Below are positions 1 through 64,000 of a DNA stretch of 64,000 bases, in pieces. The notes below the pieces were generated by a model, which was not told where the DNA came from, did no database searches, and worked only from the letters and a program-made list of their open reading frames with translations. The translations under genes were made by a program, and so were the position numbers. The stretch's first letter is position 1, and each line of letters starts with the position of its first letter. This stretch comes from a virus, in the IMG/VR virus record IMGVR_UViG_3300035438_000894, positions 1-64,000 of that record. The stretch is one strand, 5' to 3'.

Positions 1-35
1 ATTGATTAATTTTTTTTAGTTTATATATTAGTCTT

Positions 36-815
36 ATGGGTAGAAAAAAGAAATTGTCCTTCAAATTAAATCCTGAGTGGATGTTGAAGGAACCATTAGA
101 TTTTGAATATAACAAATATACTTTGTTAGATTATATTCAAAAATGTGAAAAAGGATTTGACAAGTTGGAGATTTATCCTGACTTTGTTGAAATTTCATTG
201 CACTTAGCAAATTTACAATCATTAGTTAAAGAAAATACATTATTATTAACAAATAAGAAATTTGAATCTTGTGATGATGAAATTTTAGTTAAGGAACTTA
301 CACCGAAAAAACCAAGGGATTTAACGAAAGAAGAAGAAGAGGAACTAGTAAAAACTTTAAAGTTCTCGAATTCAAGATTATTTGATGCATTTAATATTGC
401 AAAATCAATATGGAATTTGGCTTACGACAATATTGACTTGTATATCAAGAAGAATAGAAAATCAATTGCAACTGGACATGGTTATGTTTTTTATCATAAT
501 AAATTAGATACAAAAATATTCGTATGGGAATATGAAATTAAAAAATCTAAAGAAGACAGACATAGCCATAAAACATATGTTACTTCGATTTATAGTGGTT
601 CTTCAGAAGATTTACTAGTCCCTGAAATAATCGAAGCCTTTTCAACTTGGAATCAAACGGATTATTTTAAAGACCTCCCAATATTTGAAATACAATCTTC
701 ACAAAATTTTCCAATGGAACAAACTTTAGTTCCTATCATGAAGAGAAAACTTACTTCATATATTTATCAAATTGTTAATTCAGAAAAGTTAAATAACTTT
801 GACTTTGAAAAATAA
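36..815 (+). CDS. Hypothetical phage protein, 259 aa
   Basis: I do not recognise this family. The protein is 259 aa, starts MGRKKKLS and has a basic N-terminus, an acidic stretch near residue 100 (KEEEEEL) and no membrane segment or signal peptide. The ATG start follows an AT-rich leader. It leads a run of same-strand genes up to the terminator at 3.49 kb, so it is probably co-transcribed with the kinase and methyltransferase genes. No catalytic motif is evident. Confidence 0.7.
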   Translation: MGRKKKLSFKLNPEWMLKEPLDFEYNKYTLLDYIQKCEKGFDKLEIYPDFVEISLHLANLQSLVKENTLLLTNKKFESCDDEILVKELTPKKPRDLTKEEEEELVKTLKFSNSRLFDAFNIAKSIWNLAYDNIDLYIKKNRKSIATGHGYVFYHNKLDTKIFVWEYEIKKSKEDRHSHKTYVTSIYSGSSEDLLVPEIIEAFSTWNQTDYFKDLPIFEIQSSQNFPMEQTLVPIMKRKLTSYIYQIVNSEKLNNFDFEK

Positions 816-833
816 TTTGATTATTATTCCCTT

Positions 834-1043
834 GTGGGATTTAACAAAAGATATATAACAAAACAATCATCTTTAGAGGCTCTCAACTGTAATGGATTAA
901 AACTCTATTATGGTCGGGCCGATACGATGATATTTGAAGATGACCTTAGTGAAATCATTTATGACTTATACTTGTCCGGGAAACCCGAACAGGAAATACT
1001 AAACATTATTAATTTAAACACGGAAAAAGATGAAGTGCATTAA
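834..1043 (+). CDS. Small hypothetical protein with GTG start
   Basis: A 69-aa reading frame beginning at GTG, with no ATG in a sensible position. It overlaps the next gene by 14 nt. The mixed charged and hydrophobic composition suggests a small soluble protein. The family is unknown and the exact start uncertain. Confidence 0.5.
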   Translation: MGFNKRYITKQSSLEALNCNGLKLYYGRADTMIFEDDLSEIIYDLYLSGKPEQEILNIINLNTEKDEVH

Positions 1044-1260
1044 AACAATTAAAAAAACCAACTCAAGAGAGATTGGAGAAGTAATCAGAACTGAAGAAAA
1101 AGATGCTGACATAAGAGTGAGTACAGGTGTTTGGGCGTATTGTCCAAAGAGTGAATGGAAAGCGTTAACAAGGAGAGTTAAACCTGTTATTAAGAAAGAA
1201 ACTGAAGAAGGTTCTGAGGATAAACCTATTACCAAAAGAGGTAAGAATAATATTCAGTAA
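1030..1260 (+). CDS. Small basic hypothetical protein
   Basis: A 76-aa protein with about 20 Lys/Arg and a flexible charged C-terminus (EEGSEDKPITKRGKNN). It sits tightly between the preceding small ORF and the DUF3310-like gene, which supports co-transcription. Family not recognised. Confidence 0.6.
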   Translation: MKCIKTIKKTNSREIGEVIRTEEKDADIRVSTGVWAYCPKSEWKALTRRVKPVIKKETEEGSEDKPITKRGKNNIQ

Positions 1261-1265
1261 TTATT

Positions 1266-1484
1266 ATGACTAAAGAAATGGTGAACAACCCTGACCATTA
1301 TGGGGGCGTAGATAACCCATATGAGGCTATTAAGGTGATAGAAAATTGGTCTTTAGATTTTCATTTGGGTAATACTGTAAAGTATATCTCAAGGGCCGGT
1401 AAAAAAAATCCTGATAAAGAAATTGAAGATTTGAAAAAAGCGATGTTTTATTTGGATAGAAAGATAAAAAATTTAGAAAAATGA
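1266..1484 (+). CDS. DUF3310-like protein (SaV-like)
   Basis: A 72-aa protein with the hallmarks of the phage DUF3310 family: N-terminal VNNPDHYGG, then EAIKVIENW, then LGNTVKYISRAGKK, then DLKKAMFYLDRKI. Members are common in phages next to nucleotide-metabolism genes and are sometimes annotated as nucleotide kinases, but their biochemical role is unproven. The 3' end overlaps the start of the kinase-like gene by 4 nt (ATGA), indicating translational coupling. Confidence 0.85.
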   Translation: MTKEMVNNPDHYGGVDNPYEAIKVIENWSLDFHLGNTVKYISRAGKKNPDKEIEDLKKAMFYLDRKIKNLEK

Positions 1485-1927
1485 TATATTATTTAGTCGG
1501 ACAACCTCACGCTGGTAAGACCACATTGTCCAAATTATTAAAAGACCATTTATCCTCGCAAAACATTATTCAAATAGATGGGGATGATATCAGAGACATC
1601 TTTCAAAATAAAGATTACTCTGAAGAAGGTAGAAGAAAAAATATTCAAAGAGCTCAAGACATTGCAACGTTTTTAAATGTTAAGGGGTTTAATGTCATAA
1701 TATCATTAGTTTCACCTTATAAAGATTTGAGGGATGAATTAAAAGAAAAAAGTGAAGTAGTTGAAATTTATATTCATACAACGGATATCCGAGGTAGAGA
1801 AAATTTTCATGTTGAGAATTATGAAAAACCAACTGAAAATTATATAGACATTGACACCACAGGTATTTCTGAATTCGATTCAATTGGTGAATTAATAGAT
1901 AAAATTGACGAACATATTAGTAAGTAA
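1481..1927 (+). CDS. P-loop kinase, adenylylsulfate-kinase-like
   Basis: A 148-aa P-loop kinase. Walker A is GQPHAGKTT at residues 7-15. IDGDDIRD near residue 32 and the EEGRRKNIQRAQD segment match the substrate-binding region of adenylylsulfate kinases (D-G-D-x-R, then E-x-R-x-x-N-x-x-R). The family phosphorylates a nucleotide or a small phosphate acceptor with ATP. The phage substrate cannot be told from sequence. The stop overlaps the ATG of the following nucleotidyltransferase, so the two are probably made together and may act on linked substrates. Confidence 0.75.
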   Translation: MIYYLVGQPHAGKTTLSKLLKDHLSSQNIIQIDGDDIRDIFQNKDYSEEGRRKNIQRAQDIATFLNVKGFNVIISLVSPYKDLRDELKEKSEVVEIYIHTTDIRGRENFHVENYEKPTENYIDIDTTGISEFDSIGELIDKIDEHISK

Positions 1928-2337
1928 TGGAAAATTGGGAAAGAAAAAAACACGTACAAGCTGCGTTTGCTTCATCATCAACAAATAAAAAATATTCAAT
2001 GTTTGTTGGAAGATGGCAACCATGGCACCATGGACACAGAGCCTTGATTGACCAACAACTTAATTTAGACAAAAATGTATTACTTTGTGTAAGAGATGTT
2101 GAGATTGACGATAAAAACCCATTTTCGACTGAATGGGTTGTGAATAATTTAAACAATGAATTAAAAGAATTAATTGAAGAAGGTCGATTGGTAATTCAAG
2201 TCATTCCGGACATTGATAGTATTAATATTGGTCGAGGTGTTGGATATGATGTAATTGAACATTTCCCACCGGATGAGATTAAGAATATTTCTGCAACCAA
2301 AATTAGGGAACAGATGAAAAAGGATGGTAAGTTATGA
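1927..2337 (+). CDS. Nucleotidyltransferase, NMNAT/cytidylyltransferase-like
   Basis: A 136-aa protein of the HxGH nucleotidyltransferase superfamily. FVGRWQPWHHGHRAL (residues 25-39) holds the G-x-F/W-x-P-x-H-x-GH nucleotide-binding motif, and ISATKIREQ near the C-terminus matches the second IS-x-T-x-IR motif. Known relatives make NAD (NMN adenylyltransferase) or activate head groups. It is coupled by overlaps to the upstream kinase and the downstream 98-aa gene. Substrate unknown. Confidence 0.75.
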   Translation: MENWERKKHVQAAFASSSTNKKYSMFVGRWQPWHHGHRALIDQQLNLDKNVLLCVRDVEIDDKNPFSTEWVVNNLNNELKELIEEGRLVIQVIPDIDSINIGRGVGYDVIEHFPPDEIKNISATKIREQMKKDGKL

Positions 2338-2630
2338 CAGTAGATATTGACCAATACGCGGAAGGTGCGGTTTTATTAGATGGGTTAGAGGACGCAATTA
2401 TTGGGATTGTTGAGGATTTTGGTTCTCCGGGAAGAAAAATGTTATATTCTAAACCAAGAATATTACACATCCTACAAGAAAGAGATTTAATGACTTATGG
2501 TGAAGCTGAAGAGTTTTATGATTATAATATATTAGGTTTATATGCGGGCGAATTAACACCAGTATTTTTAGATTTAGAGATTACACCAATAAAAAAAGAA
2601 GATGGTTGGGAATACCAATTAATAGAATAG
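2334..2630 (+). CDS. Hypothetical acidic protein
   Basis: A 98-aa acidic protein (MTVDIDQYAEGAVLLDGLEDAI...) translationally coupled to the nucleotidyltransferase by an ATGA overlap. It contains no membrane segment and no motif I recognise. Its position between the nucleotidyltransferase and the DNA methyltransferase makes a small accessory role plausible but unproven. Confidence 0.65.
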   Translation: MTVDIDQYAEGAVLLDGLEDAIIGIVEDFGSPGRKMLYSKPRILHILQERDLMTYGEAEEFYDYNILGLYAGELTPVFLDLEITPIKKEDGWEYQLIE

Positions 2631-2631
2631 T

Positions 2632-3483
2632 ATGATAGAAACAGGAAAGATTATAAATGGTGAGTGTGTTGAGGTTATGGGAACATTTCCTGAAGGTTGT
2701 GTGGATTTAGTGGTGACTAGTCCTCCATATTCAGTTAACATCAAATACGATGTCTATAACGATAGTATTCCAATGGATGAATATTGGGATTTTACAACAA
2801 AATGGTTAACTGAAGCGTATAGAGTATTAAAGGATGACGGAAGAATTGCTATCAATGTTCCAATAGAAGTGAATGTTCAAGAAAGAGGTGGGAGAATACT
2901 ATTCAACGCTGAATTTTGGATGAAGATGAAGGAAGTCGGGTTTAAGTTCTACGGGATGGTTGATTTAACTGAAGATTCACCACATAGAGTGAGACAAACC
3001 GCTTGGGGTTCGTGGATGTCAGCATCCAGTCCCTATATCTATAACCCAAAAGAATGTATTATATTGGCTTATAAGAAGACAAGTAAAAAATTAACCAAAG
3101 GTGAATCTCAATGGACGGGAAACCCAACTAAAGTAATTCAAGAAGACGGAACCATTAAAAATAAAATGGTTTATAAAGATGAGGATAAGAAAGAGTTTAT
3201 GAACTTGGTTTTTGGAAGGTGGGAATACTTTGCAGATACTAAATCATTAACCAAGGCAACATTTAGTTTAGACATTCCGAGCAAAGCGATTAAGATATTA
3301 TCTTATAAGAACGATATTGTTCTTGACCCCTTCATGGGTAGCGGGACTTCGGCGGTCAGTGCTGAAACGTTGGGCCGCAGATGGATTGGAATTGAAGTAT
3401 CTCCGGGTTATTGTGAGGTCGCAAGAAATAGAATTAAAAATTTTATTAGAGAACGAGAACAAATTGAATTAGAATTAAAATAG
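2632..3483 (+). CDS. DNA methyltransferase (TSPPY type)
   Basis: A 283-aa amino-methyltransferase with the catalytic motif IV first (TSPPY, near residue 32) and the AdoMet-binding motif I late (DPFMGSGTSAVSAE, near residue 231), the beta-class order. TSPPY is typical of N4-cytosine or N6-adenine modifying enzymes. The adjoining WIGIEVSPGYCEVARNRI helix fits the family. No restriction endonuclease lies beside it, so it is probably an orphan that protects phage DNA. A strong hairpin terminator follows directly. Confidence 0.9.
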   Translation: MIETGKIINGECVEVMGTFPEGCVDLVVTSPPYSVNIKYDVYNDSIPMDEYWDFTTKWLTEAYRVLKDDGRIAINVPIEVNVQERGGRILFNAEFWMKMKEVGFKFYGMVDLTEDSPHRVRQTAWGSWMSASSPYIYNPKECIILAYKKTSKKLTKGESQWTGNPTKVIQEDGTIKNKMVYKDEDKKEFMNLVFGRWEYFADTKSLTKATFSLDIPSKAIKILSYKNDIVLDPFMGSGTSAVSAETLGRRWIGIEVSPGYCEVARNRIKNFIREREQIELELK

Positions 3484-3485
3484 AA

Positions 3486-3508
3486 AAGGGTCGTAAGACC
3501 CTTTTTTT
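3486..3508 (+). terminator. Intrinsic terminator
   Basis: An AGGGTC / GACCCT stem around a short GTAA loop followed by seven T residues, just after the methyltransferase stop. It ends the first transcription unit. Confidence 0.85.
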
Positions 3509-3519
3509 GTTTGTATTGA

Positions 3520-3526
3520 TATTTAT
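3520..3526 (+). promoter_or_regulatory. TATTTAT late-type promoter box
   Basis: TATTTAT 14 nt upstream of the ATG of the first IITES-tagged gene. The same box precedes many tagged genes in this window, on both strands, usually 4-6 nt before the start codon. Confidence 0.5.
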
Positions 3527-3540
3527 AATTAAAATAAAAA

Positions 3541-4599
3541 ATGAAGAATATCATTATAACAGAATCTCATTTGAAATCCATCCAAGAAAGATATATCGGT
3601 GGGGAATCATTATATGATGAAAACACCCAAATGTTAAACGAAGAATGGTGGAACACTCTTGGAGATGTTGTGGGTATTTTCGACCCAACAGGAGTTGTTG
3701 ATTTGGTTAATGGTCTTGATTATATTCGTCAAGGGGAATATTTATTTGGGTTTTTGTCTATGATAGCAATTGTTCCTTATGTTGGAGATGTAATTGCCAA
3801 ACCACTTATGGGGGTATCGAAAGGTAGTAAAGCTATGAGAGGTGTAAATGAGGCGATGGGTATTGTAAAAAATGGGGGTAATGTTGCAGACGCTAGTAAA
3901 ATATTATCTGATGCAGGAAAGGCTTCACCACTATTTAGTAAATTGTTAAACACTTCAATTAGTTGGGGAGGTAAATTAAGACAAATTATTGATAGAATCC
4001 CTGGCGGAAAATTAACTGCGGGGTTAAGAAAAACATTAATAGATTGGATTGACCTTTTTACTGGTGTAGCTAGACAAAGAAAAAATGTTACTAAAGTAAC
4101 TGCAAATTTTGCTAAAAGAATTAAAGCGGCTGACCCGGCAACTGCAACTGCATTGGTAAAACAATTAAAAACACAGTTAGGTAAAAGTAGTAGGACATTA
4201 AGAGATTATAAAATGACTGACCCTTCATTTATGGCTAAATATGTTTGGCCTGGAGTTTCACTTAGAAATAGAGAATTAACCGGATTAATGAGAAAAACTA
4301 AATTCTATGCGGGATTGCTTGATTATTTGGGTGTTGGAAACTTTGTTGGACCTGAAGAATTATCTGAAAAGATGGGAGAAGAGAATGTAAAACAAAAAAT
4401 GATTGAATATTCAAAAACTCAGGAAGGTCAGAAAAATTGGGGTGAAGATATGAGTGGAGTGTCACAAGAAACAACTACACCAACACCTCCTGCACCTCCC
4501 ACACAACCAAGTTCGGATAATGGTATTAAAGACGACCCATTTAATCAAATGTTGAAAGGGATTCTTATGGGTAAATTAAACCCAATACCGGGAATGTAA
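3541..4599 (+). CDS. IITES-tagged protein with hydrophobic helices, possible virion protein
   Basis: A 352-aa protein beginning MKNIIITESHLKSIQER, the N-terminal tag shared by many proteins here. Residues about 45-90 (DPTGVVDLVNGLDYIRQGEYLFGF then LSMIAIVPYVGDVIAKPL) are strongly hydrophobic and resemble the glycine-rich region that precedes toxin domains in polymorphic toxins. The C-terminus has a Pro/Thr linker (TTTPTPPAPPTQP). The next gene carries LysM. I infer a membrane-interacting virion or lysis-related role with low confidence. Confidence 0.6.
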   Translation: MKNIIITESHLKSIQERYIGGESLYDENTQMLNEEWWNTLGDVVGIFDPTGVVDLVNGLDYIRQGEYLFGFLSMIAIVPYVGDVIAKPLMGVSKGSKAMRGVNEAMGIVKNGGNVADASKILSDAGKASPLFSKLLNTSISWGGKLRQIIDRIPGGKLTAGLRKTLIDWIDLFTGVARQRKNVTKVTANFAKRIKAADPATATALVKQLKTQLGKSSRTLRDYKMTDPSFMAKYVWPGVSLRNRELTGLMRKTKFYAGLLDYLGVGNFVGPEELSEKMGEENVKQKMIEYSKTQEGQKNWGEDMSGVSQETTTPTPPAPPTQPSSDNGIKDDPFNQMLKGILMGKLNPIPGM

Positions 4600-4627
4600 T
4601 ATATAAATAATAATAAAAAAAATACAC

Positions 4628-4975
4628 ATGACAAAGATTATAAGATTAACTGAATCAGATTTAACAAATATTGTTAGAAGAGTTATTGAAGAACAAATGA
4701 ATACTCAATCACCGATTGATATTCAAATGACTAAAATTAAACCTGAAATGGGTGGAAAATATTGTTTTGGGAACCCACAACGAATGAAATCAACTTACGG
4801 AAATAATGTTGTATTACATAAAGTTAGAACTGGTGATACATTAAGTGGTATTGCATCGAAATATCCTGGTGTTAGTAGTGTTGACGAAATAATTGCAACT
4901 AATAAAAGTTGTCAATTATCAAAAGGGTTAAAAGGTGGGGATGTGATTGCTATTATAATGACACCTTCAGTGTGA
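4628..4975 (+). CDS. LysM-domain protein with RLTESDL tag
   Basis: A 115-aa protein. Residues 1-22 form the tag MTKIIRLTESDLTNIVRRVI. Residues about 60-112 form a LysM-type peptidoglycan-binding module (HKVRTGDTLSGIASKY, then IIATN, then LKGGDVIAI). LysM binds N-acetylglucosamine-containing glycans, so the protein probably contacts the cell wall during infection or release. A TATAAATAATAA stretch lies upstream, close to the T4-type late box. Confidence 0.85.
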   Translation: MTKIIRLTESDLTNIVRRVIEEQMNTQSPIDIQMTKIKPEMGGKYCFGNPQRMKSTYGNNVVLHKVRTGDTLSGIASKYPGVSSVDEIIATNKSCQLSKGLKGGDVIAIIMTPSV

Positions 4976-5254
4976 TATGAAAAAAAGTGAATAACGTTAA
5001 ATCAGAACGATTAAAGAAAAATGTTTAAGATTATAAAGTATCGATGTAGGGGTTTCCATATATCGGCAACAACATTATCTTTCAATACAATTGAGGTAGT
5101 ATGTTCAAACATAGGTCTTATGGTAGATATACCCCATTTAGAAATAATCCTGATGAGGGTTTTTTTATTATGTCGTAGCCATTGGGTTTTGTTCAAGTAT
5201 CTTGTAATCTTTTCAAGAAGGGGAAGAAATACAAGAACACCTGAGGGGCAAAAA
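4976..5254. other. Gap without a convincing gene
   Basis: Reading frames exist on both strands (about 60-80 codons) but have no family resemblance and unusual composition. A short frame at 5101-5178 (MFKHRSYGRYTPFRNNPDEG...) could be a real 25-aa peptide or a broken gene. I see no clear promoter, only a weak GATGAGGG-T7 stretch near 5152. Confidence 0.4.
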
Positions 5255-5602
5255 TTAGAGTAAGTATTCTATAACATCACCCGCTTCGATATTTAAATAT
5301 TCACAGGTTCCACCTTCAAGTTCTAGTACGATATTACCGTTACCACAATAACTTGAACATTCTTCACCTTCACATGGAGGACAGTTGTGGTGGATATTTA
5401 CAATAACATTATTACGGATGATTATGATATCCAAATTGGTTATACAATTCTTCATCCAAAAACATTGTTTGTTACCTCCCATTAGGAATAACAAACCTTC
5501 AAAAGATTTGTCAAATGTTTTTCCCATCATGCCAATCGCTTGAGATTTCTTATCAATTAGGGTTTTGACTTTGAAGATATTTTGATTAATTTTTACATTC
5601 AT
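5255..5602 (-). CDS. DUF192 family protein
   Basis: A 115-aa protein matching DUF192: QAIGMMGKTFDKSFEGLLFLM (two adjacent segments), CFWMKNCITNLDIIII, a conserved H-H-N-C-P-P-C segment and a closing LELEGGTCEYLNIEAGD. DUF192 proteins are small beta-rich proteins, usually exported, of unknown function. This copy lacks a signal peptide and has extra cysteines (CPPCEGEECSSYC). A TATTTAT box lies 5 nt upstream on its strand, between it and the divergent Nudix gene. Confidence 0.85.
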   Translation of the reverse strand: MNVKINQNIFKVKTLIDKKSQAIGMMGKTFDKSFEGLLFLMGGNKQCFWMKNCITNLDIIIIRNNVIVNIHHNCPPCEGEECSSYCGNGNIVLELEGGTCEYLNIEAGDVIEYLL

Positions 5603-5606
5603 AACA

Positions 5607-5613
5607 ATAAATA
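5607..5613 (-). promoter_or_regulatory. TATTTAT late-type box for the DUF192 gene
   Basis: On the minus strand TATTTAT precedes the ATG by about 5 nt, giving a nearly leaderless transcript. It shares the 13-nt intergenic space with the start of the divergent Nudix gene. Confidence 0.45.
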
Positions 5614-5614
5614 T

Positions 5615-6037
5615 ATGGAAATTACAAGGTATGCTGGTGTTTTAGTAAAATGTGGTGATAAAGTTTTACTATGTAAGAGAAACGCCAAAGGATTATATCC
5701 CGGAATGTGGTCATTACCCGGAGGTCATCTTGAAGATGGGGAGACAACAATGGATTGTGCAAAAAGAGAACATTTCGAAGAAACGGATATTGATATTGAC
5801 GATTACGATTTAACCTTTATCGGTGTTGTACCAAGGACAAATCGTGACGGTACGAAAATCAGGGGTATAATGTATGTTTATCAATTGGATACTGATAAAG
5901 AATTAAAGCCTGATTTTGATAATGCTATGTCAGGTGATGAACATAGCAATTGGGAATACTTCACACTCAATCAAATCAAACCGGAACAGACCGGAGTGAA
6001 CTTACACAAACTTATTTCGATAGTAATGAAAAAATAA
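5615..6037 (+). CDS. Nudix hydrolase
   Basis: A 140-aa Nudix hydrolase. The Nudix box is GGHLEDGETTMDCAKREHFEETD (in two parts: GGHLEDGE, then REHFEETD) near residues 37-59, with the Mg-binding REXXEE glutamates intact. The N-terminal RYAGVLVKCGDKVLLCKR strand is typical of MutT-like enzymes. These hydrolyse nucleoside diphosphates linked to another group, for sanitation or nucleotide turnover. I chose ATG 5615 over an upstream TTG because the domain starts right there. Confidence 0.88.
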   Translation: MEITRYAGVLVKCGDKVLLCKRNAKGLYPGMWSLPGGHLEDGETTMDCAKREHFEETDIDIDDYDLTFIGVVPRTNRDGTKIRGIMYVYQLDTDKELKPDFDNAMSGDEHSNWEYFTLNQIKPEQTGVNLHKLISIVMKK

Positions 6038-6071
6038 TTCATTTTTTATTTGGAGGTACCAAAATTAATAG

Positions 6072-6079
6072 TATCTTTG
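6072..6079 (+). promoter_or_regulatory. Host-type -7 box TATCTTTG
   Basis: An exact Bacteroidetes -7 box with ATG 21 nt downstream. It also fixes the start of the following gene, because upstream in-frame codons lie within the promoter. Confidence 0.75.
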
Positions 6080-6100
6080 TACTCACAAAACGATAAAGAT

Positions 6101-6355
6101 ATGGCTAAAGAGAAATTGTATAGAAGTGTTAACGGAGAGTATTTGTACTTATTCAATTGGATAGGTGGAGGATTTAATGATGTGTGGGCTTCAAGTAAAA
6201 GGGAGGCTTATGCTAAGGTGATGAGAGAAAGAAGAGAAAGTGCGAAGAAATATCCAACACATGTTAAGTTGACTCCGGACTACAATTCAATGAGGAAATG
6301 TACCTACACTGAGTATCAAGCGCAAAACCGAATGGGATGGATGATGTCAATGTAA
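6101..6355 (+). CDS. Hypothetical basic protein, 84 aa
   Basis: Starts at MAKEKLYRSVNGEYLYLFNW, downstream of a TATCTTTG promoter. It is rich in Arg/Lys (KREAYAKVMRERRESAKKY) with several aromatic residues, which suggests nucleic-acid contact. No family is recognised. It overlaps the next gene by 19 nt. Confidence 0.7.
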   Translation: MAKEKLYRSVNGEYLYLFNWIGGGFNDVWASSKREAYAKVMRERRESAKKYPTHVKLTPDYNSMRKCTYTEYQAQNRMGWMMSM

Positions 6356-6804
6356 ATGAGTTAAGTGGGCAAGGTCCTATAACGGCTTACAATAAATTCT
6401 TTAATGGTAAGATATACGACGGATACAAAAATGTAAATGGACTTCCCTTTATAGTTTCTTTCCGGGTGAGAACAATAACATTAGATTATGGCGGTGGATA
6501 TCGAATTCGGTGTGATATATTATCTTTACAGTATGATGGTGAGAATAAGATTAACACTTCTAAAATGAATCTTTTACAGTCCTACATTAAGAGAGAACTG
6601 AAGAGTGATTTGAATTTGTGTTCGATAGATAATGAAGATATTGTTATATCAAACCGAAATAAGTTTGAATATGAACTTCCTAACAAAAATATTTTACTTG
6701 GAGGTGATTATAGTCTTTATGAGAAAAGTATTAGTAAGTATTCTTATACTTCACCTAAAGATGAGATTAGTAGACTAACAGGTTACAAATTAAAAATTTA
6801 TTAA
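6337..6804 (+). CDS. Hypothetical protein, 155 aa
   Basis: A beta-rich 155-aa protein (FIVSFRVRTITLDYGGGYRIRCDIL) without transmembrane segments. It overlaps the upstream gene, so is probably expressed with it from the promoter at 6072. No motif is recognised. Confidence 0.65.
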   Translation: MDDVNVNELSGQGPITAYNKFFNGKIYDGYKNVNGLPFIVSFRVRTITLDYGGGYRIRCDILSLQYDGENKINTSKMNLLQSYIKRELKSDLNLCSIDNEDIVISNRNKFEYELPNKNILLGGDYSLYEKSISKYSYTSPKDEISRLTGYKLKIY

Positions 6805-6807
6805 GAT

Positions 6808-6909
6808 ATGACGGAATTAGGGGACGCATTCTTTACGGGAGTTATTGTGGGAATTGTTTTAGGAGTTGTGTTAATGGTTGGATTAGTGTCCAATAATAAA
6901 GAGAAATAA
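6808..6909 (+). CDS. Single-pass membrane microprotein, 33 aa
   Basis: Begins MTELGDAFFTGVIVGIVLGV; residues 8-27 are one hydrophobic helix followed by NNKEK. It follows the previous gene by 3 nt. It is likely an inner-membrane peptide of unknown role. Confidence 0.55.
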   Translation: MTELGDAFFTGVIVGIVLGVVLMVGLVSNNKEK

Positions 6910-7060
6910 AAACTACTTGAGTAAGTGGGAGTGGTCAATCAACAACCCAAAGAAGTTTCAGGTAAAACTATATATAAACGGGATGGCTGCGCCCATATAG
7001 GTAATAAGGAAGTTAATGGTTTTTAGGGGGATTGGACTAGTTTTTAACATTAACGAAAAT

Positions 7061-7153
7061 AGTCAGGTTGGATACAAGGTCGGTTCGAGTCCGATGGAAG
7101 GTTATGGATGACGGGTAGCTCCCTGTAGAGAGGTTCGATTCCTCTCCTGACTA
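7061..7153 (+). tRNA. tRNA-like element, anticodon unclear
   Basis: The ends form a perfect acceptor-type stem (AGTCAGG with CCTGACT) and a perfect T-arm (AGAGG-TTCGATT-CCTCT), 93 nt overall. The middle does not fold into a normal D-arm and anticodon arm, and holds a second T-arm-like hairpin (TCGGTTCGAGTCCGA, 7080-7094). It may be a type II tRNA with an insertion, a rearranged tRNA or a remnant. No CCA is encoded. Confidence 0.45.
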
Positions 7154-7168
7154 CAAAGATTAAATTAA

Positions 7169-7450
7169 ATGGAATTACCAACGGATTACACAAAACTAGC
7201 GCCTAAACAAAGAAGAGAGGTTAGGATACAATACATAAAGGAACAGAACAATCTGTGTATGTATTGCGGGGAGACTTTAGATGAGGTTGCACCCAATAGA
7301 ATAACAGGTAAACCGATTAATTGGAAGTTGTTCCCGGAGGGATTTTTACAACATCCGATACATCTTCAACATTGTCATAAAACAAATATGACCGAAGGTG
7401 CGGTACACGCTTATTGTAATGCTGTTTTATGGCAATATGAGGGAAGATAA
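7169..7450 (+). CDS. HNH-like endonuclease
   Basis: A 93-aa protein with a zinc/HNH arrangement: CMYCGETL (residues 30-37), then HLQHCHKTNMTEGAVHAYCN (about 67-86), giving paired cysteines and the H-x-H...N core. HNH proteins nick or cut DNA and are common in phages as packaging-associated or homing nucleases. It lies within the tRNA-like gene cluster, a frequent homing location. It has no extra DNA-binding domain. Confidence 0.75.
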   Translation: MELPTDYTKLAPKQRREVRIQYIKEQNNLCMYCGETLDEVAPNRITGKPINWKLFPEGFLQHPIHLQHCHKTNMTEGAVHAYCNAVLWQYEGR

Positions 7451-7521
7451 AAAAAAACAAGAATTTAGTTGTTATATTAAAAAAAGTATTATCTTTGTGC
7501 CATAAAAATAAATAAAAAATT

Positions 7522-8037
7522 ATGATTTCAGAAGAACAATTTTTGTTAGGTTTGATGATTACATTATCAATTGGTTTAGTGGTTTTATTCAAAAAGTTAG
7601 ATACAGATGATGAATTTCCATCATTCTTACGTTGGTCTTGTGCGATTGTTAGTTCATTGTTATTAATAATTGCCATCTTCCCGATTGTTAGATGGATTGA
7701 TTCTGATAGTACTGAGTATTACTCACGTAGAGTTAACATCCAATCAATTAAGAATAGTGATGAGGTTGGAGGACATTTTATGTTGGGTTGTGGTAATATA
7801 GAACAGACAGAGTATTACTACTACTATTACAAATCAGTGGAAGGTTATGTTAGAGGTAAGAAACCGGTTGATGAGACTTTTATTGTTGAAACAACAAATG
7901 ATAAACCACACGTTGAGGTTAAGATAACTCATTATGAATCAAAGTCGGGGTTATTTAGATATTTGGATGTGGAAAATAGTAAATATAAAATAATTGTACC
8001 CAAAGGTACTGTTGTTAATAGATTTGAGGTATACTAA
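7522..8037 (+). CDS. Two-helix membrane protein
   Basis: A 171-aa protein with two hydrophobic segments (residues 8-24 and 39-58) and a beta-rich C-terminal domain that probably faces the periplasm. A TATCTTTG promoter box lies at 7490-7497, 25 nt before the ATG. It lies inside the tRNA-like cluster. Family unknown. Confidence 0.7.
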   Translation: MISEEQFLLGLMITLSIGLVVLFKKLDTDDEFPSFLRWSCAIVSSLLLIIAIFPIVRWIDSDSTEYYSRRVNIQSIKNSDEVGGHFMLGCGNIEQTEYYYYYYKSVEGYVRGKKPVDETFIVETTNDKPHVEVKITHYESKSGLFRYLDVENSKYKIIVPKGTVVNRFEVY

Positions 8038-8045
8038 ACTCAGAT

Positions 8046-8120
8046 AGTCATGATTATAAGGTCGAGCTCTTTTAGAGTGGATGGGACTTATGTCTGTGGG
8101 TTCGAGTCCCACCATGACTA
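8046..8120 (+). tRNA. tRNA-like element, 75 nt
   Basis: Perfect acceptor-type stem AGTCATG/CATGACT and perfect T-arm GTGGG-TTCGAGT-CCCAC, with normal tRNA length. The D-arm is poor and the best anticodon loop (GGATGGG) lacks U33, so the identity cannot be assigned. It may be a degenerate or unusual tRNA. CCA is not encoded. Confidence 0.45.
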
Positions 8121-8256
8121 CAAGGGGTGTTGGTAGCTCCTGACGGGTTTAGACGTGTAACTTTCCCTCCAACAACCAACCTTGTAATTATTTACACGCA
8201 ATTGGATTAATATAGAAACAACTCTTCGTAAGGTTATCAGATTAAACGTTACAAAC

Positions 8257-8400
8257 AGTCAGGTGGCGGAAAGCTTATAATGTGAGAAATCCTGTTATAA
8301 CGAGGTAGACGCTCACAGGTTGGTATTGTAAAAGAGGGTTTAACCTCCATCTCCACGTTTTAGTGGTTATACCTTACAGGTTCGAGTCCTGTCCTGACTA
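8257..8400 (+). tRNA. Oversized tRNA-like gene with D-loop insert
   Basis: 144 nt between perfect acceptor strands (AGTCAGG/CCTGACT) with T-arm ACAGG-TTCGAGT-CCTGT. The D-arm sequence GTGGCGGAA ... GGTAGACGC, as in leucine tRNAs, is split by about 32 nt that contain two TTATAA blocks able to pair. The variable region is extended by two hairpins (GAGG..CCTC and CCAC..GTGG). A loop GTTGGTA would give anticodon UGG, but this is weak. It may be intron-bearing or expanded. Confidence 0.5.
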
Positions 8401-8414
8401 CTAAACAAAACAAT

Positions 8415-8651
8415 ATGCCACACACAGAAACATTTTTTGTATCGACAAAGAGTAATAAAGTTAAACCTGTTAATGAAAACCCAACTTCATACTTTAATCC
8501 CGATTCGAAAAGTAAAAATTTAGGAAAAGCGAAGTATATTATTGAGGTATTTGGTTATAATCATCAAAAAGTTGCTGAGGAAATCCGTGATGTTATTGAT
8601 GAAAAACGATTAAGTGATAAATTATTTCGTATAAGAGTAGAAACAAGATAA
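8415..8651 (+). CDS. Small hypothetical protein
   Basis: A 78-aa protein (MPHTETFFVSTKSNKVK...), highly charged, situated between two tRNA-like genes. It has no recognised motif. It starts 14 nt after the preceding tRNA-like element, so is probably on the same transcript. Confidence 0.55.
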   Translation: MPHTETFFVSTKSNKVKPVNENPTSYFNPDSKSKNLGKAKYIIEVFGYNHQKVAEEIRDVIDEKRLSDKLFRIRVETR

Positions 8652-8656
8652 ACAAT

Positions 8657-8743
8657 AGTCAGGTGGCGGAATTGGAGAGACGCAACTCTATTAAGGAGTG
8701 GAGATGAAATAAACTCATACAGGTTCGAATCCTGTCCTGACTA
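8657..8743 (+). tRNA. tRNA-Leu-like, type II (probable UAA anticodon)
   Basis: 87 nt with acceptor AGTCAGG/CCTGACT, a leucine-type D-arm GCGGAATTGG..GACGC, a long variable arm and a perfect T-arm ACAGG-TTCGAAT-CCTGT. The loop ATTAAGG would give UAA with U33 present, but the anticodon stem has two mismatches. No CCA is encoded, fitting the CCA-adding enzyme at 23.2 kb. This is the most regular tRNA in the cluster. Confidence 0.65.
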
Positions 8744-9018
8744 CGAATTAAAAAAAAAAATAACAAAGGTATTGACTTTTGGTGATGTTATGAGATATTT
8801 ATTATCTCACGGTTCGAGAGAACCAAAACACCCCAACAAAAGTTTCATAAAAAATTTGATAGTAACAAAACTATTACTTACCTTTGTGAAACATATATCC
8901 CACAGATGTATGTTCGAGAGAATTTATGTATGTGGGTTTTTTTTTTGAAAAAAGTTTGATTGGTGTTTGGATATTAAAAATAAAGTATTATCTTTGTACT
9001 CGAATTAAAACAAAAAAC
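8744..9018. other. Gene-free stretch with hairpins
   Basis: Contains a small structured element (about 8776-8830: hairpins GAGATATTTATTATCTC and GGTTCGAGAGAACC closed by TTTTGG/CCAAAA), a TACCTTTG promoter-like box near 8880, a terminator, and the TATCTTTG box at 8989-8996 of the next gene. No ORF is supported. Confidence 0.45.
8899..8947 (+). terminator. Long-stem terminator
   Basis: CCCACA ... TGTGGG with an intervening imperfect stem containing TTCGAGAGAA, followed by at least nine T residues. It closes a short transcript from the box near 8880. Confidence 0.7.
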
Positions 9019-9369
9019 ATGAAAGACATATTATTGGTAATTGTATTGAGATTATTCTTTTTCACTGTAATAGTATCTTTAGTAAGTTGTAGTCCTGACT
9101 ATATTCCATCATCTGATGAGGTACAACACACCATTCATATATCAAATGAAGGTAAACCTTTTGAGTATTGGTTGAATAAAGTTCACTACGATAGTGAGGG
9201 ACAAGAGATAAAAGTAATAGTGGATTCAGGTACTCAAATTACTCTCAGTGCTATAGTTCCGGTTATTAACGGAGTTTCAATTAGTCCTAACTTTCAAGTA
9301 TACCAAGATAGTAGGATTGTGGAGTTAAAAAAAGTTACAATAGGGTTCTTTTGGTATAAAGTAAAATAA
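9019..9369 (+). CDS. Lipoprotein, 116 aa
   Basis: Starts at ATG 9019 with a signal peptide (MKDILLVIVLRLFFFTVIVS) ending in the lipobox LVSC near residue 24. It is then a small beta-rich domain. It is expected to be lipid-anchored, possibly a superinfection-exclusion or envelope protein. The TATCTTTG box at 8989-8996 sets the start; the upstream in-frame codons lie in the promoter. Confidence 0.75.
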   Translation: MKDILLVIVLRLFFFTVIVSLVSCSPDYIPSSDEVQHTIHISNEGKPFEYWLNKVHYDSEGQEIKVIVDSGTQITLSAIVPVINGVSISPNFQVYQDSRIVELKKVTIGFFWYKVK

Positions 9370-9438
9370 TTAAAAAAAAAAAGTGTTAAAGTTTTTGACA
9401 AATCAAAATAAAAGTTTTACCTTTGTCGAAGAAATAAA

Positions 9439-9454
9439 GTTCTTAAAAATATTG
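9439..9454 (+). promoter_or_regulatory. boxA-like antitermination sequence
   Basis: GTTCTTAAAAATATTG, downstream of a TACCTTTG promoter box (9417-9424) and directly before structured RNAs. It resembles rRNA-leader boxA (E. coli TGCTCTTTAACA) and is 15/16 identical to the element in front of the CRISPR array at 57148-57163. Confidence 0.5.
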
Positions 9455-9463
9455 AAAGATTAG

Positions 9464-9536
9464 TGTGGGTGTTGTGTCGAGGTTTCAAGTCCCTCCGGAT
9501 TCATCCGTAGCTCAGATGGTAGAGCATACACCCACA
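9464..9536 (+). ncRNA. Apparent circularly permuted tRNA
   Basis: The order is: 3' anticodon-stem strand (9464-9472), T-arm (GAGGTTTCAAGTCCCTC), acceptor strand CGGAT (9496-9500), two bases, acceptor strand ATCCG (9503-9507), canonical D-arm TAGCTCAGATGGTAGAGC, then ACACCCACA (9528-9536). The last element pairs perfectly over 9 bp with 9464-9472. This is the permuted tRNA architecture. Concerns are only 5 acceptor pairs and no clear U33, so it may instead be a tRNA-like structure. Confidence 0.5.
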
Positions 9537-9575
9537 TTATAATATATTCTAATTACAAGTTTAGGTCCGTAGGGC

Positions 9576-9684
9576 TGTAATGGTATGTGAGGAAAATGAC
9601 TACGGGACAAACATACAACTGTACGAAATAAAGCAGAAGTCCTTCGCATTCAAAGTATTACTGTAAAATGTAATCGCCATTACA
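9576..9684 (+). ncRNA. Structured RNA candidate
   Basis: TGTAATGG (9576-9583) pairs with CCATTACA (9677-9684), enclosing about 95 nt with internal hairpins. A direct repeat ATTACAAGTT flanks it at 9552-9561 and 9679-9688. It lies between two tRNA-like elements on the same predicted transcript. Function unknown. Confidence 0.35.
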
Positions 9685-9699
9685 AGTTAGAATTAAATT

Positions 9700-9790
9700 G
9701 GTATTGTAGCTCAGTGGGGGATTTATCTTCCTTGGTAGAGCAGGAGTCTCGAAAGTCTCTGTGTCGCAGGTTCGAACCCCGCCGATACCA
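9700..9790 (+). tRNA. tRNA with hairpin insert in D-loop (possible CGA anticodon)
   Basis: Acceptor GGTATTG/CGATACC, D-stem GCTC/GAGC and T-loop TTCGAAC are intact. The D-loop AGT..TGGTA is interrupted by 17 nt (9716-9732) that can fold as GGGGGA-TTTA-TCTTCC. Without the insert the gene would be 74 nt, a normal tRNA. Loop CTCGAAA gives anticodon CGA (Ser codon), but the anticodon stem is weak and there is no long variable arm, so the identity is uncertain. No CCA is encoded. Confidence 0.55.
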
Positions 9791-9803
9791 CAAATAGTTT
9801 ACT

Positions 9804-9920
9804 CTGTGATAAGATAGCAGATAGACCTATTACAGCAGACTATCCCATTAGGGAGTGCGAGTTTTAGGTAGTACAGAATGGGTGACCTACGAATGAGTAA
9901 ATCTTAAGGTCTTATCACAG
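9804..9920 (+). ncRNA. Structured RNA with 11-bp closing stem
   Basis: CTGTGATAAGA pairs perfectly with TCTTATCACAG across 117 nt. Internal pairings include GATAG/CTATC and TAGGT/ACCTA. It is neither a recognisable tRNA nor a terminator. It sits just upstream of the large RNA's promoter. Confidence 0.45.
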
Positions 9921-9948
9921 ATTAAAAAAAAAAAGTTTTAGAAAGTAC

Positions 9949-9976
9949 TTGACAAGCGAAAAAAGTATGTTATACT
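9949..9976 (+). promoter_or_regulatory. Promoter of the large RNA
   Basis: TTGACA and TATACT separated by 16 nt, a near-consensus -35/-10 pair unlike the TATCTTTG boxes used by protein genes. Transcription would start near 9982. Confidence 0.5.
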
Positions 9977-9981
9977 TATAA

Positions 9982-10907
9982 AACATTTAAGGGAAACCTT
10001 AAAGACGTTCTTAGAAATTTTAGATTATCCTTTACCCACTTCGGTGGAGTAAAAAACGATAATGGGTGGTATATCATCCTTAAATAAATTGATGAAAATC
10101 AATATAAACCGAACTTAGTTGTGTTATTAAGTTTGGGGCTTCTGAAAGGGAGCTCGAGTATACAAGTGAGATATCAGTGAGCCTGTAGTACCGAGGATAA
10201 CTTCGTAGGGAAATGGATTACTGACCGGGAGATGTGGGTCTTTCGGTTGAGGGGGGAACCCCAAATTAAGAATAACTCATAGGAATTATGTGAGAAGTAA
10301 GGTCATCCAACCTTATAATTGCGAGTTCCAAAATTAAAGGAATCTTAACGCCGAAAGGCAAGATTAAGTAACAGGTGGTGCTGACTTTGTCCTTATCAAA
10401 CATCTACCAAGATGTTGATTTGAAGAATTCTTGAAATTTGGAGATAGGGATATCTCATCGAGAAGTTTAGTATTTTGTGTCTCAAAAGGATACGAAGCTT
10501 ATGGTAGACTACTTCTTGAATACATCCACAACACAATTACTATTTTCAATATGGTGAAAAACTAAAAGAAACATAGCAAAAATGTCTACCCGATGTCATT
10601 GACAAGTTGCCTACTTAGTTATGGGATGTCCATAGCACACAAAGACCGCAAGTCTGAATGTATTCTTACCAAAAACCTCTACGGAGTCGAATCCGGAGTC
10701 AGGTCGCAAGCTTGAAGAGAGTTGAATAATGAGAGAGTAGATGATATCGTAAGAAGTGATTGGTCTAACCAATCGGCAATGAGGATTACATCCCAAAAGG
10801 GTGTGGAAAAGAAGTCAAACAATAAAACTTCCAAAGATTCTCAATAAGACGAGTATTCTCATCGTATTAAGCCAAAAAGGTGTTACAGAAATGTGACACC
10901 TTTTTTT
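9982..10907 (+). ncRNA. Large structured non-coding RNA candidate (~0.9 kb)
   Basis: About 925 nt with no plausible ORF, bounded by the promoter at 9949 and a terminator at 10874-10907, with a boxA-like GTTCTTAGAAATTTTAG at 10007-10023. Local hairpins are plentiful, for example TTACCCACTTCGGTGGAGTAA, CTTAACGCCGAAAGGCAAG and GATAGGGATATC. Size, position beside tRNAs and phage context recall the GOLLD and ROOL classes of giant phage RNAs. I could not identify a tmRNA tag reading frame, although smpB follows directly. Confidence 0.55.
10874..10907 (+). terminator. Terminator of the large RNA
   Basis: AAAAGGTGT / ACACCTTTT stem (loop TACAGAAATGTG) running into seven T residues. Confidence 0.85.
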
Positions 10908-10927
10908 GTTTATATCAATTTTTATAT

Positions 10928-10935
10928 TATCTTTG
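10928..10935 (+). promoter_or_regulatory. TATCTTTG box of smpB
   Basis: The box ends only 4 nt before the ATG, so the smpB transcript would be nearly leaderless. Confidence 0.7.
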
Positions 10936-10939
10936 CCTT

Positions 10940-11380
10940 ATGAAGAAGTCGATAAACATAATTAATAAGAAAGCCAGGTTTGAATATGAATTCCTCCAAA
11001 CAGATATTGTGGGAATTTCACTATTTGGTAGCGAGGTCAAATCCATCCGTCAGGGAAAAGTTTCTATCTCCGAAGGGTACTGTTACTTCAAGGACGGTGA
11101 GTTATTTGTTAAGGGGATGAATATCTCCGACTATGGGTTTGGTTCATTCCATGAGACTGTCAGGGACCGTAAACTACTATTGAAAAGAAAAGAGTTGAAT
11201 AGTTTGGAGTCAAAACTTATGAATGGTTTAACCATCGTTCCTTACCGGGTCTTCATCAATGAGAAGGGATTGATTAAAATGGAGATTGCTCTTGCCAAAG
11301 GTAAAAAGATTCATGATAAGAAAAATTCAATAAAAGAGAGAGATATTGACCGGGATATAAAAAGAGAAATAAATCGATAA
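10940..11380 (+). CDS. smpB: SsrA-binding protein SmpB
   Basis: A 146-aa SmpB homologue: N-terminal INIINKKARFEYEFLQT, GSEVKSIRQGKVSISEGYC, RDRKLLLKRKEL, then VPYRVFINEKGLIKMEIALAKGKK and a basic tail (HDKKNSIKERDIDRDIKREI). SmpB binds the tRNA-like part of tmRNA and rescues stalled ribosomes. It lies directly after the large RNA and near the tRNA cluster, so the phage appears to carry translation-support genes. I see no tmRNA in the window; it may use the host's. Start ATG 10940 is set by the promoter 5 nt upstream. Confidence 0.93.
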   Translation: MKKSINIINKKARFEYEFLQTDIVGISLFGSEVKSIRQGKVSISEGYCYFKDGELFVKGMNISDYGFGSFHETVRDRKLLLKRKELNSLESKLMNGLTIVPYRVFINEKGLIKMEIALAKGKKIHDKKNSIKERDIDRDIKREINR

Positions 11381-11434
11381 AATGTTTGGTAGAATGAAAA
11401 TAATAACTATCTTTGTACTCACAAAACGAAAGAT

Positions 11435-11710
11435 ATGAACCTACCTCAACACAATATTAAGATTCAACACGAAAAATTTGGTGTATTAGTAAATGAAACA
11501 TTCATGAACGCCACTCAATTCAAGATATTTTTGAGTATGATTCAAGGATGTATTGAACTTAAGAATGATTTAACATTCTTTAATGGTTCCGACTTTTTAG
11601 TTCATATTCCTCACAAACATCTGGTTGAGTCGATTATTACAACTAATGTGGATGCGTCATTAACATTGGCAGAACATTTAATACAAAAATCAAAATTAGA
11701 AACAGCGTAA
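11435..11710 (+). CDS. Hypothetical protein, 91 aa
   Basis: A 91-aa soluble protein (MNLPQHNIKIQHEKFGVLVNETF...) with a TATCTTTG box at 11408-11415. It is transcribed with the following membrane/coiled-coil protein (3-nt gap). No known family is recognised. Confidence 0.7.
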   Translation: MNLPQHNIKIQHEKFGVLVNETFMNATQFKIFLSMIQGCIELKNDLTFFNGSDFLVHIPHKHLVESIITTNVDASLTLAEHLIQKSKLETA

Positions 11711-11713
11711 TAT

Positions 11714-11962
11714 ATGGGAAATTTTTTAAGCAATTTACTTAAGGTTGCAATTGTGGGTGGTGTCGCTTACGGAGCGTACAAGTTTGGAGAACACGAGGGT
11801 GAAGATAAAGGTCGAAGAAGCGTGATGAGTGATGCTGATAAAGAAGAAATTGACCATCTAAAAGACCTGATTGATGAGTTAAAACAAAAGAAAAACAAAA
11901 CAAAAAAAGATGAATATAACTTAATGTTATTGGAATCAAAACTTGTGGATTTGGAATACTAA
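11714..11962 (+). CDS. Membrane-anchored coiled-coil protein, 82 aa
   Basis: Residues 5-24 form a glycine-rich hydrophobic helix (LSNLLKVAIVGGVAYGAYKF). Residues 40-82 are a charged coiled coil (EEIDHLKDLIDELKQKKNK). This is the topology of small phage membrane-associated proteins. It ends just before a bidirectional terminator. Confidence 0.65.
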   Translation: MGNFLSNLLKVAIVGGVAYGAYKFGEHEGEDKGRRSVMSDADKEEIDHLKDLIDELKQKKNKTKKDEYNLMLLESKLVDLEY

Positions 11963-12020
11963 GGATTTCCAAGTTAGATTAAACTTGGTGGTGGAGTCGG
12001 TACAAACTAGTACAGACCTA

Positions 12021-12049
12021 AAAGAGGGACATCGTGTCCCTCTTTTTTT
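12021..12049. terminator. Terminator between convergent genes
   Basis: AAAGAGGGACA / TGTCCCTCTTT stem with loop TCG and T-run; it serves the plus-strand genes and may also end the minus-strand gene whose stop overlaps it. Confidence 0.85.
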
Positions 12050-12554
12050 ATTGTTCATAGTCAAACCAAATACCAAAACCACAATTATCTCTAATGTGTT
12101 CATATGCAGAATCTTTAAAAGAATCAATCATCTCATCCCACTCACCCCATTCTCCCATTCCAACATCATCATATATTTGAGACAGTGTTTTATAATTGTC
12201 ATCACCATTTTCATCTTGAGATAATAACTTACTTTCCCCCCAACCCCAATTAATAAGAACTTGAGTATCTGTTTCATATAAATCAATTCTTGATTCATAG
12301 ATTTCGAGGTATATGTATTCAGAGCCATCCTCTTGTAATAATATTTTAATACCTTTACCTCCTTCACTTAACTTTTCTAATGCTTTTTCAGTAAATTCTT
12401 CTGCTCTTTCTTCGCCTACCTCATCAACTAAATCAGGTAAAAATTCATCTAAATTATACTCCATTGACCGGGCAATTGATTTAGTGTTTGGGTTTGGGTA
12501 ACCCATCTTATTCATTACTTTTAAAAATTTGTTTAGCTCGCTCATATTATTCAT
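12048..12554 (-). CDS. Acidic hypothetical protein, 168 aa
   Basis: A very acidic 168-aa protein with a helical N-terminus and a beta-rich middle (SEYIYLEIYESRIDLYETD). It overlaps the upstream DnaJ-zinc-finger gene by 8 nt, so the two are coupled. Translation could also begin at the internal MSEL codon (12545). Function unknown. Confidence 0.7.
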   Translation of the reverse strand: MNNMSELNKFLKVMNKMGYPNPNTKSIARSMEYNLDEFLPDLVDEVGEERAEEFTEKALEKLSEGGKGIKILLQEDGSEYIYLEIYESRIDLYETDTQVLINWGWGESKLLSQDENGDDNYKTLSQIYDDVGMGEWGEWDEMIDSFKDSAYEHIRDNCGFGIWFDYEQ

Positions 12555-13401
12555 AATGTTTTAAATTTCTCCAAGGTGTGTCAACATCTATCGACTTTCT
12601 CTGAGTTGATAGTAATACCGTAGGATTATCATCATGTCCAAAACAATAAGTTTCATCTGCCCTAAACCCTTTTTTAAATTCCATATAAGCATCACCATAA
12701 AAATTAAGTAGAATGTAGTTTTTATAAAAATTATTAAAATCAGACGTTTCCATTATTGGGACCAAAGTATTTTCATGTTCTATTGAAGTTGAGATTAGTT
12801 TTGGGTCCCAAGTTAGAATTGTCTCAATGTTGTAATCCCAGTCATCAGTTTCGACTTCACCGGTGTCGTGACAAGCTGGACATGTTTCTAATTTACTCCC
12901 ATAACATTCGGGACAAGTTTCAACAGTACTACCATCACATTGGGGGCAAGTTAGATTACCGGCACCATTGCAATCCCAACAGGATTCTTCTTCGTTGTAA
13001 GGGTCAACTCCACTTCCATTACAAGTATCGCAAGTAATCTCTCCAGATTCATAACATTCACTACAAGGGACTTCACCTTCTCCATCACATTCTTGACAAT
13101 CAATTTGACCTTCACCACCACATTCTTGACAAATTTTACGATGATTATTACCTTTACTGGAGAGTGTGAATAAAAACATTGAATCATTCAACATTTGTTC
13201 ACCTAATTCAAAACTACTAGTTCGTTTATATGAATAAATTAAAAATGTTAATTTTATTATATTTTCAGCACCAATCATTTCGAAATAATCTTTTTGTTTT
13301 GTTGCCAACTCAAGTAATTCATCATATACTTGTTGAGGAATATCGTAATACTCTACGTAGTCCTCTAATTTTAATGCAAGTCTTTTTAATTTTTCGTTCA
13401 T
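12547..13401 (-). CDS. Protein with eight DnaJ-type zinc-finger modules
   Basis: A 284-aa protein. Residues about 95-190 hold eight C-x-x-C-x-G/x motifs (CQECGGEG, CQECDGEG, CSECYESG, CDTCNGSG, CWDCNGAG, CPQCDGST, CPECYGSK, CPACHDTG), twice the number in DnaJ. There is no J-domain. The N-terminal helices and C-terminal domain are unfamiliar. DnaJ-type fingers bind unfolded protein, so a chaperone-like or host-Hsp-interfering role is possible. It is coupled to the acidic protein downstream. Confidence 0.75.
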   Translation of the reverse strand: MNEKLKRLALKLEDYVEYYDIPQQVYDELLELATKQKDYFEMIGAENIIKLTFLIYSYKRTSSFELGEQMLNDSMFLFTLSSKGNNHRKICQECGGEGQIDCQECDGEGEVPCSECYESGEITCDTCNGSGVDPYNEEESCWDCNGAGNLTCPQCDGSTVETCPECYGSKLETCPACHDTGEVETDDWDYNIETILTWDPKLISTSIEHENTLVPIMETSDFNNFYKNYILLNFYGDAYMEFKKGFRADETYCFGHDDNPTVLLSTQRKSIDVDTPWRNLKHYE

Positions 13402-13477
13402 ACTTTATATAAAATAATACCAAGGGTATTGTTATAAATAGATTTATTTACTAAATTTGCCTAATAAATTAATCACT

Positions 13478-13768
13478 ATGGGAATTAAAATTAAAATAAC
13501 TGAAGAAGAAATTTTATCGATGACAAACGATATTCAATTAGGTTCGTATATTAGAAAAAAATATATGATTCAAAAAGAAACAATGAATAGAGATATTGAT
13601 ATGTTATCTCTGGGTCAAATCCCGGACGATGAACCTGAGGTGTGCTTGGTTTGTGGTAAATTAACCCCTTATAGTAAGTCGACTCATATTGATTTAAGAG
13701 TTGGGTATGTTCGTGGTGCGGGTCAAGGATGTTTCTCTCCTGAAAAATGTTTGAAAAAAAATAAATAA
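13478..13768 (+). CDS. Small protein with Cys pairs
   Basis: A 96-aa protein starting MGIKIKITEEEILSM. It contains CLVCGK near residue 54 and a later GCFSPEKC, a likely zinc site. A TAAATTTG box lies about 20 nt upstream and sets the start; the longer TTG-initiated frame would include the promoter. Divergent from the DnaJ-finger gene. Confidence 0.65.
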   Translation: MGIKIKITEEEILSMTNDIQLGSYIRKKYMIQKETMNRDIDMLSLGQIPDDEPEVCLVCGKLTPYSKSTHIDLRVGYVRGAGQGCFSPEKCLKKNK

Positions 13769-13826
13769 AATAGTTGTAGGAATGAAATAATGTATTATCT
13801 TTGTACCCAACAAAAACCCATACCTT

Positions 13827-14561
13827 ATGTCACAAAGTACAATCTTTAAAGTTCGTAATTACCAAGGAACAAATTCATTCGTAAACAAAATGAAATCAGT
13901 TGTAAATCAATATGGTTCATTAACAATCAAACAAGTGGAAGCGGTCGAAAAATGTTTAAAATCATCAACAGTTGTTGTGTCTAAAGAATTACCTGAAGAC
14001 GTTAAAAGAATTGTTGATTACACCGGAGAGAACTCTTTTGTTAAAGAGATAGGTTCTAAGTTCAAACAATACGGTACATTAAGTGAAAAACAAGTTAGTG
14101 CTGCTATTAACCAAATCCAAAAGGAAGAGGATAAAGAAAAAACAATTCGTATGAATTGGCCAACCGAAGGGGAGACGATTAAAATCACTCGTAAAGTTGG
14201 TGAGGAATTGAAAAAGACTTATGGTCTTCAATTCAACCCTATCTTACTTGACATTACAAGATTGAAAGCGGTTAGTCCAAAGGCTGTTCAATTCGCAGGG
14301 AAGATGACAATCAAACGAGGAAAAGTTTGTACTTGTTGTGGAAGAACATTAACTGATGAGTTCTCAATGTTGACCGGAATTGGTAAGTTATGTGCTAAAC
14401 ACATCAGAGTTCCTTACATCACCGACAAGAGTCAAGCAGAGAGATTCCGTAACGAATACCTTGAAAGAGTTGAGGAGATTGGAGAAATGGTGTTTTGGAT
14501 ACCAAAGTCACAAATTGTGAAATGGGATGGGATGACAGAGACGATATTAAGAACAATGTAA
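13827..14561 (+). CDS. DUF6011-like zinc protein with two N-terminal repeats
   Basis: A 244-aa protein. Residues about 10-45 and 70-105 repeat the pattern NSFV..(M/I)(K/G)S...QYG(S/T)L(T/S).KQV.A. Residues about 167-195 carry CTCCGRTLTDEFSMLTGIGKLCAKH, written in parts: CTCCGRTLTD then GIGKLCAKH. This matches the DUF6011-type zinc-binding module. A TATCTTTG box is at 13796-13803. Such proteins are common in phages and plasmids; the role is unknown, perhaps nucleic-acid binding. Confidence 0.75.
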   Translation: MSQSTIFKVRNYQGTNSFVNKMKSVVNQYGSLTIKQVEAVEKCLKSSTVVVSKELPEDVKRIVDYTGENSFVKEIGSKFKQYGTLSEKQVSAAINQIQKEEDKEKTIRMNWPTEGETIKITRKVGEELKKTYGLQFNPILLDITRLKAVSPKAVQFAGKMTIKRGKVCTCCGRTLTDEFSMLTGIGKLCAKHIRVPYITDKSQAERFRNEYLERVEEIGEMVFWIPKSQIVKWDGMTETILRTM

Positions 14562-14571
14562 ATTATAAATT

Positions 14572-14898
14572 ATGAGTGGAGGAGCATTTGATTACAACCA
14601 ATATAAGATTGGTTACATCGCAGACCAAATAGAAGAAACAGTTATCAAGAACGGGGTCGAGAAGACCCCGGAAGAGATAAAAGATGACTGGCATAATGAT
14701 GATTGGTATAAAAAATACCCTGAGGATAAATTTCATTACAAATATCCGGATGAGGTTATTGAGAAGATGAAAGAAGCAATTAAGGCTCTTAAGATTGCTC
14801 AGGTATATGCTCAAAGGGTTGATTGGTTATTATCAGGTGATGATGGTGAGGAATCATTTTTGAGTAGATTAGATGATGAATTAAAAAAACTTGAATAG
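14572..14898 (+). CDS. Conserved MSGGAFDY phage protein
   Basis: A 108-aa protein with the conserved start MSGGAFDYNQYKIGYIADQI that I recognise from many phage genomes, where it is annotated only as hypothetical. It is acidic, with two tyrosine/tryptophan-rich patches and a helical C-terminus. It follows the DUF6011-like gene by 10 nt in one operon. Confidence 0.75.
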   Translation: MSGGAFDYNQYKIGYIADQIEETVIKNGVEKTPEEIKDDWHNDDWYKKYPEDKFHYKYPDEVIEKMKEAIKALKIAQVYAQRVDWLLSGDDGEESFLSRLDDELKKLE

Positions 14899-14900
14899 AT

Positions 14901-15128
14901 ATGGGGAATAATTCAACAGTAAGTGGGTCAACAACTACAACTAATTCAGGGTCAACTTTTTTAGTTGGAGTGATGTTAGGGTTTATTCTATGTGCGATTT
15001 TTACACTTGCAACACTTTTTGATAGAATAATGATTATTGAATCTTATAAAAGAATTGAACCGGAGAAACGATTAACAACAGATGGAAAGGTAGTAGATAC
15101 TTTATTCATTTATAAACAAGAAAGATAA
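14901..15128 (+). CDS. Small membrane protein, 75 aa
   Basis: A Ser/Thr-rich N-terminus, one hydrophobic helix at residues 20-42 (GSTFLVGVMLGFILCAIFTL), then a charged tail. It is likely a single-pass inner-membrane protein. It is tightly spaced within the 13.8-16.0 kb operon. Confidence 0.6.
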   Translation: MGNNSTVSGSTTTTNSGSTFLVGVMLGFILCAIFTLATLFDRIMIIESYKRIEPEKRLTTDGKVVDTLFIYKQER

Positions 15129-15131
15129 GTT

Positions 15132-15359
15132 ATGGGAAAAATGGATAAAGTAGAATTAGAATTTTATTTCTTTATGAAAGGTCAAGCAGGTTCGTTTACT
15201 ACAAACCTCTTCAAGACAATTATGTCTGCTGACTTTGGTAATCAATATAAGTTGTCATTTGGATTCCCGGATGAGGTGAGTGTTGTTCAAAAGTATAAAA
15301 ATGAAGACGGGTATTGGGAAAATTTATTAAATAAATTTGACAATCCCGAATCAGTTTAG
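15132..15359 (+). CDS. Hypothetical protein, 75 aa
   Basis: Starts MGKMDKVELEFYFFMKGQAG; soluble, aromatic-rich, without a recognised motif. The 3-nt gap from the preceding gene supports co-transcription. Confidence 0.65.
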   Translation: MGKMDKVELEFYFFMKGQAGSFTTNLFKTIMSADFGNQYKLSFGFPDEVSVVQKYKNEDGYWENLLNKFDNPESV

Positions 15360-15383
15360 TATAATTAAATAAAAACATAAGAA

Positions 15384-15821
15384 ATGACTATAAAACAAGC
15401 GTTAAAGAAGAAGAACCAATTGGTTAAAGAGATTCAGGATTTACACGGTAGAGTGGCAACATATAACTCAGTTGAAGTTGGAAATGTTAGACCATACTCG
15501 GCTAAGGAATCGATGGAGAAAATCAATCAGTTGAGTAATGAGTTGGTGGAACTTAAAACAAACATCCACAAAGCAAACGCTCCAATCTATCATCACATTT
15601 TTAGATTGTCTGAGTTGAAATCTACAATTGCAAGAATCAAAAACTTGGATTGTAATGAAGGTATTGTTCAGGATTACTATTCAAGAAATCGTGAGACACC
15701 TGCAGTGAAAGTGACGGAAATCTCAATTATTGAAAGAGATGAGATGGTTAAACACATGGAAGGTCAAATTGAAGAAATTCAGGATATTTTGGACAACCAT
15801 AATCAAATCACTCAAATATAA
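15384..15821 (+). CDS. Coiled-coil protein, 145 aa
   Basis: Predominantly helical with heptad-like spacing (KKKNQLVKEIQDLHGRV; MEKINQLSNELVELK; MEGQIEEIQDILDNHNQI). No catalytic motif. It could be a scaffold or oligomerising protein of early infection. Family unknown. Confidence 0.7.
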   Translation: MTIKQALKKKNQLVKEIQDLHGRVATYNSVEVGNVRPYSAKESMEKINQLSNELVELKTNIHKANAPIYHHIFRLSELKSTIARIKNLDCNEGIVQDYYSRNRETPAVKVTEISIIERDEMVKHMEGQIEEIQDILDNHNQITQI

Positions 15822-15822
15822 T

Positions 15823-16011
15823 ATGAGTGGTGATGTTGAGTTTGATAAATGTGATTTTTGCCATGTCGAAAAACCGGTTGGGAGAACTTATTTAAGACCA
15901 ACCAAATATGTTAAGCCGGAAAACCCTGAGGAATATTTAAAGTTATATAATGAAGGTGGATACTTTATTATTGTGAAGACTTGTAATGAATGTGGGGAAC
16001 CAAAAATATAG
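15823..16011 (+). CDS. Zinc-ribbon-like protein, 62 aa
   Basis: Starts MSGDVEFDKCDFCHVEKP and ends KTCNECGEPKI, giving two C-x-x-C knuckles (residues 10-13 and 56-59) that could bind one zinc. I chose ATG 15823, one base after the upstream stop, over an upstream in-frame start that would overlap the coiled-coil gene by 90 nt. Confidence 0.65.
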   Translation: MSGDVEFDKCDFCHVEKPVGRTYLRPTKYVKPENPEEYLKLYNEGGYFIIVKTCNECGEPKI

Positions 16012-16208
16012 TTCAGTGTCCGGGAGGGATTTAATGTAATGTAATATTGGCTATCAATATTCTACATACAAACTATTAACAGAGTCCTCGATGTTTTGAT
16101 GATGATTAAGTATTCAAATCTCAACACACAGCAGTTCAAAATTAATTTGTCAAAACTTAAAACTCTTTTTAACTTACTTATTGAACTTCCAACCTGACTA
16201 TAACCTAA

Positions 16209-16234
16209 CCCTCTAAGAAATTAGAGGGTTTTTG
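16209..16234 (+). terminator. Intrinsic terminator
   Basis: CCCTCTAA/TTAGAGGG stem with a GAAA loop followed by TTTTTG. Confidence 0.85.
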
Positions 16235-16236
16235 AC

Positions 16237-16243
16237 TATTTAT
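16237..16243 (+). promoter_or_regulatory. TATTTAT late-type box
   Basis: TATTTAT with the ATG of the metallopeptidase-like gene 5 nt downstream. Confidence 0.5.
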
Positions 16244-16248
16244 ATGTT

Positions 16249-16653
16249 ATGAGAGTATGTTTAAAAGGTATGAAAAACTTTCCTATTGAGGGAGGAAAAG
16301 AATTAGTTAAAAGTTTTTGTGAATTTTTACAATCACAATCACCTTTAAACAATGATATTACCGTGGAATTTTTAGATACGAGACAAGGTAATATGACTAC
16401 CGGTGTTAGATATCCGGGTAATAAAATTCAGGTCTTATCTGCCGGTAGATTACCAATAGATATTTTGAGAACTTTATCTCATGAATGGATACATGAATTC
16501 CAAACTCAAAAACTTGGAGTTGATGATTCAAAACCAATTCAAAACATTGGTGGTCCTGAAGAGAATATGTGCAATGTATTGTCCGGGATATTCGTCAAAC
16601 AATTTGAGAAAGACCATCCTGAGTTTGACGATTTACTTTACGGGAAAAATTAA
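16249..16653 (+). CDS. HExxH metallopeptidase-like protein
   Basis: A 134-aa protein with SHEWIHEFQTQ at residues about 79-89, an HExxH zinc-peptidase signature, followed 24 residues later by GGPEENMCNVLSG, whose Glu could be the third zinc ligand as in gluzincins. There is no signal peptide. Possible roles are processing of phage or host proteins. A late-type TATTTAT box lies directly upstream. Confidence 0.7.
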   Translation: MRVCLKGMKNFPIEGGKELVKSFCEFLQSQSPLNNDITVEFLDTRQGNMTTGVRYPGNKIQVLSAGRLPIDILRTLSHEWIHEFQTQKLGVDDSKPIQNIGGPEENMCNVLSGIFVKQFEKDHPEFDDLLYGKN

Positions 16654-16751
16654 TTTTTACACTTTGGTAAACTGATTTATAAATATAACTCAATGGAGTA
16701 TTGGTAAATCAAAATTTTATTCATATCTTTGCTTTCATTAATAACTCAAAT

Positions 16752-17591
16752 ATGTCAAGATTAGATAGATTAAAAGAACAACACCCGGAACTTAATACGT
16801 CCGTAATGGACGTTATCGCCAAATTAGACCCAACAAATACTTACAAATACACGGAATTCTTGGTTAAAAAATTCAAGGAATTTTATGGAGACTATGATGA
16901 TTGGACGATTGGGTTAGGTATGGAAATGATGGGTAGTGAAAATATGGAAATACTCAACGAGTTTGAAATTCATACAAAAGCAAATAGAATTGTCAATCCG
17001 GATATTAGTCAATATGATGATTTTAACCAACTTGAAAATTCTGTTAAAGAAGCGAAAGAGAAAGTTAAAATGAAAGAACTCGAGAAACAAGTCATTAAAC
17101 TTTATGATAATGATGAGTGGTCTGTTGTAATTCCATTGAGTTATGAGGCATCTAAAACATATGGTACCAATACCAAATGGTGTACAACTCAAGAAAGATA
17201 TTGGGAGGATTATTATAAGACATATAAGTTAATCTATATTCAAAATAAAAAGACGAATGAGAAATATGCGGTTTCAAGACATCGGGAAGACAATAAAAAA
17301 GTTCAAGCTTGGATGTCGAATGATGATGAATCGAGTCCAATGTTACTCCCACTACCAATTGAGGTTATGAGTGTTATTCTTTGTGAGGTTAATAAAACAG
17401 ATACTATATTTGAACTTCAATCTAAACATGGAATTAATGTTCCGGTGGTTAACAAAAAAGAAAAAATATTATCAAGTTTACCATCATATGGAGGATTTCA
17501 AGGGTCAAGTAATCCTTACGGTAGAGAATGGGTTATAGATACTGACTCTCAGTCGCATATTACAGATATAATGAGAAGATTGGGAATGTGA
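16752..17591 (+). CDS. Hypothetical protein, 279 aa
   Basis: Begins MSRLDRLKEQHPELNTSVMD, 20 nt after a TATCTTTG box at 16724-16731. It is helical early on, then has SYEASKTYGTNTKWCTTQERYW, split as SYEASKTYGTNTKWCT and TQERYW, a region shared by a widespread phage family of unknown function that I recognise only by this TKWCT pattern. The stop overlaps the downstream region closely. Function unknown. Confidence 0.7.
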   Translation: MSRLDRLKEQHPELNTSVMDVIAKLDPTNTYKYTEFLVKKFKEFYGDYDDWTIGLGMEMMGSENMEILNEFEIHTKANRIVNPDISQYDDFNQLENSVKEAKEKVKMKELEKQVIKLYDNDEWSVVIPLSYEASKTYGTNTKWCTTQERYWEDYYKTYKLIYIQNKKTNEKYAVSRHREDNKKVQAWMSNDDESSPMLLPLPIEVMSVILCEVNKTDTIFELQSKHGINVPVVNKKEKILSSLPSYGGFQGSSNPYGREWVIDTDSQSHITDIMRRLGM

Positions 17592-17617
17592 TAATTAATG
17601 AAAAAAAAAAGAAAATT

Positions 17618-18211
17618 ATGGGGGCGGACATCCATTTATTTAGTGAAAAGAAAAAAACTATAAACGATAAAGAAATATGGGTAAATGCGGATTATTGGAC
17701 AATAAATCCTTATTTTGGGACTGATGAAGATGAACGAGAATTAGAAATTGTTTCAATATATGACGACAGGAATTATGACCTATTCAATGTTCTTGCCGAA
17801 GTAAGAGGTAGTGGTCCTTCTATATCCCCACCAAGAGGATTACCGGAGGATGTTTCATCTATTGTAAAAAAAGAATCGGACCGATGGGATGGTGATGGAC
17901 ATAGTCATAGTTATTTTACACTCGACGAGTTGAAAAATTATTTTAAAAATAATTCACACACATCTCACAATGGATTTTTAAGTAAACAACAAATCAAAGA
18001 ATTAGACGAAGATAACCATACACCATATATTTGGAGTGAATGGTCTCATCCTGATTTAGAATACCGAGAATGGAAAAAGGTATCATCATTAAAAAAAATA
18101 GTTGATAAAGTAGACACCAGAATGAGGAAAGAATTTTGGGTTAGGGAAGATGATGAAGATACTTCAAAGTTTGATAAAAAGTTTAGAATCGTATTTTGGT
18201 TTGACAATTAA
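17618..18211 (+). CDS. Conserved MGADIH phage protein
   Basis: A 197-aa protein beginning MGADIHLFSEKKKTINDKEI. The M-G-x-D-I-H start is a feature of a common phage family of unknown function. The middle segment FNVLAEVRGSGPSISPPRGL is the family's second conserved block. It is rich in Asp/Glu and aromatic residues. The ATG at 17618 matches the family N-terminus better than an upstream start. Confidence 0.75.
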   Translation: MGADIHLFSEKKKTINDKEIWVNADYWTINPYFGTDEDERELEIVSIYDDRNYDLFNVLAEVRGSGPSISPPRGLPEDVSSIVKKESDRWDGDGHSHSYFTLDELKNYFKNNSHTSHNGFLSKQQIKELDEDNHTPYIWSEWSHPDLEYREWKKVSSLKKIVDKVDTRMRKEFWVREDDEDTSKFDKKFRIVFWFDN

Positions 18212-18212
18212 G

Positions 18213-18359
18213 ATGAATAAAGGAATACCAACATTGGAGGGTGAAGAAGCGGAGAAGTTTGAAAAGAAAGCTCAGGAGAATTTAGATAAAAAACATACAG
18301 TGGATTTCGTGAAAGAGAGTGAGATGGCCCGTAAAATATTAAGGAAAGGAAAATTATAA
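18213..18359 (+). CDS. Charged small protein, 48 aa
   Basis: MNKGIPTLEGEEAEKFEKKA and onward; highly charged and helical. It starts 1 nt after the preceding stop. Family unknown. Confidence 0.55.
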   Translation: MNKGIPTLEGEEAEKFEKKAQENLDKKHTVDFVKESEMARKILRKGKL

Positions 18360-18399
18360 AAATATAATAAAAAGTTTGGTGTAAGTCAAACTTTTTTTA

Positions 18400-18407
18400 T
18401 ATCTTTG
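18400..18407 (+). promoter_or_regulatory. Host-type TATCTTTG box
   Basis: The box lies 16 nt before the ATG of the first EFIPYEQALALKELGFDE-family gene and drives the operon up to about 21.0 kb. Confidence 0.7.
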
Positions 18408-18423
18408 TAAAAAATTAATAGAG

Positions 18424-18795
18424 ATGGAAAAAGAATTTATACCTTACGAACAAGCATTAGCTTTAAAAGAATTAGGATTTGATGAACATTGTTTAAAGAT
18501 TTGGGAAAAAACAATGCTTTTTACAACATTAGTAAATCCTGAAGAATTTAAAAGAGTTGTCTCCGAAAGATATACTAAGGCACCAACATTCTCACAAGCA
18601 TTTAGATTTTTTAGAGAGAAGTATGGAATATATGGTTATCCTTTTTCTCAAAGCAGCCAAACAAATTATTGGTTTAAGTATTTTATTCAACAAGATTGGA
18701 AAGAACAAATTACATCAGACAGTTTTAGTACTTCCGAAGAAGCAGAACTTGAATGTTTGATTAAATTAATAGAAATAGTTAAAGAAAAGAAATAA
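18424..18795 (+). CDS. EQALALKELGFDE-family protein, copy 1
   Basis: A 123-aa member of a small family with three copies in this window (also 18795 and 54465). Conserved pieces are PYEQALALKELGFDE at the start, FRFFREKYGI in the middle and EEAELECLIKLIEIVKEK at the end. The N-terminal 30 nt are almost identical to the 54.5 kb copy. The family is widespread in Bacteroidetes phages and has no assigned function. Confidence 0.75.
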   Translation: MEKEFIPYEQALALKELGFDEHCLKIWEKTMLFTTLVNPEEFKRVVSERYTKAPTFSQAFRFFREKYGIYGYPFSQSSQTNYWFKYFIQQDWKEQITSDSFSTSEEAELECLIKLIEIVKEKK

Positions 18796-19178
18796 TGAAC
18801 AAAGAATTTATAAATTACACAGAAGCATTAGCTTTAAAAGAATTAGGATTTGATGAGTCTTGTTTTGGTTATTATGTTGGTCTTGGTGATAGTAAAGACG
18901 ACCCATTTAAACTTGTACAAATACAATCAGAAAAAGAACAATTTCAATGGACAGACAATGTTTATCATGCACCACTTTACCAACAATGCTTCCGATGGTT
19001 TAGAGAGAAGTATCAAATTGATAGTTGGATATATCCAAATTTGAATGGTTTATATTCGGTATCTAATATAAGGAGAGGTGTAGGTTTAGGTAAAGTTTCT
19101 GAATATCAAACCTACGAAGAAGCAGAACTTGAATGTCTAAAAAAATTAATAGAAATTGTTAAAAGAAAAGTAGTATGA
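18795..19178 (+). CDS. EQALALKELGFDE-family protein, copy 2
   Basis: A 127-aa tandem paralog of the preceding gene (NYTEALALKELGFDE; LYQQCFRWFREKYQID; YEEAELECLKKLIEIVKRK). Its ATG overlaps the upstream stop. The variable middle between the conserved ends differs strongly from copy 1, suggesting diversification after duplication. Confidence 0.75.
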   Translation: MNKEFINYTEALALKELGFDESCFGYYVGLGDSKDDPFKLVQIQSEKEQFQWTDNVYHAPLYQQCFRWFREKYQIDSWIYPNLNGLYSVSNIRRGVGLGKVSEYQTYEEAELECLKKLIEIVKRKVV

Positions 19179-19672
19179 TAATTTTATTGGGGGTTATTTT
19201 AGTGATACTGATGATAATTGGTATTTGTGGTTCTGTCAAAGATAAGAATAGAAAGAAAACTTGTAAAAATTGGAAAGTTGGAGATAAACTATCTTTAATT
19301 AGAGGTGATTATCACAGAATTTTGGAACAAAATAGTAAAGAGTTTGCAACCCTTGAAGGTTGGGATTTGAATAATCTTTATATTAGTTGTGGTAATAATA
19401 TGACATATCAAGTAAATTGGAATGTTATGAATTTCAATAAGTCTGCGACTTGGAGACAGAACTATGATGATGCTAAAAAAGTAATGGGTTGTGAACCCGG
19501 ATTCACAGGTGGTGTAGGAGAAAGTAGTAAATCTACTGGTAAAAAAGTTGATGGTAAACCCGTGGACTTAATGAATGAAATTGAATGTGAAGTTTATTTG
19601 AAACGTGCAATTGAGAATGAGGATTTTGATACCGCGGAGTTAATTAAAAAAAGAATGGAAAAATTTAGATAA
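19175..19672 (+). CDS. Membrane protein with UVR-like C-terminal motif
   Basis: A 165-aa protein. Residues 2-20 form a hydrophobic helix. The C-terminus (NEIECEVYLKRAIENEDF then DTAELIKKRMEKF) resembles the UVR helix-hairpin found in UvrB/UvrC and McsA. The gene at 20113 has a similar C-terminus, so the two share a module. Function unknown. Confidence 0.65.
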   Translation: MIILLGVILVILMIIGICGSVKDKNRKKTCKNWKVGDKLSLIRGDYHRILEQNSKEFATLEGWDLNNLYISCGNNMTYQVNWNVMNFNKSATWRQNYDDAKKVMGCEPGFTGGVGESSKSTGKKVDGKPVDLMNEIECEVYLKRAIENEDFDTAELIKKRMEKFR

Positions 19673-19673
19673 G

Positions 19674-20129
19674 ATGGAAGAACAATTGATAATATTTGAT
19701 ACAGCTAAAATAGCTAAAGAAAAAGGTTTTGATTTAGAACTTTGTAATGTAGGTTGGCACGGTGATTTTGGTGATTTGAAGGGTGATAGTTATCCATTTT
19801 TAGGGACTTACTCATTTTACAAAAGTATATACTGTAACAACAAAGATGAGCATCAAATACAAAGACCGACACAATCACTTCTTCAAAAATGGTTAAGAGA
19901 CGTTCATAATATATTTGTTGAGGTAAACACTGATTGTACATCGGCACCTAAATTTAGTTTTGATATAAAACAATTTGTAGGTAACCCAAAAGATTTAAGT
20001 GATAAGGAATGGGATTGGGTTTTTCCGATACAAAATGAAAATTGGGGTTTAGATAGAACCTATGAAATTTCATTAGAAGCAGGATTACAAGAAGGATTAA
20101 AATTAGTTAAATATGAAATGGTTAAATAA
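19674..20129 (+). CDS. Hypothetical protein, 151 aa
   Basis: Starts MEEQLIIFDTAKIAKEKGFD. The order TAKIAKEKGFDLELC, then PTQSLLQKWLRDVHNIFVEV, then EAGLQEGLKLV resembles a well-known family of phage hypothetical proteins that share the TQ-x-L-x-KWLR-x-x-H segment. No catalytic role is known. Confidence 0.75.
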   Translation: MEEQLIIFDTAKIAKEKGFDLELCNVGWHGDFGDLKGDSYPFLGTYSFYKSIYCNNKDEHQIQRPTQSLLQKWLRDVHNIFVEVNTDCTSAPKFSFDIKQFVGNPKDLSDKEWDWVFPIQNENWGLDRTYEISLEAGLQEGLKLVKYEMVK

Positions 20130-20544
20130 ATTATTGGGAATCAAACCTAAAGGTGAGTTTGAGGTTGTTTATAGTAAATCCGGAACTTGGAATATTAGCT
20201 ATGGGAGTGGTGATAAAACATATAATGAATATTGTCATTTTGATATTCTTTATAATGATGCGACCAAAAAATATAAATTAAATCATCGTGGATATAAACC
20301 TGATAGTCACACATTATATCCGGAACTCTTCAAATATATGAGAATGTTAAATGAAGGTTTAGCTTATCATAAAGGAGGTGAATTATTTACATATAGTGAG
20401 ACTGACAATGGTAAAACAAATGGTAAAGATATTAGTTCAATGAATGAAACGGAATGTCAGGCTTATTTGAATAAGGCAATCGAAGATGAGGATTATGAAT
20501 TGGCGGATAAGATTAGAAAACAATTAGAAAAATTTAGAGAGTAA
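20113..20544 (+). CDS. Hypothetical protein with UVR-like C-terminus
   Basis: A 143-aa protein ending NETECQAYLNKAIEDEDYEL then ADKIRKQLEKF, the same helical module as the gene at 19175. The N-terminal part is beta-rich. It overlaps the preceding gene by 17 nt. Confidence 0.65.
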   Translation: MKWLNKLLGIKPKGEFEVVYSKSGTWNISYGSGDKTYNEYCHFDILYNDATKKYKLNHRGYKPDSHTLYPELFKYMRMLNEGLAYHKGGELFTYSETDNGKTNGKDISSMNETECQAYLNKAIEDEDYELADKIRKQLEKFRE

Positions 20545-20801
20545 TGAGAAGAAATGGTATAATAGGTTTTATGGTGATAATTTTATTACTTATCGTAACC
20601 TCTGTTGGTTATAAAGTATATTTGATTAGTGGGATTAAAAAGGGGAGTCATTTATATGAAATCTCCATCCCGGGTAATAAACGACAAGAGACAAGTTTCT
20701 ATACTGAAAAATATGTGGAGAAAGATGGATGTATAACATTCAAAGATGAGTTTAGTAGGTCACATAGAATATGTGGTATGTATAACATTACAGAGTATTA
20801 A
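20544..20801 (+). CDS. Small membrane or exported protein, 85 aa
   Basis: An N-terminal hydrophobic helix (residues 6-25, GIIGFMVIILLLIVTSVGYK) followed by a short hydrophilic domain with two cysteines. It overlaps the upstream stop by 1 nt. Confidence 0.6.
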   Translation: MRRNGIIGFMVIILLLIVTSVGYKVYLISGIKKGSHLYEISIPGNKRQETSFYTEKYVEKDGCITFKDEFSRSHRICGMYNITEY

Positions 20802-20802
20802 G

Positions 20803-21033
20803 ATGGAGAAAACATTCGGAGAACAAATTAATGAGACTGTTGATAGAATATGTGAGAAACATAATTTGAAACAACCAATTACGGTTCCTTCCGCTGGTAA
20901 GATGATTATGGAGTATGAAGGGTTGGATAGAGCAATTGAATTATTTGAGGGTGCGGTTGAAGAAACTACTGATATTTTTAAAAAATCAGCATATCGAGCG
21001 ACATTGGAGATTATTTTACTACCAATGAAGTAG
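20803..21033 (+). CDS. Hypothetical helical protein, 76 aa
   Basis: Starts MEKTFGEQINETVDRICEKH right after the preceding stop. It is helical and acidic with no recognised motif. A strong terminator follows. Confidence 0.65.
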   Translation: MEKTFGEQINETVDRICEKHNLKQPITVPSAGKMIMEYEGLDRAIELFEGAVEETTDIFKKSAYRATLEIILLPMK

Positions 21034-21040
21034 ATGACAA

Positions 21041-21070
21041 AAAAAACCTTCGGTGATAAAGGTTTTTTTT
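21041..21070 (+). terminator. Intrinsic terminator
   Basis: AAACCTTCGGTGATAAAGGTTT followed by a T-run; it ends the 18.4-21.0 kb operon. Confidence 0.8.
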
Positions 21071-21093
21071 TTTGTTTGAATATTGAGGTTTAA

Positions 21094-21429
21094 TTAAAAA
21101 TTACCTCCTGGAACATTAATTGTCTCAAGTATTGAAACATTTAATTTAGTGGCAATTAACTCTAATAAATCCTCATCGTTGGCCCCCCAATCACTTAATT
21201 CTTCACTTGTCATGGTTATTTGACTACTTGTTTCGTTATTAAACCTCACGATTACCTCGTTTTCATTTAATACTATTGAACCAAATTGAATTTGGAAGTT
21301 TGTTGATGGAGAGTTTAAGATATATGGTCTTGCAATTGCAGTCATATAATCTAAATTTTTAGTTGTTGAACTAAAAGGAGTTGTCTCAACAATTTTAATT
21401 GCCGGTGGATTGATTTTTGCTATTAACAT
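21094..21429 (-). CDS. Hypothetical protein, 111 aa
   Basis: A beta-rich 111-aa protein (MLIAKINPPAIKIVETTPFS...) without membrane segments. It is the only minus-strand gene in this stretch and faces the terminator at 21.05 kb. Family unknown; possibly a structural protein. Confidence 0.65.
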   Translation of the reverse strand: MLIAKINPPAIKIVETTPFSSTTKNLDYMTAIARPYILNSPSTNFQIQFGSIVLNENEVIVRFNNETSSQITMTSEELSDWGANDEDLLELIATKLNVSILETINVPGGNF

Positions 21430-21520
21430 AATATTTGTGTTTTTTGTTTAAATATCGTTATTATCGATATAATATAAATACTTCGTCTTAACTTAATTTG
21501 TAATTTAAATTAATTTTTTA

Positions 21521-21528
21521 TACTTTTG
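21521..21528 (+). promoter_or_regulatory. Promoter-like box TACTTTTG before the cassette genes
   Basis: TACTTTTG, 15 nt before the first of the small genes that carry attC-like hairpins. A single promoter could serve the whole array, as Pc does in integrons. Confidence 0.5.
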
Positions 21529-21542
21529 TAAAAAAAAATATT

Positions 21543-21761
21543 ATGGAAGAAATGTCAAAAAATATGATGAAATATGCGGAGATTGTTTCAGTTTTAGAAC
21601 AGAACAATATTTCGTGGAATGGATTGGTTGATGGTTTGGTAGAAACTTATCACAATGATAATCCAGAGTATAAACTGAAACAAAATCCAGATTGGTGGAA
21701 TATTGGAAGTAAAGAAGAAGTTATTGATAGTGTTATATCAACATTCTCAAAACAAAAATAA
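21543..21761 (+). CDS. Cassette-like small gene 1
   Basis: A 72-aa soluble protein (MEEMSKNMMKYAEIVSVLEQ...). It is followed within 5 nt by an attC-like hairpin (21766). The leader AAAAAAAATATTATGGAAGA is shared with the gene at 22621. Function unknown. Confidence 0.65.
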   Translation: MEEMSKNMMKYAEIVSVLEQNNISWNGLVDGLVETYHNDNPEYKLKQNPDWWNIGSKEEVIDSVISTFSKQK

Positions 21762-21765
21762 TATT

Positions 21766-21823
21766 ACTTATAACGGTTGCAAATAAAACATCGTTTTAAT
21801 GTGTTTTATTTGTTGTTATAAGT
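21766..21823 (+). repeat. attC-like hairpin 1
   Basis: Ends ACTTATAAC/GTTATAAGT pair over 9 bp. An inner 11-bp stem (CAAATAAAACA/TGTTTTATTTG) carries the loop TCGTTTTAATG. Between the stems lie GGTTG on one side and TT on the other. Copies 2 and 3 keep the loop and outer ends while the inner stem changes by compensatory substitutions. Confidence 0.6.
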
Positions 21824-21860
21824 ATGTATTATTTTTTAAAAAAATTTAATGAAGTAAAAA

Positions 21861-22205
21861 ATGGAAACAATAATAGAAGAAGGTATTTGGGACATTAAAC
21901 AAAAACTACCATTAAGAAGGGTTGTATTTACTTGTGATGGAAAAAAAATCACACGAAATTTGTTTATTTTAGGTGATTCAGAGAATCGAAACTCTAAAGT
22001 AGATATTATTGATTTAGAGAAAGTGGAAATTGAAATTAGTTTAACTAAAATAAATAAATTATCAACAACTGAAATAGGTGAATATTTAAAAAAGAAAGCG
22101 GAGGTTTTTGAACCAATTACTTGTTTTGAACGGAATATCAGTAATGAAATTCCATTTTTTACTTCACCTATAATAACAAAAAATAATATTACTTATAACG
22201 ACTGA
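21861..22205 (+). CDS. Cassette-like small gene 2
   Basis: A 114-aa protein (METIIEEGIWDIKQKLPLRR...) of unknown family. Its stop codon lies inside the next attC-like hairpin, as is common in integron cassettes. Confidence 0.65.
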   Translation: METIIEEGIWDIKQKLPLRRVVFTCDGKKITRNLFILGDSENRNSKVDIIDLEKVEIEISLTKINKLSTTEIGEYLKKKAEVFEPITCFERNISNEIPFFTSPIITKNNITYND

Positions 22206-22245
22206 GAATATGTGTTCGTTTTAATGACACATATTCTTTGTTATA
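22194..22245 (+). repeat. attC-like hairpin 2
   Basis: TATAAC/GTTATA outer ends, GACTG versus TT internal loop, inner stem GAATATGTGT/ACACATATTC, loop TCGTTTTAATG at 22216-22226 identical to copy 1. Confidence 0.6.
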
Positions 22246-22269
22246 TTTAGTATCAAAAATTTTATACAA

Positions 22270-22512
22270 ATGAAAAAATGTAAATGTATTAAAGAATCTT
22301 CTTGGTTTTTAATTGATGATTCCTTTGACGAAAATTCTAAATTAAATGGTGGTAGATTTTCTTTTCAAATGGGTAGTGAATATGATTATTTTGAAGAGGT
22401 AACTCCATTTGGAAATGGTATGTCAGTTATACATCCTAAACACGGAAAAGAAAATCCTACTGGTTTTGATGAAAGAAGATTCTACGAACACTTTGAAATA
22501 ATAAACTCATAA
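22270..22512 (+). CDS. Cassette-like small gene 3
   Basis: An 80-aa protein (MKKCKCIKESSWFLIDDSFD...) of unknown family. It is followed after 16 nt by the third attC-like hairpin. Confidence 0.65.
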   Translation: MKKCKCIKESSWFLIDDSFDENSKLNGGRFSFQMGSEYDYFEEVTPFGNGMSVIHPKHGKENPTGFDERRFYEHFEIINS

Positions 22513-22528
22513 AATTTTTGATATTGAA

Positions 22529-22579
22529 TATAACGTCCGATGATAAACAATCGTTTTAATGTTGTTTATCATTTGTTAG
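22529..22579 (+). repeat. attC-like hairpin 3
   Basis: TATAAC/GTTAGG outer ends, GTCCG versus TT internal loop, inner stem ATGATAAACAA/TTGTTTATCAT, loop TCGTTTTAATG at 22551-22561. Confidence 0.6.
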
Positions 22580-22620
22580 GTTTTGTCATTAATTTGTTTT
22601 ACCTTATAAAAAAAAATATT

Positions 22621-23172
22621 ATGGAAGAATGGTGTATTGAACAACATAGAAGTACGAATCACATGTATTCGGAGTGTCGGGTTGTTAAAATATTCAACGA
22701 ATTAATTCGACATAAATTATCACCGGTTTTTGGTGATAATTTATTAGATTGTAAATTAATTGAGCGTGGATATGAATATCGATATGATTTACTATTCATT
22801 TTCCGAGGAGTCTATAATAATCCGACAATACAATTGGAAAGTGTTTTAGAAACCTGTGATATGTTGTTTGATTGGGTTGACTTAAGAGACATGGTTAATC
22901 TTAGTATTGTTATTATAACTAATGGAAGAAATCAACATTTTAGTTATTTTGAGATAATGGATGGAATAGGTGAGAGTGGTAGGGGTTATCAGCATCATAT
23001 GATAATTAGACATCCAAAATACCGTCAGTATCGGGAATGGAAAACTAATAGAGAAATAGAGGAAGGAATGAAACGAGCTTGGGAGATGGAGATAGATAGA
23101 GTTACAAGAAATGTTAATATACAACAATCAAGAATTACGGAATCAAGAAAGAAGAAGTTTTTATTTTGGTAA
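22621..23172 (+). CDS. Hypothetical protein, 183 aa
   Basis: Starts MEEWCIEQHRSTNHMYSECR at ATG 22621; an upstream in-frame start would run through hairpin 3. It is the last gene behind the attC-like series and has no hairpin after it. The C-terminus is strongly basic. Family unknown. Confidence 0.65.
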   Translation: MEEWCIEQHRSTNHMYSECRVVKIFNELIRHKLSPVFGDNLLDCKLIERGYEYRYDLLFIFRGVYNNPTIQLESVLETCDMLFDWVDLRDMVNLSIVIITNGRNQHFSYFEIMDGIGESGRGYQHHMIIRHPKYRQYREWKTNREIEEGMKRAWEMEIDRVTRNVNIQQSRITESRKKKFLFW

Positions 23173-23187
23173 ATCAAAATAAAAGAT

Positions 23188-23195
23188 TATCTTTG
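23188..23195 (+). promoter_or_regulatory. Host-type TATCTTTG box
   Basis: Box 16 nt before the ATG of the CCA-adding enzyme gene. Confidence 0.7.
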
Positions 23196-23211
23196 CTCAA
23201 AATAAATTGAT

Positions 23212-23931
23212 ATGAGGACATATAAAGAATATTTAGTTGGAGGTGCGGTTAGAGATGAGATTTTAGGGATAAGTAGTAAAGATTTAGATTATGTTTTTGT
23301 TTTTGATAACCTAAATGATGACCAAACTGCCGCGGAATGTTTTGATGATATGACTAAGGTTATTCAAGAAAGAGGTGAAATATTCCTATCAACACCAAGC
23401 TGTTATACTATCAGATATAAAGATAGAGAAACCAAAGAGGTTAAAGACGTGGTAATGGCCCGTAAAGAGATTGGTTACATTCCGGGAACAAGAACTCCAA
23501 TCGTTAAGCCAGGGACTCTATACGATGATTTGGAAAGACGTGACTTTACCTTGAATGCTCTTGCTAAAGATGAGGATGGAACAATCATTGACTATTTCAA
23601 TGGACTTAATGATTTGAGTGATAAAATTTTGAGAACACCATTACCGACGGAGACAACATTTAATGATGACCCACTTAGAATTTTGAGATGTTTGCGTTTT
23701 TCTATTACAAAAGGATTTACCATTCCGGGAACAATGGCAATCACAATGATGGTTTACAATTACGATGAGAAGATGAGTGTGGTGTCAACTGAAAGAATTA
23801 GAGAGGAATTATTCAAATGTTTTAAACACGATACTTTGAAAACATTAAGAGTTCTTGATGAATTCCCATTACTCAAAAATTACATCTTCAAGGATAGTGG
23901 ATTATGGTTAAAACCAACTATGGAACAATAA
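23212..23931 (+). CDS. CCA-adding enzyme / poly(A) polymerase family nucleotidyltransferase
   Basis: A 239-aa class II nucleotidyltransferase. VGGAVRDEILG (residues 7-17) and the metal-binding D-L-D (about 22-24) form the head, RRDFTLNALA (about 118-127) is the conserved neck motif, and DDPLRILRCLRF (about 151-162) is next. It is shorter than cellular CCA-adding enzymes (about 400 aa) and lacks the C-terminal tail. It would add CCA to tRNAs, which fits the phage tRNA-like genes, none of which encode CCA. Confidence 0.88.
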   Translation: MRTYKEYLVGGAVRDEILGISSKDLDYVFVFDNLNDDQTAAECFDDMTKVIQERGEIFLSTPSCYTIRYKDRETKEVKDVVMARKEIGYIPGTRTPIVKPGTLYDDLERRDFTLNALAKDEDGTIIDYFNGLNDLSDKILRTPLPTETTFNDDPLRILRCLRFSITKGFTIPGTMAITMMVYNYDEKMSVVSTERIREELFKCFKHDTLKTLRVLDEFPLLKNYIFKDSGLWLKPTMEQ

Positions 23932-23942
23932 ACTAATTAAAT

Positions 23943-24278
23943 ATGAAAAAGTTACTATTAAATATTAAAGAGAATTGGAGAAAAACTCCAAACAGTGTAA
24001 AATTTTGGAACGGATTACTTTTACTTGGGTTAATTGTTGTCAGCATTATGAGTTTGGAACTACTGACGACTATGTCGGTGATAATGTCAATTTTCTCTAT
24101 AGTTGTGTTACTTAATGGCTCGGGTGATGATGGTAAGAGTTTAGATAAACACATATGGATGTGGTTCACACCGTTAGTTTGGTTTATGGTGATTATTTAT
24201 GGAATCATCTACGGATGTATGAAATTTTATGAAAATACTATTAGTGGATTTAATAATTGGTTAGATAAAGAAAAATGA
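23943..24278 (+). CDS. Multi-helix membrane protein, 111 aa
   Basis: Three hydrophobic helices (about residues 20-36, 38-55 and 73-94) after a basic N-terminus. It overlaps the next ATG by 4 nt. Likely an inner-membrane phage protein of unknown role. Confidence 0.65.
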   Translation: MKKLLLNIKENWRKTPNSVKFWNGLLLLGLIVVSIMSLELLTTMSVIMSIFSIVVLLNGSGDDGKSLDKHIWMWFTPLVWFMVIIYGIIYGCMKFYENTISGFNNWLDKEK

Positions 24279-24613
24279 TGGAAAAGAAATTAGGAAAAAT
24301 TGAGGAAGTTCGTTTTGGTCTTGGTGGATATCAAGGGGCAATGTTAGGTCTTCACGTTACATTAGGTGATGGAGGTTGGGGTGTCGGTGATTCAAGGGCC
24401 AATTGGGATGCCGAGATGATTGATAGTAATGGGCGCTCTACTTGGTCTGAGTCAGACAGAGATGGTTGGTATGCAGAAATTATGAGATATGTTTCAAAAT
24501 TATTGAAAGAGGCAAAAGTTGACTCAGTTGACAAATTAAAAGGAAAACCCGTTGAGGTGACCTTTGAAGGGAATACACTGAAGAGTTGGAGAATTTTAAC
24601 TGAGGTGTTGTAA
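24275..24613 (+). CDS. Conserved phage protein, FGLGGYQ family
   Basis: A 112-aa protein with the conserved core VRFGLGGYQGAMLGLHVTLG, then WGVGDSRANWD, and a C-terminal GKPVEVTFEGNTLKSWRIL. I recognise this as a common phage family without assigned function. Two adjacent ATGs are possible starts (24275 or 24278). Confidence 0.75.
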   Translation: MMEKKLGKIEEVRFGLGGYQGAMLGLHVTLGDGGWGVGDSRANWDAEMIDSNGRSTWSESDRDGWYAEIMRYVSKLLKEAKVDSVDKLKGKPVEVTFEGNTLKSWRILTEVL

Positions 24614-24614
24614 T

Positions 24615-25088
24615 ATGAAAAGAATTTTTATAGATATGGATGGTGTCTTGGTCGATTTAGGGGCGGAGTTTGACAAATGGTTTGAAGAACATCCAAATTT
24701 AATTCACAAATACAAACATTGTCCTGACCATATACCGGGAATTTTTAGAGACCCTAAACCATACGATGGGGCAATTGATGCAATTAACAAATTGGTTGAG
24801 AGTGGGGAATATGAATTATTGATTGCTACGGCAGCGCCTTGGGGAAACCCTTACGCTTCTACGGATAAAAGATATTGGATTGAGAAGTATTTTGGTAAGT
24901 TATTTCATAAGAAAATGGTTATTACTCACCGAAAAGATTTATTACTTGGTGATTATTTGATTGATGATAGAACGGCAAATGGTGCTGGAGATTTCACCGG
25001 AGAATTAATTCATTTTGGGTGGAATTATGAGAAAAAAGTTTGGAATGAATATCCTGATTGGGATAGTGTATTAAAAAAATTATTATAA
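24615..25088 (+). CDS. 5'(3')-deoxyribonucleotidase-like HAD phosphatase
   Basis: A 157-aa HAD-family protein: IFIDMDGVLVDLG (residues 4-16) has the nucleophile and acid Asp pair, TAAPWGN near residue 73 is motif II, and LIDDRTANG near residue 116 is the metal-binding motif. It matches NT5C-type deoxyribonucleotidases, which dephosphorylate dNMPs and are frequent in phages. It directly follows the FGLGGYQ gene. Confidence 0.85.
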   Translation: MKRIFIDMDGVLVDLGAEFDKWFEEHPNLIHKYKHCPDHIPGIFRDPKPYDGAIDAINKLVESGEYELLIATAAPWGNPYASTDKRYWIEKYFGKLFHKKMVITHRKDLLLGDYLIDDRTANGAGDFTGELIHFGWNYEKKVWNEYPDWDSVLKKLL

Positions 25089-25089
25089 A

Positions 25090-25560
25090 ATGGGAAATAA
25101 CATTAAACCACCTTATCGCATCTATCTTGATGACATTCGGACTCCAATCGATAAAGATTGGATTGTTGTTAGGGATTACGATGAGTTCGTAAAGAAAGTG
25201 AATGAAATTGGATTAGTTAATATCGAGACTATTTCATTGGACCATGACTTGGGCGACACTGCTATGAAAGAGTATTTCGATAATGTGTCTCCGAACTACA
25301 CATTGGATTACAATAACATCCACGAGAAGACCGGATATGATGCAATCAAATTCTTGGTGTCATTATTCTACAACACTAATGAAGAAAGATTCAACATGAG
25401 TAGAAGTGAAAGAAAGAAACATCAATTTGTGTTCCCAAAGGTGTATTCACATTCAGCAAATCCTGTGGGTGCTCACAATATCTGTGGTTACGGCAACAAT
25501 TTCTTAATGAACGAAGGTCAAGACCAAACCTGTGTAAGAGTAAGAATAGAACACACATAA
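25090..25560 (+). CDS. Cyclic-phosphate-processing receiver-like protein
   Basis: A 156-aa protein with a receiver-like fold: RIYLDDIRTP (residues 9-18), VVRDYDEFVKKV, ISLDHDLGDT (about 53-62), TGYDAIKFLV, and near the C-terminus VYSHSANPVGAHNI. These blocks match the cRec (cyclic-phosphate processing receiver) family, proposed to act in RNA repair or cyclic nucleotide signalling. No partner enzyme is adjacent. The role in the phage is unproven. Confidence 0.8.
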   Translation: MGNNIKPPYRIYLDDIRTPIDKDWIVVRDYDEFVKKVNEIGLVNIETISLDHDLGDTAMKEYFDNVSPNYTLDYNNIHEKTGYDAIKFLVSLFYNTNEERFNMSRSERKKHQFVFPKVYSHSANPVGAHNICGYGNNFLMNEGQDQTCVRVRIEHT

Positions 25561-25561
25561 T

Positions 25562-25939
25562 ATGAAAGGAAGATTAAATAAATTATCGAGAGGGTGGGTC
25601 GTGGAATATGTTTTCCCGGGTCCACCATTTGTTGGGGAATTACCCCTATTAATGGATGAAACGACATTTCCAAAGGACAGAGAGTTATTTGTTGTTGGTA
25701 GTGAGGTTAGTTTTAAAATCGTTGAACAGTGGGAGGTTGGTGACTTCGATATGGAAGGTATGGTTGAATATGCCAAGATTGTAACGGAAGTTAAGGAAGA
25801 AGAACCTTATAACTATTGGAAAGAAAGATGTTTAGCTGCTGAAAAGTTCATCGACCTTTCACCTTGTGACCCGGACATTCAAGGGGGCCAATTAGAAGCA
25901 CATAGTGAATGGATATCGTTTATACTTAAAGAAAATTAA
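25562..25939 (+). CDS. Hypothetical protein, 125 aa
   Basis: A beta-rich N-terminus (LSRGWVVEYVFPGPPFVGEL) followed by a helical C-terminus. It starts 1 nt after the cRec-like gene. Family not recognised. Confidence 0.65.
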   Translation: MKGRLNKLSRGWVVEYVFPGPPFVGELPLLMDETTFPKDRELFVVGSEVSFKIVEQWEVGDFDMEGMVEYAKIVTEVKEEEPYNYWKERCLAAEKFIDLSPCDPDIQGGQLEAHSEWISFILKEN

Positions 25940-25941
25940 AT

Positions 25942-26265
25942 ATGAAAAAAGAATACATTTTAATAAGCGCTGTTTGGTACAAAGACATGCCACTAAAGAA
26001 AGAAATTCCAGAAGTCTTACCAAAAAATTGTGATAGAGGATTGGTTGTGTTGGGTCATAGACACGGACAAGCTTTATGGACGATGAGTTCATTAACGGGA
26101 TTACGGACATGTACATTTGGTGAAGACTGTTCGGGTGAACACGAACAAGGGTTTTTAACCAACACTAACAGATTTGTCGATAGAGAAGAGGCGGCTCAAA
26201 TCGCCTTTGATGCGGGACAAATAGAACAACATGTAATTACTCTTTATTCTGAGGATTTATATTGA
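25942..26265 (+). CDS. Hypothetical protein, 107 aa
   Basis: Starts MKKEYILISAVWYKDMPLKK; HRHGQALWTMSSLTGLRT lies in the middle and EEAAQIAFDAGQI near the end. I recall similar phage hypothetical proteins with an RHGD/H-type segment, but no function. The 3' end overlaps the convergent gene by 22 nt. Confidence 0.7.
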   Translation: MKKEYILISAVWYKDMPLKKEIPEVLPKNCDRGLVVLGHRHGQALWTMSSLTGLRTCTFGEDCSGEHEQGFLTNTNRFVDREEAAQIAFDAGQIEQHVITLYSEDLY

Positions 26266-26504
26266 AACACCACTTCACAATTAATATCATATCCAAATGT
26301 ATTAAATATTGTTTGTAGTCTTTTAGATATGAAGTATCTTTCACTGAACTTGAGGTCGTCATCAGTAATAACACGGAATCTTATTGTGTAATCAGAGATT
26401 AATGGTTCATAATTTACTATTGTAATTTCATTAATATTTGGATACTCTTGTTTTGTATAAGAGTTAATCAATTTTAATGATGTCCTCATTTCATTCTTTG
26501 TCAT
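26244..26504 (-). CDS. WFE-like small protein, 86 aa
   Basis: MTKNEMRTSLKLINSYTKQE and onward, with a beta-strand/helix order like the short WFE paralogs, but without the IITES tag or a clear W-F-E helix. It is convergent with the preceding gene. Assignment to the family is tentative. Confidence 0.55.
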   Translation of the reverse strand: MTKNEMRTSLKLINSYTKQEYPNINEITIVNYEPLISDYTIRFRVITDDDLKFSERYFISKRLQTIFNTFGYDINCEVVFQYKSSE

Positions 26505-26547
26505 AAATGTTTGTTATTTAAGATACTATATCGTTTTCGTGCTCGAA

Positions 26548-26868
26548 TTAACGACCATTATGTTGTTCTTCCGCCGCGTTATACATTTCACTTGGTTTTT
26601 TATATCCGGTTTTTGAGACCATCCATTCGGTGTAAAACTTATTGGAGTCCATGGATGAAATTCCAAACCATTTTTTAATTGTTACTATTGTTTTATTCGT
26701 GAATAAAATTGATAATGTTCCACCTTCATTTGGGAATATGACAAGCATCGGAGAACCCAACGAATCGTTCAATTCGTACTCATTACCAAATCCTCCTCGA
26801 CCACGATAGGTAAGTTTCAAATTATCTCCGTGTCTATTATCTAAAAATTTAAATACCAACTCTTTCAT
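26548..26868 (-). CDS. Hypothetical protein, 106 aa
   Basis: MKELVFKFLDNRHGDNLKLT at the start. A minus-strand TATCTTTG box (26873-26880) ends about 5 nt before the ATG. The middle helix IKKWFGISS resembles the helix of the WFE proteins. The start resembles those of 60916 and 61210 (LVFKYFD), so it is a probable relative. Confidence 0.65.
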   Translation of the reverse strand: MKELVFKFLDNRHGDNLKLTYRGRGGFGNEYELNDSLGSPMLVIFPNEGGTLSILFTNKTIVTIKKWFGISSMDSNKFYTEWMVSKTGYKKPSEMYNAAEEQHNGR

Positions 26869-26912
26869 AACGCAAAGATATAAAGAATATGTTGATTATA
26901 CAATTAATTCAC

Positions 26913-26938
26913 TATCTTTGTATCTTCAAGGTATTTAT
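26913..26938 (+). promoter_or_regulatory. Dual promoter: TATCTTTG plus TATTTAT
   Basis: The host-type box is at 26913-26920 and the late-type TATTTAT at 26932-26938, with the ATG at 26943. One gene therefore appears to carry both promoter classes. Confidence 0.55.
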
Positions 26939-26942
26939 TATT

Positions 26943-27815
26943 ATGAAGATAAAAATAACTGAATCTCAGTATGTGAGATTACAAGAACAAAGGGTTAAGG
27001 GTGAAGAAGTTACTCCCGGAAAATATGTTGTTCATGCTTCAAATAGAAGAAATCGAGATAGTATAATGGACTATGGTATTAGAACAGGTTTGGGTGATTG
27101 TTATTTATCTCATGCTGCTAGTGAATATAGTGATGAAGAAGAATGTGTGCCGGCAGTATTTGCCACAAATAGTCTAAAAAAGAAAGATATGTTTGACTCA
27201 ACAATTGGTGATGATATATGGGTTATTGATACTGAAAGAGCCAATGTTCAATGGTATAAAGATGCACATTTTGATGATGAGTATAAACATATTGTTACTT
27301 TTGATGATATTCCTAAAGACTCTGTTAAATTAATTCATAAAGGTGATGGACAGTACACACCATATGATAATGATGAAACTGAATTAACATTGAGTGAGAT
27401 GATTAAATTGGACATCAATGTTGGTGATACAATAATGGGTGGGAAGTTTAAGAATAAAAAAATTGTTGTTAAGACGATTGATAAGAATGAAAAGGGTGAT
27501 ATAACAATCAATGGTAAACCACTCTTAAGATTTAGAATACTAAAAGAAGATAAGTATCGATTAGTTAGGAGAGAATCAGATATGAAACACAGAATTGATA
27601 ATCAACTTATGATGGCCAAACTTCAAAATGATTTACATTATGTCCCATTAGACCATTTGATATTACATATCGCAGATAATGTAGCTGTTGAAATGGCAAA
27701 TGAATTGAATTTGGATGATGATGAATACATTACCTTTAGAAATCAGATAAAACAATATATTCGTAGTAACTTTTATGAACATATTAGAGACTATTGGCAA
27801 TCAAATCAATTATGA
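26943..27815 (+). CDS. IITES-type tagged protein with ADP-ribosyltransferase-like features
   Basis: A 290-aa protein starting MKIKITESQYVRLQEQRVK. Residues about 28-100 (KYVVHASNRRNRDSIMDYGI, then GDCYLSHAASEYSD, then WVIDTERANV) have the H-x(n)-G-I-x-x-G-L and YLS/A order seen in ADP-ribosyltransferase/Tpt1-type folds, but I cannot confirm the catalytic Glu. The C-terminus is helical. It heads an operon of tagged proteins. Confidence 0.55.
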   Translation: MKIKITESQYVRLQEQRVKGEEVTPGKYVVHASNRRNRDSIMDYGIRTGLGDCYLSHAASEYSDEEECVPAVFATNSLKKKDMFDSTIGDDIWVIDTERANVQWYKDAHFDDEYKHIVTFDDIPKDSVKLIHKGDGQYTPYDNDETELTLSEMIKLDINVGDTIMGGKFKNKKIVVKTIDKNEKGDITINGKPLLRFRILKEDKYRLVRRESDMKHRIDNQLMMAKLQNDLHYVPLDHLILHIADNVAVEMANELNLDDDEYITFRNQIKQYIRSNFYEHIRDYWQSNQL

Positions 27816-28174
27816 AAATAATAATAACCGAAAGTAAATTAGAGAAACTCGCTATCAATTTGATAAATGATAAATTTAAAGATGTAGAACCATATAATGC
27901 GAAAGGGTTTCCTACTTATATCTTTTTCCAAAAAGATGGGAAAATAGAATTTGAATATAGAAAAGATATAGAACAAATTAGGTTCAAAATGGATGTTTGT
28001 GACTCATTAGAATCATATTTTGGTGTTGACTACGGTCAAGCTAAAAATTGGTTAAAACTGTGGGCTGAGAAAAACTTAAAATTAAAAATATATGATGTGA
28101 GGTTTATGTCAGACTCAACTCGTAATACTTGGGATATTATAGAAACTAAAATAAGATATGAAAGATTTAATTAG
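27812..28174 (+). CDS. WFE-family protein with IITES tag
   Basis: A 120-aa protein: tag MKIIITESKLEKLAI, then FPTYIFFQKDGKIEFEYRKD strands, helix DSLESYFGVDYGQAKNWLKL and WAEKNLKLKIYDVRF, the family's closing segment. It overlaps the upstream stop (ATGA), so is expressed from the same late-type unit. Confidence 0.7.
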   Translation: MKIIITESKLEKLAINLINDKFKDVEPYNAKGFPTYIFFQKDGKIEFEYRKDIEQIRFKMDVCDSLESYFGVDYGQAKNWLKLWAEKNLKLKIYDVRFMSDSTRNTWDIIETKIRYERFN

Positions 28175-28778
28175 AAAAGTGTTAAGGGAAGAAGTTAGTA
28201 AAAGATTTACTAAAGGAAATGTTGAGAAAGAAAACTTTATCAAAAAACATATGGAGAAGATTATTTCTAACACAACACGAGTCACTCCACCTACTGAAGA
28301 GAATTATGGAAACCATAATGAAGAATGGTGTGATGGGGATAAGATTGTTATTGAGGCGAGGTACCATTTTGGTAATGATGAGGAATTTGAAAATATTGGA
28401 CCCGATTATGTTGAGGAGAATAAGTTTTTTGCTGGTGATTTATATGTTGATAAAGAAATAATTGAATTTTTAACTAAAATGTTATTAGTTAGGAAATCCT
28501 TTATATTGAATGTTATTACTGAATGGTATGATGATAAATACACTACCAAGTTTGCTCAAGAGATAGGTCATCCGGAAATAGAGATTGACGAGACCCATGA
28601 AACTGATTCTACTCGTAAATGTTATCAGAATATCGATACTGATAATTTGAGTAGAGAAGAAATGATTGATTATCTTGACGATAATACCGCTTATACGCGT
28701 AGTGAGATTGAAAAATTTAGTGATGATGGTTTAAAACATAGATACAGAAGTGTTTATAATATACAATTAAATAATTAA
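28158..28778 (+). CDS. Tagged protein (LIRKVLREEV), 206 aa
   Basis: Begins MKDLIRKVLREEVSKRFTKG, another short N-terminal helix type common in large-phage proteins. The centre has the WFE-like LYVDKEIIEFLTKMLLVRKSF helix region. Acidic overall. It overlaps the preceding gene by 17 nt. Confidence 0.65.
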   Translation: MKDLIRKVLREEVSKRFTKGNVEKENFIKKHMEKIISNTTRVTPPTEENYGNHNEEWCDGDKIVIEARYHFGNDEEFENIGPDYVEENKFFAGDLYVDKEIIEFLTKMLLVRKSFILNVITEWYDDKYTTKFAQEIGHPEIEIDETHETDSTRKCYQNIDTDNLSREEMIDYLDDNTAYTRSEIEKFSDDGLKHRYRSVYNIQLNN

Positions 28779-28780
28779 TC

Positions 28781-29308
28781 ATGACGGATTATTTAAAATA
28801 CGAAGAATTACCGAAGAATTACCGATATTATTTGGACCAAATTAAAGAACTTGGTGTTGATGATATTCGCATTGTCAGTATTTTTAATCATAACACCAAA
28901 AGTTCTATCTTTTATTCTATTTGGATAGACATTGAAGATGTTGTGGATGGTAAAGTCCCTAATGCGGATATTCTTAGAAGTAATATAAATAAAATGAGTC
29001 CTAAGATGTTTGGAATTGATAATATTAACTATTTTGTTAAATATAAGAATAAAGAATTATTCGCTAAAAAGTTATTACCTGATTTAAAAAAATACTTTAA
29101 AAAAAGTGAATATTTCCCAATGATTACTTCAATTAAATTTGATACAAGTGATGTTGTAACACCAAAGGTTATAGTTCGTCTTAGAAGTAATCCTAATTTA
29201 AATTCAACCTATGAGGAAGTGTTAAACAAGTATAATAACATTAGAAAATTCTTGGAAGATTATAAAAAAGAAAATGGACTGACTCATTTAGAAATAGATG
29301 TAAAGTAA
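28781..29308 (+). CDS. Hypothetical protein, 175 aa
   Basis: MTDYLKYEELPKNYRYYLDQ and onward. A segment resembling the WFE fold (MFGIDNINYFVKYKN) lies in the middle. It follows the preceding stop by 2 nt and ends before a terminator. Family uncertain. Confidence 0.65.
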   Translation: MTDYLKYEELPKNYRYYLDQIKELGVDDIRIVSIFNHNTKSSIFYSIWIDIEDVVDGKVPNADILRSNINKMSPKMFGIDNINYFVKYKNKELFAKKLLPDLKKYFKKSEYFPMITSIKFDTSDVVTPKVIVRLRSNPNLNSTYEEVLNKYNNIRKFLEDYKKENGLTHLEIDVK

Positions 29309-29312
29309 AAAC

Positions 29313-29343
29313 AAACCCTCACCAAATTGATGAGGGTTTTTTA
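29313..29343. terminator. Bidirectional terminator
   Basis: AAACCCTCA / TGAGGGTTT stem with loop CCAAATTGA and T-run, lying between convergent genes. Confidence 0.85.
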
Positions 29344-29700
29344 TTACAAGTTCTTTAACATTACCTTAATCATTCGGATAGATTCTTTATCATCTTTTGT
29401 TTGGTATGATTTGTTTTGAAAGTATGATAATGACTCCAATAACTCTTCCTTTTTACCAATTGGTTTGTGTAGTTCTCTTGCGGGTAGAATGGGTTTGGGT
29501 ACATTAACAACTTTAATAGGTGTCGGTTTACTTACCGGAAGAGTGGGTTTAGGAGGTCTAACAACCTTCACAACTTTTGACGGTGTTGTTTTAGGTGATT
29601 GTCTCTTATCCAAAGAATTAATTGATTTAAAAATTCTAATGGCGTCGTTGTTACTTTTTGTGAATAATCTGATAAGGGTAAAGGTGATTAGTTTTTCCAT
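29344..29700 (-). CDS. Proline-rich linker protein, 118 aa
   Basis: A basic N-terminal helix, then residues about 38-75 rich in Pro/Val/Lys (PPKPTLPVSKPTPIKVV, KPILPAREL), then a charged helical end. A TACCTTTG box lies upstream on its strand. Probably an extended structural or anchoring protein; no family known. Confidence 0.65.
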   Translation of the reverse strand: MEKLITFTLIRLFTKSNNDAIRIFKSINSLDKRQSPKTTPSKVVKVVRPPKPTLPVSKPTPIKVVNVPKPILPARELHKPIGKKEELLESLSYFQNKSYQTKDDKESIRMIKVMLKNL

Positions 29701-29741
29701 AGGACAAAGGTATAAAATTATTTAAGAATATACAAAAAAAA

Positions 29742-29816
29742 AACGAAGGTAAAATGGTGGTTATATTACCTTCGTTGTGATAACGGGAGTAATTTTTACC
29801 TTCGTTATATTACCAT
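29742..29816. repeat. Nested palindrome of ACCTTCGT repeats
   Basis: AACGAAGGTAA pairs with TTACCTTCGTT (29766-29776), and TTACCTTCGTTATATTACCA recurs just downstream, so three copies of the motif can form alternative hairpins upstream of the 29344 gene and after the 29810 gene. It could be a terminator/attenuator or binding site. Confidence 0.5.
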
Positions 29817-30208
29817 TGAAAATCTGACTTTAGATTACGGGATTCATATTCAAGTTTGATAGGTAATCCGGTGGACTTCTTAATTGAATATTCTAATTCA
29901 TAAATAACTGAGTCATAGTCTTTGTATTTGAAAAAATCATATATAATAACAACTTTAATAGTTATTGATGTAACTTTATGTGCTGAAAAAGTTTCAACAT
30001 CTTTAACAATTATGTGTTCAATACTTGAGACTTCGTCACAAAGTTTAAAGTCTTCAGTATTATCATCATAATCTCCTGTCTCAGGATTAAATCCGCACTC
30101 TTCTTTAATTGAATTAATCTCTCGATTGATAAATTCTTGAAACGCATCAATTCGTTTATTACCTTCAACAATGGTATTGTATTGAGTTTCTGTTATAATA
30201 TATTTCAT
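29810..30208 (-). CDS. WFE-related tagged protein, 132 aa
   Basis: Tag MKYIITETQYNTIVEGN. The body has strands VTSITIKVVIIYDFFKYKD and a closing helix; the W-F-E helix is not obvious. It is third in a minus-strand series of three tagged genes. Confidence 0.7.
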   Translation of the reverse strand: MKYIITETQYNTIVEGNKRIDAFQEFINREINSIKEECGFNPETGDYDDNTEDFKLCDEVSSIEHIIVKDVETFSAHKVTSITIKVVIIYDFFKYKDYDSVIYELEYSIKKSTGLPIKLEYESRNLKSDFQW

Positions 30209-30209
30209 G

Positions 30210-30485
30210 TTAATTGATTTCTTTAACTCTTACAGGTGTGGAATGAACCGAAACACCAAACATATTCTCAAGTCGTTCTAACAACCTATGTTTATAGATA
30301 TAATGTGGGAAATTTTTTTTATTTTTTACATAAAAAATGGGGTATAAAATATACAAATCTTTTTCCGGAGAATATTCAATTTCAACATCTGTTTGAATTA
30401 CTCGTTCTTCCGAGTATTGATTAGCAAATTTCTTCATTAATTCAATCAAATTTTTATTTTGTTGTTCTGTTATAATATATTTCAT
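30210..30485 (-). CDS. Tagged protein, 91 aa
   Basis: I chose the internal ATG at 30485 giving MKYIITEQQNKNLIELMKKF, because the tag should be N-terminal; the longer frame would overlap the upstream gene by 50 nt. The C-terminus (LERLENMFGVSVHSTPVRV) retains the family helix but lacks the W-F-E part. Confidence 0.7.
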   Translation of the reverse strand: MKYIITEQQNKNLIELMKKFANQYSEERVIQTDVEIEYSPEKDLYILYPIFYVKNKKNFPHYIYKHRLLERLENMFGVSVHSTPVRVKEIN

Positions 30486-30486
30486 A

Positions 30487-30792
30487 TTAGCGTACCATTT
30501 TCCATTCAATGTCCCAATCAGAACCGTATTCTCCAACTCCTAAACTAAACATAAGATTAATATCATTTATAATATATTTAGATGTCCAAGTTGGGCTATG
30601 TGTCATCTTACCATCAATGAAGTCAATGTTTATTGTATTTCTATTTATTATCTTCTCACCTCTACTATTTGGTTCACCAGCTAATTGGACTAACTTTGTT
30701 GTAAAAAAAACATTTTTGACCATAGGATATCTCTCAAGAATATATTTTTCAAGTAAGTTATTAATTCTGCTTTCAGTTATAATGTATTTCAT
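30487..30792 (-). CDS. Tagged protein, 101 aa
   Basis: Tag MKYIITESRINNLLEKYILE. The pattern VKNVFFTTKL, then INIDFIDGKMTHSPTWTSKY, then INLMFSLGVGEYGSDWDIEW closely matches the gene at 48980, so the two are a paralogous pair. A TATTTAT box (30798-30804, minus strand) precedes the ATG by 5 nt. Confidence 0.75.
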   Translation of the reverse strand: MKYIITESRINNLLEKYILERYPMVKNVFFTTKLVQLAGEPNSRGEKIINRNTINIDFIDGKMTHSPTWTSKYIINDINLMFSLGVGEYGSDWDIEWKMVR

Positions 30793-30879
30793 ATTTTATA
30801 AATAGTCCGGAGGTTACATTTTACCAATCGTGGATATATAAACCCTAAGGGGCGGGGTTTATCTTAACACAAAAAGTAA

Positions 30880-31277
30880 TCACATTACGGTGATATTTAA
30901 AACTTCATCTATTTTCCTTTTATCTTTCAATCGCGTCCCTATCGTCGTTGTAACACCACAATTCAATATTGACTCCACTAAGTGGTCTTTCAAGCCGTAA
31001 TCGGAAATAGTTGTTGTTACCCCACAATTTAATACTGACACCACCCATTCTTTTATAAGTGGTTCATATTCACTTCTCACCATACAAAATAATTGGAAAT
31101 AATCGTAAAAAAAATCCCATCTCCAACATAATGTACCATTTTTATGAAATTCCAAATACCAACATTTTTTTTCTCTGTCAATAAACCAAAGGGAATCTGC
31201 ATATAAAATCAATTCCACATGAGATAGGCATCGGTTAATTTATTAAAAATTAGTTGTTTTAGTTTATCTGTAATCAT
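30880..31277 (-). pseudogene. Frameshifted WFE-repeat gene
   Basis: An intact start (MITDKLKQLIFNKLTD) at 31277 is followed by a one-base deletion near 31228-31229 relative to the 39992 paralog, leading to a stop at 31209. The rest continues in another frame from 31218 (ELILYADSLWFIDREK...) and ends with three VESILNCGVTTT-type units. It is either a broken gene, a programmed frameshift or a sequencing error. It starts by ATGA overlap with the gene at 31274. Confidence 0.7.
30899..31044 (-). repeat. CRISPR-like in-gene repeats, two units plus remnant
   Basis: 36-nt units at 31009-31044 and 30943-30978 with a truncated third ending at 30912. The period is 66 nt, with two 30-nt variable segments. 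They are related to the 40 and 41 kb repeats. Confidence 0.6.
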
Positions 31278-31570
31278 CTGTATCTAAATTGTTCAAACCA
31301 TTTATTGAATGGTAAAGGTCTTGTTAACTCTACTTCTATACAATCCATAGTGTATTGATTGTACTCGTCAAATAATTTTTTATCTTGTTCTTGTTGCCAT
31401 TTAGTACCTAATTCAAATTGTCTTTTAAGTAATTCCATTTGAGGTTCTTTATCAAATGTTTTAGCTTTTTCTAATGGATATACATAAGTTAATTCAGCAT
31501 ATCTTTGTTTCGCTTCTTCAATCGTTTCTTTTTCCACACTATTTATTTTTAAATTGTTCATTTTTCCCAA
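31274..31570 (-). CDS. ETLEEA/WFEQF-family protein
   Basis: A 98-aa member of the family defined by an N-terminal (E)EAK-x-RY helix, F-x-x-G-x-KWQQE, and a C-terminal WFEQF. Here the usual FKKK end is replaced by FRYR, because the last codons come from the sequence (AATTTAGATACAGATGATTA) that also precedes the WFE-repeat genes at 41 kb. The start may be the fourth codon (31561). Confidence 0.75.
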   Translation of the reverse strand: MGKMNNLKINSVEKETIEEAKQRYAELTYVYPLEKAKTFDKEPQMELLKRQFELGTKWQQEQDKKLFDEYNQYTMDCIEVELTRPLPFNKWFEQFRYR

Positions 31571-31722
31571 ACTAATGTGCTTTCCTTATTATAAAGAGAA
31601 AAAGTCCAAAAAATATCTTTAGTGGAACAAGATAATAATTTATAACCTTGTCGAATTTTAGATTTGATATGTTCTTCTAAATCATAATTACCATCGTGTT
31701 TATAAACTTCCGTTTTAATCAT
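31558..31722 (-). CDS. Small hypothetical protein, 54 aa
   Basis: MIKTEVYKHDGNYDLEEHIK and onward, starting 1 nt after the upstream FKKK stop. The longer frame only translates the conserved 3' end of that upstream gene. Function unknown. Confidence 0.6.
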   Translation of the reverse strand: MIKTEVYKHDGNYDLEEHIKSKIRQGYKLLSCSTKDIFWTFSLYNKESTLVWEK

Positions 31723-31723
31723 A

Positions 31724-31957
31724 CTATTTCTTTTTAAATTTTTCAAACCATTCTTTTACATCAAAGCTATTACCTAATTTTAAAGATTGTAATTTCAACG
31801 TATGTTTATTGAAAGCGTTTAATAAAACAAAAACTTCTCCCTCACTATAACTATTTTGTTGTTGCCATTTAGCACCAAATTCTACTGCTAACTTGTATGA
31901 ATGAGGTAATGGAGAATCTAAATATCTTTCCTTTGCTTCTTCAAGTGTTTCTTTCAT
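31724..31957 (-). CDS. ETLEEA/WFEKF-family protein, 77 aa
   Basis: MKETLEEAKERYLDSPLPHS at the start; FGAKWQQQNSYSEGEVFVLL in the middle; KEWFEKF-KKK at the end. The stop is followed after one base by the next ATG, a junction repeated throughout this cluster. Confidence 0.75.
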   Translation of the reverse strand: MKETLEEAKERYLDSPLPHSYKLAVEFGAKWQQQNSYSEGEVFVLLNAFNKHTLKLQSLKLGNSFDVKEWFEKFKKK

Positions 31958-31968
31958 CTTATTTCTTT

Positions 31969-32067
31969 TTAAATTGTTAATATTCCAAATAATAAAAAAA
32001 CAAAAAAAACAATTAATCCACCATATACAACAATAGATAACCCCCATTCTTTTATAAATTTTTCCAT
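31969..32067 (-). CDS. Membrane microprotein, 32 aa
   Basis: MEKFIKEWGLSIVVYGGLIV then a phenylalanine-rich hydrophobic helix. It is too short for routine gene calling but fits the gap with the same stop/start spacing as its neighbours. Confidence 0.5.
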   Translation of the reverse strand: MEKFIKEWGLSIVVYGGLIVFFVFLLFGILTI

Positions 32068-32068
32068 C

Positions 32069-32188
32069 TTATTTCTTTTTTATTTTTTCAAACCAAAAAT
32101 CCACGCCATAGTTTATCAATAGTCCAGCAATTGTTAAAAACCCAATCATAAAAAAGAATATTACTATAACTTCTAATATTTTTCCCAT
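32069..32188 (-). CDS. Membrane microprotein ending WFEKIKKK, 39 aa
   Basis: MGKILEVIVIFFFMIGFLTI, one transmembrane helix, then DFWFEKIKKK, the C-terminus of the WFEQFKKK family. It appears to be a helix joined to the family tail. Confidence 0.55.
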   Translation of the reverse strand: MGKILEVIVIFFFMIGFLTIAGLLINYGVDFWFEKIKKK

Positions 32189-32189
32189 C

Positions 32190-32942
32190 TTATTTCTTTT
32201 TAAATTGTTCAAGCACTCTTTCTTTTATAAATTCTAGGTAGTCCCAATTATCATCTTTAAATTCAGACTTTATTTCAGCAATAAATAAATCTATTCCATC
32301 AGTATAACTTCTTTCTTGTTGTATCAATCCTAAATCACAATAAGTTGAATCCTCCCCTTCTTTTGGATATTCTCTTTCAGCAGCTTCTTCAAGTGTTTCT
32401 TGTTTTGGTTCTTCTTTCAAATCCATAAGGTTAAAAAACTCTTGGCTTACAATTTTTGAAAAATCCGTAGGTTCTTCTTTTGGAATGTAGTATTGACGAC
32501 TTTCAAATGTTTCTTTATAATGTAATTTATCAAAATCAAAATCTTCTTTTGGAATGATGATTTTGTATATCCAAGTGTGATATATGGTTTTATATCTTTC
32601 AGTTTTAACAAACTCACAACTTGGATTTTTTACAAACCACTCTAAAAATTCATCGTCAATAGCTTGTACACTATCTTTGATTAATTCTTGGTCTGTTGTT
32701 AGAATGATTTTTTTACAATCATTTCCAATAGGTCTATTATCGGCAATAATTATTTGCTTAATAAAATCATCATAATACCAATCTCCTTCTTTAATTTCTT
32801 CATCATTAGTGATGTAGATGTTTCTTCCCTCAACAATTGAATTTATACTTTTACTCAATTGTATTTTTGGACTGATAAATAATTCTGAATCAAAATGTAA
32901 CCTACTTGGGTTATCTGTTGGTATTACGTGTATGTTTTTCAT
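32190..32942 (-). CDS. Fusion of MKNIH-family and ETLEEA-family domains
   Basis: A 250-aa protein. Residues 1-150 are an MKNIH unit (MKNIHVIPTDNPSRL; NIYITNDEEIKEGDW; KKIILTTDQELI; DDEFLEWFVKNPSCE; YKIIIPKE). Residues about 185-250 are an ETLEEA unit (KQETLEEAAEREYP; IQQERSYTDGIDLF; VLEQFKKK). Both families also exist as separate genes, so this documents module fusion. Function unknown. Confidence 0.75.
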   Translation of the reverse strand: MKNIHVIPTDNPSRLHFDSELFISPKIQLSKSINSIVEGRNIYITNDEEIKEGDWYYDDFIKQIIIADNRPIGNDCKKIILTTDQELIKDSVQAIDDEFLEWFVKNPSCEFVKTERYKTIYHTWIYKIIIPKEDFDFDKLHYKETFESRQYYIPKEEPTDFSKIVSQEFFNLMDLKEEPKQETLEEAAEREYPKEGEDSTYCDLGLIQQERSYTDGIDLFIAEIKSEFKDDNWDYLEFIKERVLEQFKKK

Positions 32943-32946
32943 AATC

Positions 32947-33030
32947 CTATTTGTTTATTCCTATTGAAATTAATGTAATAATCGCTACTATATAAGCCAA
33001 GATGAAGGCTAAACATTCTTGATATTCCAT
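32947..33030 (-). CDS. Membrane microprotein, 27 aa
   Basis: MEYQECLAFILAYIVAIITL and SIGINK; a single hydrophobic helix. Supported only by composition and fit in the gap. Confidence 0.4.
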   Translation of the reverse strand: MEYQECLAFILAYIVAIITLISIGINK

Positions 33031-33043
33031 AACTTATTTGTTT

Positions 33044-33193
33044 TTAAAGGTTGTTAATTTTTTTAATTTTATTGTATAATTTCAAGTGTAACCCTTTAGG
33101 TTTAAATTCACTTAATTCAGCAAACCTAATGTGAGATTCATCTACTTTATTCCAACGACGTAGTATTACAAATCTTATAAAATCTTTTATCAT
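33044..33193 (-). CDS. Basic small protein, 49 aa
   Basis: MIKDFIRFVILRRWNKVDES and a basic end (KIKKINNL). It fits between the neighbours with short gaps. Unknown family. Confidence 0.5.
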   Translation of the reverse strand: MIKDFIRFVILRRWNKVDESHIRFAELSEFKPKGLHLKLYNKIKKINNL

Positions 33194-33196
33194 ATC

Positions 33197-33349
33197 TTAT
33201 TTGTTTTTAAATTGTTTGCATTTAACACCAATCATCCATCCAAATACTATTGGAGCAAATCTTCCTAATGGTATATATAAATATTCACTTGTATTCCAAA
33301 TACAACTACCTATAAATTGCAATGGTGTTTCTTCTTTCCAAAAAATCAT
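33197..33349 (-). CDS. Small protein ending KQFKNK, 50 aa
   Basis: MIFWKEETPLQFIGSCIWNT with a hydrophobic middle (FAPIVFGWMIGV) and a C-terminus like the FKKK tail of its neighbours. The stop precedes the next ATG by three bases. Confidence 0.5.
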   Translation of the reverse strand: MIFWKEETPLQFIGSCIWNTSEYLYIPLGRFAPIVFGWMIGVKCKQFKNK

Positions 33350-33350
33350 A

Positions 33351-33515
33351 TTAATAAAAATAAATTTTAATATTTTCTTTTCCTACCATATTTACTAAAT
33401 CTATTACTTTATTATAATTGCATCCTCTAATAAGGTCTTTACCATCTGATATCCTTACTACAACATATAAGTTACCTAACTTATTACGTTGTTCCATAAA
33501 TTCTTCATACGTCAT
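33351..33515 (-). CDS. Small hypothetical protein, 54 aa
   Basis: MTYEEFMEQRNKLGNLYVVV and onward; the longer reading frame upstream is only the out-of-frame tail of the neighbouring gene. Soluble; unknown function. Confidence 0.6.
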   Translation of the reverse strand: MTYEEFMEQRNKLGNLYVVVRISDGKDLIRGCNYNKVIDLVNMVGKENIKIYFY

Positions 33516-33519
33516 AATC

Positions 33520-33792
33520 TTATTTCTTTTTAAATTGTTCAAACCATTCTTTAAATAATTCATCTTTTCTATCAATAGAATCTATATCATTTATACCATA
33601 GCTTATTACAAATCCATTTTTAAATGCTATTTCTAAATCATCTTCACTATAACTTCTTTCTTGTTCCCATTTAGCACCTGCTGTAAACCCGCAAACAAAA
33701 TCAAATCTATTAGGTTCTAAAATACCTTTTCTAAATTCTTTAAAAGATTCTTCTCCTGCTATAAAAGCAGCTTCTTCAAGTGTTTCTTTCAT
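33520..33792 (-). CDS. ETLEEA/WFEQFKKK-family protein, 90 aa
   Basis: MKETLEEAAFIAGEESFKEF, then FTAGAKWEQERSYSEDDLEI, then KEWFEQFKKK. The KWQQERSYSEEEVL core defines the family. ATG at 33792 is one base after the upstream stop. Confidence 0.75.
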   Translation of the reverse strand: MKETLEEAAFIAGEESFKEFRKGILEPNRFDFVCGFTAGAKWEQERSYSEDDLEIAFKNGFVISYGINDIDSIDRKDELFKEWFEQFKKK

Positions 33793-33793
33793 C

Positions 33794-34339
33794 TTATTTC
33801 TTTTTATTTCGTTCAAACCATTCTTTAATTTGCAAAGGAACTATTCCTTGCTTGTTTTGTCTTTGAATTTCAACTGCAAAATGTGTTAATTTATTCAATA
33901 CTTCTTCCTCACTATAACTTCTTTCTTGTTGCCATTCAGCACCATTTATAAATGAATGATAATCAAAAAAAGCATTAGTAGTACTTAAATTATATCTTTC
34001 AGCAGCTTCTTTAAGTGTTTCTATTCCTTTACAAGTTTTTGTCAAATAACAAAGACATTCATCTGTACAAGTGCAATTTTCTTCAAGTGTTTCTTTTTTA
34101 GGTTCTCCCCAAATAACTTCTCCATCAATACTACTTTGAAGTAATACTTGTTCTTTAAATGGCTCTATACTCCTTATAATTTCTTTAATTTTAACCCAAT
34201 CTTTTTGAGCTAATTCAGTTCCTTTCCAATCTTCAAGGATAGCTATTACTTCTTCAGTAACATAAATAGCGTGATTTAAACCTAAATCCTGCACTAATTC
34301 TGCCGCTTTTTGACTTGTTGTCATTTTTTTTGTGTCCAT
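33794..34339 (-). CDS. Composite ETLEEA-family protein, 181 aa
   Basis: Residues 1-58 are a separate helical domain (MTTSQKAAELVQDLGLNHAI). Then comes a segment also found at the end of the 34692 gene (VLLQSSIDGEVIWG), then a cysteine-rich stretch (NCTCTDECLCYLTKTC) and an ETLEEA-type unit ending IKEWFERNKKK. The shared segment shows recombination between neighbours. Confidence 0.7.
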   Translation of the reverse strand: MDTKKMTTSQKAAELVQDLGLNHAIYVTEEVIAILEDWKGTELAQKDWVKIKEIIRSIEPFKEQVLLQSSIDGEVIWGEPKKETLEENCTCTDECLCYLTKTCKGIETLKEAAERYNLSTTNAFFDYHSFINGAEWQQERSYSEEEVLNKLTHFAVEIQRQNKQGIVPLQIKEWFERNKKK

Positions 34340-34350
34340 TTTTTTTATTT

Positions 34351-34470
34351 TTAACGTTGTTTTAAAAATTCTTCTATTGCCTCTTCGGTATTGTCAAAAA
34401 CATACCATACTTCTTGCCCGCAATCTCTCGCCCAGTCAATAAATTCCTCTAATAATTCTTTTGTTTCCAT
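34351..34470 (-). CDS. Small protein, 39 aa
   Basis: METKELLEEFIDWARDCGQE then VWYVFDNTEEAIEEFLKQR. Acidic, compact helical composition, good start and stop, and it fits the gap. Function unknown. Confidence 0.55.
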   Translation of the reverse strand: METKELLEEFIDWARDCGQEVWYVFDNTEEAIEEFLKQR

Positions 34471-34553
34471 TTTTTTTATTTTAGTTTACTAATTACTCTT
34501 GTTTTATATACGAAGTCGTTTTTTGCCCTCGTTAATTATAATTGCCGTACTTC

Positions 34554-34630
34554 TGGCAACAATCGTTTGTACTAATCGGCAGAATATACGCAACCGCATA
34601 GCCGATTAGTACAAGCGACAAACGTTACCA
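34554..34630. repeat. Large hairpin with GTTACC/GGCAAC ends
   Basis: Outer TGGCAAC/GTTACCA (one wobble pair), inner 14-bp perfect stem (34567-34580 with 34601-34614, TTGTACTAATCGGC) and a 20-nt loop. Two-stem organisation with an internal loop, as in attC sites. It lies after the 34692 gene on the minus strand, but without the TCGTTTTAATG loop of the 21.8 kb set. Confidence 0.55.
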
Positions 34631-34691
34631 GGAATACTACGATAGCATATCTCTAACAGCAATCATTCCTCTATAGTGATGGTCTTGAGCT

Positions 34692-35198
34692 TCATTCATT
34701 GCAATTTTCATCTTCTGGTTTATCGCCCCAAATAACTTCTCCATCAATACTGCTTTGTAAAAGCACTTCTTCTTTTGGAATGATTATTTTGTAAAATATC
34801 TTATTAGATAATTTGTAATATACATCGTCTTTGTATATTCCGTGTTCAGCTTTATCAACCTTTACCTCCTCACAACTTGCGTTCTTAACAAACCATTCTA
34901 AAAACTCATCATCAATAGCTTGTACACCATCTAAGTCTTGGTCTGTTGTTAGGATTATTTTTTTAGCTTTTTGAATGTTATCTGCTAATATATAAGATAC
35001 TTGCCAAATATCTTTCCCATCAGTAACCCAATCATTAATGTCTAAATCTGAATCAGAAGTGATGTAGATGTTTTGATTTATACACCATCTTCCAAACTTT
35101 CTATCTTCAATGGGGTTGTATGTTATTACAAGAGGATTATCTATATGTTTATATAACCTACTTGGTTTTGGTGTTGGTATTACGTGTATGTTTTTCAT
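34692..35198 (-). CDS. MKNIH-family protein, 168 aa
   Basis: MKNIHVIPTPKPSRLYKHID; KKIILTTDQDLDGVQAIDDE; FLEWFVKNASCEEVKV; FYKIIIPKEEVLLQSSIDGE. The family's order is a short start motif, an IYITSD strand, an IILTTDQDL strand and the EFLEWFVKNPSCEEV helix. It overlaps the lipoprotein gene upstream by 41 nt. Confidence 0.75.
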   Translation of the reverse strand: MKNIHVIPTPKPSRLYKHIDNPLVITYNPIEDRKFGRWCINQNIYITSDSDLDINDWVTDGKDIWQVSYILADNIQKAKKIILTTDQDLDGVQAIDDEFLEWFVKNASCEEVKVDKAEHGIYKDDVYYKLSNKIFYKIIIPKEEVLLQSSIDGEVIWGDKPEDENCNE

Positions 35199-35469
35199 CT
35201 TGTATCTCTTTGTATTTCTGAATAATTAATAAACAACTATCTCCAACCTTCCATCTTCCTTCGTATTCAAATGGAATTTCAATCTCTTTCGTAACCTTGT
35301 CAGTTTGCACCCAAAGTTTAGGAAGTTCTGCAATTCTACCGCTATATCCTCTTTTAGTAGCTGAAACTTTACCATCAATTATTTCTTGACCTATATGTGT
35401 ATACTTTTGTTCGGTACAAGAAGTAAGTAGTAGTAGTAATGATAATATTAATATGTGTACGTTTTTCAT
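35158..35469 (-). CDS. Lipoprotein starting MKNVH, 103 aa
   Basis: A signal peptide MKNVHILILSLLLLLTSC with lipobox LLTSC at residue 18, then a beta-rich domain. Its first five codons mimic the MKNIH start of its neighbours, suggesting that the 5' end was copied or recombined. The start overlaps the upstream stop. Confidence 0.7.
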   Translation of the reverse strand: MKNVHILILSLLLLLTSCTEQKYTHIGQEIIDGKVSATKRGYSGRIAELPKLWVQTDKVTKEIEIPFEYEGRWKVGDSCLLIIQKYKEIQDEKHTRNTNTKTK

Positions 35470-36011
35470 AATGATTTTTTTAAAGGTTTAGGTTCTTCTT
35501 TTGGAATGTAGTATTGACGACTTTCAAATGTTTCTTTATAATGTAATTCATCAAAATCAAAATCTTCTTGTGGAGTGATGATTTTGTAAAAATTAGTTCC
35601 TTGAAGTAATTTACGTTTTTCAACCTCAACCTCCTCACAACTTGGATTCTTAACAAACCATTCTAAAAACTCATCAGGTATAGCTTGTACACCATCAGAA
35701 ATTAGAGCAGTATCTGTTGTTAGGATGATTTTTTTACACCAACCACCATTAGGGTAAGTGATAAGAGGTTCTTTTCTAACAATTTCTTCTGTAACTTTTA
35801 TGGGTTTAAAAACATTTCTTCTACCCATTTCCCCAACCGCATTGATTACATAACAATTACAATCTGTAATTTCTTCATCAGAAGTGATGTAGATGTTTTG
35901 TTTTTCCTTTTGATGTATTACGTCTTTAATATATAAACATAATTCTCCTGTTTCTTGTCCAATAAATAACCTACTTGGTTTATCTGTTCCTATAATGTGT
36001 ATGTTTTTCAT
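35466..36011 (-). CDS. MKNIH-family protein, 181 aa
   Basis: MKNIHIIGTDKPSRLFIGQE; NIYITSDEEI; KKIILTTDTALISDGVQAIP; DEFLEWFVKNPSCEEVEVEK; the KEEPKPLKKSL end. The ATG overlaps the preceding gene's TGA. At this junction the A-run upstream is one base shorter than at the fused junction in the next gene. Confidence 0.75.
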   Translation of the reverse strand: MKNIHIIGTDKPSRLFIGQETGELCLYIKDVIHQKEKQNIYITSDEEITDCNCYVINAVGEMGRRNVFKPIKVTEEIVRKEPLITYPNGGWCKKIILTTDTALISDGVQAIPDEFLEWFVKNPSCEEVEVEKRKLLQGTNFYKIITPQEDFDFDELHYKETFESRQYYIPKEEPKPLKKSL

Positions 36012-37564
36012 AATGATTTTTTTAAAGGTTTAGGTTCTTCTTTTGGAATGATGATTTTGTATTTGTAAGTTAAAATCATATCATTCAAAGATTTGGTTGA
36101 AATAAAACTTGGTGGGTCTTGTAAAGCATTAAATCTTATTTTTGGGTTTTTTGAAGAAATAAGCTCGTCTTCTATTTTTCTTACTTCAACCTCCTCACAG
36201 CTTGGATTCTTAACAAACCATTCTAAAAACTCATCATCAATATCTTGTACACCATCTTTGATTAAGTCTTGGTCTGTTGTTAGTGTGATTTTGAAAACCC
36301 CAGAATTTTCAATATTAGCTAATTCAATATCTCCTTTATTTTGAATTTTAACACAATGAATTATAGCACCTTGTGTATAAATCACCCAATCCCCTTCTTT
36401 AATTTCTACATCAGAAGTGATGTAGATGTTTTGATTCTGCCAAGTTTTATTATTTAACATCAAATCAGGGAGCCAAAGCAAAGTACCCTCTTTAAAATTA
36501 TTTGGAGCATTTTCTTCACTTCCATTTTCATCTATAAAAATATTAGATGTTCTTTTTAATAACCTACTTGGTTTATCTGTTCCTATAATGTGTATGTTTT
36601 TCATAATGATTTTTTTTAAAGGTTTAGGTTTTTCTTTTGGAATGATGATTTTATATACATAGGAATCAGTTTTTGAATGAAAACAATCATCAATATAATT
36701 ACCAAATTCATCGATATGTTGTGATTTTACTTCAACCTCCTCACAACTTGGATTCTTAACAAACCATTCTAAAAACTCATTTGGAATAGGTTGTACACCA
36801 TCTTTGATTAGGTCTACATCTGTTGTTAAGATGATTTTTTTACAGTTTTCATTCCAAACTTTGATATGATTGTTTATATTTTTAGCAATTTTATTTGTTC
36901 TTAAATCTATAATCCAACTACCATCTGCTTCTTTAATTTCTTCATCATTAGTGATTGAGATGTTTTGGTTTTTAAAATCATCGTTTCTACTTTGAATTGA
37001 AGTTTGTAACATTCCAAATACAAAGTTTCCATTATCTCCTGAATATAACCTACTTATTTTATCTGTTGGTATTACGTGTATGTTTTTCATAACTATATGT
37101 TTCTTTTTAGGTTCACTTAGAATGATGATTTTGTAATTAATTCTATGTGGAACAACTATTGGTTTATTGCCTTGATGTTGTACTAAAGGTTTATCTTGTA
37201 TAATTATCAATTTTTCATTGACCTCAACCTCCTCACAACTTGGATTATTAACAAACCATTCTAAGAACTCATCATCAATAGCTTGTACACCGATTAAGTC
37301 TTGGTCCGTGGTTAGGATGATTTTCTTTAACCAACTACTTAAATTAACATTCTTTTGTGAAATTATATCTTCACATTTATCAATGGTATTTTTTAAGGTG
37401 TTTAAATACCAATCATCTTCTTTAATTTCTTCATCAGAAGTGATGTAGATGTGTTGAAACTTAACATCATTACCTTTAATATTTGGTAATAAAAAATAAA
37501 ATCCTTCTTTTGTTAGATATAACCTACTTGGTTTATCTGTTCCTATAATGTGTATGTTTTTCAT
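36008..37564 (-). CDS. Triple tandem MKNIH-family fusion, 518 aa
   Basis: Three complete units in one frame, starting at residues 1, 159 and 321 (start codons equivalent to 37564, 37090 and 36604). Each has PTDK-x-SRL / GTDKPSRL, IxITxDEEIKE, KIILTTD and EFLEWFV-x-NPSCEEVEV. The second-to-third junction (KPLKKIIM) differs from the stop-containing KPLKKSL junction by one A in a run. A minus-strand TATCTTTG box lies at 37584-37591. Function unknown. Confidence 0.8.
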   Translation of the reverse strand: MKNIHIIGTDKPSRLYLTKEGFYFLLPNIKGNDVKFQHIYITSDEEIKEDDWYLNTLKNTIDKCEDIISQKNVNLSSWLKKIILTTDQDLIGVQAIDDEFLEWFVNNPSCEEVEVNEKLIIIQDKPLVQHQGNKPIVVPHRINYKIIILSEPKKKHIVMKNIHVIPTDKISRLYSGDNGNFVFGMLQTSIQSRNDDFKNQNISITNDEEIKEADGSWIIDLRTNKIAKNINNHIKVWNENCKKIILTTDVDLIKDGVQPIPNEFLEWFVKNPSCEEVEVKSQHIDEFGNYIDDCFHSKTDSYVYKIIIPKEKPKPLKKIIMKNIHIIGTDKPSRLLKRTSNIFIDENGSEENAPNNFKEGTLLWLPDLMLNNKTWQNQNIYITSDVEIKEGDWVIYTQGAIIHCVKIQNKGDIELANIENSGVFKITLTTDQDLIKDGVQDIDDEFLEWFVKNPSCEEVEVRKIEDELISSKNPKIRFNALQDPPSFISTKSLNDMILTYKYKIIIPKEEPKPLKKSL

Positions 37565-37639
37565 AGTGTCTTTATTTAATGTGCAAAGATAAGTATAAAT
37601 TATTAAACCACAAAGAAAAAGAATGATATATTTATTAAT

Positions 37640-37957
37640 ATGAACTTACAAGAGAATATACGTAGAATAAAATCAATGATGGGAGTTGTTATTGTTGAAT
37701 CTGAGATTGAGATGCCGGATTATGCTGTATTTGAAATAATGATACCGATGGCTTATTTACCACTTAAATATTATTTTCAGGCAACACCAATACATCATTT
37801 GGAATCGGATAGGATATATGTAAATAAAGGTGCTGGTGGAAAATCAATCTCAACTAAAAACATTAAAGTATTAAAAACCTTTAAATACGATGAAAAAGAT
37901 GAGATGGAATCTTATCTTAATAATTTAAGGGATAATCAATATAGAAAAGAAAATTAA
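37640..37957 (+). CDS. NLQENI-tagged protein, 105 aa
   Basis: Tag MNLQENIRRIKSMMGVVIVE, a second N-terminal tag type shared with 37959, 38456, 39231, 46241 and an internal site in the 44879 gene. The body is beta-rich. TATTTAT at 37629-37635 lies 4 nt before the ATG. Confidence 0.75.
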   Translation: MNLQENIRRIKSMMGVVIVESEIEMPDYAVFEIMIPMAYLPLKYYFQATPIHHLESDRIYVNKGAGGKSISTKNIKVLKTFKYDEKDEMESYLNNLRDNQYRKEN

Positions 37958-37958
37958 T

Positions 37959-38459
37959 ATGAACTTACAAGAAAACATACATAGAATACAGGAAGTGATG
38001 GGGATTATCTCTGAGGTTAAATCGTCATATACTGTAAAACAAATAGAGAAGGGTTTAAACAAGTCTGCAAAGGACAATGATATAACAATAAACACAAGTG
38101 TTGATAATGTTATAAATAACATAGATAAATTTGAATTTCAGATTGGTTCGGTAGAGGCGTTTTTAGATGATGAAAATAGTTTTGCAGCGGACTCACTAGT
38201 TGAAAAACTAATATCTTATGTCAAAGATAAGAATTTAAATATTGATATATCCAAATTGATTGAGTATAACAATTATAGAAGAGAGTACGACAAAAATGAT
38301 GATAGAGTGTTTGAACTTTTATATAACACACATCCTGATGATGACTATACAGAGGAGATAGAAAGATTATATAAAAGGAATGATGAGTTATATCCTTATT
38401 TTGATTTACTAAAACAGGAAACCTTAAAGGTTAAACAAGAAATACTTAATTTAGAATGA
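37959..38459 (+). CDS. NLQENI-tagged protein, 166 aa
   Basis: Tag MNLQENIHRIQEVMGIISEV, then a largely helical acidic body. It starts 1 nt after the upstream stop, and its end overlaps the next ATG by 4 nt. Function unknown. Confidence 0.75.
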   Translation: MNLQENIHRIQEVMGIISEVKSSYTVKQIEKGLNKSAKDNDITINTSVDNVINNIDKFEFQIGSVEAFLDDENSFAADSLVEKLISYVKDKNLNIDISKLIEYNNYRREYDKNDDRVFELLYNTHPDDDYTEEIERLYKRNDELYPYFDLLKQETLKVKQEILNLE

Positions 38460-39229
38460 ACCTACAAGAAAATATACAAAGAATAAGAGAGATGATGATT
38501 GCCGAAGAAATGGTTCAATCGGACGCTTGGAAATCAATTAAAAAAACATTGGACATCCTCAAAGATAAGAAAAAAGTTTTATTCTTAAGTTGTTCCAATA
38601 GATATAATTGGGATGATAAAAACATAGACATTCCAAAATCAAAAATGATTGCAATGTATCTTAACGATGAATTAAAAGATAATTCAGTGTTGATTGATGT
38701 CTCTGAACTTAATATTGTTCCTTGTGAAGGAAATGTATCAAGGAAAGATGGAAATAGTTGTGGAGTGTTAAAGGCAATGCTCAAAGATAAGAAAAAAAAT
38801 CCATCAGGAGACCATAGATGTTGGGCGAGTATCAATAATCCAAAGGATGAACTATGGAAGATAAGTAAAGAATTATTTGAATCTGATGCGGTTATATTCT
38901 TTAGTTCGGTAAGGTGGGGACAAACAAATATGTTTTATCAAAACTTAATTGAGAGATTAACTTGGATTGAGAATAGACATTATACATTAGGGGAATCAAA
39001 TCTTGTTAAAGATATTGAGAGCGGATTTATCTGTGTTGGACAGAATTGGAATGGTGAGAATGTTACAGAAACACAAATGAAAGTTCATGAGTTCTATGGG
39101 TTCAAACCAAATGATGATTTATATTGGAATTGGCAATACACCAAAGATATAAATGATGAGACTCAAAAATCATATAAGGATTCACACAAGAAGTTTATCA
39201 AAGATACAAAATTACCGGAATTTAAATAA
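38456..39229 (+). CDS. Tagged flavodoxin/NADPH-reductase-like protein
   Basis: A 257-aa protein. Residues 1-16 are the tag MNLQENIQRIREMMIA. Residues about 34-190 resemble NAD(P)H-dependent FMN reductases: KKVLFLSCSNRYNWD strand/loop, SKMIAMYLNDEL, SDAVIFFSSVRWGQTNMFYQ (the flavin-binding and dimer loop region), NLIERLTWI. An enzyme carrying the tag would be unusual if the tag is a packaging signal. Confidence 0.7.
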   Translation: MNLQENIQRIREMMIAEEMVQSDAWKSIKKTLDILKDKKKVLFLSCSNRYNWDDKNIDIPKSKMIAMYLNDELKDNSVLIDVSELNIVPCEGNVSRKDGNSCGVLKAMLKDKKKNPSGDHRCWASINNPKDELWKISKELFESDAVIFFSSVRWGQTNMFYQNLIERLTWIENRHYTLGESNLVKDIESGFICVGQNWNGENVTETQMKVHEFYGFKPNDDLYWNWQYTKDINDETQKSYKDSHKKFIKDTKLPEFK

Positions 39230-39230
39230 T

Positions 39231-39287
39231 ATGAACTTACAAGAAAACATAGATAGAATACATCAGATGATGAGCGGGGGTTTTTAA
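39231..39287 (+). CDS. Orphan NLQENI tag peptide, 18 aa
   Basis: MNLQENIDRIHQMMSGGF followed by stop: the tag alone, 1 nt after the preceding stop. It is either a remnant of a lost tagged gene or a free peptide. The reading frame ends in the T-rich sequence shared with terminator-like elements. Confidence 0.45.
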   Translation: MNLQENIDRIHQMMSGGF

Positions 39288-39643
39288 TTATTAAAATAAT
39301 TATTATTTAGAAATGAATAATCCTCAACCTGAATGTCAAAGTGTTTATTAAACCAATTCATCACCAATGTATTTGGTTTATCATCGAGTCCTTCACCCAC
39401 GGTAGATTCACCAAACATATCTTCAAGTTTATTTTGAAATGAGACCAAGATTAATAAAACATTAGTTACACCATATTTGTGAGTATTAGCTCTAACAACA
39501 AAAGTGGGTCCTTTATCATTAGAGTGTTCATAAACTTCAAAAGGATATAATTCATCACTTGATTCCAAAACCCTCCAATCGATACTATCCAAGTATTTGG
39601 AAACCACATCTTTTAATCTGTTTTCTGTTATAATATACTTCAT
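39284..39643 (-). CDS. Tagged WFE-family protein, 119 aa
   Basis: Tag MKYIITENRLKDVVSKYLDS; strands GPTFVVRANTHKYGVTNVLL; helix QNKLEDMFGESTVG; VMNWFNKHFDIQVEDY closes the domain. It overlaps the end of the convergent tag peptide. Confidence 0.75.
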   Translation of the reverse strand: MKYIITENRLKDVVSKYLDSIDWRVLESSDELYPFEVYEHSNDKGPTFVVRANTHKYGVTNVLLILVSFQNKLEDMFGESTVGEGLDDKPNTLVMNWFNKHFDIQVEDYSFLNNNYFNN

Positions 39644-39949
39644 TTACTTAACCTTTTTTACCTCGACACCGAATTTATATTCAAACCATCCTTTAACCAA
39701 GTGATTAATTTCTTTATCGGTTTTATTGGATATGTCCATAAGACTCTTTCTAAATGTATTATCAAACCATAATCTACCATCTTCTCCGTCATACTCCATT
39801 TCAATTTCAGCGCTTTCACCATCGTAATCAATCAATTCTTCAATGATAATGAATTGGTCACAACCATATGTGTTTTTTGTAGATAACCAATTTTCCAAAT
39901 AATTGACCATAAATTCATTTAATCTATTTTCTGTGATAATATACTTCAT
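39644..39949 (-). CDS. Tagged WFE-family protein, 101 aa
   Basis: Tag MKYIITENRLNEFMVNYLEN; the end NHLVKGWFEYKFGVEVKKVK has the full W-F-E signature. A TATTTAT box on the minus strand (39955-39961) lies 5 nt before the ATG. It is co-transcribed with the 39284 gene (no gap). Confidence 0.75.
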   Translation of the reverse strand: MKYIITENRLNEFMVNYLENWLSTKNTYGCDQFIIIEELIDYDGESAEIEMEYDGEDGRLWFDNTFRKSLMDISNKTDKEINHLVKGWFEYKFGVEVKKVK

Positions 39950-39991
39950 AGTTTATAAATAGTCCATGAGGGAAAAAAAGGGGTTGGGGGT

Positions 39992-40663
39992 TTAACTACT
40001 CGGACTTAATGAGGAATTATTTAAGACTGACCCTACTGTATGAGCATACGCTCCATCTCCTGATTCTATTGTTATTACCTCACCATTTAGGACTGACTCC
40101 ACCAAGCGGGTGTTCGGCATGGAACTAAAATAAGTTGTTACCCCACCATTTAGGACTGACTCCACCGCTTGATTTTGCATCCAAACTTCTCCTACGGTTG
40201 TTGTTACCCCACCATTTAGGACTGACTCCACCCATGACAATAGTTCATGACACATAAGGGATGTTGTTGTTACCCCACCATTTAGGACTGACTCCACCCG
40301 TTTGATACAACCATTTTCGTTCCTCCATGTTGTTGTTACCCCACCATTTAGGACTGACTCCACCCCAACCCTTTTTTGCAAATTCAATAACGGTGTTGTT
40401 GTTACCCCACCATTTAGGACTGACTCCACCCATTCGGTGATAAGTGGTTCATATTCATCTCTTTCCATACAAAATAATTGGAAAAAATTGGAAAAAAATC
40501 CCCATCTCCAATATAATCTGCCGGACTTTTGAAATTCCAAATACCAATATTTGTTTTCTCTATCTATGAACCAAAAGGAATCTTCATATGAAATCAATTC
40601 CACATGAGATAGGTCATCGGTTAATTTATTAAAAATAAATTGTTTTAGTTTATCTGTAATCAT
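39992..40663 (-). CDS. WFE protein with seven CRISPR-like in-frame repeats
   Basis: A 223-aa protein. Residues 1-85 are the WFE domain (MITDKLKQFIFNKLTDDLSH; SFWFIDRENKYWYLEFQKSG; YEPLITEWVE). From about residue 78 the segment VESVLNGGVTTT recurs six times at 21-22-residue spacing, then a truncated VGSVLN unit; the 9-10 residues between are unrelated. At DNA level the 36-nt units are nearly identical. The start overlaps the upstream gene's stop region. See the array entry. Confidence 0.7.
   Translation of the reverse strand: MITDKLKQFIFNKLTDDLSHVELISYEDSFWFIDRENKYWYLEFQKSGRLYWRWGFFSNFFQLFCMERDEYEPLITEWVESVLNGGVTTTPLLNLQKRVGVESVLNGGVTTTWRNENGCIKRVESVLNGGVTTTSLMCHELLSWVESVLNGGVTTTVGEVWMQNQAVESVLNGGVTTYFSSMPNTRLVESVLNGEVITIESGDGAYAHTVGSVLNNSSLSPSS
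40019..40430 (-). repeat. CRISPR-like array inside coding sequence (six repeats plus terminal remnant)
   Basis: 36-nt repeats end (plus-strand right edges) at 40430, 40364, 40298, 40232, 40166 and 40103, with a truncated one at 40037. Four repeats are essentially identical (minus-strand sense GGTGGAGTCAGTCC...GGGGTAACAACAAC). Spacers are 30, 30, 30, 30, 27 and 30 nt and share no sequence. The last repeat has lost its 3' third. The geometry matches CRISPR arrays, but all units are in frame with the gene. Confidence 0.6.
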
Positions 40664-41121
40664 ATTGTTGTTCCATTATTTAATATTTCCTCCACACATT
40701 TGAGACCACGTATATGATTACTAATGGTTGCCGTGACACCTTTCTTTAATATATAACTCACCAAAAATCCGTCTTTATTTGCTCTATACGATGTTTTCAC
40801 TCCGCCATTTAGGACTTCTTCGATACCTACATGATTACCAATATTGATTTCAGTTGTTATTAACTCATGGTTTAATACTTTCTCTACCCATTCTAATATG
40901 ATTGGCTCGAATTGGTTTCTCTCCATCGTGAATAATTCAAAAAATTCAATAAAGAATTGCCATCTCCAATATAGTTCGCCTGAAGATTTAAATTCCAAAT
41001 ACCAATATTTTTTCTCTCGGTTAATAAACCAAAAGGAATCACGGTATGATATTATCTCAACATGGGATAAATCTTCACTCAATTTATCAAAAATTGTTCT
41101 TTTAAATTTATCTGTAATCAT
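40660..41121 (-). CDS. WFE protein with diverged repeats, 153 aa
   Basis: Residues 1-85 are the WFE domain (MITDKFKRTIFDKLSEDLSH; SFWFINREKKYWYLEFKSSG). Then four diverged units (VEKVLNHELITT, IEEVLNGGVKTS, VSYILKKGVTAT, VEEILNNGTTI) with 63-66-nt spacing (right edges 40887, 40824, 40761, 40695). DNA similarity among the units is low, unlike in the flanking paralogs, so this is an older or relaxed copy. Confidence 0.7.
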   Translation of the reverse strand: MITDKFKRTIFDKLSEDLSHVEIISYRDSFWFINREKKYWYLEFKSSGELYWRWQFFIEFFELFTMERNQFEPIILEWVEKVLNHELITTEINIGNHVGIEEVLNGGVKTSYRANKDGFLVSYILKKGVTATISNHIRGLKCVEEILNNGTTI

Positions 41122-41186
41122 CTGTATCTAAATTTTCATTCGGTTTATAAGGGGTGGGGATATAACTCCTCGGGATAAATAAGAGA

Positions 41187-41711
41187 TTATAATCCATTTA
41201 ATACTGACTCCACCTTTATTGCAACGGATAACTTAGATGGTACTGTTGTTGTCACCCCACAATTTAATGCTGACTCTACCAATAGTTTTTGGTGGAATTT
41301 CATCAACAACGTTGTTGTCACCCCACAATTTAATGCTGACTCTACCCATTTCAGTTTTTTGATGGTGCCTATTTGAGTTGTTGTGACCCCGCAATTTAAT
41401 GCTGACTCTACCGTCCATCCGGCGATTGAATCCTTGTTTACTGTTGTTGTAACCCCGCAATTTAATGCTGACTCTACCCATTCTTTTATAAGTGGTTCAT
41501 ATTCATTTCGTTCCATTGTGAATGGAGAGAAAAAATTAGTAAAGAATTGCCATCTCCAATATAATTTACCTGATTTTTCTAATTCCAAATACCAATACTT
41601 CTTTTCTCGGTTAATAAACCAAAGGGAGTCATTGTAGAAAATCAATTCCACATGAGATAGGTCATCGGTTAATTTATCAAAAATTGTTCTTTTAAATTTA
41701 TCTGTAATCAT
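41187..41711 (-). CDS. WFE protein with four in-frame repeats, 174 aa
   Basis: WFE domain (SLWFINREKKYWYLELEKSG), then VESALNCGVTTT four times and a truncated VESVLNGL. The start codon lies inside the stop region of the 41698 gene (GATGATTACAGATAA), so translation is coupled. Confidence 0.7.
   Translation of the reverse strand: MITDKFKRTIFDKLTDDLSHVELIFYNDSLWFINREKKYWYLELEKSGKLYWRWQFFTNFFSPFTMERNEYEPLIKEWVESALNCGVTTTVNKDSIAGWTVESALNCGVTTTQIGTIKKLKWVESALNCGVTTTLLMKFHQKLLVESALNCGVTTTVPSKLSVAIKVESVLNGL
41196..41478 (-). repeat. CRISPR-like array inside coding sequence (four repeats plus remnant)
   Basis: 36-nt repeats at 41443-41478, 41377-41412, 41311-41346 and 41245-41280, plus a truncated one ending at 41214. 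The period is exactly 66 nt with four unrelated 30-nt spacers. Minus-strand sense starts GGTAGAGTCAGCATTAAATT and ends GACAACAAC. The two right-hand repeats share a G variant absent from the two left-hand ones. Confidence 0.6.
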
Positions 41712-42222
41712 CTGTGTCTAAATTTTCATTCGGTTTATAAGGGGTGGGAGCAACAAAAGACATATCATAGTGAGCAAGTTTTTCCACCATATTATTTAAC
41801 TCTTCTCTACTATACATCGGAGCAAACGATGGTCGAGAGTGAAAAGGAATATTATCTCTATTCTCCCATTCATCCAATCGTTTAGAAATGGTGGGGATAA
41901 AACCTTTAAGATATTCATAATCTTTCCACTTAGTATAGTCGGACTCGGAGACGATATACATAAGGTCACCATAGTTCTCAATCATAGAAAGGTCGGGGTT
42001 ATTAGAATAGACATCAACAATACCATCCTCACCACCATACTTATGACAAAGTCGCTGAAGAGTATGAATGTTATGAATACAATTGTCTCTCCAATTGTGA
42101 CCATATGAACGAACATTACAGATATACAAATAACCATCCTTGTAGTTATGTATTGTATTATCAATCTTGTCCTGTAATTCAATAAGTTCCCCAATACTAT
42201 ATTTTGATAAATCTATTTCCAT
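41698..42222 (-). CDS. Hypothetical protein, 174 aa
   Basis: MEIDLSKYSIGELIELQDKI at the start, then NYKDGYLYICNVRSYGHNW and a helical C-terminus ending NENLDTDDYR. A minus-strand TATCTTTG box (42227-42234) precedes the ATG by 4 nt. Its 3' tail is duplicated at about 41100-41150 upstream of the 40660 gene. Confidence 0.7.
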   Translation of the reverse strand: MEIDLSKYSIGELIELQDKIDNTIHNYKDGYLYICNVRSYGHNWRDNCIHNIHTLQRLCHKYGGEDGIVDVYSNNPDLSMIENYGDLMYIVSESDYTKWKDYEYLKGFIPTISKRLDEWENRDNIPFHSRPSFAPMYSREELNNMVEKLAHYDMSFVAPTPYKPNENLDTDDYR

Positions 42223-42266
42223 GAGGCAAAGATATAAAGAATAATTTATAATACAAAGAAATACTA

Positions 42267-42986
42267 TTAGATTAATTTCCATTCATTGTCCTTAGTAAGA
42301 ACAAGAGCGGAGAAGTTCTCAACCCAATCACCGGAGTTATAATATTTGATTCCGTTTATTTCTTTAATGCCCGGGATATGAATATGACCACAGATGACAC
42401 CATCACAATTAAGAGTACTTGCATAATCACAGGCATTAATCTCAAAGTCATTTATAAATGACAGAGCTTTCTTAAAGTTTTCTTTAATTACTTTAGAGAT
42501 ACTATAGTATGGTTTTCCGGTGAGTTCTCTATACTTGTTGTACCAAGTATTAAGACGAAGAGCGAAGTCATATCCAATGGAACCAATCTGTGTAAGAAAT
42601 TTATATTTGGTTGTGATATCAATTTTATCACCGTGAAAGACAAGATACTTTTTATCTTCAACACTATAGATATATTCATCCATAAACTTAATGTTCCCAA
42701 GTCCGGAAGAATATAGGTCTTTTACATCATTATCGTGGTTCCCTCTAATATAGATAATCTCGGTATTGCGGGACATATCCAATAGTTTAATGATTACCTT
42801 CATATGTTTATTCTTCCATTTACTCCCACGATTAATGGCATCAATATCAACAATATCTCCGTTAAGGATAAGAAGGTCAGTTTCAATAGACTCAAGGAAC
42901 TCAAGAATCTTTTTAGGTTTACTATCGACCATACCTAAATGTAAGTCGGATAGTACAACGCATTTATATCCAATAGTTGTGGTCAT
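42267..42986 (-). CDS. Metallophosphoesterase (LpxH-like)
   Basis: A 239-aa calcineurin-type phosphoesterase: VVLSDLHLG (residues 11-19), LILNGDIVDID (about 36-46), YIRGNHDND (about 78-86), VFHGDKID and VICGHIHIPG (about 198-207) supply all metal ligands. The spacing resembles UDP-2,3-diacylglucosamine hydrolases and related enzymes. It overlaps the glycosyltransferase gene by 23 nt, suggesting a joint role in modifying envelope lipid or glycan. Confidence 0.88.
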   Translation of the reverse strand: MTTTIGYKCVVLSDLHLGMVDSKPKKILEFLESIETDLLILNGDIVDIDAINRGSKWKNKHMKVIIKLLDMSRNTEIIYIRGNHDNDVKDLYSSGLGNIKFMDEYIYSVEDKKYLVFHGDKIDITTKYKFLTQIGSIGYDFALRLNTWYNKYRELTGKPYYSISKVIKENFKKALSFINDFEINACDYASTLNCDGVICGHIHIPGIKEINGIKYYNSGDWVENFSALVLTKDNEWKLI

Positions 42987-43668
42987 CTTTAAAGAAGTCG
43001 GGGTTATGTTTATTTTTATTAGAGAGATACGCCATTTTAATCATATACCATAATCCTTTCTTTTTAAATCGTCTATCGGTTGTATATACTTTCTCATTAG
43101 ACACGCCAAACCGGAGGGGATTAACTTTCATACTAAGATGAAAATCTTCAGCAAACTTATCATCATTATTAAAACCACCAAGAAGATTAAATTCAGACAT
43201 TTTAAATAACATAAATCCACCAATAGCGCAAGGGGATGTCTTAATTGTTAAATCCCTAAAGAACTCAAACACCGGGAAGACAAATGAATAAACTCCTTCA
43301 ACTCTAAACTTAGTGGTAAGAAGATATAGGTCTTTACTTTTAATGGTGTTAAATGTGTTAGATATTATGAATGGGGACATTAAAAAGATATCAGCATCCA
43401 AGAATAAAACATAAGGAGTTTTAACTAATTCAGCTCCGTTATTCCTTGCAACACTCGGTAGTCCACCATCAATGATTTCAATCCTTAATCTTGGGTATTT
43501 ACCTGATAGTATAATGTCCCGGGTATTATCATCAGAACAATCAGCAATAATCACACGAGTTTTATAAATACCAAATTGTTTATTAATTAATGTAAGTGTT
43601 TTGTCTATAATCTCACTCTCATTCTTAGAGGGGATTACAATAGTTAATTTGTTTTTTATCATATCCAT
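42964..43668 (-). CDS. Family 2 glycosyltransferase
   Basis: A 234-aa GT-A fold enzyme: LTIVIPSKNESEIIDKTLTL at residues 8-27, VIIADCSDDNTRDI, GLPSVARNNGAEL, and the metal-binding LFLDADIF (about 90-97). KFAEDFHLSMK is the ED motif of inverting GT2 enzymes. It probably decorates lipopolysaccharide, capsule or phage DNA. No transmembrane segment is clear. It is coupled to the metallophosphoesterase. Confidence 0.9.
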   Translation of the reverse strand: MDMIKNKLTIVIPSKNESEIIDKTLTLINKQFGIYKTRVIIADCSDDNTRDIILSGKYPRLRIEIIDGGLPSVARNNGAELVKTPYVLFLDADIFLMSPFIISNTFNTIKSKDLYLLTTKFRVEGVYSFVFPVFEFFRDLTIKTSPCAIGGFMLFKMSEFNLLGGFNNDDKFAEDFHLSMKVNPLRFGVSNEKVYTTDRRFKKKGLWYMIKMAYLSNKNKHNPDFFKDDHNYWI

Positions 43669-43752
43669 AAATACAAAGAAATCATTAAGAGTAAATTTAT
43701 GCTCAAAGTACCATTAAAAGGTACTAATGGCAAAGATTTACTCACTTAATAA

Positions 43753-44301
43753 TCATATTTCACCGTTAGCGGGGTAGTTTAATTTGTAATGGTTTTCTAC
43801 CAAAGGTAAATCAACGATAAAACAACCGAAGGTTGTTGTTGACTTTAATTTGTGAAGTTCCTCCGGTGTAACATTTCCATAACGGTCATGTCTTGTTGTT
43901 GTTACGTTTAATCTGTGATGTTCCTCCACCTTGTCCCAGTGAACAAAGCAATTCGGCACGATTGTTGTTACGTTTAATCTGTGATGTTCCTCCACCAAGT
44001 CAATCAATTCTCCTCTTTCTTCGACCGTTGTTGTTACCTTAAATCTGTGATGCCCCTCCACCCATATTTTTGTTAGGTCTTGTACTTCCTGATAATTTAA
44101 TCCAAAAAAGGTTTCTAATAATGACCAAATTTTAGAATAAGAGATATAAACAACCCCATTTATTTTACTGTAATAATTAAGAACTTTCCCGTCTTTCATA
44201 AAGAATATATGCTCTTTCCAATCATCCGTTTCATAATCAACAATCCCGGAATATTCTTTATTTAGGTAGTTAATGATTCTATGCTTTAGTTTATCTGTCA
44301 T
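43753..44301 (-). CDS. WFE protein with HHRLNVTTT repeats, 182 aa
   Basis: Residues 1-95 are the WFE domain (MTDKLKHRIINYLNKEYSGI; WSLLETFFGLNYQEVQDLTK; IWVEGHHRFKVTTT). Four further units follow: VEEHHRLNVTTI, VEEHHRLNVTTT, PEELHKLKSTTT and a truncated VENHYKLN. The first unit is clearly the native C-terminus of the family, so the array appears to extend the gene's own end. Spacing is 21-22 residues. Confidence 0.7.
   Translation of the reverse strand: MTDKLKHRIINYLNKEYSGIVDYETDDWKEHIFFMKDGKVLNYYSKINGVVYISYSKIWSLLETFFGLNYQEVQDLTKIWVEGHHRFKVTTTVEERGELIDLVEEHHRLNVTTIVPNCFVHWDKVEEHHRLNVTTTRHDRYGNVTPEELHKLKSTTTFGCFIVDLPLVENHYKLNYPANGEI
43776..44061 (-). repeat. CRISPR-like array related to the nuclease-linked repeat
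   Basis: 36-nt units at 44026-44061, 43960-43995, 43894-43929 and 43831-43866 with a truncated one ending at 43800. Spacers are 30, 30, 27 and 30 nt. In minus-strand sense it starts GTGGAGGAACATCACAGATT and ends GTAACAACAAC. Allowing two gaps, about 26 of 36 positions match the repeat of the 57.4 kb array (GGAATCATCACAATTTGAAA ... GTCACAAC). Confidence 0.6.
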
Positions 44302-44313
44302 AAGTGGGTGAGA

Positions 44314-44616
44314 TTAAATAATGGATTCAATCTCAAGATGATATGTTTTAATCAAATATCGTTTCATGGAATGATTAAATTCCGAAAGAGTAACATTAAA
44401 GTAACTAAAATGATTATCAAACACTTCACCATCATAATACCAATCATATCTATCATTATCAGTATGGCCAATGACTATATCTTTATTACCATTACCGTAA
44501 TCCATCATAAGACCACTCCAAGGAATATCGCCTAATATCTTACTACCGATATATGTATCATTAAACTTACTATCCCAATAAGGTTTCATCATTTTATCAA
44601 TAGAGACGTCATCCAT
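44314..44616 (-). CDS. Hypothetical protein, 100 aa
   Basis: I chose ATG 44616 (MDDVSIDKMMKPYWDSKFND) because a minus-strand TATCTTTG box lies at 44634-44641; the longer frame runs through this promoter. Aromatic-rich, soluble, function unknown. Confidence 0.7.
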   Translation of the reverse strand: MDDVSIDKMMKPYWDSKFNDTYIGSKILGDIPWSGLMMDYGNGNKDIVIGHTDNDRYDWYYDGEVFDNHFSYFNVTLSEFNHSMKRYLIKTYHLEIESII

Positions 44617-44659
44617 AGTATTATATTTGTCGGCAAAGATATAAAAAAGAAATGAATAA

Positions 44660-44690
44660 ACAAAAAAAGGGGTAGGGGATTGACGCCCCG
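44660..44690 (-). terminator. GGGGCG..CCCC terminator family
   Basis: In minus sense GGTCCGGGGCGTCAATCCCC followed by TACCCCTTTTTTTG. Very similar hairpins occur at about 48941-48972, 49316-49348 and (diverged) 39969-40010, each next to a minus-strand tagged gene. Confidence 0.6.
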
Positions 44691-44866
44691 GACCATATGA
44701 TAGATTATAATAAGTGTTCTTCATAATATTACCAAAATGTGTAATATATGATAAAAGACATATATTCCTCATTATATGATAAAAACCATATAAGTCCTGA
44801 GACTTATAAACCCACAATATAAGTCCGGAACCTTATTATCGACGAGGAGGTTTTCTATTGACCATA

Positions 44867-44873
44867 TATTTAT
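44867..44873 (+). promoter_or_regulatory. TATTTAT late-type box
   Basis: TATTTAT 5 nt before ATG 44879, supporting that start over an upstream TTG. Confidence 0.5.
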
Positions 44874-44878
44874 CAATA

Positions 44879-46234
44879 ATGATAAGATTAGCAGAACAAT
44901 CCAATGAGCCATCACTAAGAGTAATTTCCAAATTATTCAAGTTGTTAGATGTGGAGAAGAAAAAGAATAGAACAAGAGCATCTTTATTAGAAGCCATCAA
45001 GAATTTTGCGCCATATATGGGAATACCTAAAGGATTCGAGCAATATATTTTGGAGTTGTATGTATTAAACTTTAGAAAAGATGGGGACTACTCAAACTTA
45101 ACGAAGGAAAACTTTGTTGACCCAAGAAAACAAAGTGGGAAGGTTATATCAAATCCAAAGGCGAAACTATACACAATAGCTCAATTACCATTCAGAGGTT
45201 CAAATTTAGAGGGATATTGGTCCGAAGACCCAAAAGGAACTCCATACTATAAAGTTGTATCATACGGGTGGTACCCTATTTACATATTCAAAGATGATAA
45301 ATGGTATGAGGTAACAAAAAATTATTCTTCATCCACAAGTAGACAAATAAGTAATGCCAATCCTGTGGGATGGGGTGATGATACATTCGATAGTGTATAT
45401 ACATTAACTCCTGATGAGATGAAACTATTGGAGCGGGGATATAGTCATGATGATATAATGAAGAATAAGGTAAAGAAATTAAAAACAATCGAACCTGATT
45501 TAACAAAGAGAAAGAAGACAGCCAAGACATACAATTATTGGAATCAAGACCCGGAACAAATGGTTCCAAACACAAACATAAAGTTCAAAGTAAGGAATAT
45601 AGAGGTGGGTGATGATAACGCCATTGTTAATATAGATGTGTATGATGTATTTAAAAGAGAAAACAACACACAGGTATATACACCACAGAACTACTTAAAG
45701 GGGGAAATCCCTAATCTTAATCCAACCAAGGTGGAAGACGCAATCAAAATCAAAATGAGGGGTGAATTAAAAGATTATATCGGTAAGAGATTTAGATGGA
45801 CACCACAAGACCCAAAAGGGGCGAAGATAGAGTTTAAATTCAATCATTTAAAACAACCGGGTTTACAAGAGAATATACATAGAATCCAATCGATGATGGG
45901 GGTTATTAACGAAAGTAAATTAAATAACATTGCCAAGAAATGGTTAAACGATAAGTATGGTGATTTAATACCATTTGAAACTAAAAAACATCGCAATTTT
46001 ATTTATTATAGAAAAGGTGATGAAGTAGTTTTTGACTACAATAAAAAAAATGGGGAGGTTTATGTTAGTTATGATGAGATTTGGTCATATTTACAATCAA
46101 TGTTTGGTATGGAATGGAAACAAATTCGGGACCTAACAAAGGAATGGATAGAGGAACATTATAATTTAAGGGTAACGGAAACAAACTATGGATTTTATAC
46201 CGTTTTAATTAGGTGGAGGAACATTACAAATTAA
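44879..46234 (+). CDS. Chimeric protein: unknown domain + internal NLQENI tag + WFE domain
   Basis: A 451-aa protein. Residues 1-328 form an unfamiliar domain (LYTIAQLPFRGSNLEGYWSE; YNYWNQDPEQMVPNTNIKFK). Residues about 329-348 hold an internal tag (GLQENIHRIQSMMGVINES). Residues about 349-451 are a WFE domain ending EWIEEHYNLRVTET. The 3' end contains two CRISPR-like repeat units. The tag inside the protein suggests fusion of two tagged genes. Confidence 0.7.
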   Translation: MIRLAEQSNEPSLRVISKLFKLLDVEKKKNRTRASLLEAIKNFAPYMGIPKGFEQYILELYVLNFRKDGDYSNLTKENFVDPRKQSGKVISNPKAKLYTIAQLPFRGSNLEGYWSEDPKGTPYYKVVSYGWYPIYIFKDDKWYEVTKNYSSSTSRQISNANPVGWGDDTFDSVYTLTPDEMKLLERGYSHDDIMKNKVKKLKTIEPDLTKRKKTAKTYNYWNQDPEQMVPNTNIKFKVRNIEVGDDNAIVNIDVYDVFKRENNTQVYTPQNYLKGEIPNLNPTKVEDAIKIKMRGELKDYIGKRFRWTPQDPKGAKIEFKFNHLKQPGLQENIHRIQSMMGVINESKLNNIAKKWLNDKYGDLIPFETKKHRNFIYYRKGDEVVFDYNKKNGEVYVSYDEIWSYLQSMFGMEWKQIRDLTKEWIEEHYNLRVTETNYGFYTVLIRWRNITN

Positions 46235-46236
46235 GA
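46147..46236 (+). repeat. Two-unit CRISPR-like repeat, second unit out of frame
   Basis: Unit 1 (from 46148, ATAGAGGAACATTATAATTT...) codes for IEEHYNLRVTET. Unit 2 (from 46213, GTGGAGGAACATTACAAATT) starts 65 nt later, so the segment between is 29 nt and unit 2 is read in another frame, where the ORF ends. The 3' third of unit 2 is lost. This is the CRISPR-like spacing of the 57 kb array rather than a protein repeat. Confidence 0.55.
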
Positions 46237-46240
46237 TAAT

Positions 46241-46804
46241 ATGAACTTACAAGAGAACATACATAGGATACACGAGATAATGGGCGGGGTTATTAACGAA
46301 CAGTCCGAATTAAAAAAAGATGCGCTAAAATCCATGTTAAAACAATCAGGGATGGCGGTTACATCCAAACTAATGGGCGGGATTGATAATTTAATAAAGG
46401 TTCTTTATGATGGTGATATTATGGGGTTTAGTGAGGATACTCACACACCACTTGTTTATATGTCGACAGACAAAATGGCGTTATATATACATGACGCGTT
46501 GGTTGAAAAACTTGGACTAAACAATAATTCACGACCACTACATCGTGATGAAAAAGAATTAGGGGATTTTAGATTCGGGTCAAAAGACAATATGATTTAC
46601 AAGTTTACAGCAAGATTATATCCGACAAACCTTCATGACCAAACATATTATAAAGTTGTGGGGTTAAGTGGTGATTCAGGATTCGGTTATGGATTTATTA
46701 GTAAAAAAAACATATTGGGTTTAAGAAACAGACAACAAATCTTCAAGCAGATTATAGACAAATATAATTTGGAACCATACATGAAATTAAAAACATTCTA
46801 TTAA
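46241..46804 (+). CDS. NLQENI-tagged protein, 187 aa
   Basis: Tag MNLQENIHRIHEIMGGVINE, then a mixed helix/strand body (LVYMSTDKMALYIHDALVEK). It starts 6 nt after the chimeric gene. No enzyme motif is visible. A terminator follows. Confidence 0.7.
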   Translation: MNLQENIHRIHEIMGGVINEQSELKKDALKSMLKQSGMAVTSKLMGGIDNLIKVLYDGDIMGFSEDTHTPLVYMSTDKMALYIHDALVEKLGLNNNSRPLHRDEKELGDFRFGSKDNMIYKFTARLYPTNLHDQTYYKVVGLSGDSGFGYGFISKKNILGLRNRQQIFKQIIDKYNLEPYMKLKTFY

Positions 46805-46809
46805 TATAA

Positions 46810-46838
46810 CAACCCTCACTTAACGGTGGGGGTTTTTA
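46810..46838 (+). terminator. Intrinsic terminator
   Basis: AACCCTCACTTAACGGTGGG stem-loop followed by a T-run; nearly identical to the one at 48541. Confidence 0.8.
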
Positions 46839-46883
46839 ATTATAAAAAAGTTATTAATTGTTTGGTGGGGTGAAAAATAATTG

Positions 46884-46891
46884 TATCTTTG
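46884..46891 (+). promoter_or_regulatory. Host-type TATCTTTG box
   Basis: Box 16 nt before the ATG of the next MKNIH-family gene; sets the start at 46908. Confidence 0.7.
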
Positions 46892-46907
46892 TAAAAAAAA
46901 TAAGGTT

Positions 46908-47900
46908 ATGAAAAACATACACTTAATACCAACAGATAAACCAAGTAGGTTTTGGATGACTAAATTAGGTAATCTAACAAGATGTCACGATATAAAACCT
47001 ATCAAAGAAGCATTAGGAAATAATGTAAACATCTACATCACTTCTGATGAAGAAATTAAAGAAGAAGGTTATGTTTTTTGGGAAGGTAAAGTTTACAAAT
47101 ACAGAGAATTTATGAAAATGAGAACTCCTGTATATACTAATTATTTTTCAATCATTCTTACAACAGACCAAGACCTTATTAAAGATGGTGTACAACCTAT
47201 TCCAAATGATTTTTTAGAATGGTTTGTTAAGAATCCAAATTGTGAGGAGGTTGAAATTGAAAAAGAATACAAACATTTTACTTCAGAATTATATGATTAC
47301 AAAATCATCATTCCAAAAGAAGAATGGAAATGTTGTGGTGCCTTCTATGGTTGTGATAAATGCGAACATAAAAAGGAATTAAGAGGAATACCTAAAGGTA
47401 AAATAGATATGGTAGTTGGTAAACCTAAACAATCAACTAAAGATAGAATCCTTTATGAAACACCTGAATCTATTAAACAAAAAGTAAGAGAAACTGCAAA
47501 CAAGTTAGTGAAACCTAAACAAGAACCTAAACCTTTTAAGGATATGCAACAATTAACAGAAGTTGATTTCTTAAATAAATCTTTAAAAAAAGGTATTGGA
47601 GTTAAAAGAGAATTTGTAATTAACACTTCTAAATGGAATTTGGAAGATTTTGAAGAAACTAAAGATTTAACATATTACAGAGCTAATGCCGAAGAAGATT
47701 ATATGAAAGTTCCAATCAGTGTATTGAGATATATTTCTGAACTTGAAAAAAGAAGTTATAGTGAGGAAGAAGTATTAGAATTACTACAAAATTTCAATCA
47801 AAATGCAATGGAATATATCAAAGAAGATGAAAAAAGTATTATGACATTTGTAACTTTGAAAAAATGGTTTGAACAATTTAAAAAGAAAATAAAGTTATGA
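46908..47900 (+). CDS. Long MKNIH-family protein with WFEQFKKK end, 330 aa
   Basis: Residues 1-148 are an MKNIH unit (MKNIHLIPTDKPSRFWMTKL; TTDQDLIKDGVQPIPNDFLE). The middle has CCGAFYGCDKCEHKK (four Cys) and repeated KQ/KP-rich linkers. The C-terminus carries the ETLEEA-family core (EKRSYSEEEVLELLQNF; KKWFEQFKKK). Another fusion of the two families. Function unknown. Confidence 0.75.
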   Translation: MKNIHLIPTDKPSRFWMTKLGNLTRCHDIKPIKEALGNNVNIYITSDEEIKEEGYVFWEGKVYKYREFMKMRTPVYTNYFSIILTTDQDLIKDGVQPIPNDFLEWFVKNPNCEEVEIEKEYKHFTSELYDYKIIIPKEEWKCCGAFYGCDKCEHKKELRGIPKGKIDMVVGKPKQSTKDRILYETPESIKQKVRETANKLVKPKQEPKPFKDMQQLTEVDFLNKSLKKGIGVKREFVINTSKWNLEDFEETKDLTYYRANAEEDYMKVPISVLRYISELEKRSYSEEEVLELLQNFNQNAMEYIKEDEKSIMTFVTLKKWFEQFKKKIKL

Positions 47901-48529
47901 AAAACATACACGTAATACCAACAGATAAACCAAGTAGGTTATCAAAATCTACATCAAAAGAAGAACTAACATTTTGTTCTGATATTTATAATTTATCTAA
48001 TAGACAACACATCTACATCACTTCTGATGAAGATATTAAATATGGAGATTGGTGTATTGATAAACATAATGTTGTTTATAAACAAGAAACTGATAAAATT
48101 TTTACAAAATTTAATGGTGCCAAAAAAATCATCCTAACAACAGACCAAGAATTAATCAATGATGGTGTACAAGCTATTGATAATGAGTTTTTAGAATGGT
48201 TTGTTAAAAATCCAAGTTGTGAGATGGTTAAGATTGATAGTTATAAAACCATATATCACACTTGGATATACAAAATCATCATTCCAAAAGAAGAACCTAA
48301 ACAAGAGCTTGAAAGAGGTATTACAATTACTCACGTTGGGAAACAAGAAACACCTACTGAATTAGATTCTGTTTTGGCTAAAATAACTCATATAAATGAT
48401 TTAGGTGTTTCTGAATGGTATGAGGTTGTTTATTATGCTGACGACAAATGGTGTTCATATAATGGTAGTAAAACTTTTGAGGATGGTGAGAGAGTTATAG
48501 AATGGAAATATTGTAAAGATTGTTTGTAA
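47897..48529 (+). CDS. MKNIH-family protein, 210 aa
   Basis: MKNIHVIPTDKPSRLSKSTS; QHIYITSDEDIKYGDW; KKIILTTDQELINDGVQAID; NEFLEWFVKNPSCEMVKI; then an extra C-terminal domain (KITHINDLGVSEWYEVVYYA). ATGA overlap with the upstream gene. Confidence 0.75.
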   Translation: MKNIHVIPTDKPSRLSKSTSKEELTFCSDIYNLSNRQHIYITSDEDIKYGDWCIDKHNVVYKQETDKIFTKFNGAKKIILTTDQELINDGVQAIDNEFLEWFVKNPSCEMVKIDSYKTIYHTWIYKIIIPKEEPKQELERGITITHVGKQETPTELDSVLAKITHINDLGVSEWYEVVYYADDKWCSYNGSKTFEDGERVIEWKYCKDCL

Positions 48530-48540
48530 CAAAAAGAAAA

Positions 48541-48567
48541 TCCTCACTTAACGGTGGGGGTTTTTAA
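48541..48567. terminator. Terminator between convergent genes
   Basis: CCTCACTTAACGGTGGGGG followed by TTTTTAATTT; a copy of the 46810 terminator. Confidence 0.75.
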
Positions 48568-48568
48568 T

Positions 48569-48928
48569 TTAAGATAATCGTTTTTTTGTTTCCCATCTAA
48601 CAATTTTTTTCCAATCCGCATCAAAAAAATCCCAAGATAAAACCTTATAAGAATTCAAACCGGTGTACTTTTCAAACCATTCTCTAAGTATGTCCTTAGT
48701 CTGTTCGACATCAATGGAAAACATATCGATTAAAAATTTCATAACATCCTTTGAGACATACAACTCATTGTCTTTGGTATGATAAAGAAATATTACCTCA
48801 CCATCTTTATCAACATATAAACACCAAAGTTGATTATCGTGGTCATAAATTTCCAAATCTGCATATTCCTTGGATAACCATTTACTAATGAATCTATCTA
48901 ATTGGTTTTCTGTTATAATGTATTTCAT
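48569..48928 (-). CDS. Tagged WFE-family protein, 119 aa
   Basis: Tag MKYIITENQLDRFISKWLSK; the helix KDVMKFLIDMFSIDVEQTKD and REWFEKYTGLNSYKVL show the complete domain end. TATTTAT on the minus strand (48934-48940) is 5 nt before the ATG. A good reference member of the family. Confidence 0.8.
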   Translation of the reverse strand: MKYIITENQLDRFISKWLSKEYADLEIYDHDNQLWCLYVDKDGEVIFLYHTKDNELYVSKDVMKFLIDMFSIDVEQTKDILREWFEKYTGLNSYKVLSWDFFDADWKKIVRWETKKRLS

Positions 48929-48979
48929 ACTAAATAAATATAAGGGGTTGGGGATTAACGCCTCGGACCATATAATAGA

Positions 48980-49303
48980 TTAATGAACCACAGTTCCATC
49001 AACATCCCATAAAGAATAGGGGCCGTCACCAATACCAAGATTAAACATGGAATTAATATCGTTTTGAATTGTTCTTAAAGTTCGGGATGGTGATGCACTT
49101 AAATAACCGTGAACCATCTCACCGGAATTAAACTCAATATTAATAATTGTTAAAGTAATGTTTCGAACGGGATTACCTTCAAAAAAACTCGGTGTATGAA
49201 CATTTCTTTTTGTAAAGTAAACCTTACTAACTGAATTGTAACGAGACATAATGTATGACTTAATTAGTTTCTTAAGTTTTTCTTCGGGTATAATATATTT
49301 CAT
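48980..49303 (-). CDS. Tagged protein, 107 aa (paralog of 30487)
   Basis: Tag MKYIIPEEKLKKLIKSYIMS; VSKVYFTKRNVHTPSFFEGN; INIEFNSGEMVHGYLSASPS; INSMFNLGIGDGPYSLWDVD. TATTTAT (49309-49315, minus) precedes the ATG by 5 nt. Confidence 0.75.
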   Translation of the reverse strand: MKYIIPEEKLKKLIKSYIMSRYNSVSKVYFTKRNVHTPSFFEGNPVRNITLTIINIEFNSGEMVHGYLSASPSRTLRTIQNDINSMFNLGIGDGPYSLWDVDGTVVH

Positions 49304-49354
49304 ACTAAATAAATATAAGGGGTTGGGGATTAACGCCCCGGACCATATAATAGA

Positions 49355-49621
49355 TTACTCAGATATAGTATAAAATCCCACGACTTTAATAATATCCGGA
49401 TGAGGTAAAATGTATTTACCTAAGTTATTAACATATGGTATAAACTCAGAGTAATTATTTCTAATAACATCCGTATAACTCACCCCAACATAAACATGAT
49501 ATTTACTGTAGCCCTTACCAAATATATGAACAATCCTTGTTCCCTCCACGGAAGGATACTCCGTTCTAATAAGACGAAGCAATACTTTCTCAATAATTTC
49601 AGGATGGGTGGGTTTATTCAT
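49355..49621 (-). CDS. Small protein of the EYPxIK subfamily, 88 aa
   Basis: MNKPTHPEIIEKVLLRLIRT then EYPSVEG; similar N-terminal helix and EYP motif occur in the genes at 51417 and 63040. ATG 49621 chosen because a minus-strand TATCTTTG box (49627-49634) lies right upstream. Confidence 0.65.
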   Translation of the reverse strand: MNKPTHPEIIEKVLLRLIRTEYPSVEGTRIVHIFGKGYSKYHVYVGVSYTDVIRNNYSEFIPYVNNLGKYILPHPDIIKVVGFYTISE

Positions 49622-50607
49622 AATCACAAAGATAATAATAAAGATTTACATAACAAAGAAATACTAAAGACTAAAACCATTCGTTCATACCTATGTTCCG
49701 TTCCACTTCCCTGTCGGTCAGTTCTCTCTCCACTCCGGATTCACTCATAGTTTCATTCTTCACTATTTCTTATAATCATTATCGGTCCATAACCTTATTA
49801 CTACCAATAACCCGATAATAATTGTTTTACTCACAATATATACAATTCCCCGCCTGAATGTATTGTCCCCACCTAACGACAAGACAATGATGAGGTGGTA
49901 TTAGTAGTTAATGAGGGGATTATACCTATTAGGGTATAAGACAATACCTTCGGTAAACAATTACACCCCTTAAGGTATAATCCATCCATAACCGTATAAT
50001 AAGTTATGTTTTGTATCAGTGTAGTCAGTTTAAAACTCACATGAGTGATATGAATAGTAACTTTTAACGACTTACCACCTCCCGATGGTCGGGGTTATTA
50101 CATAACCACCTACGACTTGTCTTCCTTCGAACTCCCTTTGGTCGGTCTACCGACAGGGGCGTAGAATGGTTCACTAAGGGGTATCGGTTCCCTCGTTGAG
50201 GTTATAAATGTCCTATTATAGGTTCCCTAAAGGGAACTCCCCGCCTCTTGTACTACTCACTACTGTTTTTGCCAGGTTTTATATATAGTAAAAAACTGGT
50301 CCTGTAGGGGTCGTGAGAGGGGAAAAAGTGGTCTTTACACTATAACCACACAGGATATGGTGGTAAAATGTGGGAGGACTACCCACTTGTTAACACCTCA
50401 AAGGCGGGGAAAGGGATTATCCCTTATCGAAACCTCGACTGACATTTTGACAAATCCTAATAATTTACCCCCAAACTTATCAACAACTACACTTTTTTTT
50501 ATCAACTGACATAGCGTCAGGACCATTCCCCGCCTGTTAATAACTTTATTTTTATATGTTCCATAACTATATTTAACTGTATACGGTATTATCCGGACAA
50601 GAAAACA
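49622..50607. other. Nearly 1 kb without a supported gene
   Basis: No ORF with support on either strand. It contains GC-rich CCCCGCC/GGCGGGG motifs (49847, 50240, 50402 and 50527), several short stems (CCCTAAAGGGA near 50222; CAGGTTTTATATATAGTAAAAAACTGG split as CAGGTTTTATATA and GTAAAAAACTGG near 50275) and no tRNA. It may be a regulatory or replication region, or encode untranslated RNA. Confidence 0.4.
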
Positions 50608-50874
50608 ATGGAAGATTTAATATTCAACATAGATTATATAGATGAGAAGGTGATTCGAGTGGTCATCTCAGACAACAATGTGAATCAGAAAGGGGTTCTA
50701 TACTTCGAGAAGGTAAAGGCGGGGTTTAATAGGAAACCAATAAGCATGAACTCTTGGGCGTGTGTGGACGCCAAGATAGAAGGACTATATGAGATGGGAG
50801 GGGATTATTCCTCACTCGACATCTTAAACAAGTGTCAGGAACTAATATCTTCGTTTGTCCCCACCGGTAAATAG
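50608..50874 (+). CDS. Hypothetical protein, 88 aa
   Basis: MEDLIFNIDYIDEKVIRVVI and onward, an isolated soluble protein in the GGCGGGG-rich region. Codon use is similar to its surroundings and higher in G/C than the rest of the window. Function unknown. Confidence 0.55.
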   Translation: MEDLIFNIDYIDEKVIRVVISDNNVNQKGVLYFEKVKAGFNRKPISMNSWACVDAKIEGLYEMGGDYSSLDILNKCQELISSFVPTGK

Positions 50875-51416
50875 GTTATATATTATGGTGACTAACCACC
50901 CAAGGAATAAGAATTTTAGTAATGTTCTCATATGATTATTTAATTAACCACAAAGATAATGATTAATATTTGATTTTACATATAATCAACTATATTTATA
51001 ATGGAATATGATTGTCCCCCACAGTAGGGGATTAACCACTCAGTACCTTAGGGACGTAAAGTTTGGAATTATAGACAACCACATATAACTATTCATTATC
51101 CTACTCCACTAGCGTGTCGGTCTACGACACCCGGACCAAATGGAAGATTAAAAATCTTCTCTGTCGTGTCCATTACGTGTGGGAATTTTTTGTTTCCGGT
51201 CATCACCAAATGGGCGGGGTTTATATAAAAATATAACTTAACCTAAAGGTCAAGTATGAGCGCTGCTCCGTCCACTCTCCCCAACCCTTGTTGCGCCCCC
51301 TGTCGGGTTGATTACCGATTCAGTGGTACAAAGATACAACATTATAATAACCCCGCCAAACGGAATATTAAAAATATTCTCTGACGTATTTAACATAAGA
51401 TTATATATTTATTATC
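50875..51416. other. Gene-free stretch with covarying hairpins
   Basis: Holds two related hairpins, GAAGATT-AAA-AATCTTC at about 51142 and GAATATT-AAA-AATATTC at about 51362, both followed by TCTG-N-CGT. The arms differ in a compensated way. GGCGGGG/CCCCGCC at 51214 and 51350. TATTTAT at 51406-51412 belongs to the next gene. Confidence 0.45.
51406..51412 (+). promoter_or_regulatory. TATTTAT late-type box
   Basis: 4 nt before the ATG at 51417. Confidence 0.5.
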
Positions 51417-51869
51417 ATGACACAGGAAGAAGTAGAAAACAATTATACCTACAAGATAGTTAGGAAGGTACTAATGAGAGAGTACCCATGGATAAAGGAT
51501 GTCCAATTAGATGTCCCAAGATTAGAGAACTTTACTTATGTTATCTTCTTGGACATATTCATTGACCCATATGAGTTGGGGAAAGAACAGGAGTGGGATG
51601 TGGCCCGGTGGATTGATAGGTCAGTAGAACAAGGGGAACAATATGAGTCCACGTCCTTATCATTATTCTTTGTGGGGTCAACTGAAGATATGAGGGAACT
51701 AAAGAATGATGTTAACACAACCATTGAAGATGTACAACAGTCCCCCGCCATTCCACCCGAGATGAGAATGCCTGAAGCAAGATTCACGGTAGGAAGTTTT
51801 TTTACTGTAAAAGGTTTGACTGTCCCGGAACCTGAACCGGATGAAGACATTGAAGAAGATACTTACTAA
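51417..51869 (+). CDS. Acidic protein of the EYPxIK subfamily, 150 aa
   Basis: IVRKVLMREYPWIKDVQLDV at residues 14-33 matches the EYP-x-IK start of the 63040 gene. The C-terminus is strongly acidic (EPEPDEDIEEDTY). A terminator follows. Confidence 0.7.
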   Translation: MTQEEVENNYTYKIVRKVLMREYPWIKDVQLDVPRLENFTYVIFLDIFIDPYELGKEQEWDVARWIDRSVEQGEQYESTSLSLFFVGSTEDMRELKNDVNTTIEDVQQSPAIPPEMRMPEARFTVGSFFTVKGLTVPEPEPDEDIEEDTY

Positions 51870-51877
51870 CATATAAC

Positions 51878-51926
51878 CCTCACATCACCATAACATACTG
51901 TTATGAATGGTGGGGGTTTTTTATTA
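51878..51926 (+). terminator. Intrinsic terminator
   Basis: ACCCTCACATCACCATAACA pairs with TGTTATGAATGGTGGGGGTT, ending in a T-run. Confidence 0.75.
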
Positions 51927-52341
51927 ACAAGGAGGGGAGGTGTCATGTTAATAACTTATGGGTGGGGTCCATACTCCCTCGTGGGGCGGGGTACACCCCC
52001 CCTCCCTGCGGTATCCCCCCTTACTATACTGTCAGAATGTCATATAGGGGGGATAATCCCCTAAATCAAATAAAATAATTTTTGGGGAAAAATTTACCCC
52101 TCCGGTTAGATGGTCGGGGGAATAAATCCCCCACCCTTTAATGGGGGAATAACTCTGTCCGGAAATTAGAACTTATCTTAACCCTACCTAATGGGTGGGG
52201 TATTGACGGGGGAACACGTACTACACTATCGTTCCGTAAACACGACCCCTTCTTTTTTAAATGTCCCTTCAACGATAAAAAAAATTTTTGGAAAATTTGT
52301 GAGGAATTAGGAAATGTTATATCTTTGTAGAAAAATAACTT
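51927..52341. other. Gene-free, G/C-tract-rich stretch
   Basis: Many runs of CCCC/GGGG (for example GGGGCGGGG near 51981, CCCCCCCTCCC near 51998, GGGGGGATAATCCCC near 52048). No ORF. A TATCTTTG box at 52320-52327 belongs to the next gene. Confidence 0.4.
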
Positions 52342-52962
52342 ATGGAGTATTGTGAATTACCGAAAGATTCTTTATTAACTAAATTACCTAATTTCAATTT
52401 TATTAGGGATGATGAGAAAAAGGACAGGATGAATGTTGTAATTGCCGGTGGAGCCGTCCGGGATAGTTTATTTGGGGATGAGTATAGTGATATAGACATC
52501 TTTGGATTAACTAAAGAGGATTTGGATTTATTTGTTAAGTTGAATCTATCTAAGGGTAATGGTTATAAATTGGTTTATTTCAATGAGAACTTGAGGACTT
52601 ATAGAAAGGGTAAGATTAAGGTTCAGATTATATATAGGGAATATGATAAATTAACGGATATTATTGATTCATTTGATTTTACGGTATGTCAGTTTATGTT
52701 TGATGGGGAGAAGGTTATATGTAACCCCTCCGGTTTATTGGATGTTTACCATAAGAGGATTATTATAAATCATCTTGAACCATTATTTGTCTTTGATTCT
52801 TTGAGAAGAGTTCAGAAATATATACAGAAAGGATATACCATCTGTAATGGTGGGATAAAGGACATATTGGATAAGTGTCGGGAATTGACTCAGGAACAAT
52901 ATGATGAGAATGTGGAATTCTATCCTAACACTAATGAATATCGAATAATTCGATTTGATTAA
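52342..52962 (+). CDS. Nucleotidyltransferase of the GG-DxD class
   Basis: A 206-aa protein with VVIAGGAVRDSLFG (residues 33-46) and YSDIDIFG (about 49-56), the metal-binding head of the pol-beta superfamily, as in CCA/poly(A) polymerases. Later parts (VQIIYREYDKLTDIIDSFDF then TVCQFMFDG) are conserved in phage relatives of unknown substrate. It lacks the RRDFTLNAL neck of the 23212 enzyme, so is probably not a CCA-adding enzyme. Confidence 0.8.
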   Translation: MEYCELPKDSLLTKLPNFNFIRDDEKKDRMNVVIAGGAVRDSLFGDEYSDIDIFGLTKEDLDLFVKLNLSKGNGYKLVYFNENLRTYRKGKIKVQIIYREYDKLTDIIDSFDFTVCQFMFDGEKVICNPSGLLDVYHKRIIINHLEPLFVFDSLRRVQKYIQKGYTICNGGIKDILDKCRELTQEQYDENVEFYPNTNEYRIIRFD

Positions 52963-52981
52963 TATTATAATGGGCGGGGTT

Positions 52982-53038
52982 ATTCATATACCTTCCAGTC
53001 CGGACTCACTTCGTTCGATGGAATCCCAGCCCTTTTTT
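52982..53038 (+). repeat. TTCGTTCGATGGAATCCC element, copy 1
   Basis: ATACCTTCCAGTCCGGACTC then ACTTCGTTCGATGGAATCCC and a T-run. Five copies lie between 52.9 and 58.3 kb, always downstream of a gene, so it is probably a repeated terminator (imperfect GGACTC/GAATCC stem). Confidence 0.6.
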
Positions 53039-53059
53039 GATAGTCAAGTATTTATCAAT

Positions 53060-53332
53060 ATGAGATATGTTATAAGTGAAAGTAGATTAGAAAGAATGTT
53101 TAATAATTATATGGACTCCCAATATGATTTAACATATGATAGTTCACCTCGGGAGTTTGTGGATAAGAACGGGGATATATTTGGGTTTATGATATTATAT
53201 TATCAATTTGACTATGTTGATTATTCAACGGAGTATACTTTGAATCAAATGTTTGGGGAACTTACTGATGAATTATTACTTTCTTATTTAAGGGAGAAAT
53301 TTCCTGATATAAGAATTGACGGAATAGAATAA
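53060..53332 (+). CDS. Tagged WFE-type protein, 90 aa
   Basis: MRYVISESRLERMFNNYMDS at the start, chosen because TATTTAT (53049-53055) lies 4 nt upstream; the longer frame runs through the repeated element. The end SYLREKFPDIRIDGIE has the domain's last helix without Trp. Confidence 0.75.
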   Translation: MRYVISESRLERMFNNYMDSQYDLTYDSSPREFVDKNGDIFGFMILYYQFDYVDYSTEYTLNQMFGELTDELLLSYLREKFPDIRIDGIE

Positions 53333-53333
53333 G

Positions 53334-53360
53334 ACCCCCACCCTTAAGGTGGGGTTTTTT
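53334..53360. terminator. Terminator between convergent genes
   Basis: ACCCCCACCCTTAAGGTGGG stem followed by GTTTTTTG. Confidence 0.8.
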
Positions 53361-53655
53361 GTTTTCTTCTTTTTAATCTATAACCCACTTTCCTATCATA
53401 TATGTTCCCAATATCATCATAGAATAATGGTTTAACATAATCAAAAAAATTGTCGATACCATAATAATCAATTTCGTCGTATAGTTGATGAAGAACCTCA
53501 TCAATAAAATCCTCTCTATTGTATTCATCAACATCATAATACTTAATAACTTTTGGTATTGTTGATTTTATTAAATCAAATCTTCGTAATAAATCTATTG
53601 GAGGTTTATTTGATAGTAATTTTTTATATTGAATCTCTGTTAATATTATTTCCAT
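53344..53655 (-). CDS. Tagged protein, 103 aa
   Basis: MEIILTEIQYKKLLSNKPPI, a variant of the tag; the rest is acidic and helical with a basic end (RLKRRKQKTPP). TATTTAT on the minus strand (53660-53666) is 5 nt before the ATG. Its stop lies in the terminator. Confidence 0.7.
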   Translation of the reverse strand: MEIILTEIQYKKLLSNKPPIDLLRRFDLIKSTIPKVIKYYDVDEYNREDFIDEVLHQLYDEIDYYGIDNFFDYVKPLFYDDIGNIYDRKVGYRLKRRKQKTPP

Positions 53656-53703
53656 ATTAATAAATACCCTAATTGTTGAGTATTTATAATAAATAAATTT
53701 AAT

Positions 53704-53826
53704 ATGGGGAATATTGTTAGACTTACTGAAGGTGATTTGATTAATATTTTAATTGGAGGGGATATTCGTATACCTTCCAGTCCGGACTCACTTCGTTCGA
53801 TGGAATCCCATCCCCTTTTTTTTTAG
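53704..53826 (+). CDS. Orphan RLTEGDL tag peptide, 40 aa
   Basis: MGNIVRLTEGDLINILIGGD, the tag type of the LysM gene, then translation of the repeated terminator-like element. Probably the remnant of a deleted tagged gene. Confidence 0.4.
   Translation: MGNIVRLTEGDLINILIGGDIRIPSSPDSLRSMESHPLFF
53763..53824 (+). repeat. TTCGTTCGATGGAATCCC element, copy 2
   Basis: Nearly identical to copy 1 over more than 45 nt, ending in CCCC and nine T residues. Confidence 0.6.
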
Positions 53827-53829
53827 AAT

Positions 53830-54312
53830 CTAATTAGGTGATTTAAGACCTATGATGTTTTGATATTTTGGGAATAAGGTATCGTATTGGATTAGTATCT
53901 CATTAAGATTCTTGATATTCATAAATTCATTTTTTCCCGGGAGTTTTAGGTTGGACTCTATTGTAAAGATTGAACATACTGATTTAAGTTGTTTTTCGAA
54001 ATCCACCGCTCCTTTTGCTTGTAATGTGTTTCCTCTTAGAACTTCGATTATTTCTATCTTATGGTGGTCGGTCCATCTTTTTTCTGAGAATCTTCCGGTT
54101 ACTGAGTTTTTGGTATAACCAATTTTAATCATGTCTATACCATCCACTTTCATATGAACAACATATACGATGTGTTTCCCGAAACAAGTGTCAATTCTAT
54201 TATAAAGGTAATCCGTGATTTTTGGATATTCGGTTATAAGGTTAGTGATAGTTTTAATTTTATCATCTATCCCCTCCGTTTTCGAGTTCTCGTATTGTTC
54301 ATATAAATTCAT
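53830..54312 (-). CDS. GIY-YIG/T5orf172-like nuclease-family protein
   Basis: A 160-aa protein with HIVYVVHMKVDGIDMIKIGY, then TKNSVTGRFSEKRW near residues 47-80, matching the T5orf172/MUG113 branch of GIY-YIG proteins (V-Y-V...K-I-G-x-T...R). Known members are nuclease-like and often mobile or phage-encoded; activity is unproven. It lies between two copies of the repeated element. Confidence 0.7.
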   Translation of the reverse strand: MNLYEQYENSKTEGIDDKIKTITNLITEYPKITDYLYNRIDTCFGKHIVYVVHMKVDGIDMIKIGYTKNSVTGRFSEKRWTDHHKIEIIEVLRGNTLQAKGAVDFEKQLKSVCSIFTIESNLKLPGKNEFMNIKNLNEILIQYDTLFPKYQNIIGLKSPN

Positions 54313-54352
54313 GGGTTAAATATATGGAATAATTTTGGGATTAACAAATTAT

Positions 54353-54408
54353 GGTCTCTCCCAGTTCGGACTCACTTCGTTCGATGGAATCCCAACCCTT
54401 TTTTTTAT
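54353..54408 (+). repeat. TTCGTTCGATGGAATCCC element, copy 3
   Basis: CCCAGTTCGGACTCACTTCG then TTCGATGGAATCCCAACCC and a T-run. Confidence 0.6.
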
Positions 54409-54438
54409 TATATATTTGGTGGAATAAAAAATTTATTA

Positions 54439-54446
54439 TATCTTTG
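54439..54446 (+). promoter_or_regulatory. Host-type TATCTTTG box
   Basis: Followed by CTTTCTAAATAAA and the ATG at 54465. The same promoter context (TATATTTGGTG ... CTTTCTAAATAAA) is duplicated before the nuclease gene at 55917. Confidence 0.7.
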
Positions 54447-54464
54447 CTTTCTAAATAAAAAATT

Positions 54465-54881
54465 ATGGAAAAAGAATTTATACCTTACGAACAAGCATTA
54501 GCTTTAAAAGAATTAGGATTTGATGAACCTTGTTTAGGATATTATGTAGGTAAAGATAGAGAGGTTTATATATCAAATGAAACTATATCTGCTCCTTTTC
54601 AATTTAGATTAGAATCTAAAACAACATTTGTAGCACCACTTTACCAACAAGCATTTAGATGGTTTAGAGAGAAGTATAATTTAGATAGTTGGATTACTAA
54701 AGAAAACAAATATCAACAACCTTATTGTTGGTATATCCAAGATAATATCACTGAATATAATAGTGATTTTAGAATAGGCGGATTAATATGGGATACTTTT
54801 TTTCAAACTTACGAAGAAGCAGAACTTGAATGTTTGGTCAAGTTGATAGAAATTGTTAAGAAGCAAAACTTAAAAAATTAA
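54465..54881 (+). CDS. EQALALKELGFDE-family protein, copy 3
   Basis: A 138-aa protein: MEKEFIPYEQALALKELGFD, LYQQAFRWFREKYNLDSWI, YEEAELECLVKLIEIVKKQ. Its first 50 nt are nearly identical to the copy at 18424, 36 kb away, implying a recent duplication or recombination. Confidence 0.75.
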   Translation: MEKEFIPYEQALALKELGFDEPCLGYYVGKDREVYISNETISAPFQFRLESKTTFVAPLYQQAFRWFREKYNLDSWITKENKYQQPYCWYIQDNITEYNSDFRIGGLIWDTFFQTYEEAELECLVKLIEIVKKQNLKN

Positions 54882-54888
54882 TAGAAAT

Positions 54889-54984
54889 ATGCAAAAAATA
54901 AAAGATTATTGGGGGTTAGTAATTTCATTATTACTCTTATCATTACCATTGTTAGCTTTAATATGTAATGTCTTAAAAAATTAA
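54889..54984 (+). CDS. Membrane microprotein, 31 aa
   Basis: MQKIKDYWGLVISLLLLSLP then LLALICNVLKN: one hydrophobic helix. Its 3' end repeats the TTAAAAAATTAATAGAAAT sequence found just before it, so the gene may be an inserted duplicate unit. Confidence 0.5.
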   Translation: MQKIKDYWGLVISLLLLSLPLLALICNVLKN

Positions 54985-54999
54985 TAGAAATAGTAAAAA

Positions 55000-55323
55000 A
55001 TGATGTGGAACTCCAAACCAAAAACAACTGAACCCTTATCTCGAATTGATATATTGAACGAGTATAAGAAAAACCGAAATCAATATTATTATGAACTAAT
55101 TAAATCCATTATGGACGGTGCCATTAGTCAATGTACTGATGTTGTTCTATTGGAACCAATCAAAAATCATTACCCACATTACTCATACAATGATGTGGTG
55201 ATTTATTATGATGATAATATCCATAAAATGTTATTGGATGATGACATTGCTTCGTATGCGGATTCAAGTAATAACATTGTGATAACAATAGACCCTCAAA
55301 GGGTTTCACTATTCAAAAAATAA
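55000..55323 (+). CDS. Hypothetical protein, 107 aa
   Basis: MMWNSKPKTTEPLSRIDILN and onward; soluble with Tyr/Asp-rich middle (YYDDNIHKMLLDDDIASYAD). Function unknown. Confidence 0.65.
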   Translation: MMWNSKPKTTEPLSRIDILNEYKKNRNQYYYELIKSIMDGAISQCTDVVLLEPIKNHYPHYSYNDVVIYYDDNIHKMLLDDDIASYADSSNNIVITIDPQRVSLFKK

Positions 55324-55328
55324 GTAAG

Positions 55329-55517
55329 GTGAAAAAGAAAATGACCATTACGGGAATCTTTAATGATTTCTTCACAAATTACGAAGATAAGGTGAGCAGT
55401 GCTTCATTTGAGATTGATGATGAATTGGATTGTACTTGTTATAAAGAGAGTGGAAGATGTTTGGTTCATTTTCCACCTGAAGGTTATGTGATGTCCGATA
55501 TTAATGAAACAACATAA
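55329..55517 (+). CDS. Small Cys-containing protein, 62 aa
   Basis: Starts at GTG (or ATG 55341). It contains CTCYKESGRC, a possible metal-binding cluster. It overlaps the next gene by 1 nt. Confidence 0.55.
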   Translation: MKKKMTITGIFNDFFTNYEDKVSSASFEIDDELDCTCYKESGRCLVHFPPEGYVMSDINETT

Positions 55518-55795
55518 TGGAAAAATTGGTTCATGAATATCTTAATTCTATTGTTGGTGATAACCCCACCTTATCGGTATCGAAAGAGAGTAACCATTTT
55601 GAGAGGGCGTTTAAGATGTTTAGTTATTATTATATTGTGAATGGAGTTAAGGTTGGTTCGAGACCACATAGTGTTAGTAAAATATCTATGAAGTCTGAGT
55701 TATACAATAGTATAAGAAAACTATTTGGATTAAATCATGTGGATACTTCACAATATTTTAATAATTGGTTAAATAATATCCCTGCTGATGAGTAA
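55517..55795 (+). CDS. WFE-family protein, 92 aa
   Basis: MEKLVHEYLNSIVGDNPTLS; YYIVNGVKVGSRPHSV; ELYNSIRKLFGLNHVDTSQY; FNNWLNNIPADE. No tag. It directly precedes the fourth repeated element and the nuclease locus. Confidence 0.7.
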   Translation: MEKLVHEYLNSIVGDNPTLSVSKESNHFERAFKMFSYYYIVNGVKVGSRPHSVSKISMKSELYNSIRKLFGLNHVDTSQYFNNWLNNIPADE

Positions 55796-55808
55796 TTCGT
55801 ATAGTGCT

Positions 55809-55857
55809 CTTCGTCCGGTTTCTCACTTCGTTCGAGGGAATCCCATTCCTTTTTTTC
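55809..55857 (+). repeat. TTCGTTCGATGGAATCCC element, copy 4
   Basis: CTTCGTCCGGTTTCTCACTT then CGTTCGAGGGAATCCCATTC and a T-run; it marks the left edge of the CRISPR/nuclease locus. Confidence 0.6.
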
Positions 55858-55889
55858 ATTATATATTTGGTGATTTGAATTCTTTGTTT

Positions 55890-55897
55890 TATATTTG
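55890..55897 (+). promoter_or_regulatory. Promoter of the TnpB/Cas12-like gene
   Basis: TATATTTG, a variant of the host box, 19 nt before ATG 55917. Its surroundings duplicate those of the promoter at 54439. Confidence 0.6.
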
Positions 55898-55916
55898 CTT
55901 TCTAAATAAATTATAT

Positions 55917-57119
55917 ATGAATCATTTTTTGGTTGAAAGAAAAAAGGGTCCATCTTATGTTGGAGTATCAGTTGAGTATAGGATATACCCGGATGATAAA
56001 CAAAAGAGATGGTTATTTGATATTGGTAATAAATTAAGAGGGGGATATAATCTTTTGGTTAGTGAATTTATTGATGGGAAAGATTTTAAGGACTTTCCTG
56101 CTCCGAACTTAAAGAGTAAATCTCTTTTCTCTAATTATCTTTCAACGATTAATTGGTTTGATAATGTTCCATCAATATTTAGGGAATATGTTTCTGAATC
56201 TTTGGTCACATCAATTAAAAATTTCAGAAAAAAACCAAAATCAAGAAAACCTTCGTATAAGAAAAAAACGAATATATTGAAATTAACGACTAATTCAAAT
56301 AGTATTAGTCGTGGAAGTTTAAGTTTGGATTGGGATAATAATGAAATTAGGTTTGCTCCTACTTTACTTAAAAAAGTTGGGATAAATCCAATTATAAAAT
56401 GTAAGTTTCATAAACAATTCAAAGGGTCTACACCAAAGTTAATGTCAATCCATAGGAAGTCTGATGGTAATTGGTATTTATCTTTAACATTGGATTTAAA
56501 GGATACTGAAATTGTTAAGATTAATAGTTCGGGTAAATCATTGGGAATTGATGTAGGTATTAAAGATATGGCAATTACATCCGAAGGACTTAAATATCAG
56601 GTACCAATTGAGAGGATTAAAAAATTGGAAGATAAGATTTCAATTATTCAAAAGAGTATATCTCGTAAGAACAGATTAAACAAGGGTAAACCTAAATCCA
56701 AAAATTATTGGAGAGTAATTGAGAAGAAGGGTAGATTACAGAATGAATTAAATAATATTAGAAAAGAATATCACAGATATGTTGTTGGTGTTTTAACTAA
56801 AGGTAAGTTTTCTAAAATACAAGTTGAGGATATTCGTTTGTCATTTATGTTACAGAATAAACATATGGCTAAATCCACTGCAAGAATCGGGATTCGTTCA
56901 TTTGTCGATTATTTGGGAAGTGTTTGTAATTCAAAAGGAATTGAATTTAATAGGATTGACCCCCGTAATACAAGTAAGACTTGTTCTAACTGTGGGGATA
57001 TAAATACTGAGTTAAAGTTATCCCAAAGGGAATGGACCTGTAAGTCTTGTGAGGAACACCACGATAGAGATATAAACGCAGCAAAAAATATCAGAGAAAG
57101 TTTGTTAGTTAGAGAATAA
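55917..57119 (+). CDS. TnpB/Cas12f-like RuvC nuclease, 400 aa
   Basis: Residues about 14-50 hold the TnpB N-terminal signature (VGVSVEYRIYPDDKQKRWLF). RuvC-I is LGIDVGIKDMA with D212; RuvC-II is KIQVEDIR with E304; a zinc ribbon uses C356, C359, C375 and C378; RuvC-III is HDRDINAAKNI with D383/D385. All catalytic residues are present. Length fits TnpB and the smallest Cas12f proteins. No TnpA or IS200/IS605 ends are seen. On the same strand, 5 nt after the stop, begins a promoter leading to a guide-like RNA region and a CRISPR array. I infer an RNA-guided DNA nuclease. ATG 55917 follows the promoter; the longer frame would run through it. Confidence 0.9.
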   Translation: MNHFLVERKKGPSYVGVSVEYRIYPDDKQKRWLFDIGNKLRGGYNLLVSEFIDGKDFKDFPAPNLKSKSLFSNYLSTINWFDNVPSIFREYVSESLVTSIKNFRKKPKSRKPSYKKKTNILKLTTNSNSISRGSLSLDWDNNEIRFAPTLLKKVGINPIIKCKFHKQFKGSTPKLMSIHRKSDGNWYLSLTLDLKDTEIVKINSSGKSLGIDVGIKDMAITSEGLKYQVPIERIKKLEDKISIIQKSISRKNRLNKGKPKSKNYWRVIEKKGRLQNELNNIRKEYHRYVVGVLTKGKFSKIQVEDIRLSFMLQNKHMAKSTARIGIRSFVDYLGSVCNSKGIEFNRIDPRNTSKTCSNCGDINTELKLSQREWTCKSCEEHHDRDINAAKNIRESLLVRE

Positions 57120-57124
57120 TTACT

Positions 57125-57163
57125 TATCTTTGTATCATAATAAAAAAGTTCTTAAACATATTG
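57125..57163 (+). promoter_or_regulatory. Promoter and boxA-like element of the CRISPR RNA
   Basis: TATCTTTG at 57125-57132 is followed by GTTCTTAAACATATTG at 57148-57163. The latter differs at one position from the element before the structured RNAs at 9439. boxA-type antitermination is known to protect rRNA and CRISPR transcripts from Rho. Confidence 0.6.
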
Positions 57164-57335
57164 GTAACTCGCGTGTGTGTAACACGTTAAAAGGTTAAAA
57201 CACTGTATGCAGATATAACCCGGGTAAAAGAACACGGTCAACGTGTGATTGCCGGAACGGTTAGGCGGCTAGGGGTCTCAAAACCTCATTATCCGAGAAC
57301 GGATAGACTATCACAATTTCATTTGAAAAGCCATT
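57164..57335 (+). ncRNA. Possible guide scaffold / tracrRNA region
   Basis: About 170 nt without an ORF between promoter and array. It includes CGTGT/ACACG and GCCG/CGGC stems. GTGTGATT (57243-57250), followed by GCC, can pair with AATCA-CAC of the repeat (one bulged T) and with its GG, a candidate anti-repeat. At 57310-57330 ATCACAATTT and ATTTGAAA echo the repeat in the same orientation. The role as tracrRNA is inferred. Confidence 0.5.
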
Positions 57336-57622
57336 ATTGGGATGTGTCTCGATTTTAAAGGTAGTCACAACGAGGACACCGATATAAACCTCGTTAATAG
57401 GGTTGGGAATCATCACAATTTGAAAGGTAGTTACAACATAAAATCCCCAATTGAATAACATTTTGAGTTGGGAATCATCACAATTTGAAAGGTAGTCGCA
57501 ACCGCTGTAAGTTAGCCTCAACGAAATTCAAAGTTGGGAATCATCACAATTTGAAAGATAGTCACAACATAACATTTTAACTCTAACAGGGGAGCAAGTT
57601 GGGAATCATTACAATTTAAACA
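57336..57622 (+). CRISPR. CRISPR array, 36-nt repeats, four spacers
   Basis: Repeats at 57336-57371 (degenerate 5' half), 57402-57437, 57467-57502 and 57533-57568, and a last one from 57598 with a degenerate 3' end after about 57622. Consensus GTTGGGAATCATCACAATTT then GAAAGGTAGTCACAAC. Spacers are 57372-57401 (30), 57438-57466 (29), 57503-57532 (30) and 57569-57597 (29) and are all different. The repeat ends GTTG/CAAC are complementary. Degenerate first and last repeats, spacing and lack of an ORF are typical of CRISPR. No cas1/cas2 nearby. Confidence 0.9.
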
Positions 57623-57745
57623 CAAAAAAAAAATGTTACCAATATGTTTTTAAACATACCCCATTTCTTTAATTAGATTTGGGGTTTTTTATTTGACATA
57701 ACCATAAATTAGAATTATACTTTTATTCCATAAGGTATATTCATT
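57623..57745. other. Short region after the array
   Basis: Holds the array terminator and the upstream region of the cupin-like gene; no ORF. Confidence 0.4.
57659..57692 (+). terminator. Terminator of the CRISPR transcript
   Basis: CCCCATTTCTTTAATTAGAT then TTGGGGTTTTTT: stem CCCCA../TGGGG with T-run, 37 nt after the last conserved repeat base. Confidence 0.8.
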
Positions 57746-58153
57746 ATGGTAAAAACAAAAACAATTTCATTTCTAAAATACAATAAGTTCGAGTTCGGGG
57801 AACAGGTCGTTAGTCAATTCGTGGTCTTTGAGTGTAAGTGGTTATTCTCCATCATCTTTTTTTATTTTCATAAATCTCTTGGTAGTCAGGACCGGTTTCA
57901 TACCCACGCTTTTAATGCGTGGTCTGTGAAACTGTTTGGTGAGTATGATGAACAAATCTTGGATGATGAGGTTAGTGGAGAATATCGTATTGTTCGTAGG
58001 GAGAAAGTCTTGGTTTATTTTCCCCGGGATTCATATCACCGGATTTCTAATAGTAACGGATGTATGACCGTATTGTTTTCCGGTCCATGGAATAAAACTT
58101 GGAAGGAATATATTGATGGGGAGGTGGTTCATTATGGGTGGGGGCGGGAGTAG
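57746..58153 (+). CDS. Cupin-like protein, 135 aa
   Basis: A beta-rich protein with DRFHTHAFNAWSVKLFGEYD (His pair near residues 52-54), later FPRDSYHRISN and CMTVLFSGPWNKTWKEY, the order of a cupin metal site (H-x-H...E...H). I recall similar phage proteins annotated as cupins; the substrate is unknown. It follows the CRISPR terminator. Confidence 0.65.
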   Translation: MVKTKTISFLKYNKFEFGEQVVSQFVVFECKWLFSIIFFYFHKSLGSQDRFHTHAFNAWSVKLFGEYDEQILDDEVSGEYRIVRREKVLVYFPRDSYHRISNSNGCMTVLFSGPWNKTWKEYIDGEVVHYGWGRE

Positions 58154-58223
58154 TCTCACTTCGTCCGGTCACTCACTTCGTCCGGTCACTCACTTCGTTC
58201 GATGGAATCCCAACCCTTTTTTT
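58152..58223 (+). repeat. TTCGTTCGATGGAATCCC element, copy 5, internally triplicated
   Basis: TCACTTCGTCCGG occurs in tandem (58156, 58171 and, as TCACTTCGTTCGATGG, 58189) before GAATCCCAACCC and a T-run, evidence of slippage or unequal exchange. Confidence 0.6.
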
Positions 58224-58266
58224 GGTTATGTGGAATCTTTGTTATATCTTTGTAAAAAAGTAGTAT

Positions 58267-58644
58267 ATGAAAAATGAAGATACTTTATTTCCATCCCCGA
58301 ACGATAAGAAAATTGAAGTCCCCGATACATTAAAGGTTGTCATACTGAAGATGTGCCCCGAGATTATTGATGTTGTTTCCACAGGATATAGGGAACAAAT
58401 TATATATGACCCAATAAACTTCTCCCCGATATATAAATATTTGGTTGGAGTTGACATCCATTTTGATAACCACAATGGAATGAAGAAAAGTAAACATGAA
58501 TATAGTACGGAGATTAATGATTATTTTAAAATGACTTACGGTAGTGAGATGGGATTTGTATCATTCCATGTTCAGTCATTTATATTCCCCCCTGAAAAAA
58601 ACAATAAGGATAAATTCTTTGAACTGTTTGAAAAAGTTAATTAA
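58267..58644 (+). CDS. Hypothetical protein, 125 aa
   Basis: MKNEDTLFPSPNDKKIEVPD; YLVGVDIHFDNHNGMKKSKH. A TATCTTTG box is at 58245-58252, 14 nt upstream. Function unknown. Confidence 0.7.
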   Translation: MKNEDTLFPSPNDKKIEVPDTLKVVILKMCPEIIDVVSTGYREQIIYDPINFSPIYKYLVGVDIHFDNHNGMKKSKHEYSTEINDYFKMTYGSEMGFVSFHVQSFIFPPEKNNKDKFFELFEKVN

Positions 58645-58771
58645 TAAAGTTCTAAATAATTCCATTGAGGGATTTGTGTGCTATGAATACAAAGAATCTT
58701 ATTGGATTATTAATCCTATCACAAATCAGTGGGTTTTTTATTGCTCATACTTTTTTGGAAATATAAAATAA
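58620..58771 (+). pseudogene. Remnant of a WFE-repeat gene
   Basis: LKKLINKVLNNSIEGFVCYE then YKESYWIINPITNQWVFYC resembles the start of the 59079 protein (INTLINSSVQGVDTYNHNGS; WLIFTESKQWVIEL), but there is no suitable start codon and it stops before the rest of the domain. It overlaps the end of the 58267 gene in another frame. Confidence 0.5.
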
Positions 58772-58804
58772 TATTCGTATCTTTGTCAAATAAAAAAGAA
58801 ACAA

Positions 58805-59086
58805 ATGGATGGATTAACAATTGGTGTAACGTGGAGACGTGAAAACGATAGAAACTACTTTGACATTGGATTCCCAAAAGACCAAGAGGCATTATCTGTT
58901 AAGGAATCAACAATGATGTTGGCTGCGGGTATGTCTTTATTAATGAAGGCTGGACATAAAAACGGAGATTTTAAAGATTACGAGATGATGGAACATGTAA
59001 TTAATTATTTGAAAAGTGAGTTTGTATCCACAGAATCTTTTGAAGATGCTGAGATTCAACCAAATATATTTAAAAATAATGTCTAA
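58805..59086 (+). CDS. Hypothetical protein, 93 aa
   Basis: MDGLTIGVTWRRENDRNYFD and onward; TATCTTTG box at 58778-58785. A helical middle (STMMLAAGMSLLMKAGHKNG). It overlaps the start of the next gene. Confidence 0.7.
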   Translation: MDGLTIGVTWRRENDRNYFDIGFPKDQEALSVKESTMMLAAGMSLLMKAGHKNGDFKDYEMMEHVINYLKSEFVSTESFEDAEIQPNIFKNNV

Positions 59087-60032
59087 TAAAAAGATTATGG
59101 GAAAAATAATAAACACCTTAATTAATTCTTCTGTCCAAGGTGTTGACACATATAATCATAATGGTTCCACTTGGTTAATCTTTACGGAGTCCAAACAATG
59201 GGTGATAGAATTAACTGAAAGTAAAACCCTGTGGTATAATTTTAATTTCTTTAAAAATCTTTTTGGGTATGCCTCATTGGAGGTTGTTCAAAACCAACAC
59301 CTCATCACAAAATGGGTAGAAGATAATGTAATGAATGGTTCTAAGAATACCGCGTCACCATCTCAAACACCATCATATAATCTGATGGAGGTTTTTGAGA
59401 ATGGGATTAAAGAAACTTGTTGGAACCCGGAAGATAATACAAGTTGGGTTGAAAATGTTATTAAAGGCGGAGTAAAAGAAACCTGTTTGGAAATGAACAT
59501 TACTGAAGGTGAGGTTGATGACATCATACAAGATGGTGTGAAGAAAACTAAAGGGGTGAAACTAACCAACAAATCATTACAAATGGATGGTTCTTGTGTT
59601 ATTGAAATTGTCATACAAGATGGAGTGAAAATGACTTCAAAATTAGAATCTCGTGAATATACCGGAGACATTGATGATGCACTTGAAAATGGTGTTAAAA
59701 GTTCTAACCCACGACAATATGTGGGAGAAGACATAATTGATAAGGTGATTGACAAGGGTGTTAATGAAACTTACTATGATGTATATCAACACAAAGGAAG
59801 AATTGATGGTGTGATTAAAAATGGAGTTAAAAAAACAAAAAAATTGAATGAGGTCGTTGTTGATTGGATTGGTGATATAATTGAGAATGGTGTAAAAGAA
59901 ATAAAACCATTACCAGACCAAAGTGGAGAACTAATAGGTTATGGTAATTATTATCACGGTAAAGAAGATAGAACAAAAGCTTTTATAGATTATCTTGAGG
60001 AAACACTTGAGAAGGGTGTTAAAATTAATTAG
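59079..60032 (+). CDS. WFE protein with about ten diverged protein repeats, 317 aa
   Basis: Residues 1-80 are the WFE domain (MSNKKIMGKIINTLINSSVQ; STWLIFTESKQWVIELTESK; HLITKWVEDNVMNG). About ten units follow with the pattern (V/I)-x-x-(V/I)-I-x-x-GVK-x-T, such as VENVIKGGVKETC, VDDIIQDGVKKTK, IDGVIKNGVKKTK, IGDIIENGVKEIK, mostly 21-23 residues apart. The DNA of the units is well diverged although the peptide is conserved, unlike the 40-44 kb arrays. ATG 59079 matches paralog length; ATG 59097 is possible. Confidence 0.75.
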   Translation: MSNKKIMGKIINTLINSSVQGVDTYNHNGSTWLIFTESKQWVIELTESKTLWYNFNFFKNLFGYASLEVVQNQHLITKWVEDNVMNGSKNTASPSQTPSYNLMEVFENGIKETCWNPEDNTSWVENVIKGGVKETCLEMNITEGEVDDIIQDGVKKTKGVKLTNKSLQMDGSCVIEIVIQDGVKMTSKLESREYTGDIDDALENGVKSSNPRQYVGEDIIDKVIDKGVNETYYDVYQHKGRIDGVIKNGVKKTKKLNEVVVDWIGDIIENGVKEIKPLPDQSGELIGYGNYYHGKEDRTKAFIDYLEETLEKGVKIN

Positions 60033-60061
60033 ACCTACCTAAGGAAACTCCGATTCATGAA

Positions 60062-60068
60062 TATTTAT
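60062..60068 (+). promoter_or_regulatory. TATTTAT late-type box
   Basis: 4 nt before the ATG at 60073. Confidence 0.5.
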
Positions 60069-60072
60069 TGGA

Positions 60073-60363
60073 ATGAAGATAATAATAACAGAAACCCAAC
60101 AAGAAAGATTATTTAAGATAATTTCAAATCTCTTGGATGACAAATACAGTATTGAATATACCAATGATAATCATTGGGTCTGGTATGATGGATATGCCGC
60201 AAGAATGAGATTAATTCCTAATGGTGAACTACGAGTTAGTTCAATAATGATAGATTATCTTGTTTCACTATTTGGTTTAAATGAAGAAACATTAAAAGAC
60301 TTTATAAAATATTACATGTCAATACACGATAAAGAATTTAATAGACTATTCATTATTGGTTAA
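60073..60363 (+). CDS. Tagged WFE-family protein, 96 aa
   Basis: MKIIITETQQERLFKIISNL; WVWYDGYAARMRLIPNGELR; MIDYLVSLFGLNEETLKDFI. The end (KYYMSIHDKEF) replaces the W-F-E helix. Confidence 0.75.
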   Translation: MKIIITETQQERLFKIISNLLDDKYSIEYTNDNHWVWYDGYAARMRLIPNGELRVSSIMIDYLVSLFGLNEETLKDFIKYYMSIHDKEFNRLFIIG

Positions 60364-60379
60364 ATAAAAAAAAAATATT

Positions 60380-60565
60380 ATGGAATATAAAATTAATAAA
60401 GAAGAAAAAACTATTACAATTTTTGATAGTGCGGGTAAAGTTGATGAGATTAAATCAATAATGTCATTATTCCCCGATTACACTTTAAAAACTGGAACCC
60501 CAAAACAGGAATGTGTATGTGACCCCGATAAAGGTGGTGATGGTGTGTGTAAATGTGAAAAATAA
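60380..60565 (+). CDS. Small Cys-rich-ended protein, 61 aa
   Basis: MEYKINKEEKTITIFDSAGK and a C-terminal CVCDPDKGGDGVCKCEK with four cysteines, a possible metal site. Unknown function. Confidence 0.6.
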   Translation: MEYKINKEEKTITIFDSAGKVDEIKSIMSLFPDYTLKTGTPKQECVCDPDKGGDGVCKCEK

Positions 60566-60581
60566 AAAGAAATTAAAATAA

Positions 60582-60863
60582 ATGATGACAAGAAAATTAA
60601 GCAAACACATCGAAGATGAGCTCTTCGATAAAGAAAAAAGGGATATACCAACTGTGTTTCCTGAACAAAGAGTAAAATTACAAGAAAATGTTGAACCTAA
60701 ACCGGTTAAAAAGAAAAAACCTTACTATCGAAAGAAATATAATAAACCAAAAACTATTGAGATTATACCGGAACCGACTAAAAATTATGGTTTTTTTGTT
60801 GGGGTATTAGTTGGATTTCTTTCGGGTTTATTGGTTTCTTTAATTTTTACTATATTAACTTAA
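60582..60863 (+). CDS. Basic protein with C-terminal membrane anchor, 93 aa
   Basis: A Lys/Arg-rich body (KPVKKKKPYYRKKYNKPK) and a hydrophobic helix at residues 72-93 (FFVGVLVGFLSGLLVSLIFT). A tail-anchored topology. Function unknown. Confidence 0.6.
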   Translation: MMTRKLSKHIEDELFDKEKRDIPTVFPEQRVKLQENVEPKPVKKKKPYYRKKYNKPKTIEIIPEPTKNYGFFVGVLVGFLSGLLVSLIFTILT

Positions 60864-60871
60864 TAAAATAA

Positions 60872-60901
60872 CAACCCTACTCTAATCGGTAGGGTTTTTT
60901 T
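60872..60901 (+). terminator. Intrinsic terminator
   Basis: AACCCTACTCTAATCGGTAGGG stem-loop (AACCCTAC/GGTAGGG in two parts) with a T-run. Confidence 0.8.
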
Positions 60902-60915
60902 ATTATCTTTGTTGG

Positions 60916-61176
60916 ATGAAAAATTTGGTATTTAAATATTTTGATACTTTTTGTTACGGGGAACTGTGTGAGGATGTAGAACACAAAAATTGGCTTAAAC
61001 CCGATAACCTTTCGGACGCTTTCGGGTATTCAACAGAGTGTAATCAGATTTTTTATAACGAATTACTACAACATAACATCTATTCGATGTTTAGTGTTGG
61101 TAGAACTGAATTTAGAGAACTTTTGGGTGAGTGGTTTGAACACCGGTATCAATTACCGGTTTCGATGGTTTTATAA
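60916..61176 (+). CDS. WFE-family protein (LVFKYFD start), 86 aa
   Basis: MKNLVFKYFDTFCYGELCED; helix LLQHNIYSMFSVGRTEFREL; LGEWFEHRYQLPVSMVL. A TATCTTTG box at 60904-60911 ends 4 nt before the ATG (leaderless). Confidence 0.75.
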   Translation: MKNLVFKYFDTFCYGELCEDVEHKNWLKPDNLSDAFGYSTECNQIFYNELLQHNIYSMFSVGRTEFRELLGEWFEHRYQLPVSMVL

Positions 61177-61198
61177 TTACTCTTTTTAACCTTTTAAG

Positions 61199-61205
61199 TA
61201 TTTAT
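61199..61205 (+). promoter_or_regulatory. TATTTAT late-type box
   Basis: 4 nt before the ATG at 61210; drives the run of WFE genes to 62167. Confidence 0.5.
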
Positions 61206-61209
61206 CATT

Positions 61210-61530
61210 ATGAATAAAAAGAAACGATTGGTATTTAAATATTTTGATATGATATATTCCGATTATAAAAAACACATGCGTAGACCGGTAACCATGGAGT
61301 CACCAAATGTTTTATTTGAATATAAAAATGAGGATGGTAATGTCGCATTTAAATTCGATACTTCTACTCAAATATTAAATTTTAATAATAAGGATTTTTA
61401 TACTGCATTGAATATGTTAGGATTCACTACTTCAGAGTTTGCAAACATATGTAAAGAATATGCCGCGGATAAATTTGATTCAACAGTCATATTGAGGTCA
61501 CCAATTTATAATTCATTAAAAAATAAATAA
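61210..61530 (+). CDS. WFE-family protein (LVFKYFD start), 106 aa
   Basis: MNKKKRLVFKYFDMIYSDYK; NVLFEYKNEDGNVAFKFDTS; DFYTALNMLGFTTSEFANIC. The C-terminal W-F-E is replaced by KEYAADKF. Confidence 0.7.
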   Translation: MNKKKRLVFKYFDMIYSDYKKHMRRPVTMESPNVLFEYKNEDGNVAFKFDTSTQILNFNNKDFYTALNMLGFTTSEFANICKEYAADKFDSTVILRSPIYNSLKNK

Positions 61531-61532
61531 TT

Positions 61533-61859
61533 ATGGAATATATTATAACAGAGTCTCAATTCTCCACAATTCAGACAAATAACCCCGGTTCCATTATCAG
61601 AATGGTGCGAAAATTCTATAATTCCATGGATATGGAAGGTATTTGTGAGTTAGATGTTGGATATGACGAGGAAGATAACAATTTTCATTGTTATTTAATT
61701 ATCGATAAGGATTGGTATACTAAAAACCCTATTGAAAAAGATTTAAAAAACGCTAAAATTCGTAAATATGCAAAGGAACTTAAAGAAAAAATAAACAATT
61801 ATTTGGGAATTTATATGTTTGTTGGACATTATGTAAGTCCATTACCTTGTGAATCATGA
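61533..61859 (+). CDS. IITES-tagged protein, 108 aa
   Basis: MEYIITESQFSTIQTNNPGS; ICELDVGYDEEDNNFHCYLI; ELKEKINNYLGIYMFVGHYV. It overlaps the next ATG by 4 nt. Confidence 0.75.
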   Translation: MEYIITESQFSTIQTNNPGSIIRMVRKFYNSMDMEGICELDVGYDEEDNNFHCYLIIDKDWYTKNPIEKDLKNAKIRKYAKELKEKINNYLGIYMFVGHYVSPLPCES

Positions 61860-62167
61860 GATACATTATAACTGAAAGTAGATTAACCTCAATAATTGAA
61901 AATTGGTTGAGTGATAATTACGGTAATTTGGTAAGTGCGGTTATGGGTGGATATAGATTATATGTCCCATCTGAAGACGACATAACCGTTATTTTTTCTG
62001 TCAGCCCAAATTCGGAGAATCTAATTATGACTGAGAAACTTTTTAATTCTATGATAGATTTATTTGGAATAGAAAAAGAAGGAATAATTAGTGGTCTTGT
62101 GATGAAATGGTTTAATGAAAAATATAATCAAAAAGTTATTCGATTTAGAATTGAGCGTTTCTCATAA
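61856..62167 (+). CDS. Tagged WFE-family protein, 103 aa
   Basis: MRYIITESRLTSIIENWLSD; GGYRLYVPSEDDITVIFSVS; FNSMIDLFGIEKEGIISGLV; MKWFNEKYNQKVIRFRIERF. A full-length family member. Confidence 0.8.
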   Translation: MRYIITESRLTSIIENWLSDNYGNLVSAVMGGYRLYVPSEDDITVIFSVSPNSENLIMTEKLFNSMIDLFGIEKEGIISGLVMKWFNEKYNQKVIRFRIERFS

Positions 62168-62284
62168 GTCTATATTTTCCACTAAAAAGAGAAAATTAAG
62201 TATAATTGTCCTTTATTTTCTATTATAACCAGACACTGAGCAAATATTTTCCATTATAACAAGATACTTATAATAAAATAACAA

Positions 62285-62446
62285 ATGAAACACATATTAA
62301 ATAATTTATCTGCTGAGGAGAAAAATAGTATCCTTGAACAACACACCGGAGGAATGAAAGTCATGACCGAGAATTTCTCTAAATTGATTAATTCAAAACT
62401 TGGAGATTCAAAACCATTAGTGGAAGAAAAATCTAAGAAAAAATAA
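62285..62446 (+). CDS. LSAEEKNSILEQH-motif peptide, 53 aa
   Basis: MKHILNNLSAEEKNSILEQH then TGGMKVMTENFSKLINSKLG. I recognise the L-S-x-E-E-K-N-x-I-x-E-Q-H start from proteins of large environmental phages, where it precedes diverse domains, so it may be a third tag type. Here it stands nearly alone. Confidence 0.6.
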   Translation: MKHILNNLSAEEKNSILEQHTGGMKVMTENFSKLINSKLGDSKPLVEEKSKKK

Positions 62447-62450
62447 TCTA

Positions 62451-62479
62451 AATCCCACCCATTAAAGGTGGGTTTTTTT
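62451..62479. terminator. Bidirectional terminator
   Basis: ATCCCACCCATTAAAGGTGGG followed by seven T residues (stem CCCACC/GGTGGG); it overlaps the 3' end of the minus-strand small gene. Confidence 0.8.
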
Positions 62480-62596
62480 ATCCCCATCTCTCAATAGAAT
62501 AGCAACTTCAATCATCTCTTGAACTCCACCATATCCACAGGAACAAGATGATAAACCCATATTACTTAAATAATATTTTGCTTCTTCTACTGTCAT
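62462..62596 (-). CDS. Small protein, 44 aa
   Basis: MTVEEAKYYLSNMGLSSCSC then GYGGVQEMIEVAILLRDGD. TATTTAT on the minus strand (62601-62607) lies 4 nt before the ATG. It contains a C-S-C-G motif. Confidence 0.55.
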   Translation of the reverse strand: MTVEEAKYYLSNMGLSSCSCGYGGVQEMIEVAILLRDGDKKTHL

Positions 62597-62662
62597 ACTG
62601 ATAAATATTGATTGAATTTTTTTATATAAAAACTTTTTCATATATTTGTCAAAAAATAATCT

Positions 62663-63016
62663 ATGGCGACTTATAAAAAAGGATGGACTCCTGAGGAAAA
62701 AAAAGTGATTGACACCAGTAAAAAAACTGTAAAAACCGTATTTGAATCGGTAACGTCCTCAATGTTCCCATTTGATAATATATCATTTGAAAATATAAAG
62801 GAAACTTTCATGTATCGATACATCCGTAATTTTATTGGAGGGTTCTTAATCATTGGGTTTCTATTACTAATTCTTTATTTAGGCACTATTTTTGTGACTT
62901 GGAGTGTTCCTAAAGGAAATGATAGTCCAATAGATGGACCAACAAAAATGTTTTTTAGATTATTATTTTTAGGATATCTATTTGTAATACTTTGCTTGAC
63001 AATTGATGAAGATTAA
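62663..63016 (+). CDS. Membrane protein with two helices, 117 aa
   Basis: A basic N-terminus, then hydrophobic segments at about residues 55-76 (FIGGFLIIGFLLLILYLGTI) and 96-113. TATATTTG box at 62641-62648. Unknown role. Confidence 0.65.
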   Translation: MATYKKGWTPEEKKVIDTSKKTVKTVFESVTSSMFPFDNISFENIKETFMYRYIRNFIGGFLIIGFLLLILYLGTIFVTWSVPKGNDSPIDGPTKMFFRLLFLGYLFVILCLTIDED

Positions 63017-63028
63017 TCCAATTAACGG

Positions 63029-63035
63029 TATTTAT
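63029..63035 (+). promoter_or_regulatory. TATTTAT late-type box
   Basis: 4 nt before the ATG at 63040. Confidence 0.5.
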
Positions 63036-63039
63036 ATAT

Positions 63040-63306
63040 ATGATTGAAACTTCGTTAAAAAAATTATTACTTACAATGTTGAAGGATGAATATCCTCAGA
63101 TTAAAGATATTGTAGTAGAACCATCTGACCTTGGTGATTTTATTGTATATCGGGTAGGTATTGGTATGAAACATAACGATTTACTAAATCTTAATAAAAC
63201 TGACGAAAACATATTAAAAGATAAAATTAAGAATTTATCAAAATATGTTTTAGGTAAAAATGAATGGTTAGAAAACACTTTTTTTTACGACCCCCAACAA
63301 TATTAA
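63040..63306 (+). CDS. EYPxIK-subfamily protein, 88 aa
   Basis: MIETSLKKLLLTMLKDEYPQ then IKDIVVEPSDLGDFIVYRV; similar to 49355 and 51417 in the first 40 residues. Confidence 0.7.
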   Translation: MIETSLKKLLLTMLKDEYPQIKDIVVEPSDLGDFIVYRVGIGMKHNDLLNLNKTDENILKDKIKNLSKYVLGKNEWLENTFFYDPQQY

Positions 63307-63319
63307 TAAAAAAATATTC

Positions 63320-63351
63320 ATCCCACCCATTGCCGGTGGGATTTTTTTTTC
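63320..63351 (+). terminator. Intrinsic terminator
   Basis: ATCCCACCCATTGCCGGTGG then GATTTTTTTTT. Confidence 0.8.
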
Positions 63352-63359
63352 TATCTTTG
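63352..63359 (+). promoter_or_regulatory. Host-type TATCTTTG box
   Basis: Ends 4 nt before the ATG at 63364, so a nearly leaderless transcript. Confidence 0.7.
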
Positions 63360-63363
63360 TCCC

Positions 63364-63606
63364 ATGAATATAGATTTAATAGAAAAATATTTGGAAGATA
63401 AGTATGGTAGTTTATCTCTAACTAAGAAACGAAATGATTATATCCTTAATGATTTATTTGATTATAATATATTGGAAAAAGAATTAAGATGGTATATTGA
63501 TGTTGAGTCGGATTTATTTGCTTGGTTTGGCCCTGGTAATTATTATCGGGTCATACATGATTGGTTTATCAAAAGATTCGGTAAAGAAATTGGATATGAC
63601 AAATAA
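63364..63606 (+). CDS. WFE-family protein, 80 aa
   Basis: MNIDLIEKYLEDKYGSLSLT; ELRWYIDVESDLFAWFGPGN; YYRVIHDWFIKRFGKEIGYD. It keeps the closing D-W-F helix and lacks the tag. Confidence 0.7.
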   Translation: MNIDLIEKYLEDKYGSLSLTKKRNDYILNDLFDYNILEKELRWYIDVESDLFAWFGPGNYYRVIHDWFIKRFGKEIGYDK

Positions 63607-63901
63607 AGAATTATTTTTAACCTTTTTTGAAGTGGAGAGTGCCACCATTATTGGTATTAAATACCGAAACATCGATAAAATTCAGTTAATATTGAACCCC
63701 ACGGAGAGGAACAAATTTATGGATAAATTACCCATCAGACTTTTAATAGATAGAGAATATGGTTATTATTCTCGTGTTATGGGTACCTCCGATAAAATGT
63801 TTAACCTATTTACTTATTTGGGACTCAATACAAAAGAGATTATTAGTATTTGTCGTGAGATTCATGAAGATATGGGAAGTAGAGAATTAATTGTACCTTA
63901 A
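63596..63901 (+). CDS. WFE-like protein, 101 aa
   Basis: MTNKELFLTFFEVESATIIG; DKLPIRLLIDREYGYYSRVM; MFNLFTYLGLNTKEIISICR. I chose the ATG overlapping the previous stop rather than an earlier in-frame start within the neighbour. The end (REIHEDMGSRELIVP) is degenerate. Confidence 0.65.
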   Translation: MTNKELFLTFFEVESATIIGIKYRNIDKIQLILNPTERNKFMDKLPIRLLIDREYGYYSRVMGTSDKMFNLFTYLGLNTKEIISICREIHEDMGSRELIVP

Positions 63902-63904
63902 TGG

Positions 63905-63911
63905 TATTTAT
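63905..63911 (+). promoter_or_regulatory. TATTTAT late-type box
   Basis: 15 nt before the ATG of the truncated gene at the window end. Confidence 0.45.
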
Positions 63912-63926
63912 TGTCAAATACTAATC

Positions 63927-64000
63927 ATGTCAAAATCAAGAAAACCCGGGAAACCAAAAAAGAACAGAGCAAACACTCTAAAAGATTTAAAAAGAATGAA
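63927..64000 (+). CDS. Partial basic protein, cut by the window end
   Basis: MSKSRKPGKPKKNRANTLKD and onward, at least 24 residues and strongly basic. The rest lies outside the window. Confidence 0.5.
   Translation, partial: MSKSRKPGKPKKNRANTLKDLKRM

What the first reader, a model, noticed from the sequence alone, without database searches (positions are those of the whole stretch)
36008..37564. Triple gene fusion set by one base in an A-run
Between single MKNIH genes the end reads KPLKKSL-stop with the next ATG overlapping; at 36604 the A-run is one base longer, so the frame reads KPLKKII-M and the units fuse. Slippage in the A-run could switch between separate and fused proteins.
Basis: seen in the sequence. 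Interest (0 to 1): 0.58.

Follow-up and report, generated by a model that had tools for sequence, protein, structure and literature searches.

The report
Phage repeat genes fused by one base
In a large virus of Bacteroidota-type bacteria, three neighbouring copies of an unknown gene read as one long gene, one joint being open because an A-run is a base longer than in its sister copies; this looks like an ordinary, fixed small mutation rather than a switch.

Summary
The sequence observation is right. On the minus strand, ORF 36008-37564 (518 aa) holds three MKNIH units. The joint at 36604 has an A8 run (KPLKKII-M); the next two junctions (36011, 35469) have A7 and end KPLKKSL-stop with a 4-nt ATGA overlap. 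It is incomplete: the other fused joint (37090) has no long A-run, so one base does not set the triple fusion.

The switching reading is not supported. A second IMG/VR assembly is identical over 40,520 bp, A8/A7/A7 included. Among 211 distinct unit sequences only this ORF holds more than one unit. A7+ runs are common in this AT-rich genome (50 in predicted coding sequence of 64 kb), and long runs are not conserved at relatives' ATGA overlaps. No RNA structure stimulates frameshifting. After the third copy lies a putative lipoprotein, whose signal peptide a fusion would bury.

Best reading: the A-run is the A-rich start leader that Bacteroidota ribosomes use instead of Shine-Dalgarno. One copy gained an A, turning a coupled overlap into a fixed fusion, probably with unit 3 still started internally. 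Read-level run lengths could not be checked.

The parts
36008..37564 (-). fused ORF, 518 aa, three MKNIH units
   Evidence: three HMM domain hits in one open frame
37091..37564 (-). unit 1
   Evidence: alignment A1
36605..37090 (-). unit 2; its in-frame joint with unit 1 has no long A-run (EPKKKHIV-M)
36008..36604 (-). unit 3 with stop codon
36610..36617 (-). A8 run at the fused u2/u3 joint
36017..36023 (-). A7 run before the KSL-stop/ATGA overlap u3/u4
35466..36011 (-). unit 4, separate gene (181 aa), 4-nt ATGA overlap with unit 3
35475..35481 (-). A7 run before the KSL-stop/ATGA overlap u4/lipoprotein
35158..35469 (-). putative lipoprotein gene beginning MKNVHILILSLLLLLTSC, overlapping the end of unit 4 by 4 nt; no Pfam hit
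   Evidence: lipobox recognised by eye (recall)
34692..35198 (-). further MKNIH unit, separate gene
32190..32942 (-). MKNIH unit with the usual C-terminal module (ETLEEAAE...EQFKKK-stop)
46881..47900 (+). MKNIH unit plus C-module ending EQFKKKIKL-stop in an ATGA overlap
47897..48529 (+). MKNIH unit downstream of that overlap

Best explanation
This is a tandem array of a poorly characterised phage gene family (MKNIH units), several of whose genes meet at 4-nt ATGA stop/start overlaps. The A-run before each ATG is the A-rich leader from which ribosomes of Bacteroidota start (shown: the sequence fits; inferred: the host). The same ~60-nt junction is present in three near-identical copies. One copy carries one more A, which moves the upstream frame past its TGA into the next ATG, so units 2 and 3 are one ORF. 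Unit 1 joined through a different, stop-less junction. The state is most likely fixed in this phage clone. The fused joint keeps all four start-favouring adenines, so unit 3 is probably also made alone by internal initiation (inferred). Unit function is unknown; it is predicted to be a small beta-rich domain.
For: Two assemblies identical at all run lengths over 40,520 bp. Junction copies nearly identical: 99 aligned positions with 2 mismatches and 1 gap between u2/u3 and u3/u4 (sequences). Among 211 distinct unit sequences only this ORF has more than one unit. A relative sharing an 88.7% identical 1.3-kb neighbouring block keeps its units as separate genes, two of them reached by KKKSL-stop/ATGA overlaps. 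28 of 182 distinct unit starts lie in ATGA overlaps, so many junctions are one base from fusion. Fusions of other heads to a unit exist elsewhere: L074 (52-aa head, RKII-M) and L308 (head that stands alone as a 54-aa ORF in this window). Start context: A at -3, -6, -12, -13 at the A8 joint, 4 of 4; 173 unit starts have A there in 67/68/83/72% against 33-34% for 8510 internal Met codons; these are the positions that raise translation in F. johnsoniae (PMC6847099 passages). ATGA overlaps are a known coupling arrangement (PMC6728339 passages).
Against: Assemblies show only consensus, and two identical contigs may come from related samples or shared reads. A third contig of the same phage (G002) breaks inside the array, at 34928 and 40394, which repeats explain but population variation could too. 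Runs of A8 or more are rarer in coding sequence than in synonymous shuffles (15 against 26.8 +/- 3.4), so A8 is probably somewhat costly here, as a slip-prone run would be. No protein or RNA data; the host is inferred.
Confidence: 0.72

Rival explanations
1. Replication slippage in the A-run makes the junction a phase-variable switch between separate and fused proteins.
For: A7 and A8 both occur in near-identical junction copies. A related leader is read in the fused frame in L074 and in the separate frame twice in G003.
Against: Same lengths in both assemblies holding the array. 2 of 28 ATGA-overlap unit starts have A7 and none longer, so no conserved tract. At the third copy fusion would bury a putative signal peptide. 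One of the two fusions does not use an A-run. 50 coding A-runs of 7 or more in 64 kb make this run unremarkable.
Confidence: 0.08
2. At the A7 copies RNA polymerase or the ribosome slips by one, giving a minor share of fused protein from genes that look separate; the A8 copy is the fixed version.
For: The A7 copies read CCT TTA AAA AAA TCA TTA TGA, i.e. T-TTA-AAA and A-AAA-AAA in the slip-prone phase (motif knowledge recalled); a -1 shift would give the same peptide as A8.
Against: No stable RNA downstream: z 0.85, 0.05, 0.53. The slip motif is not kept in the related KKKSL-stop junctions, which read AAAAAGAAATCATT. Selection against slippage is in many genomes seen at nine A/T (PMC1088944 passages).
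Confidence: 0.12
3. The extra A is a sequencing or assembly error and the real phage has A7 here too.
For: Homopolymers are error-prone (general knowledge), and the units are repeats that break assemblies (G002 ends inside the array).
Against: Two differently delimited IMG/VR records agree, with no difference over 40,520 bp, while the A7 copies in the same contigs stay A7. The unit 1/unit 2 fusion would remain.
Confidence: 0.06

Closest known systems
ATGA-overlapping, translationally coupled gene pairs (PMC6728339; start of abstract and passages seen)
   Same: Units 3/4 and unit 4/lipoprotein share ATGA; 28 of 182 related unit starts do too.
   Different: At 36604 the stop is lost by one extra base, giving a fusion; coupling itself was not measured.
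Frame-transition genes with poly-A/T: indel, phase variation or recoding (PMC3711429; passages seen)
   Same: A poly-A run of at least 7 nt at a transition between adjacent reading frames.
   Different: Paralogous whole units are joined, not one gene split; no set of orthologues with the same transition was found.
Transcriptional slippage on A/T runs in bacteria (PMC1088944; passages seen)
   Same: An A-run in coding sequence where one base changes the product.
   Different: A7-A8 rather than the nine typical there; the run is not conserved at homologous junctions.
PHROG 15656 (unknown function)
   Same: Best family match of the fused protein, E 2.2e-13.
   Different: Function unknown; weak for the four single-unit proteins scanned that matched (1.4e-4, 0.068, 1.9e-4; the fifth protein of that call is not a unit).

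Membership tests
Phase-variable (contingency) locus | run length varies within or between closely related populations | tested here: inconclusive
   2 of 2 assemblies with the array identical; no reads available
Phase-variable (contingency) locus | tract kept at homologous junctions | tested here: not met
   A7 in 2 of 28 ATGA-overlap starts, none longer; related junctions read AAAAAGAAATCATT
Programmed -1 ribosomal frameshift | slip-prone heptamer in the zero frame before the stop | tested here: met
   CCT TTA AAA AAA TCA TTA TGA at the A7 copies; motif definition recalled
Programmed -1 ribosomal frameshift | stimulatory RNA structure downstream | tested here: not met
   z 0.85, 0.05, 0.53
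Programmed -1 ribosomal frameshift | fused product from the A7 junctions | not testable with these tools
   needs proteomics or a reporter
Transcriptional slippage site | run at or above the length avoided in the genome's genes | tested here: inconclusive
   A8 or more depleted, 15 against 26.8 +/- 3.4; A7 or more 50 against 59.2 +/- 5.1
ATGA-coupled gene pair (u3/u4, u4/lipoprotein) | 4-nt stop/start overlap on the same strand | tested here: met
ATGA-coupled gene pair (u3/u4, u4/lipoprotein) | downstream translation depends on upstream translation | not testable with these tools
   needs a reporter
In-frame gene fusion (u1/u2/u3) | full domains open in one frame without stop | tested here: met
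   three full-length domain hits in one frame

The most novel reading that the evidence does not exclude
The ATCATTATG leader of MKNIH-type phage genes is a mobile frame toggle: when it lands behind another gene, the length of the A tract in front sets whether the genes are coupled or fused, and slippage lets the phage sample both, building multi-domain proteins from a shuffled pool of units.
Probability: 0.06. Interest if true: 0.6.

Novelty: new member of a known kind. Interest (0 to 1): 0.2.

Why it matters
It gives three near-identical natural junctions, two separate and one fused, in one phage: a tidy set for testing how Bacteroidota ribosomes handle ATGA overlaps and internal A-rich starts. 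It also shows how phage paralogue arrays can make multi-domain proteins by one-base changes. As a claimed switch it currently has no support.

Tried and rejected
Function of the unit: Pfam gave no match above its cut-off for five proteins of the region. A PDB sequence search with the 77-row profile gave only two matches, E 0.33 and 0.45. The AlphaFold model (mean pLDDT 75, pTM 0.62) has no PDB match at E <= 0.001 and 5 BFVD matches at that level, all uncharacterised phage proteins, one from Tenacibaculum phage PTm1. tblastn and blastn against 50,697 phage records gave no match. The genome-contig scan gave 3 loci, 2 of them in a Flavobacterium MAG and 1 in a Candidatus Cloacimonadota MAG.

A scan for CCTAAACCTTTAAAAA returned 96 stretches; its listing shows three sites in L011, and the loci held from it were included in the unit count. 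L012 shows no family member in its ORF list. In one search, 181 distinct FKKK-type gene ends were counted: 156 stop at once, 149 have a gene start within 40 nt, and 2 were flagged as in-frame fusion. One of these (L201) appears to lie inside a longer gene and the other (L341) has only 42 open codons upstream, so I draw no rate from them. In one search six starts have 45 or more open in-frame codons upstream; besides the two here, L308 and L074, I did not examine L240 (46) and L367 (49).

Considered and rejected: the array break in G002 as proof of variation, since both ends lie in sequence that is repeated nearby. Literature searches for slippage-made gene fusions and for tandem paralogues in Flavobacterium jumbo phages listed no paper on this array; there I saw only listings with the starts of abstracts. 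Beyond listings I read passages of PMC6847099, PMC1088944, PMC3711429 and PMC6728339.

Full report
What is there. The window is the first 64,000 bases of a 117,358-bp IMG/VR virus record. Two further records carry the same phage. G001 (159,920 bp) is identical to the window over 40,520 bp. G002 (309,177 bp) is identical over 34,928 bp on one side and over the 20,000 bp compared on the other, but breaks between window positions 34928 and 40394. The genome is therefore probably over 300 kb (inference from lengths). Relatives of the unit occur in a Flavobacterium MAG and, by fold, in a Tenacibaculum phage, so a Bacteroidota host is likely but not shown.

The array. On the minus strand between 37564 and 34692 lie five MKNIH units and one putative lipoprotein gene; three more unit genes lie at 32190-32942, 46881-47900 and 47897-48529. 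Units are about 50% identical to one another. In relatives the unit is usually the N-terminal part of a longer protein, often ending ...EQFKKK-stop; units 1-4 here end soon after the domain.

The junctions. Units 1, 2 and 3 are open in one frame (518 aa). Unit 1 to unit 2 passes through CCTAAAAAGAAACATATAGTTATG with no long A-run. Unit 2 to unit 3 passes through CCTTT, eight A, TCATTATG. Unit 3 to unit 4 and unit 4 to the lipoprotein pass through the same sequence with seven A, which ends in TGA inside ATGA. The u2/u3 and u3/u4 junctions differ by 2 mismatches and 1 gap over 99 positions. They are copies of one another, and one base separates the two states. Which length came first is not proven. 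Two of three copies are A7, and the related leader in G003 also ends in KKKSL-TGA/ATGA at both of its sites, so A7 as the older state is the simpler reading.

Is it special? A search of 384 held sequences (many overlapping or repeated) found 378 domain hits in 364 ORFs, 211 distinct domain sequences; only this ORF, seen again in refetched copies and in G001, has more than one unit. Of 182 distinct unit starts, 79 have no upstream ORF of 70 aa or more ending within 60 nt, 28 lie in an ATGA overlap, 48 have gaps of 7 nt or less, 20 larger gaps and 7 longer overlaps. Fusion of something onto a unit is seen in two other phages: L074, through the same ATCATTATG leader, and L308, by another sequence. 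The L308 head has an 86% identical stand-alone counterpart, a 54-aa ORF in this window; no stand-alone copy of the L074 head was found. So unit fusion is rare but not unique. In the exact-pattern scan of the viral collection for AAATCATTATGAAAAAYATHCA, 7 sites were found; 5 precede family members, 3 separate (one here, two in G003) and 2 fused (here and L395, the contig of L074).

Is the A-run a slippage element? In predicted coding sequence of the window there are 50 A-runs of 7 or more and 15 of 8 or more; synonymous shuffles give 59.2 +/- 5.1 and 26.8 +/- 3.4. Such runs are common, and A8 is somewhat avoided. That fits mild selection against slip-prone runs and is the best point in favour of some slipping. 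But a functional tract should be kept: among the 28 ATGA-overlap starts the longest A-run in the 25 nt before ATG is 7 in two cases and shorter in the rest, and the related junctions are interrupted by G (AAAAAGAAATCATT). Downstream RNA is no more stable than shuffles (z 0.85, 0.05, 0.53). In print, selection against A/T runs becomes evident at nine in many bacteria, with variation between genomes (PMC1088944 passages). At the third A7 copy the next gene is a putative lipoprotein; fusion would put its signal peptide inside a longer protein. That argues against a general fuse/separate switch at this junction type.

A simpler role for the A-run. In F. johnsoniae, adenines at -3, -6, -12 and -13 raise initiation in place of Shine-Dalgarno (PMC6847099 passages). 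Unit starts have A at these positions in 67, 68, 83 and 72% of 173 cases; internal Met codons in 33-34% of 8510. The A8 joint has all four, the A7 joints three, the 37090 joint two. The A-run is thus best read as part of the start signal of the next gene. It follows, as inference, that unit 3 can still be started internally in the A8 copy, so the cell may hold both the fused protein and unit 3 alone without any slippage.

Error? Two records agree at all three runs. They may share samples or reads, so this is moderate evidence only.

Verdict. A real one-base difference, correctly seen, in a real array of paralogous phage genes; most likely a fixed indel fusion at a coupled overlap. The switch is an untested possibility with evidence mostly against it. 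The unit's function stays unknown: beta-rich model of moderate confidence, no solved relative.

Noticed in passing
39992-41711 (minus), also 30880-31218, 43753-44301, 59016-60032: A second gene family (MITDKFK/WYLEF head) carries tails of 22-aa repeats whose DNA is a ~36-nt conserved repeat plus ~30-nt variable stretch, period 66, in reading frame, resembling a CRISPR array in layout; contigs G001 and G002 of the same phage both end in or beside it. Membership of the last three places is by eye.
   Followed up: partly
10880-11380 (+): Phage-encoded SmpB (Pfam PF01668, E 2e-47); ARAGORN found no tmRNA in the window.
   Followed up: partly
55788-57119 (+): TnpB-like protein (Cas12f1-like TNB domain, E 2.5e-20).
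   Followed up: no
8657-8744 (+): ARAGORN calls a tRNA with a four-base anticodon (aagg), between two tRNA-Pro genes; may be a false call.
   Followed up: no
31274-34339 (minus); L407: Many genes end GAACAATTTAAAAAGAAATAAGATG or similar, and the next gene's frame is open back through this string to a TTG (LNNLKRNKM...), suggesting a shared recombination boundary between gene modules.
   Followed up: partly
46881-47900 (+): The gene ends EQFKKKIKL-stop: compared with the usual FKKK-TAA end it reads as if one extra A carried the frame past the TAA to a TGA in ATGA.
   Followed up: partly
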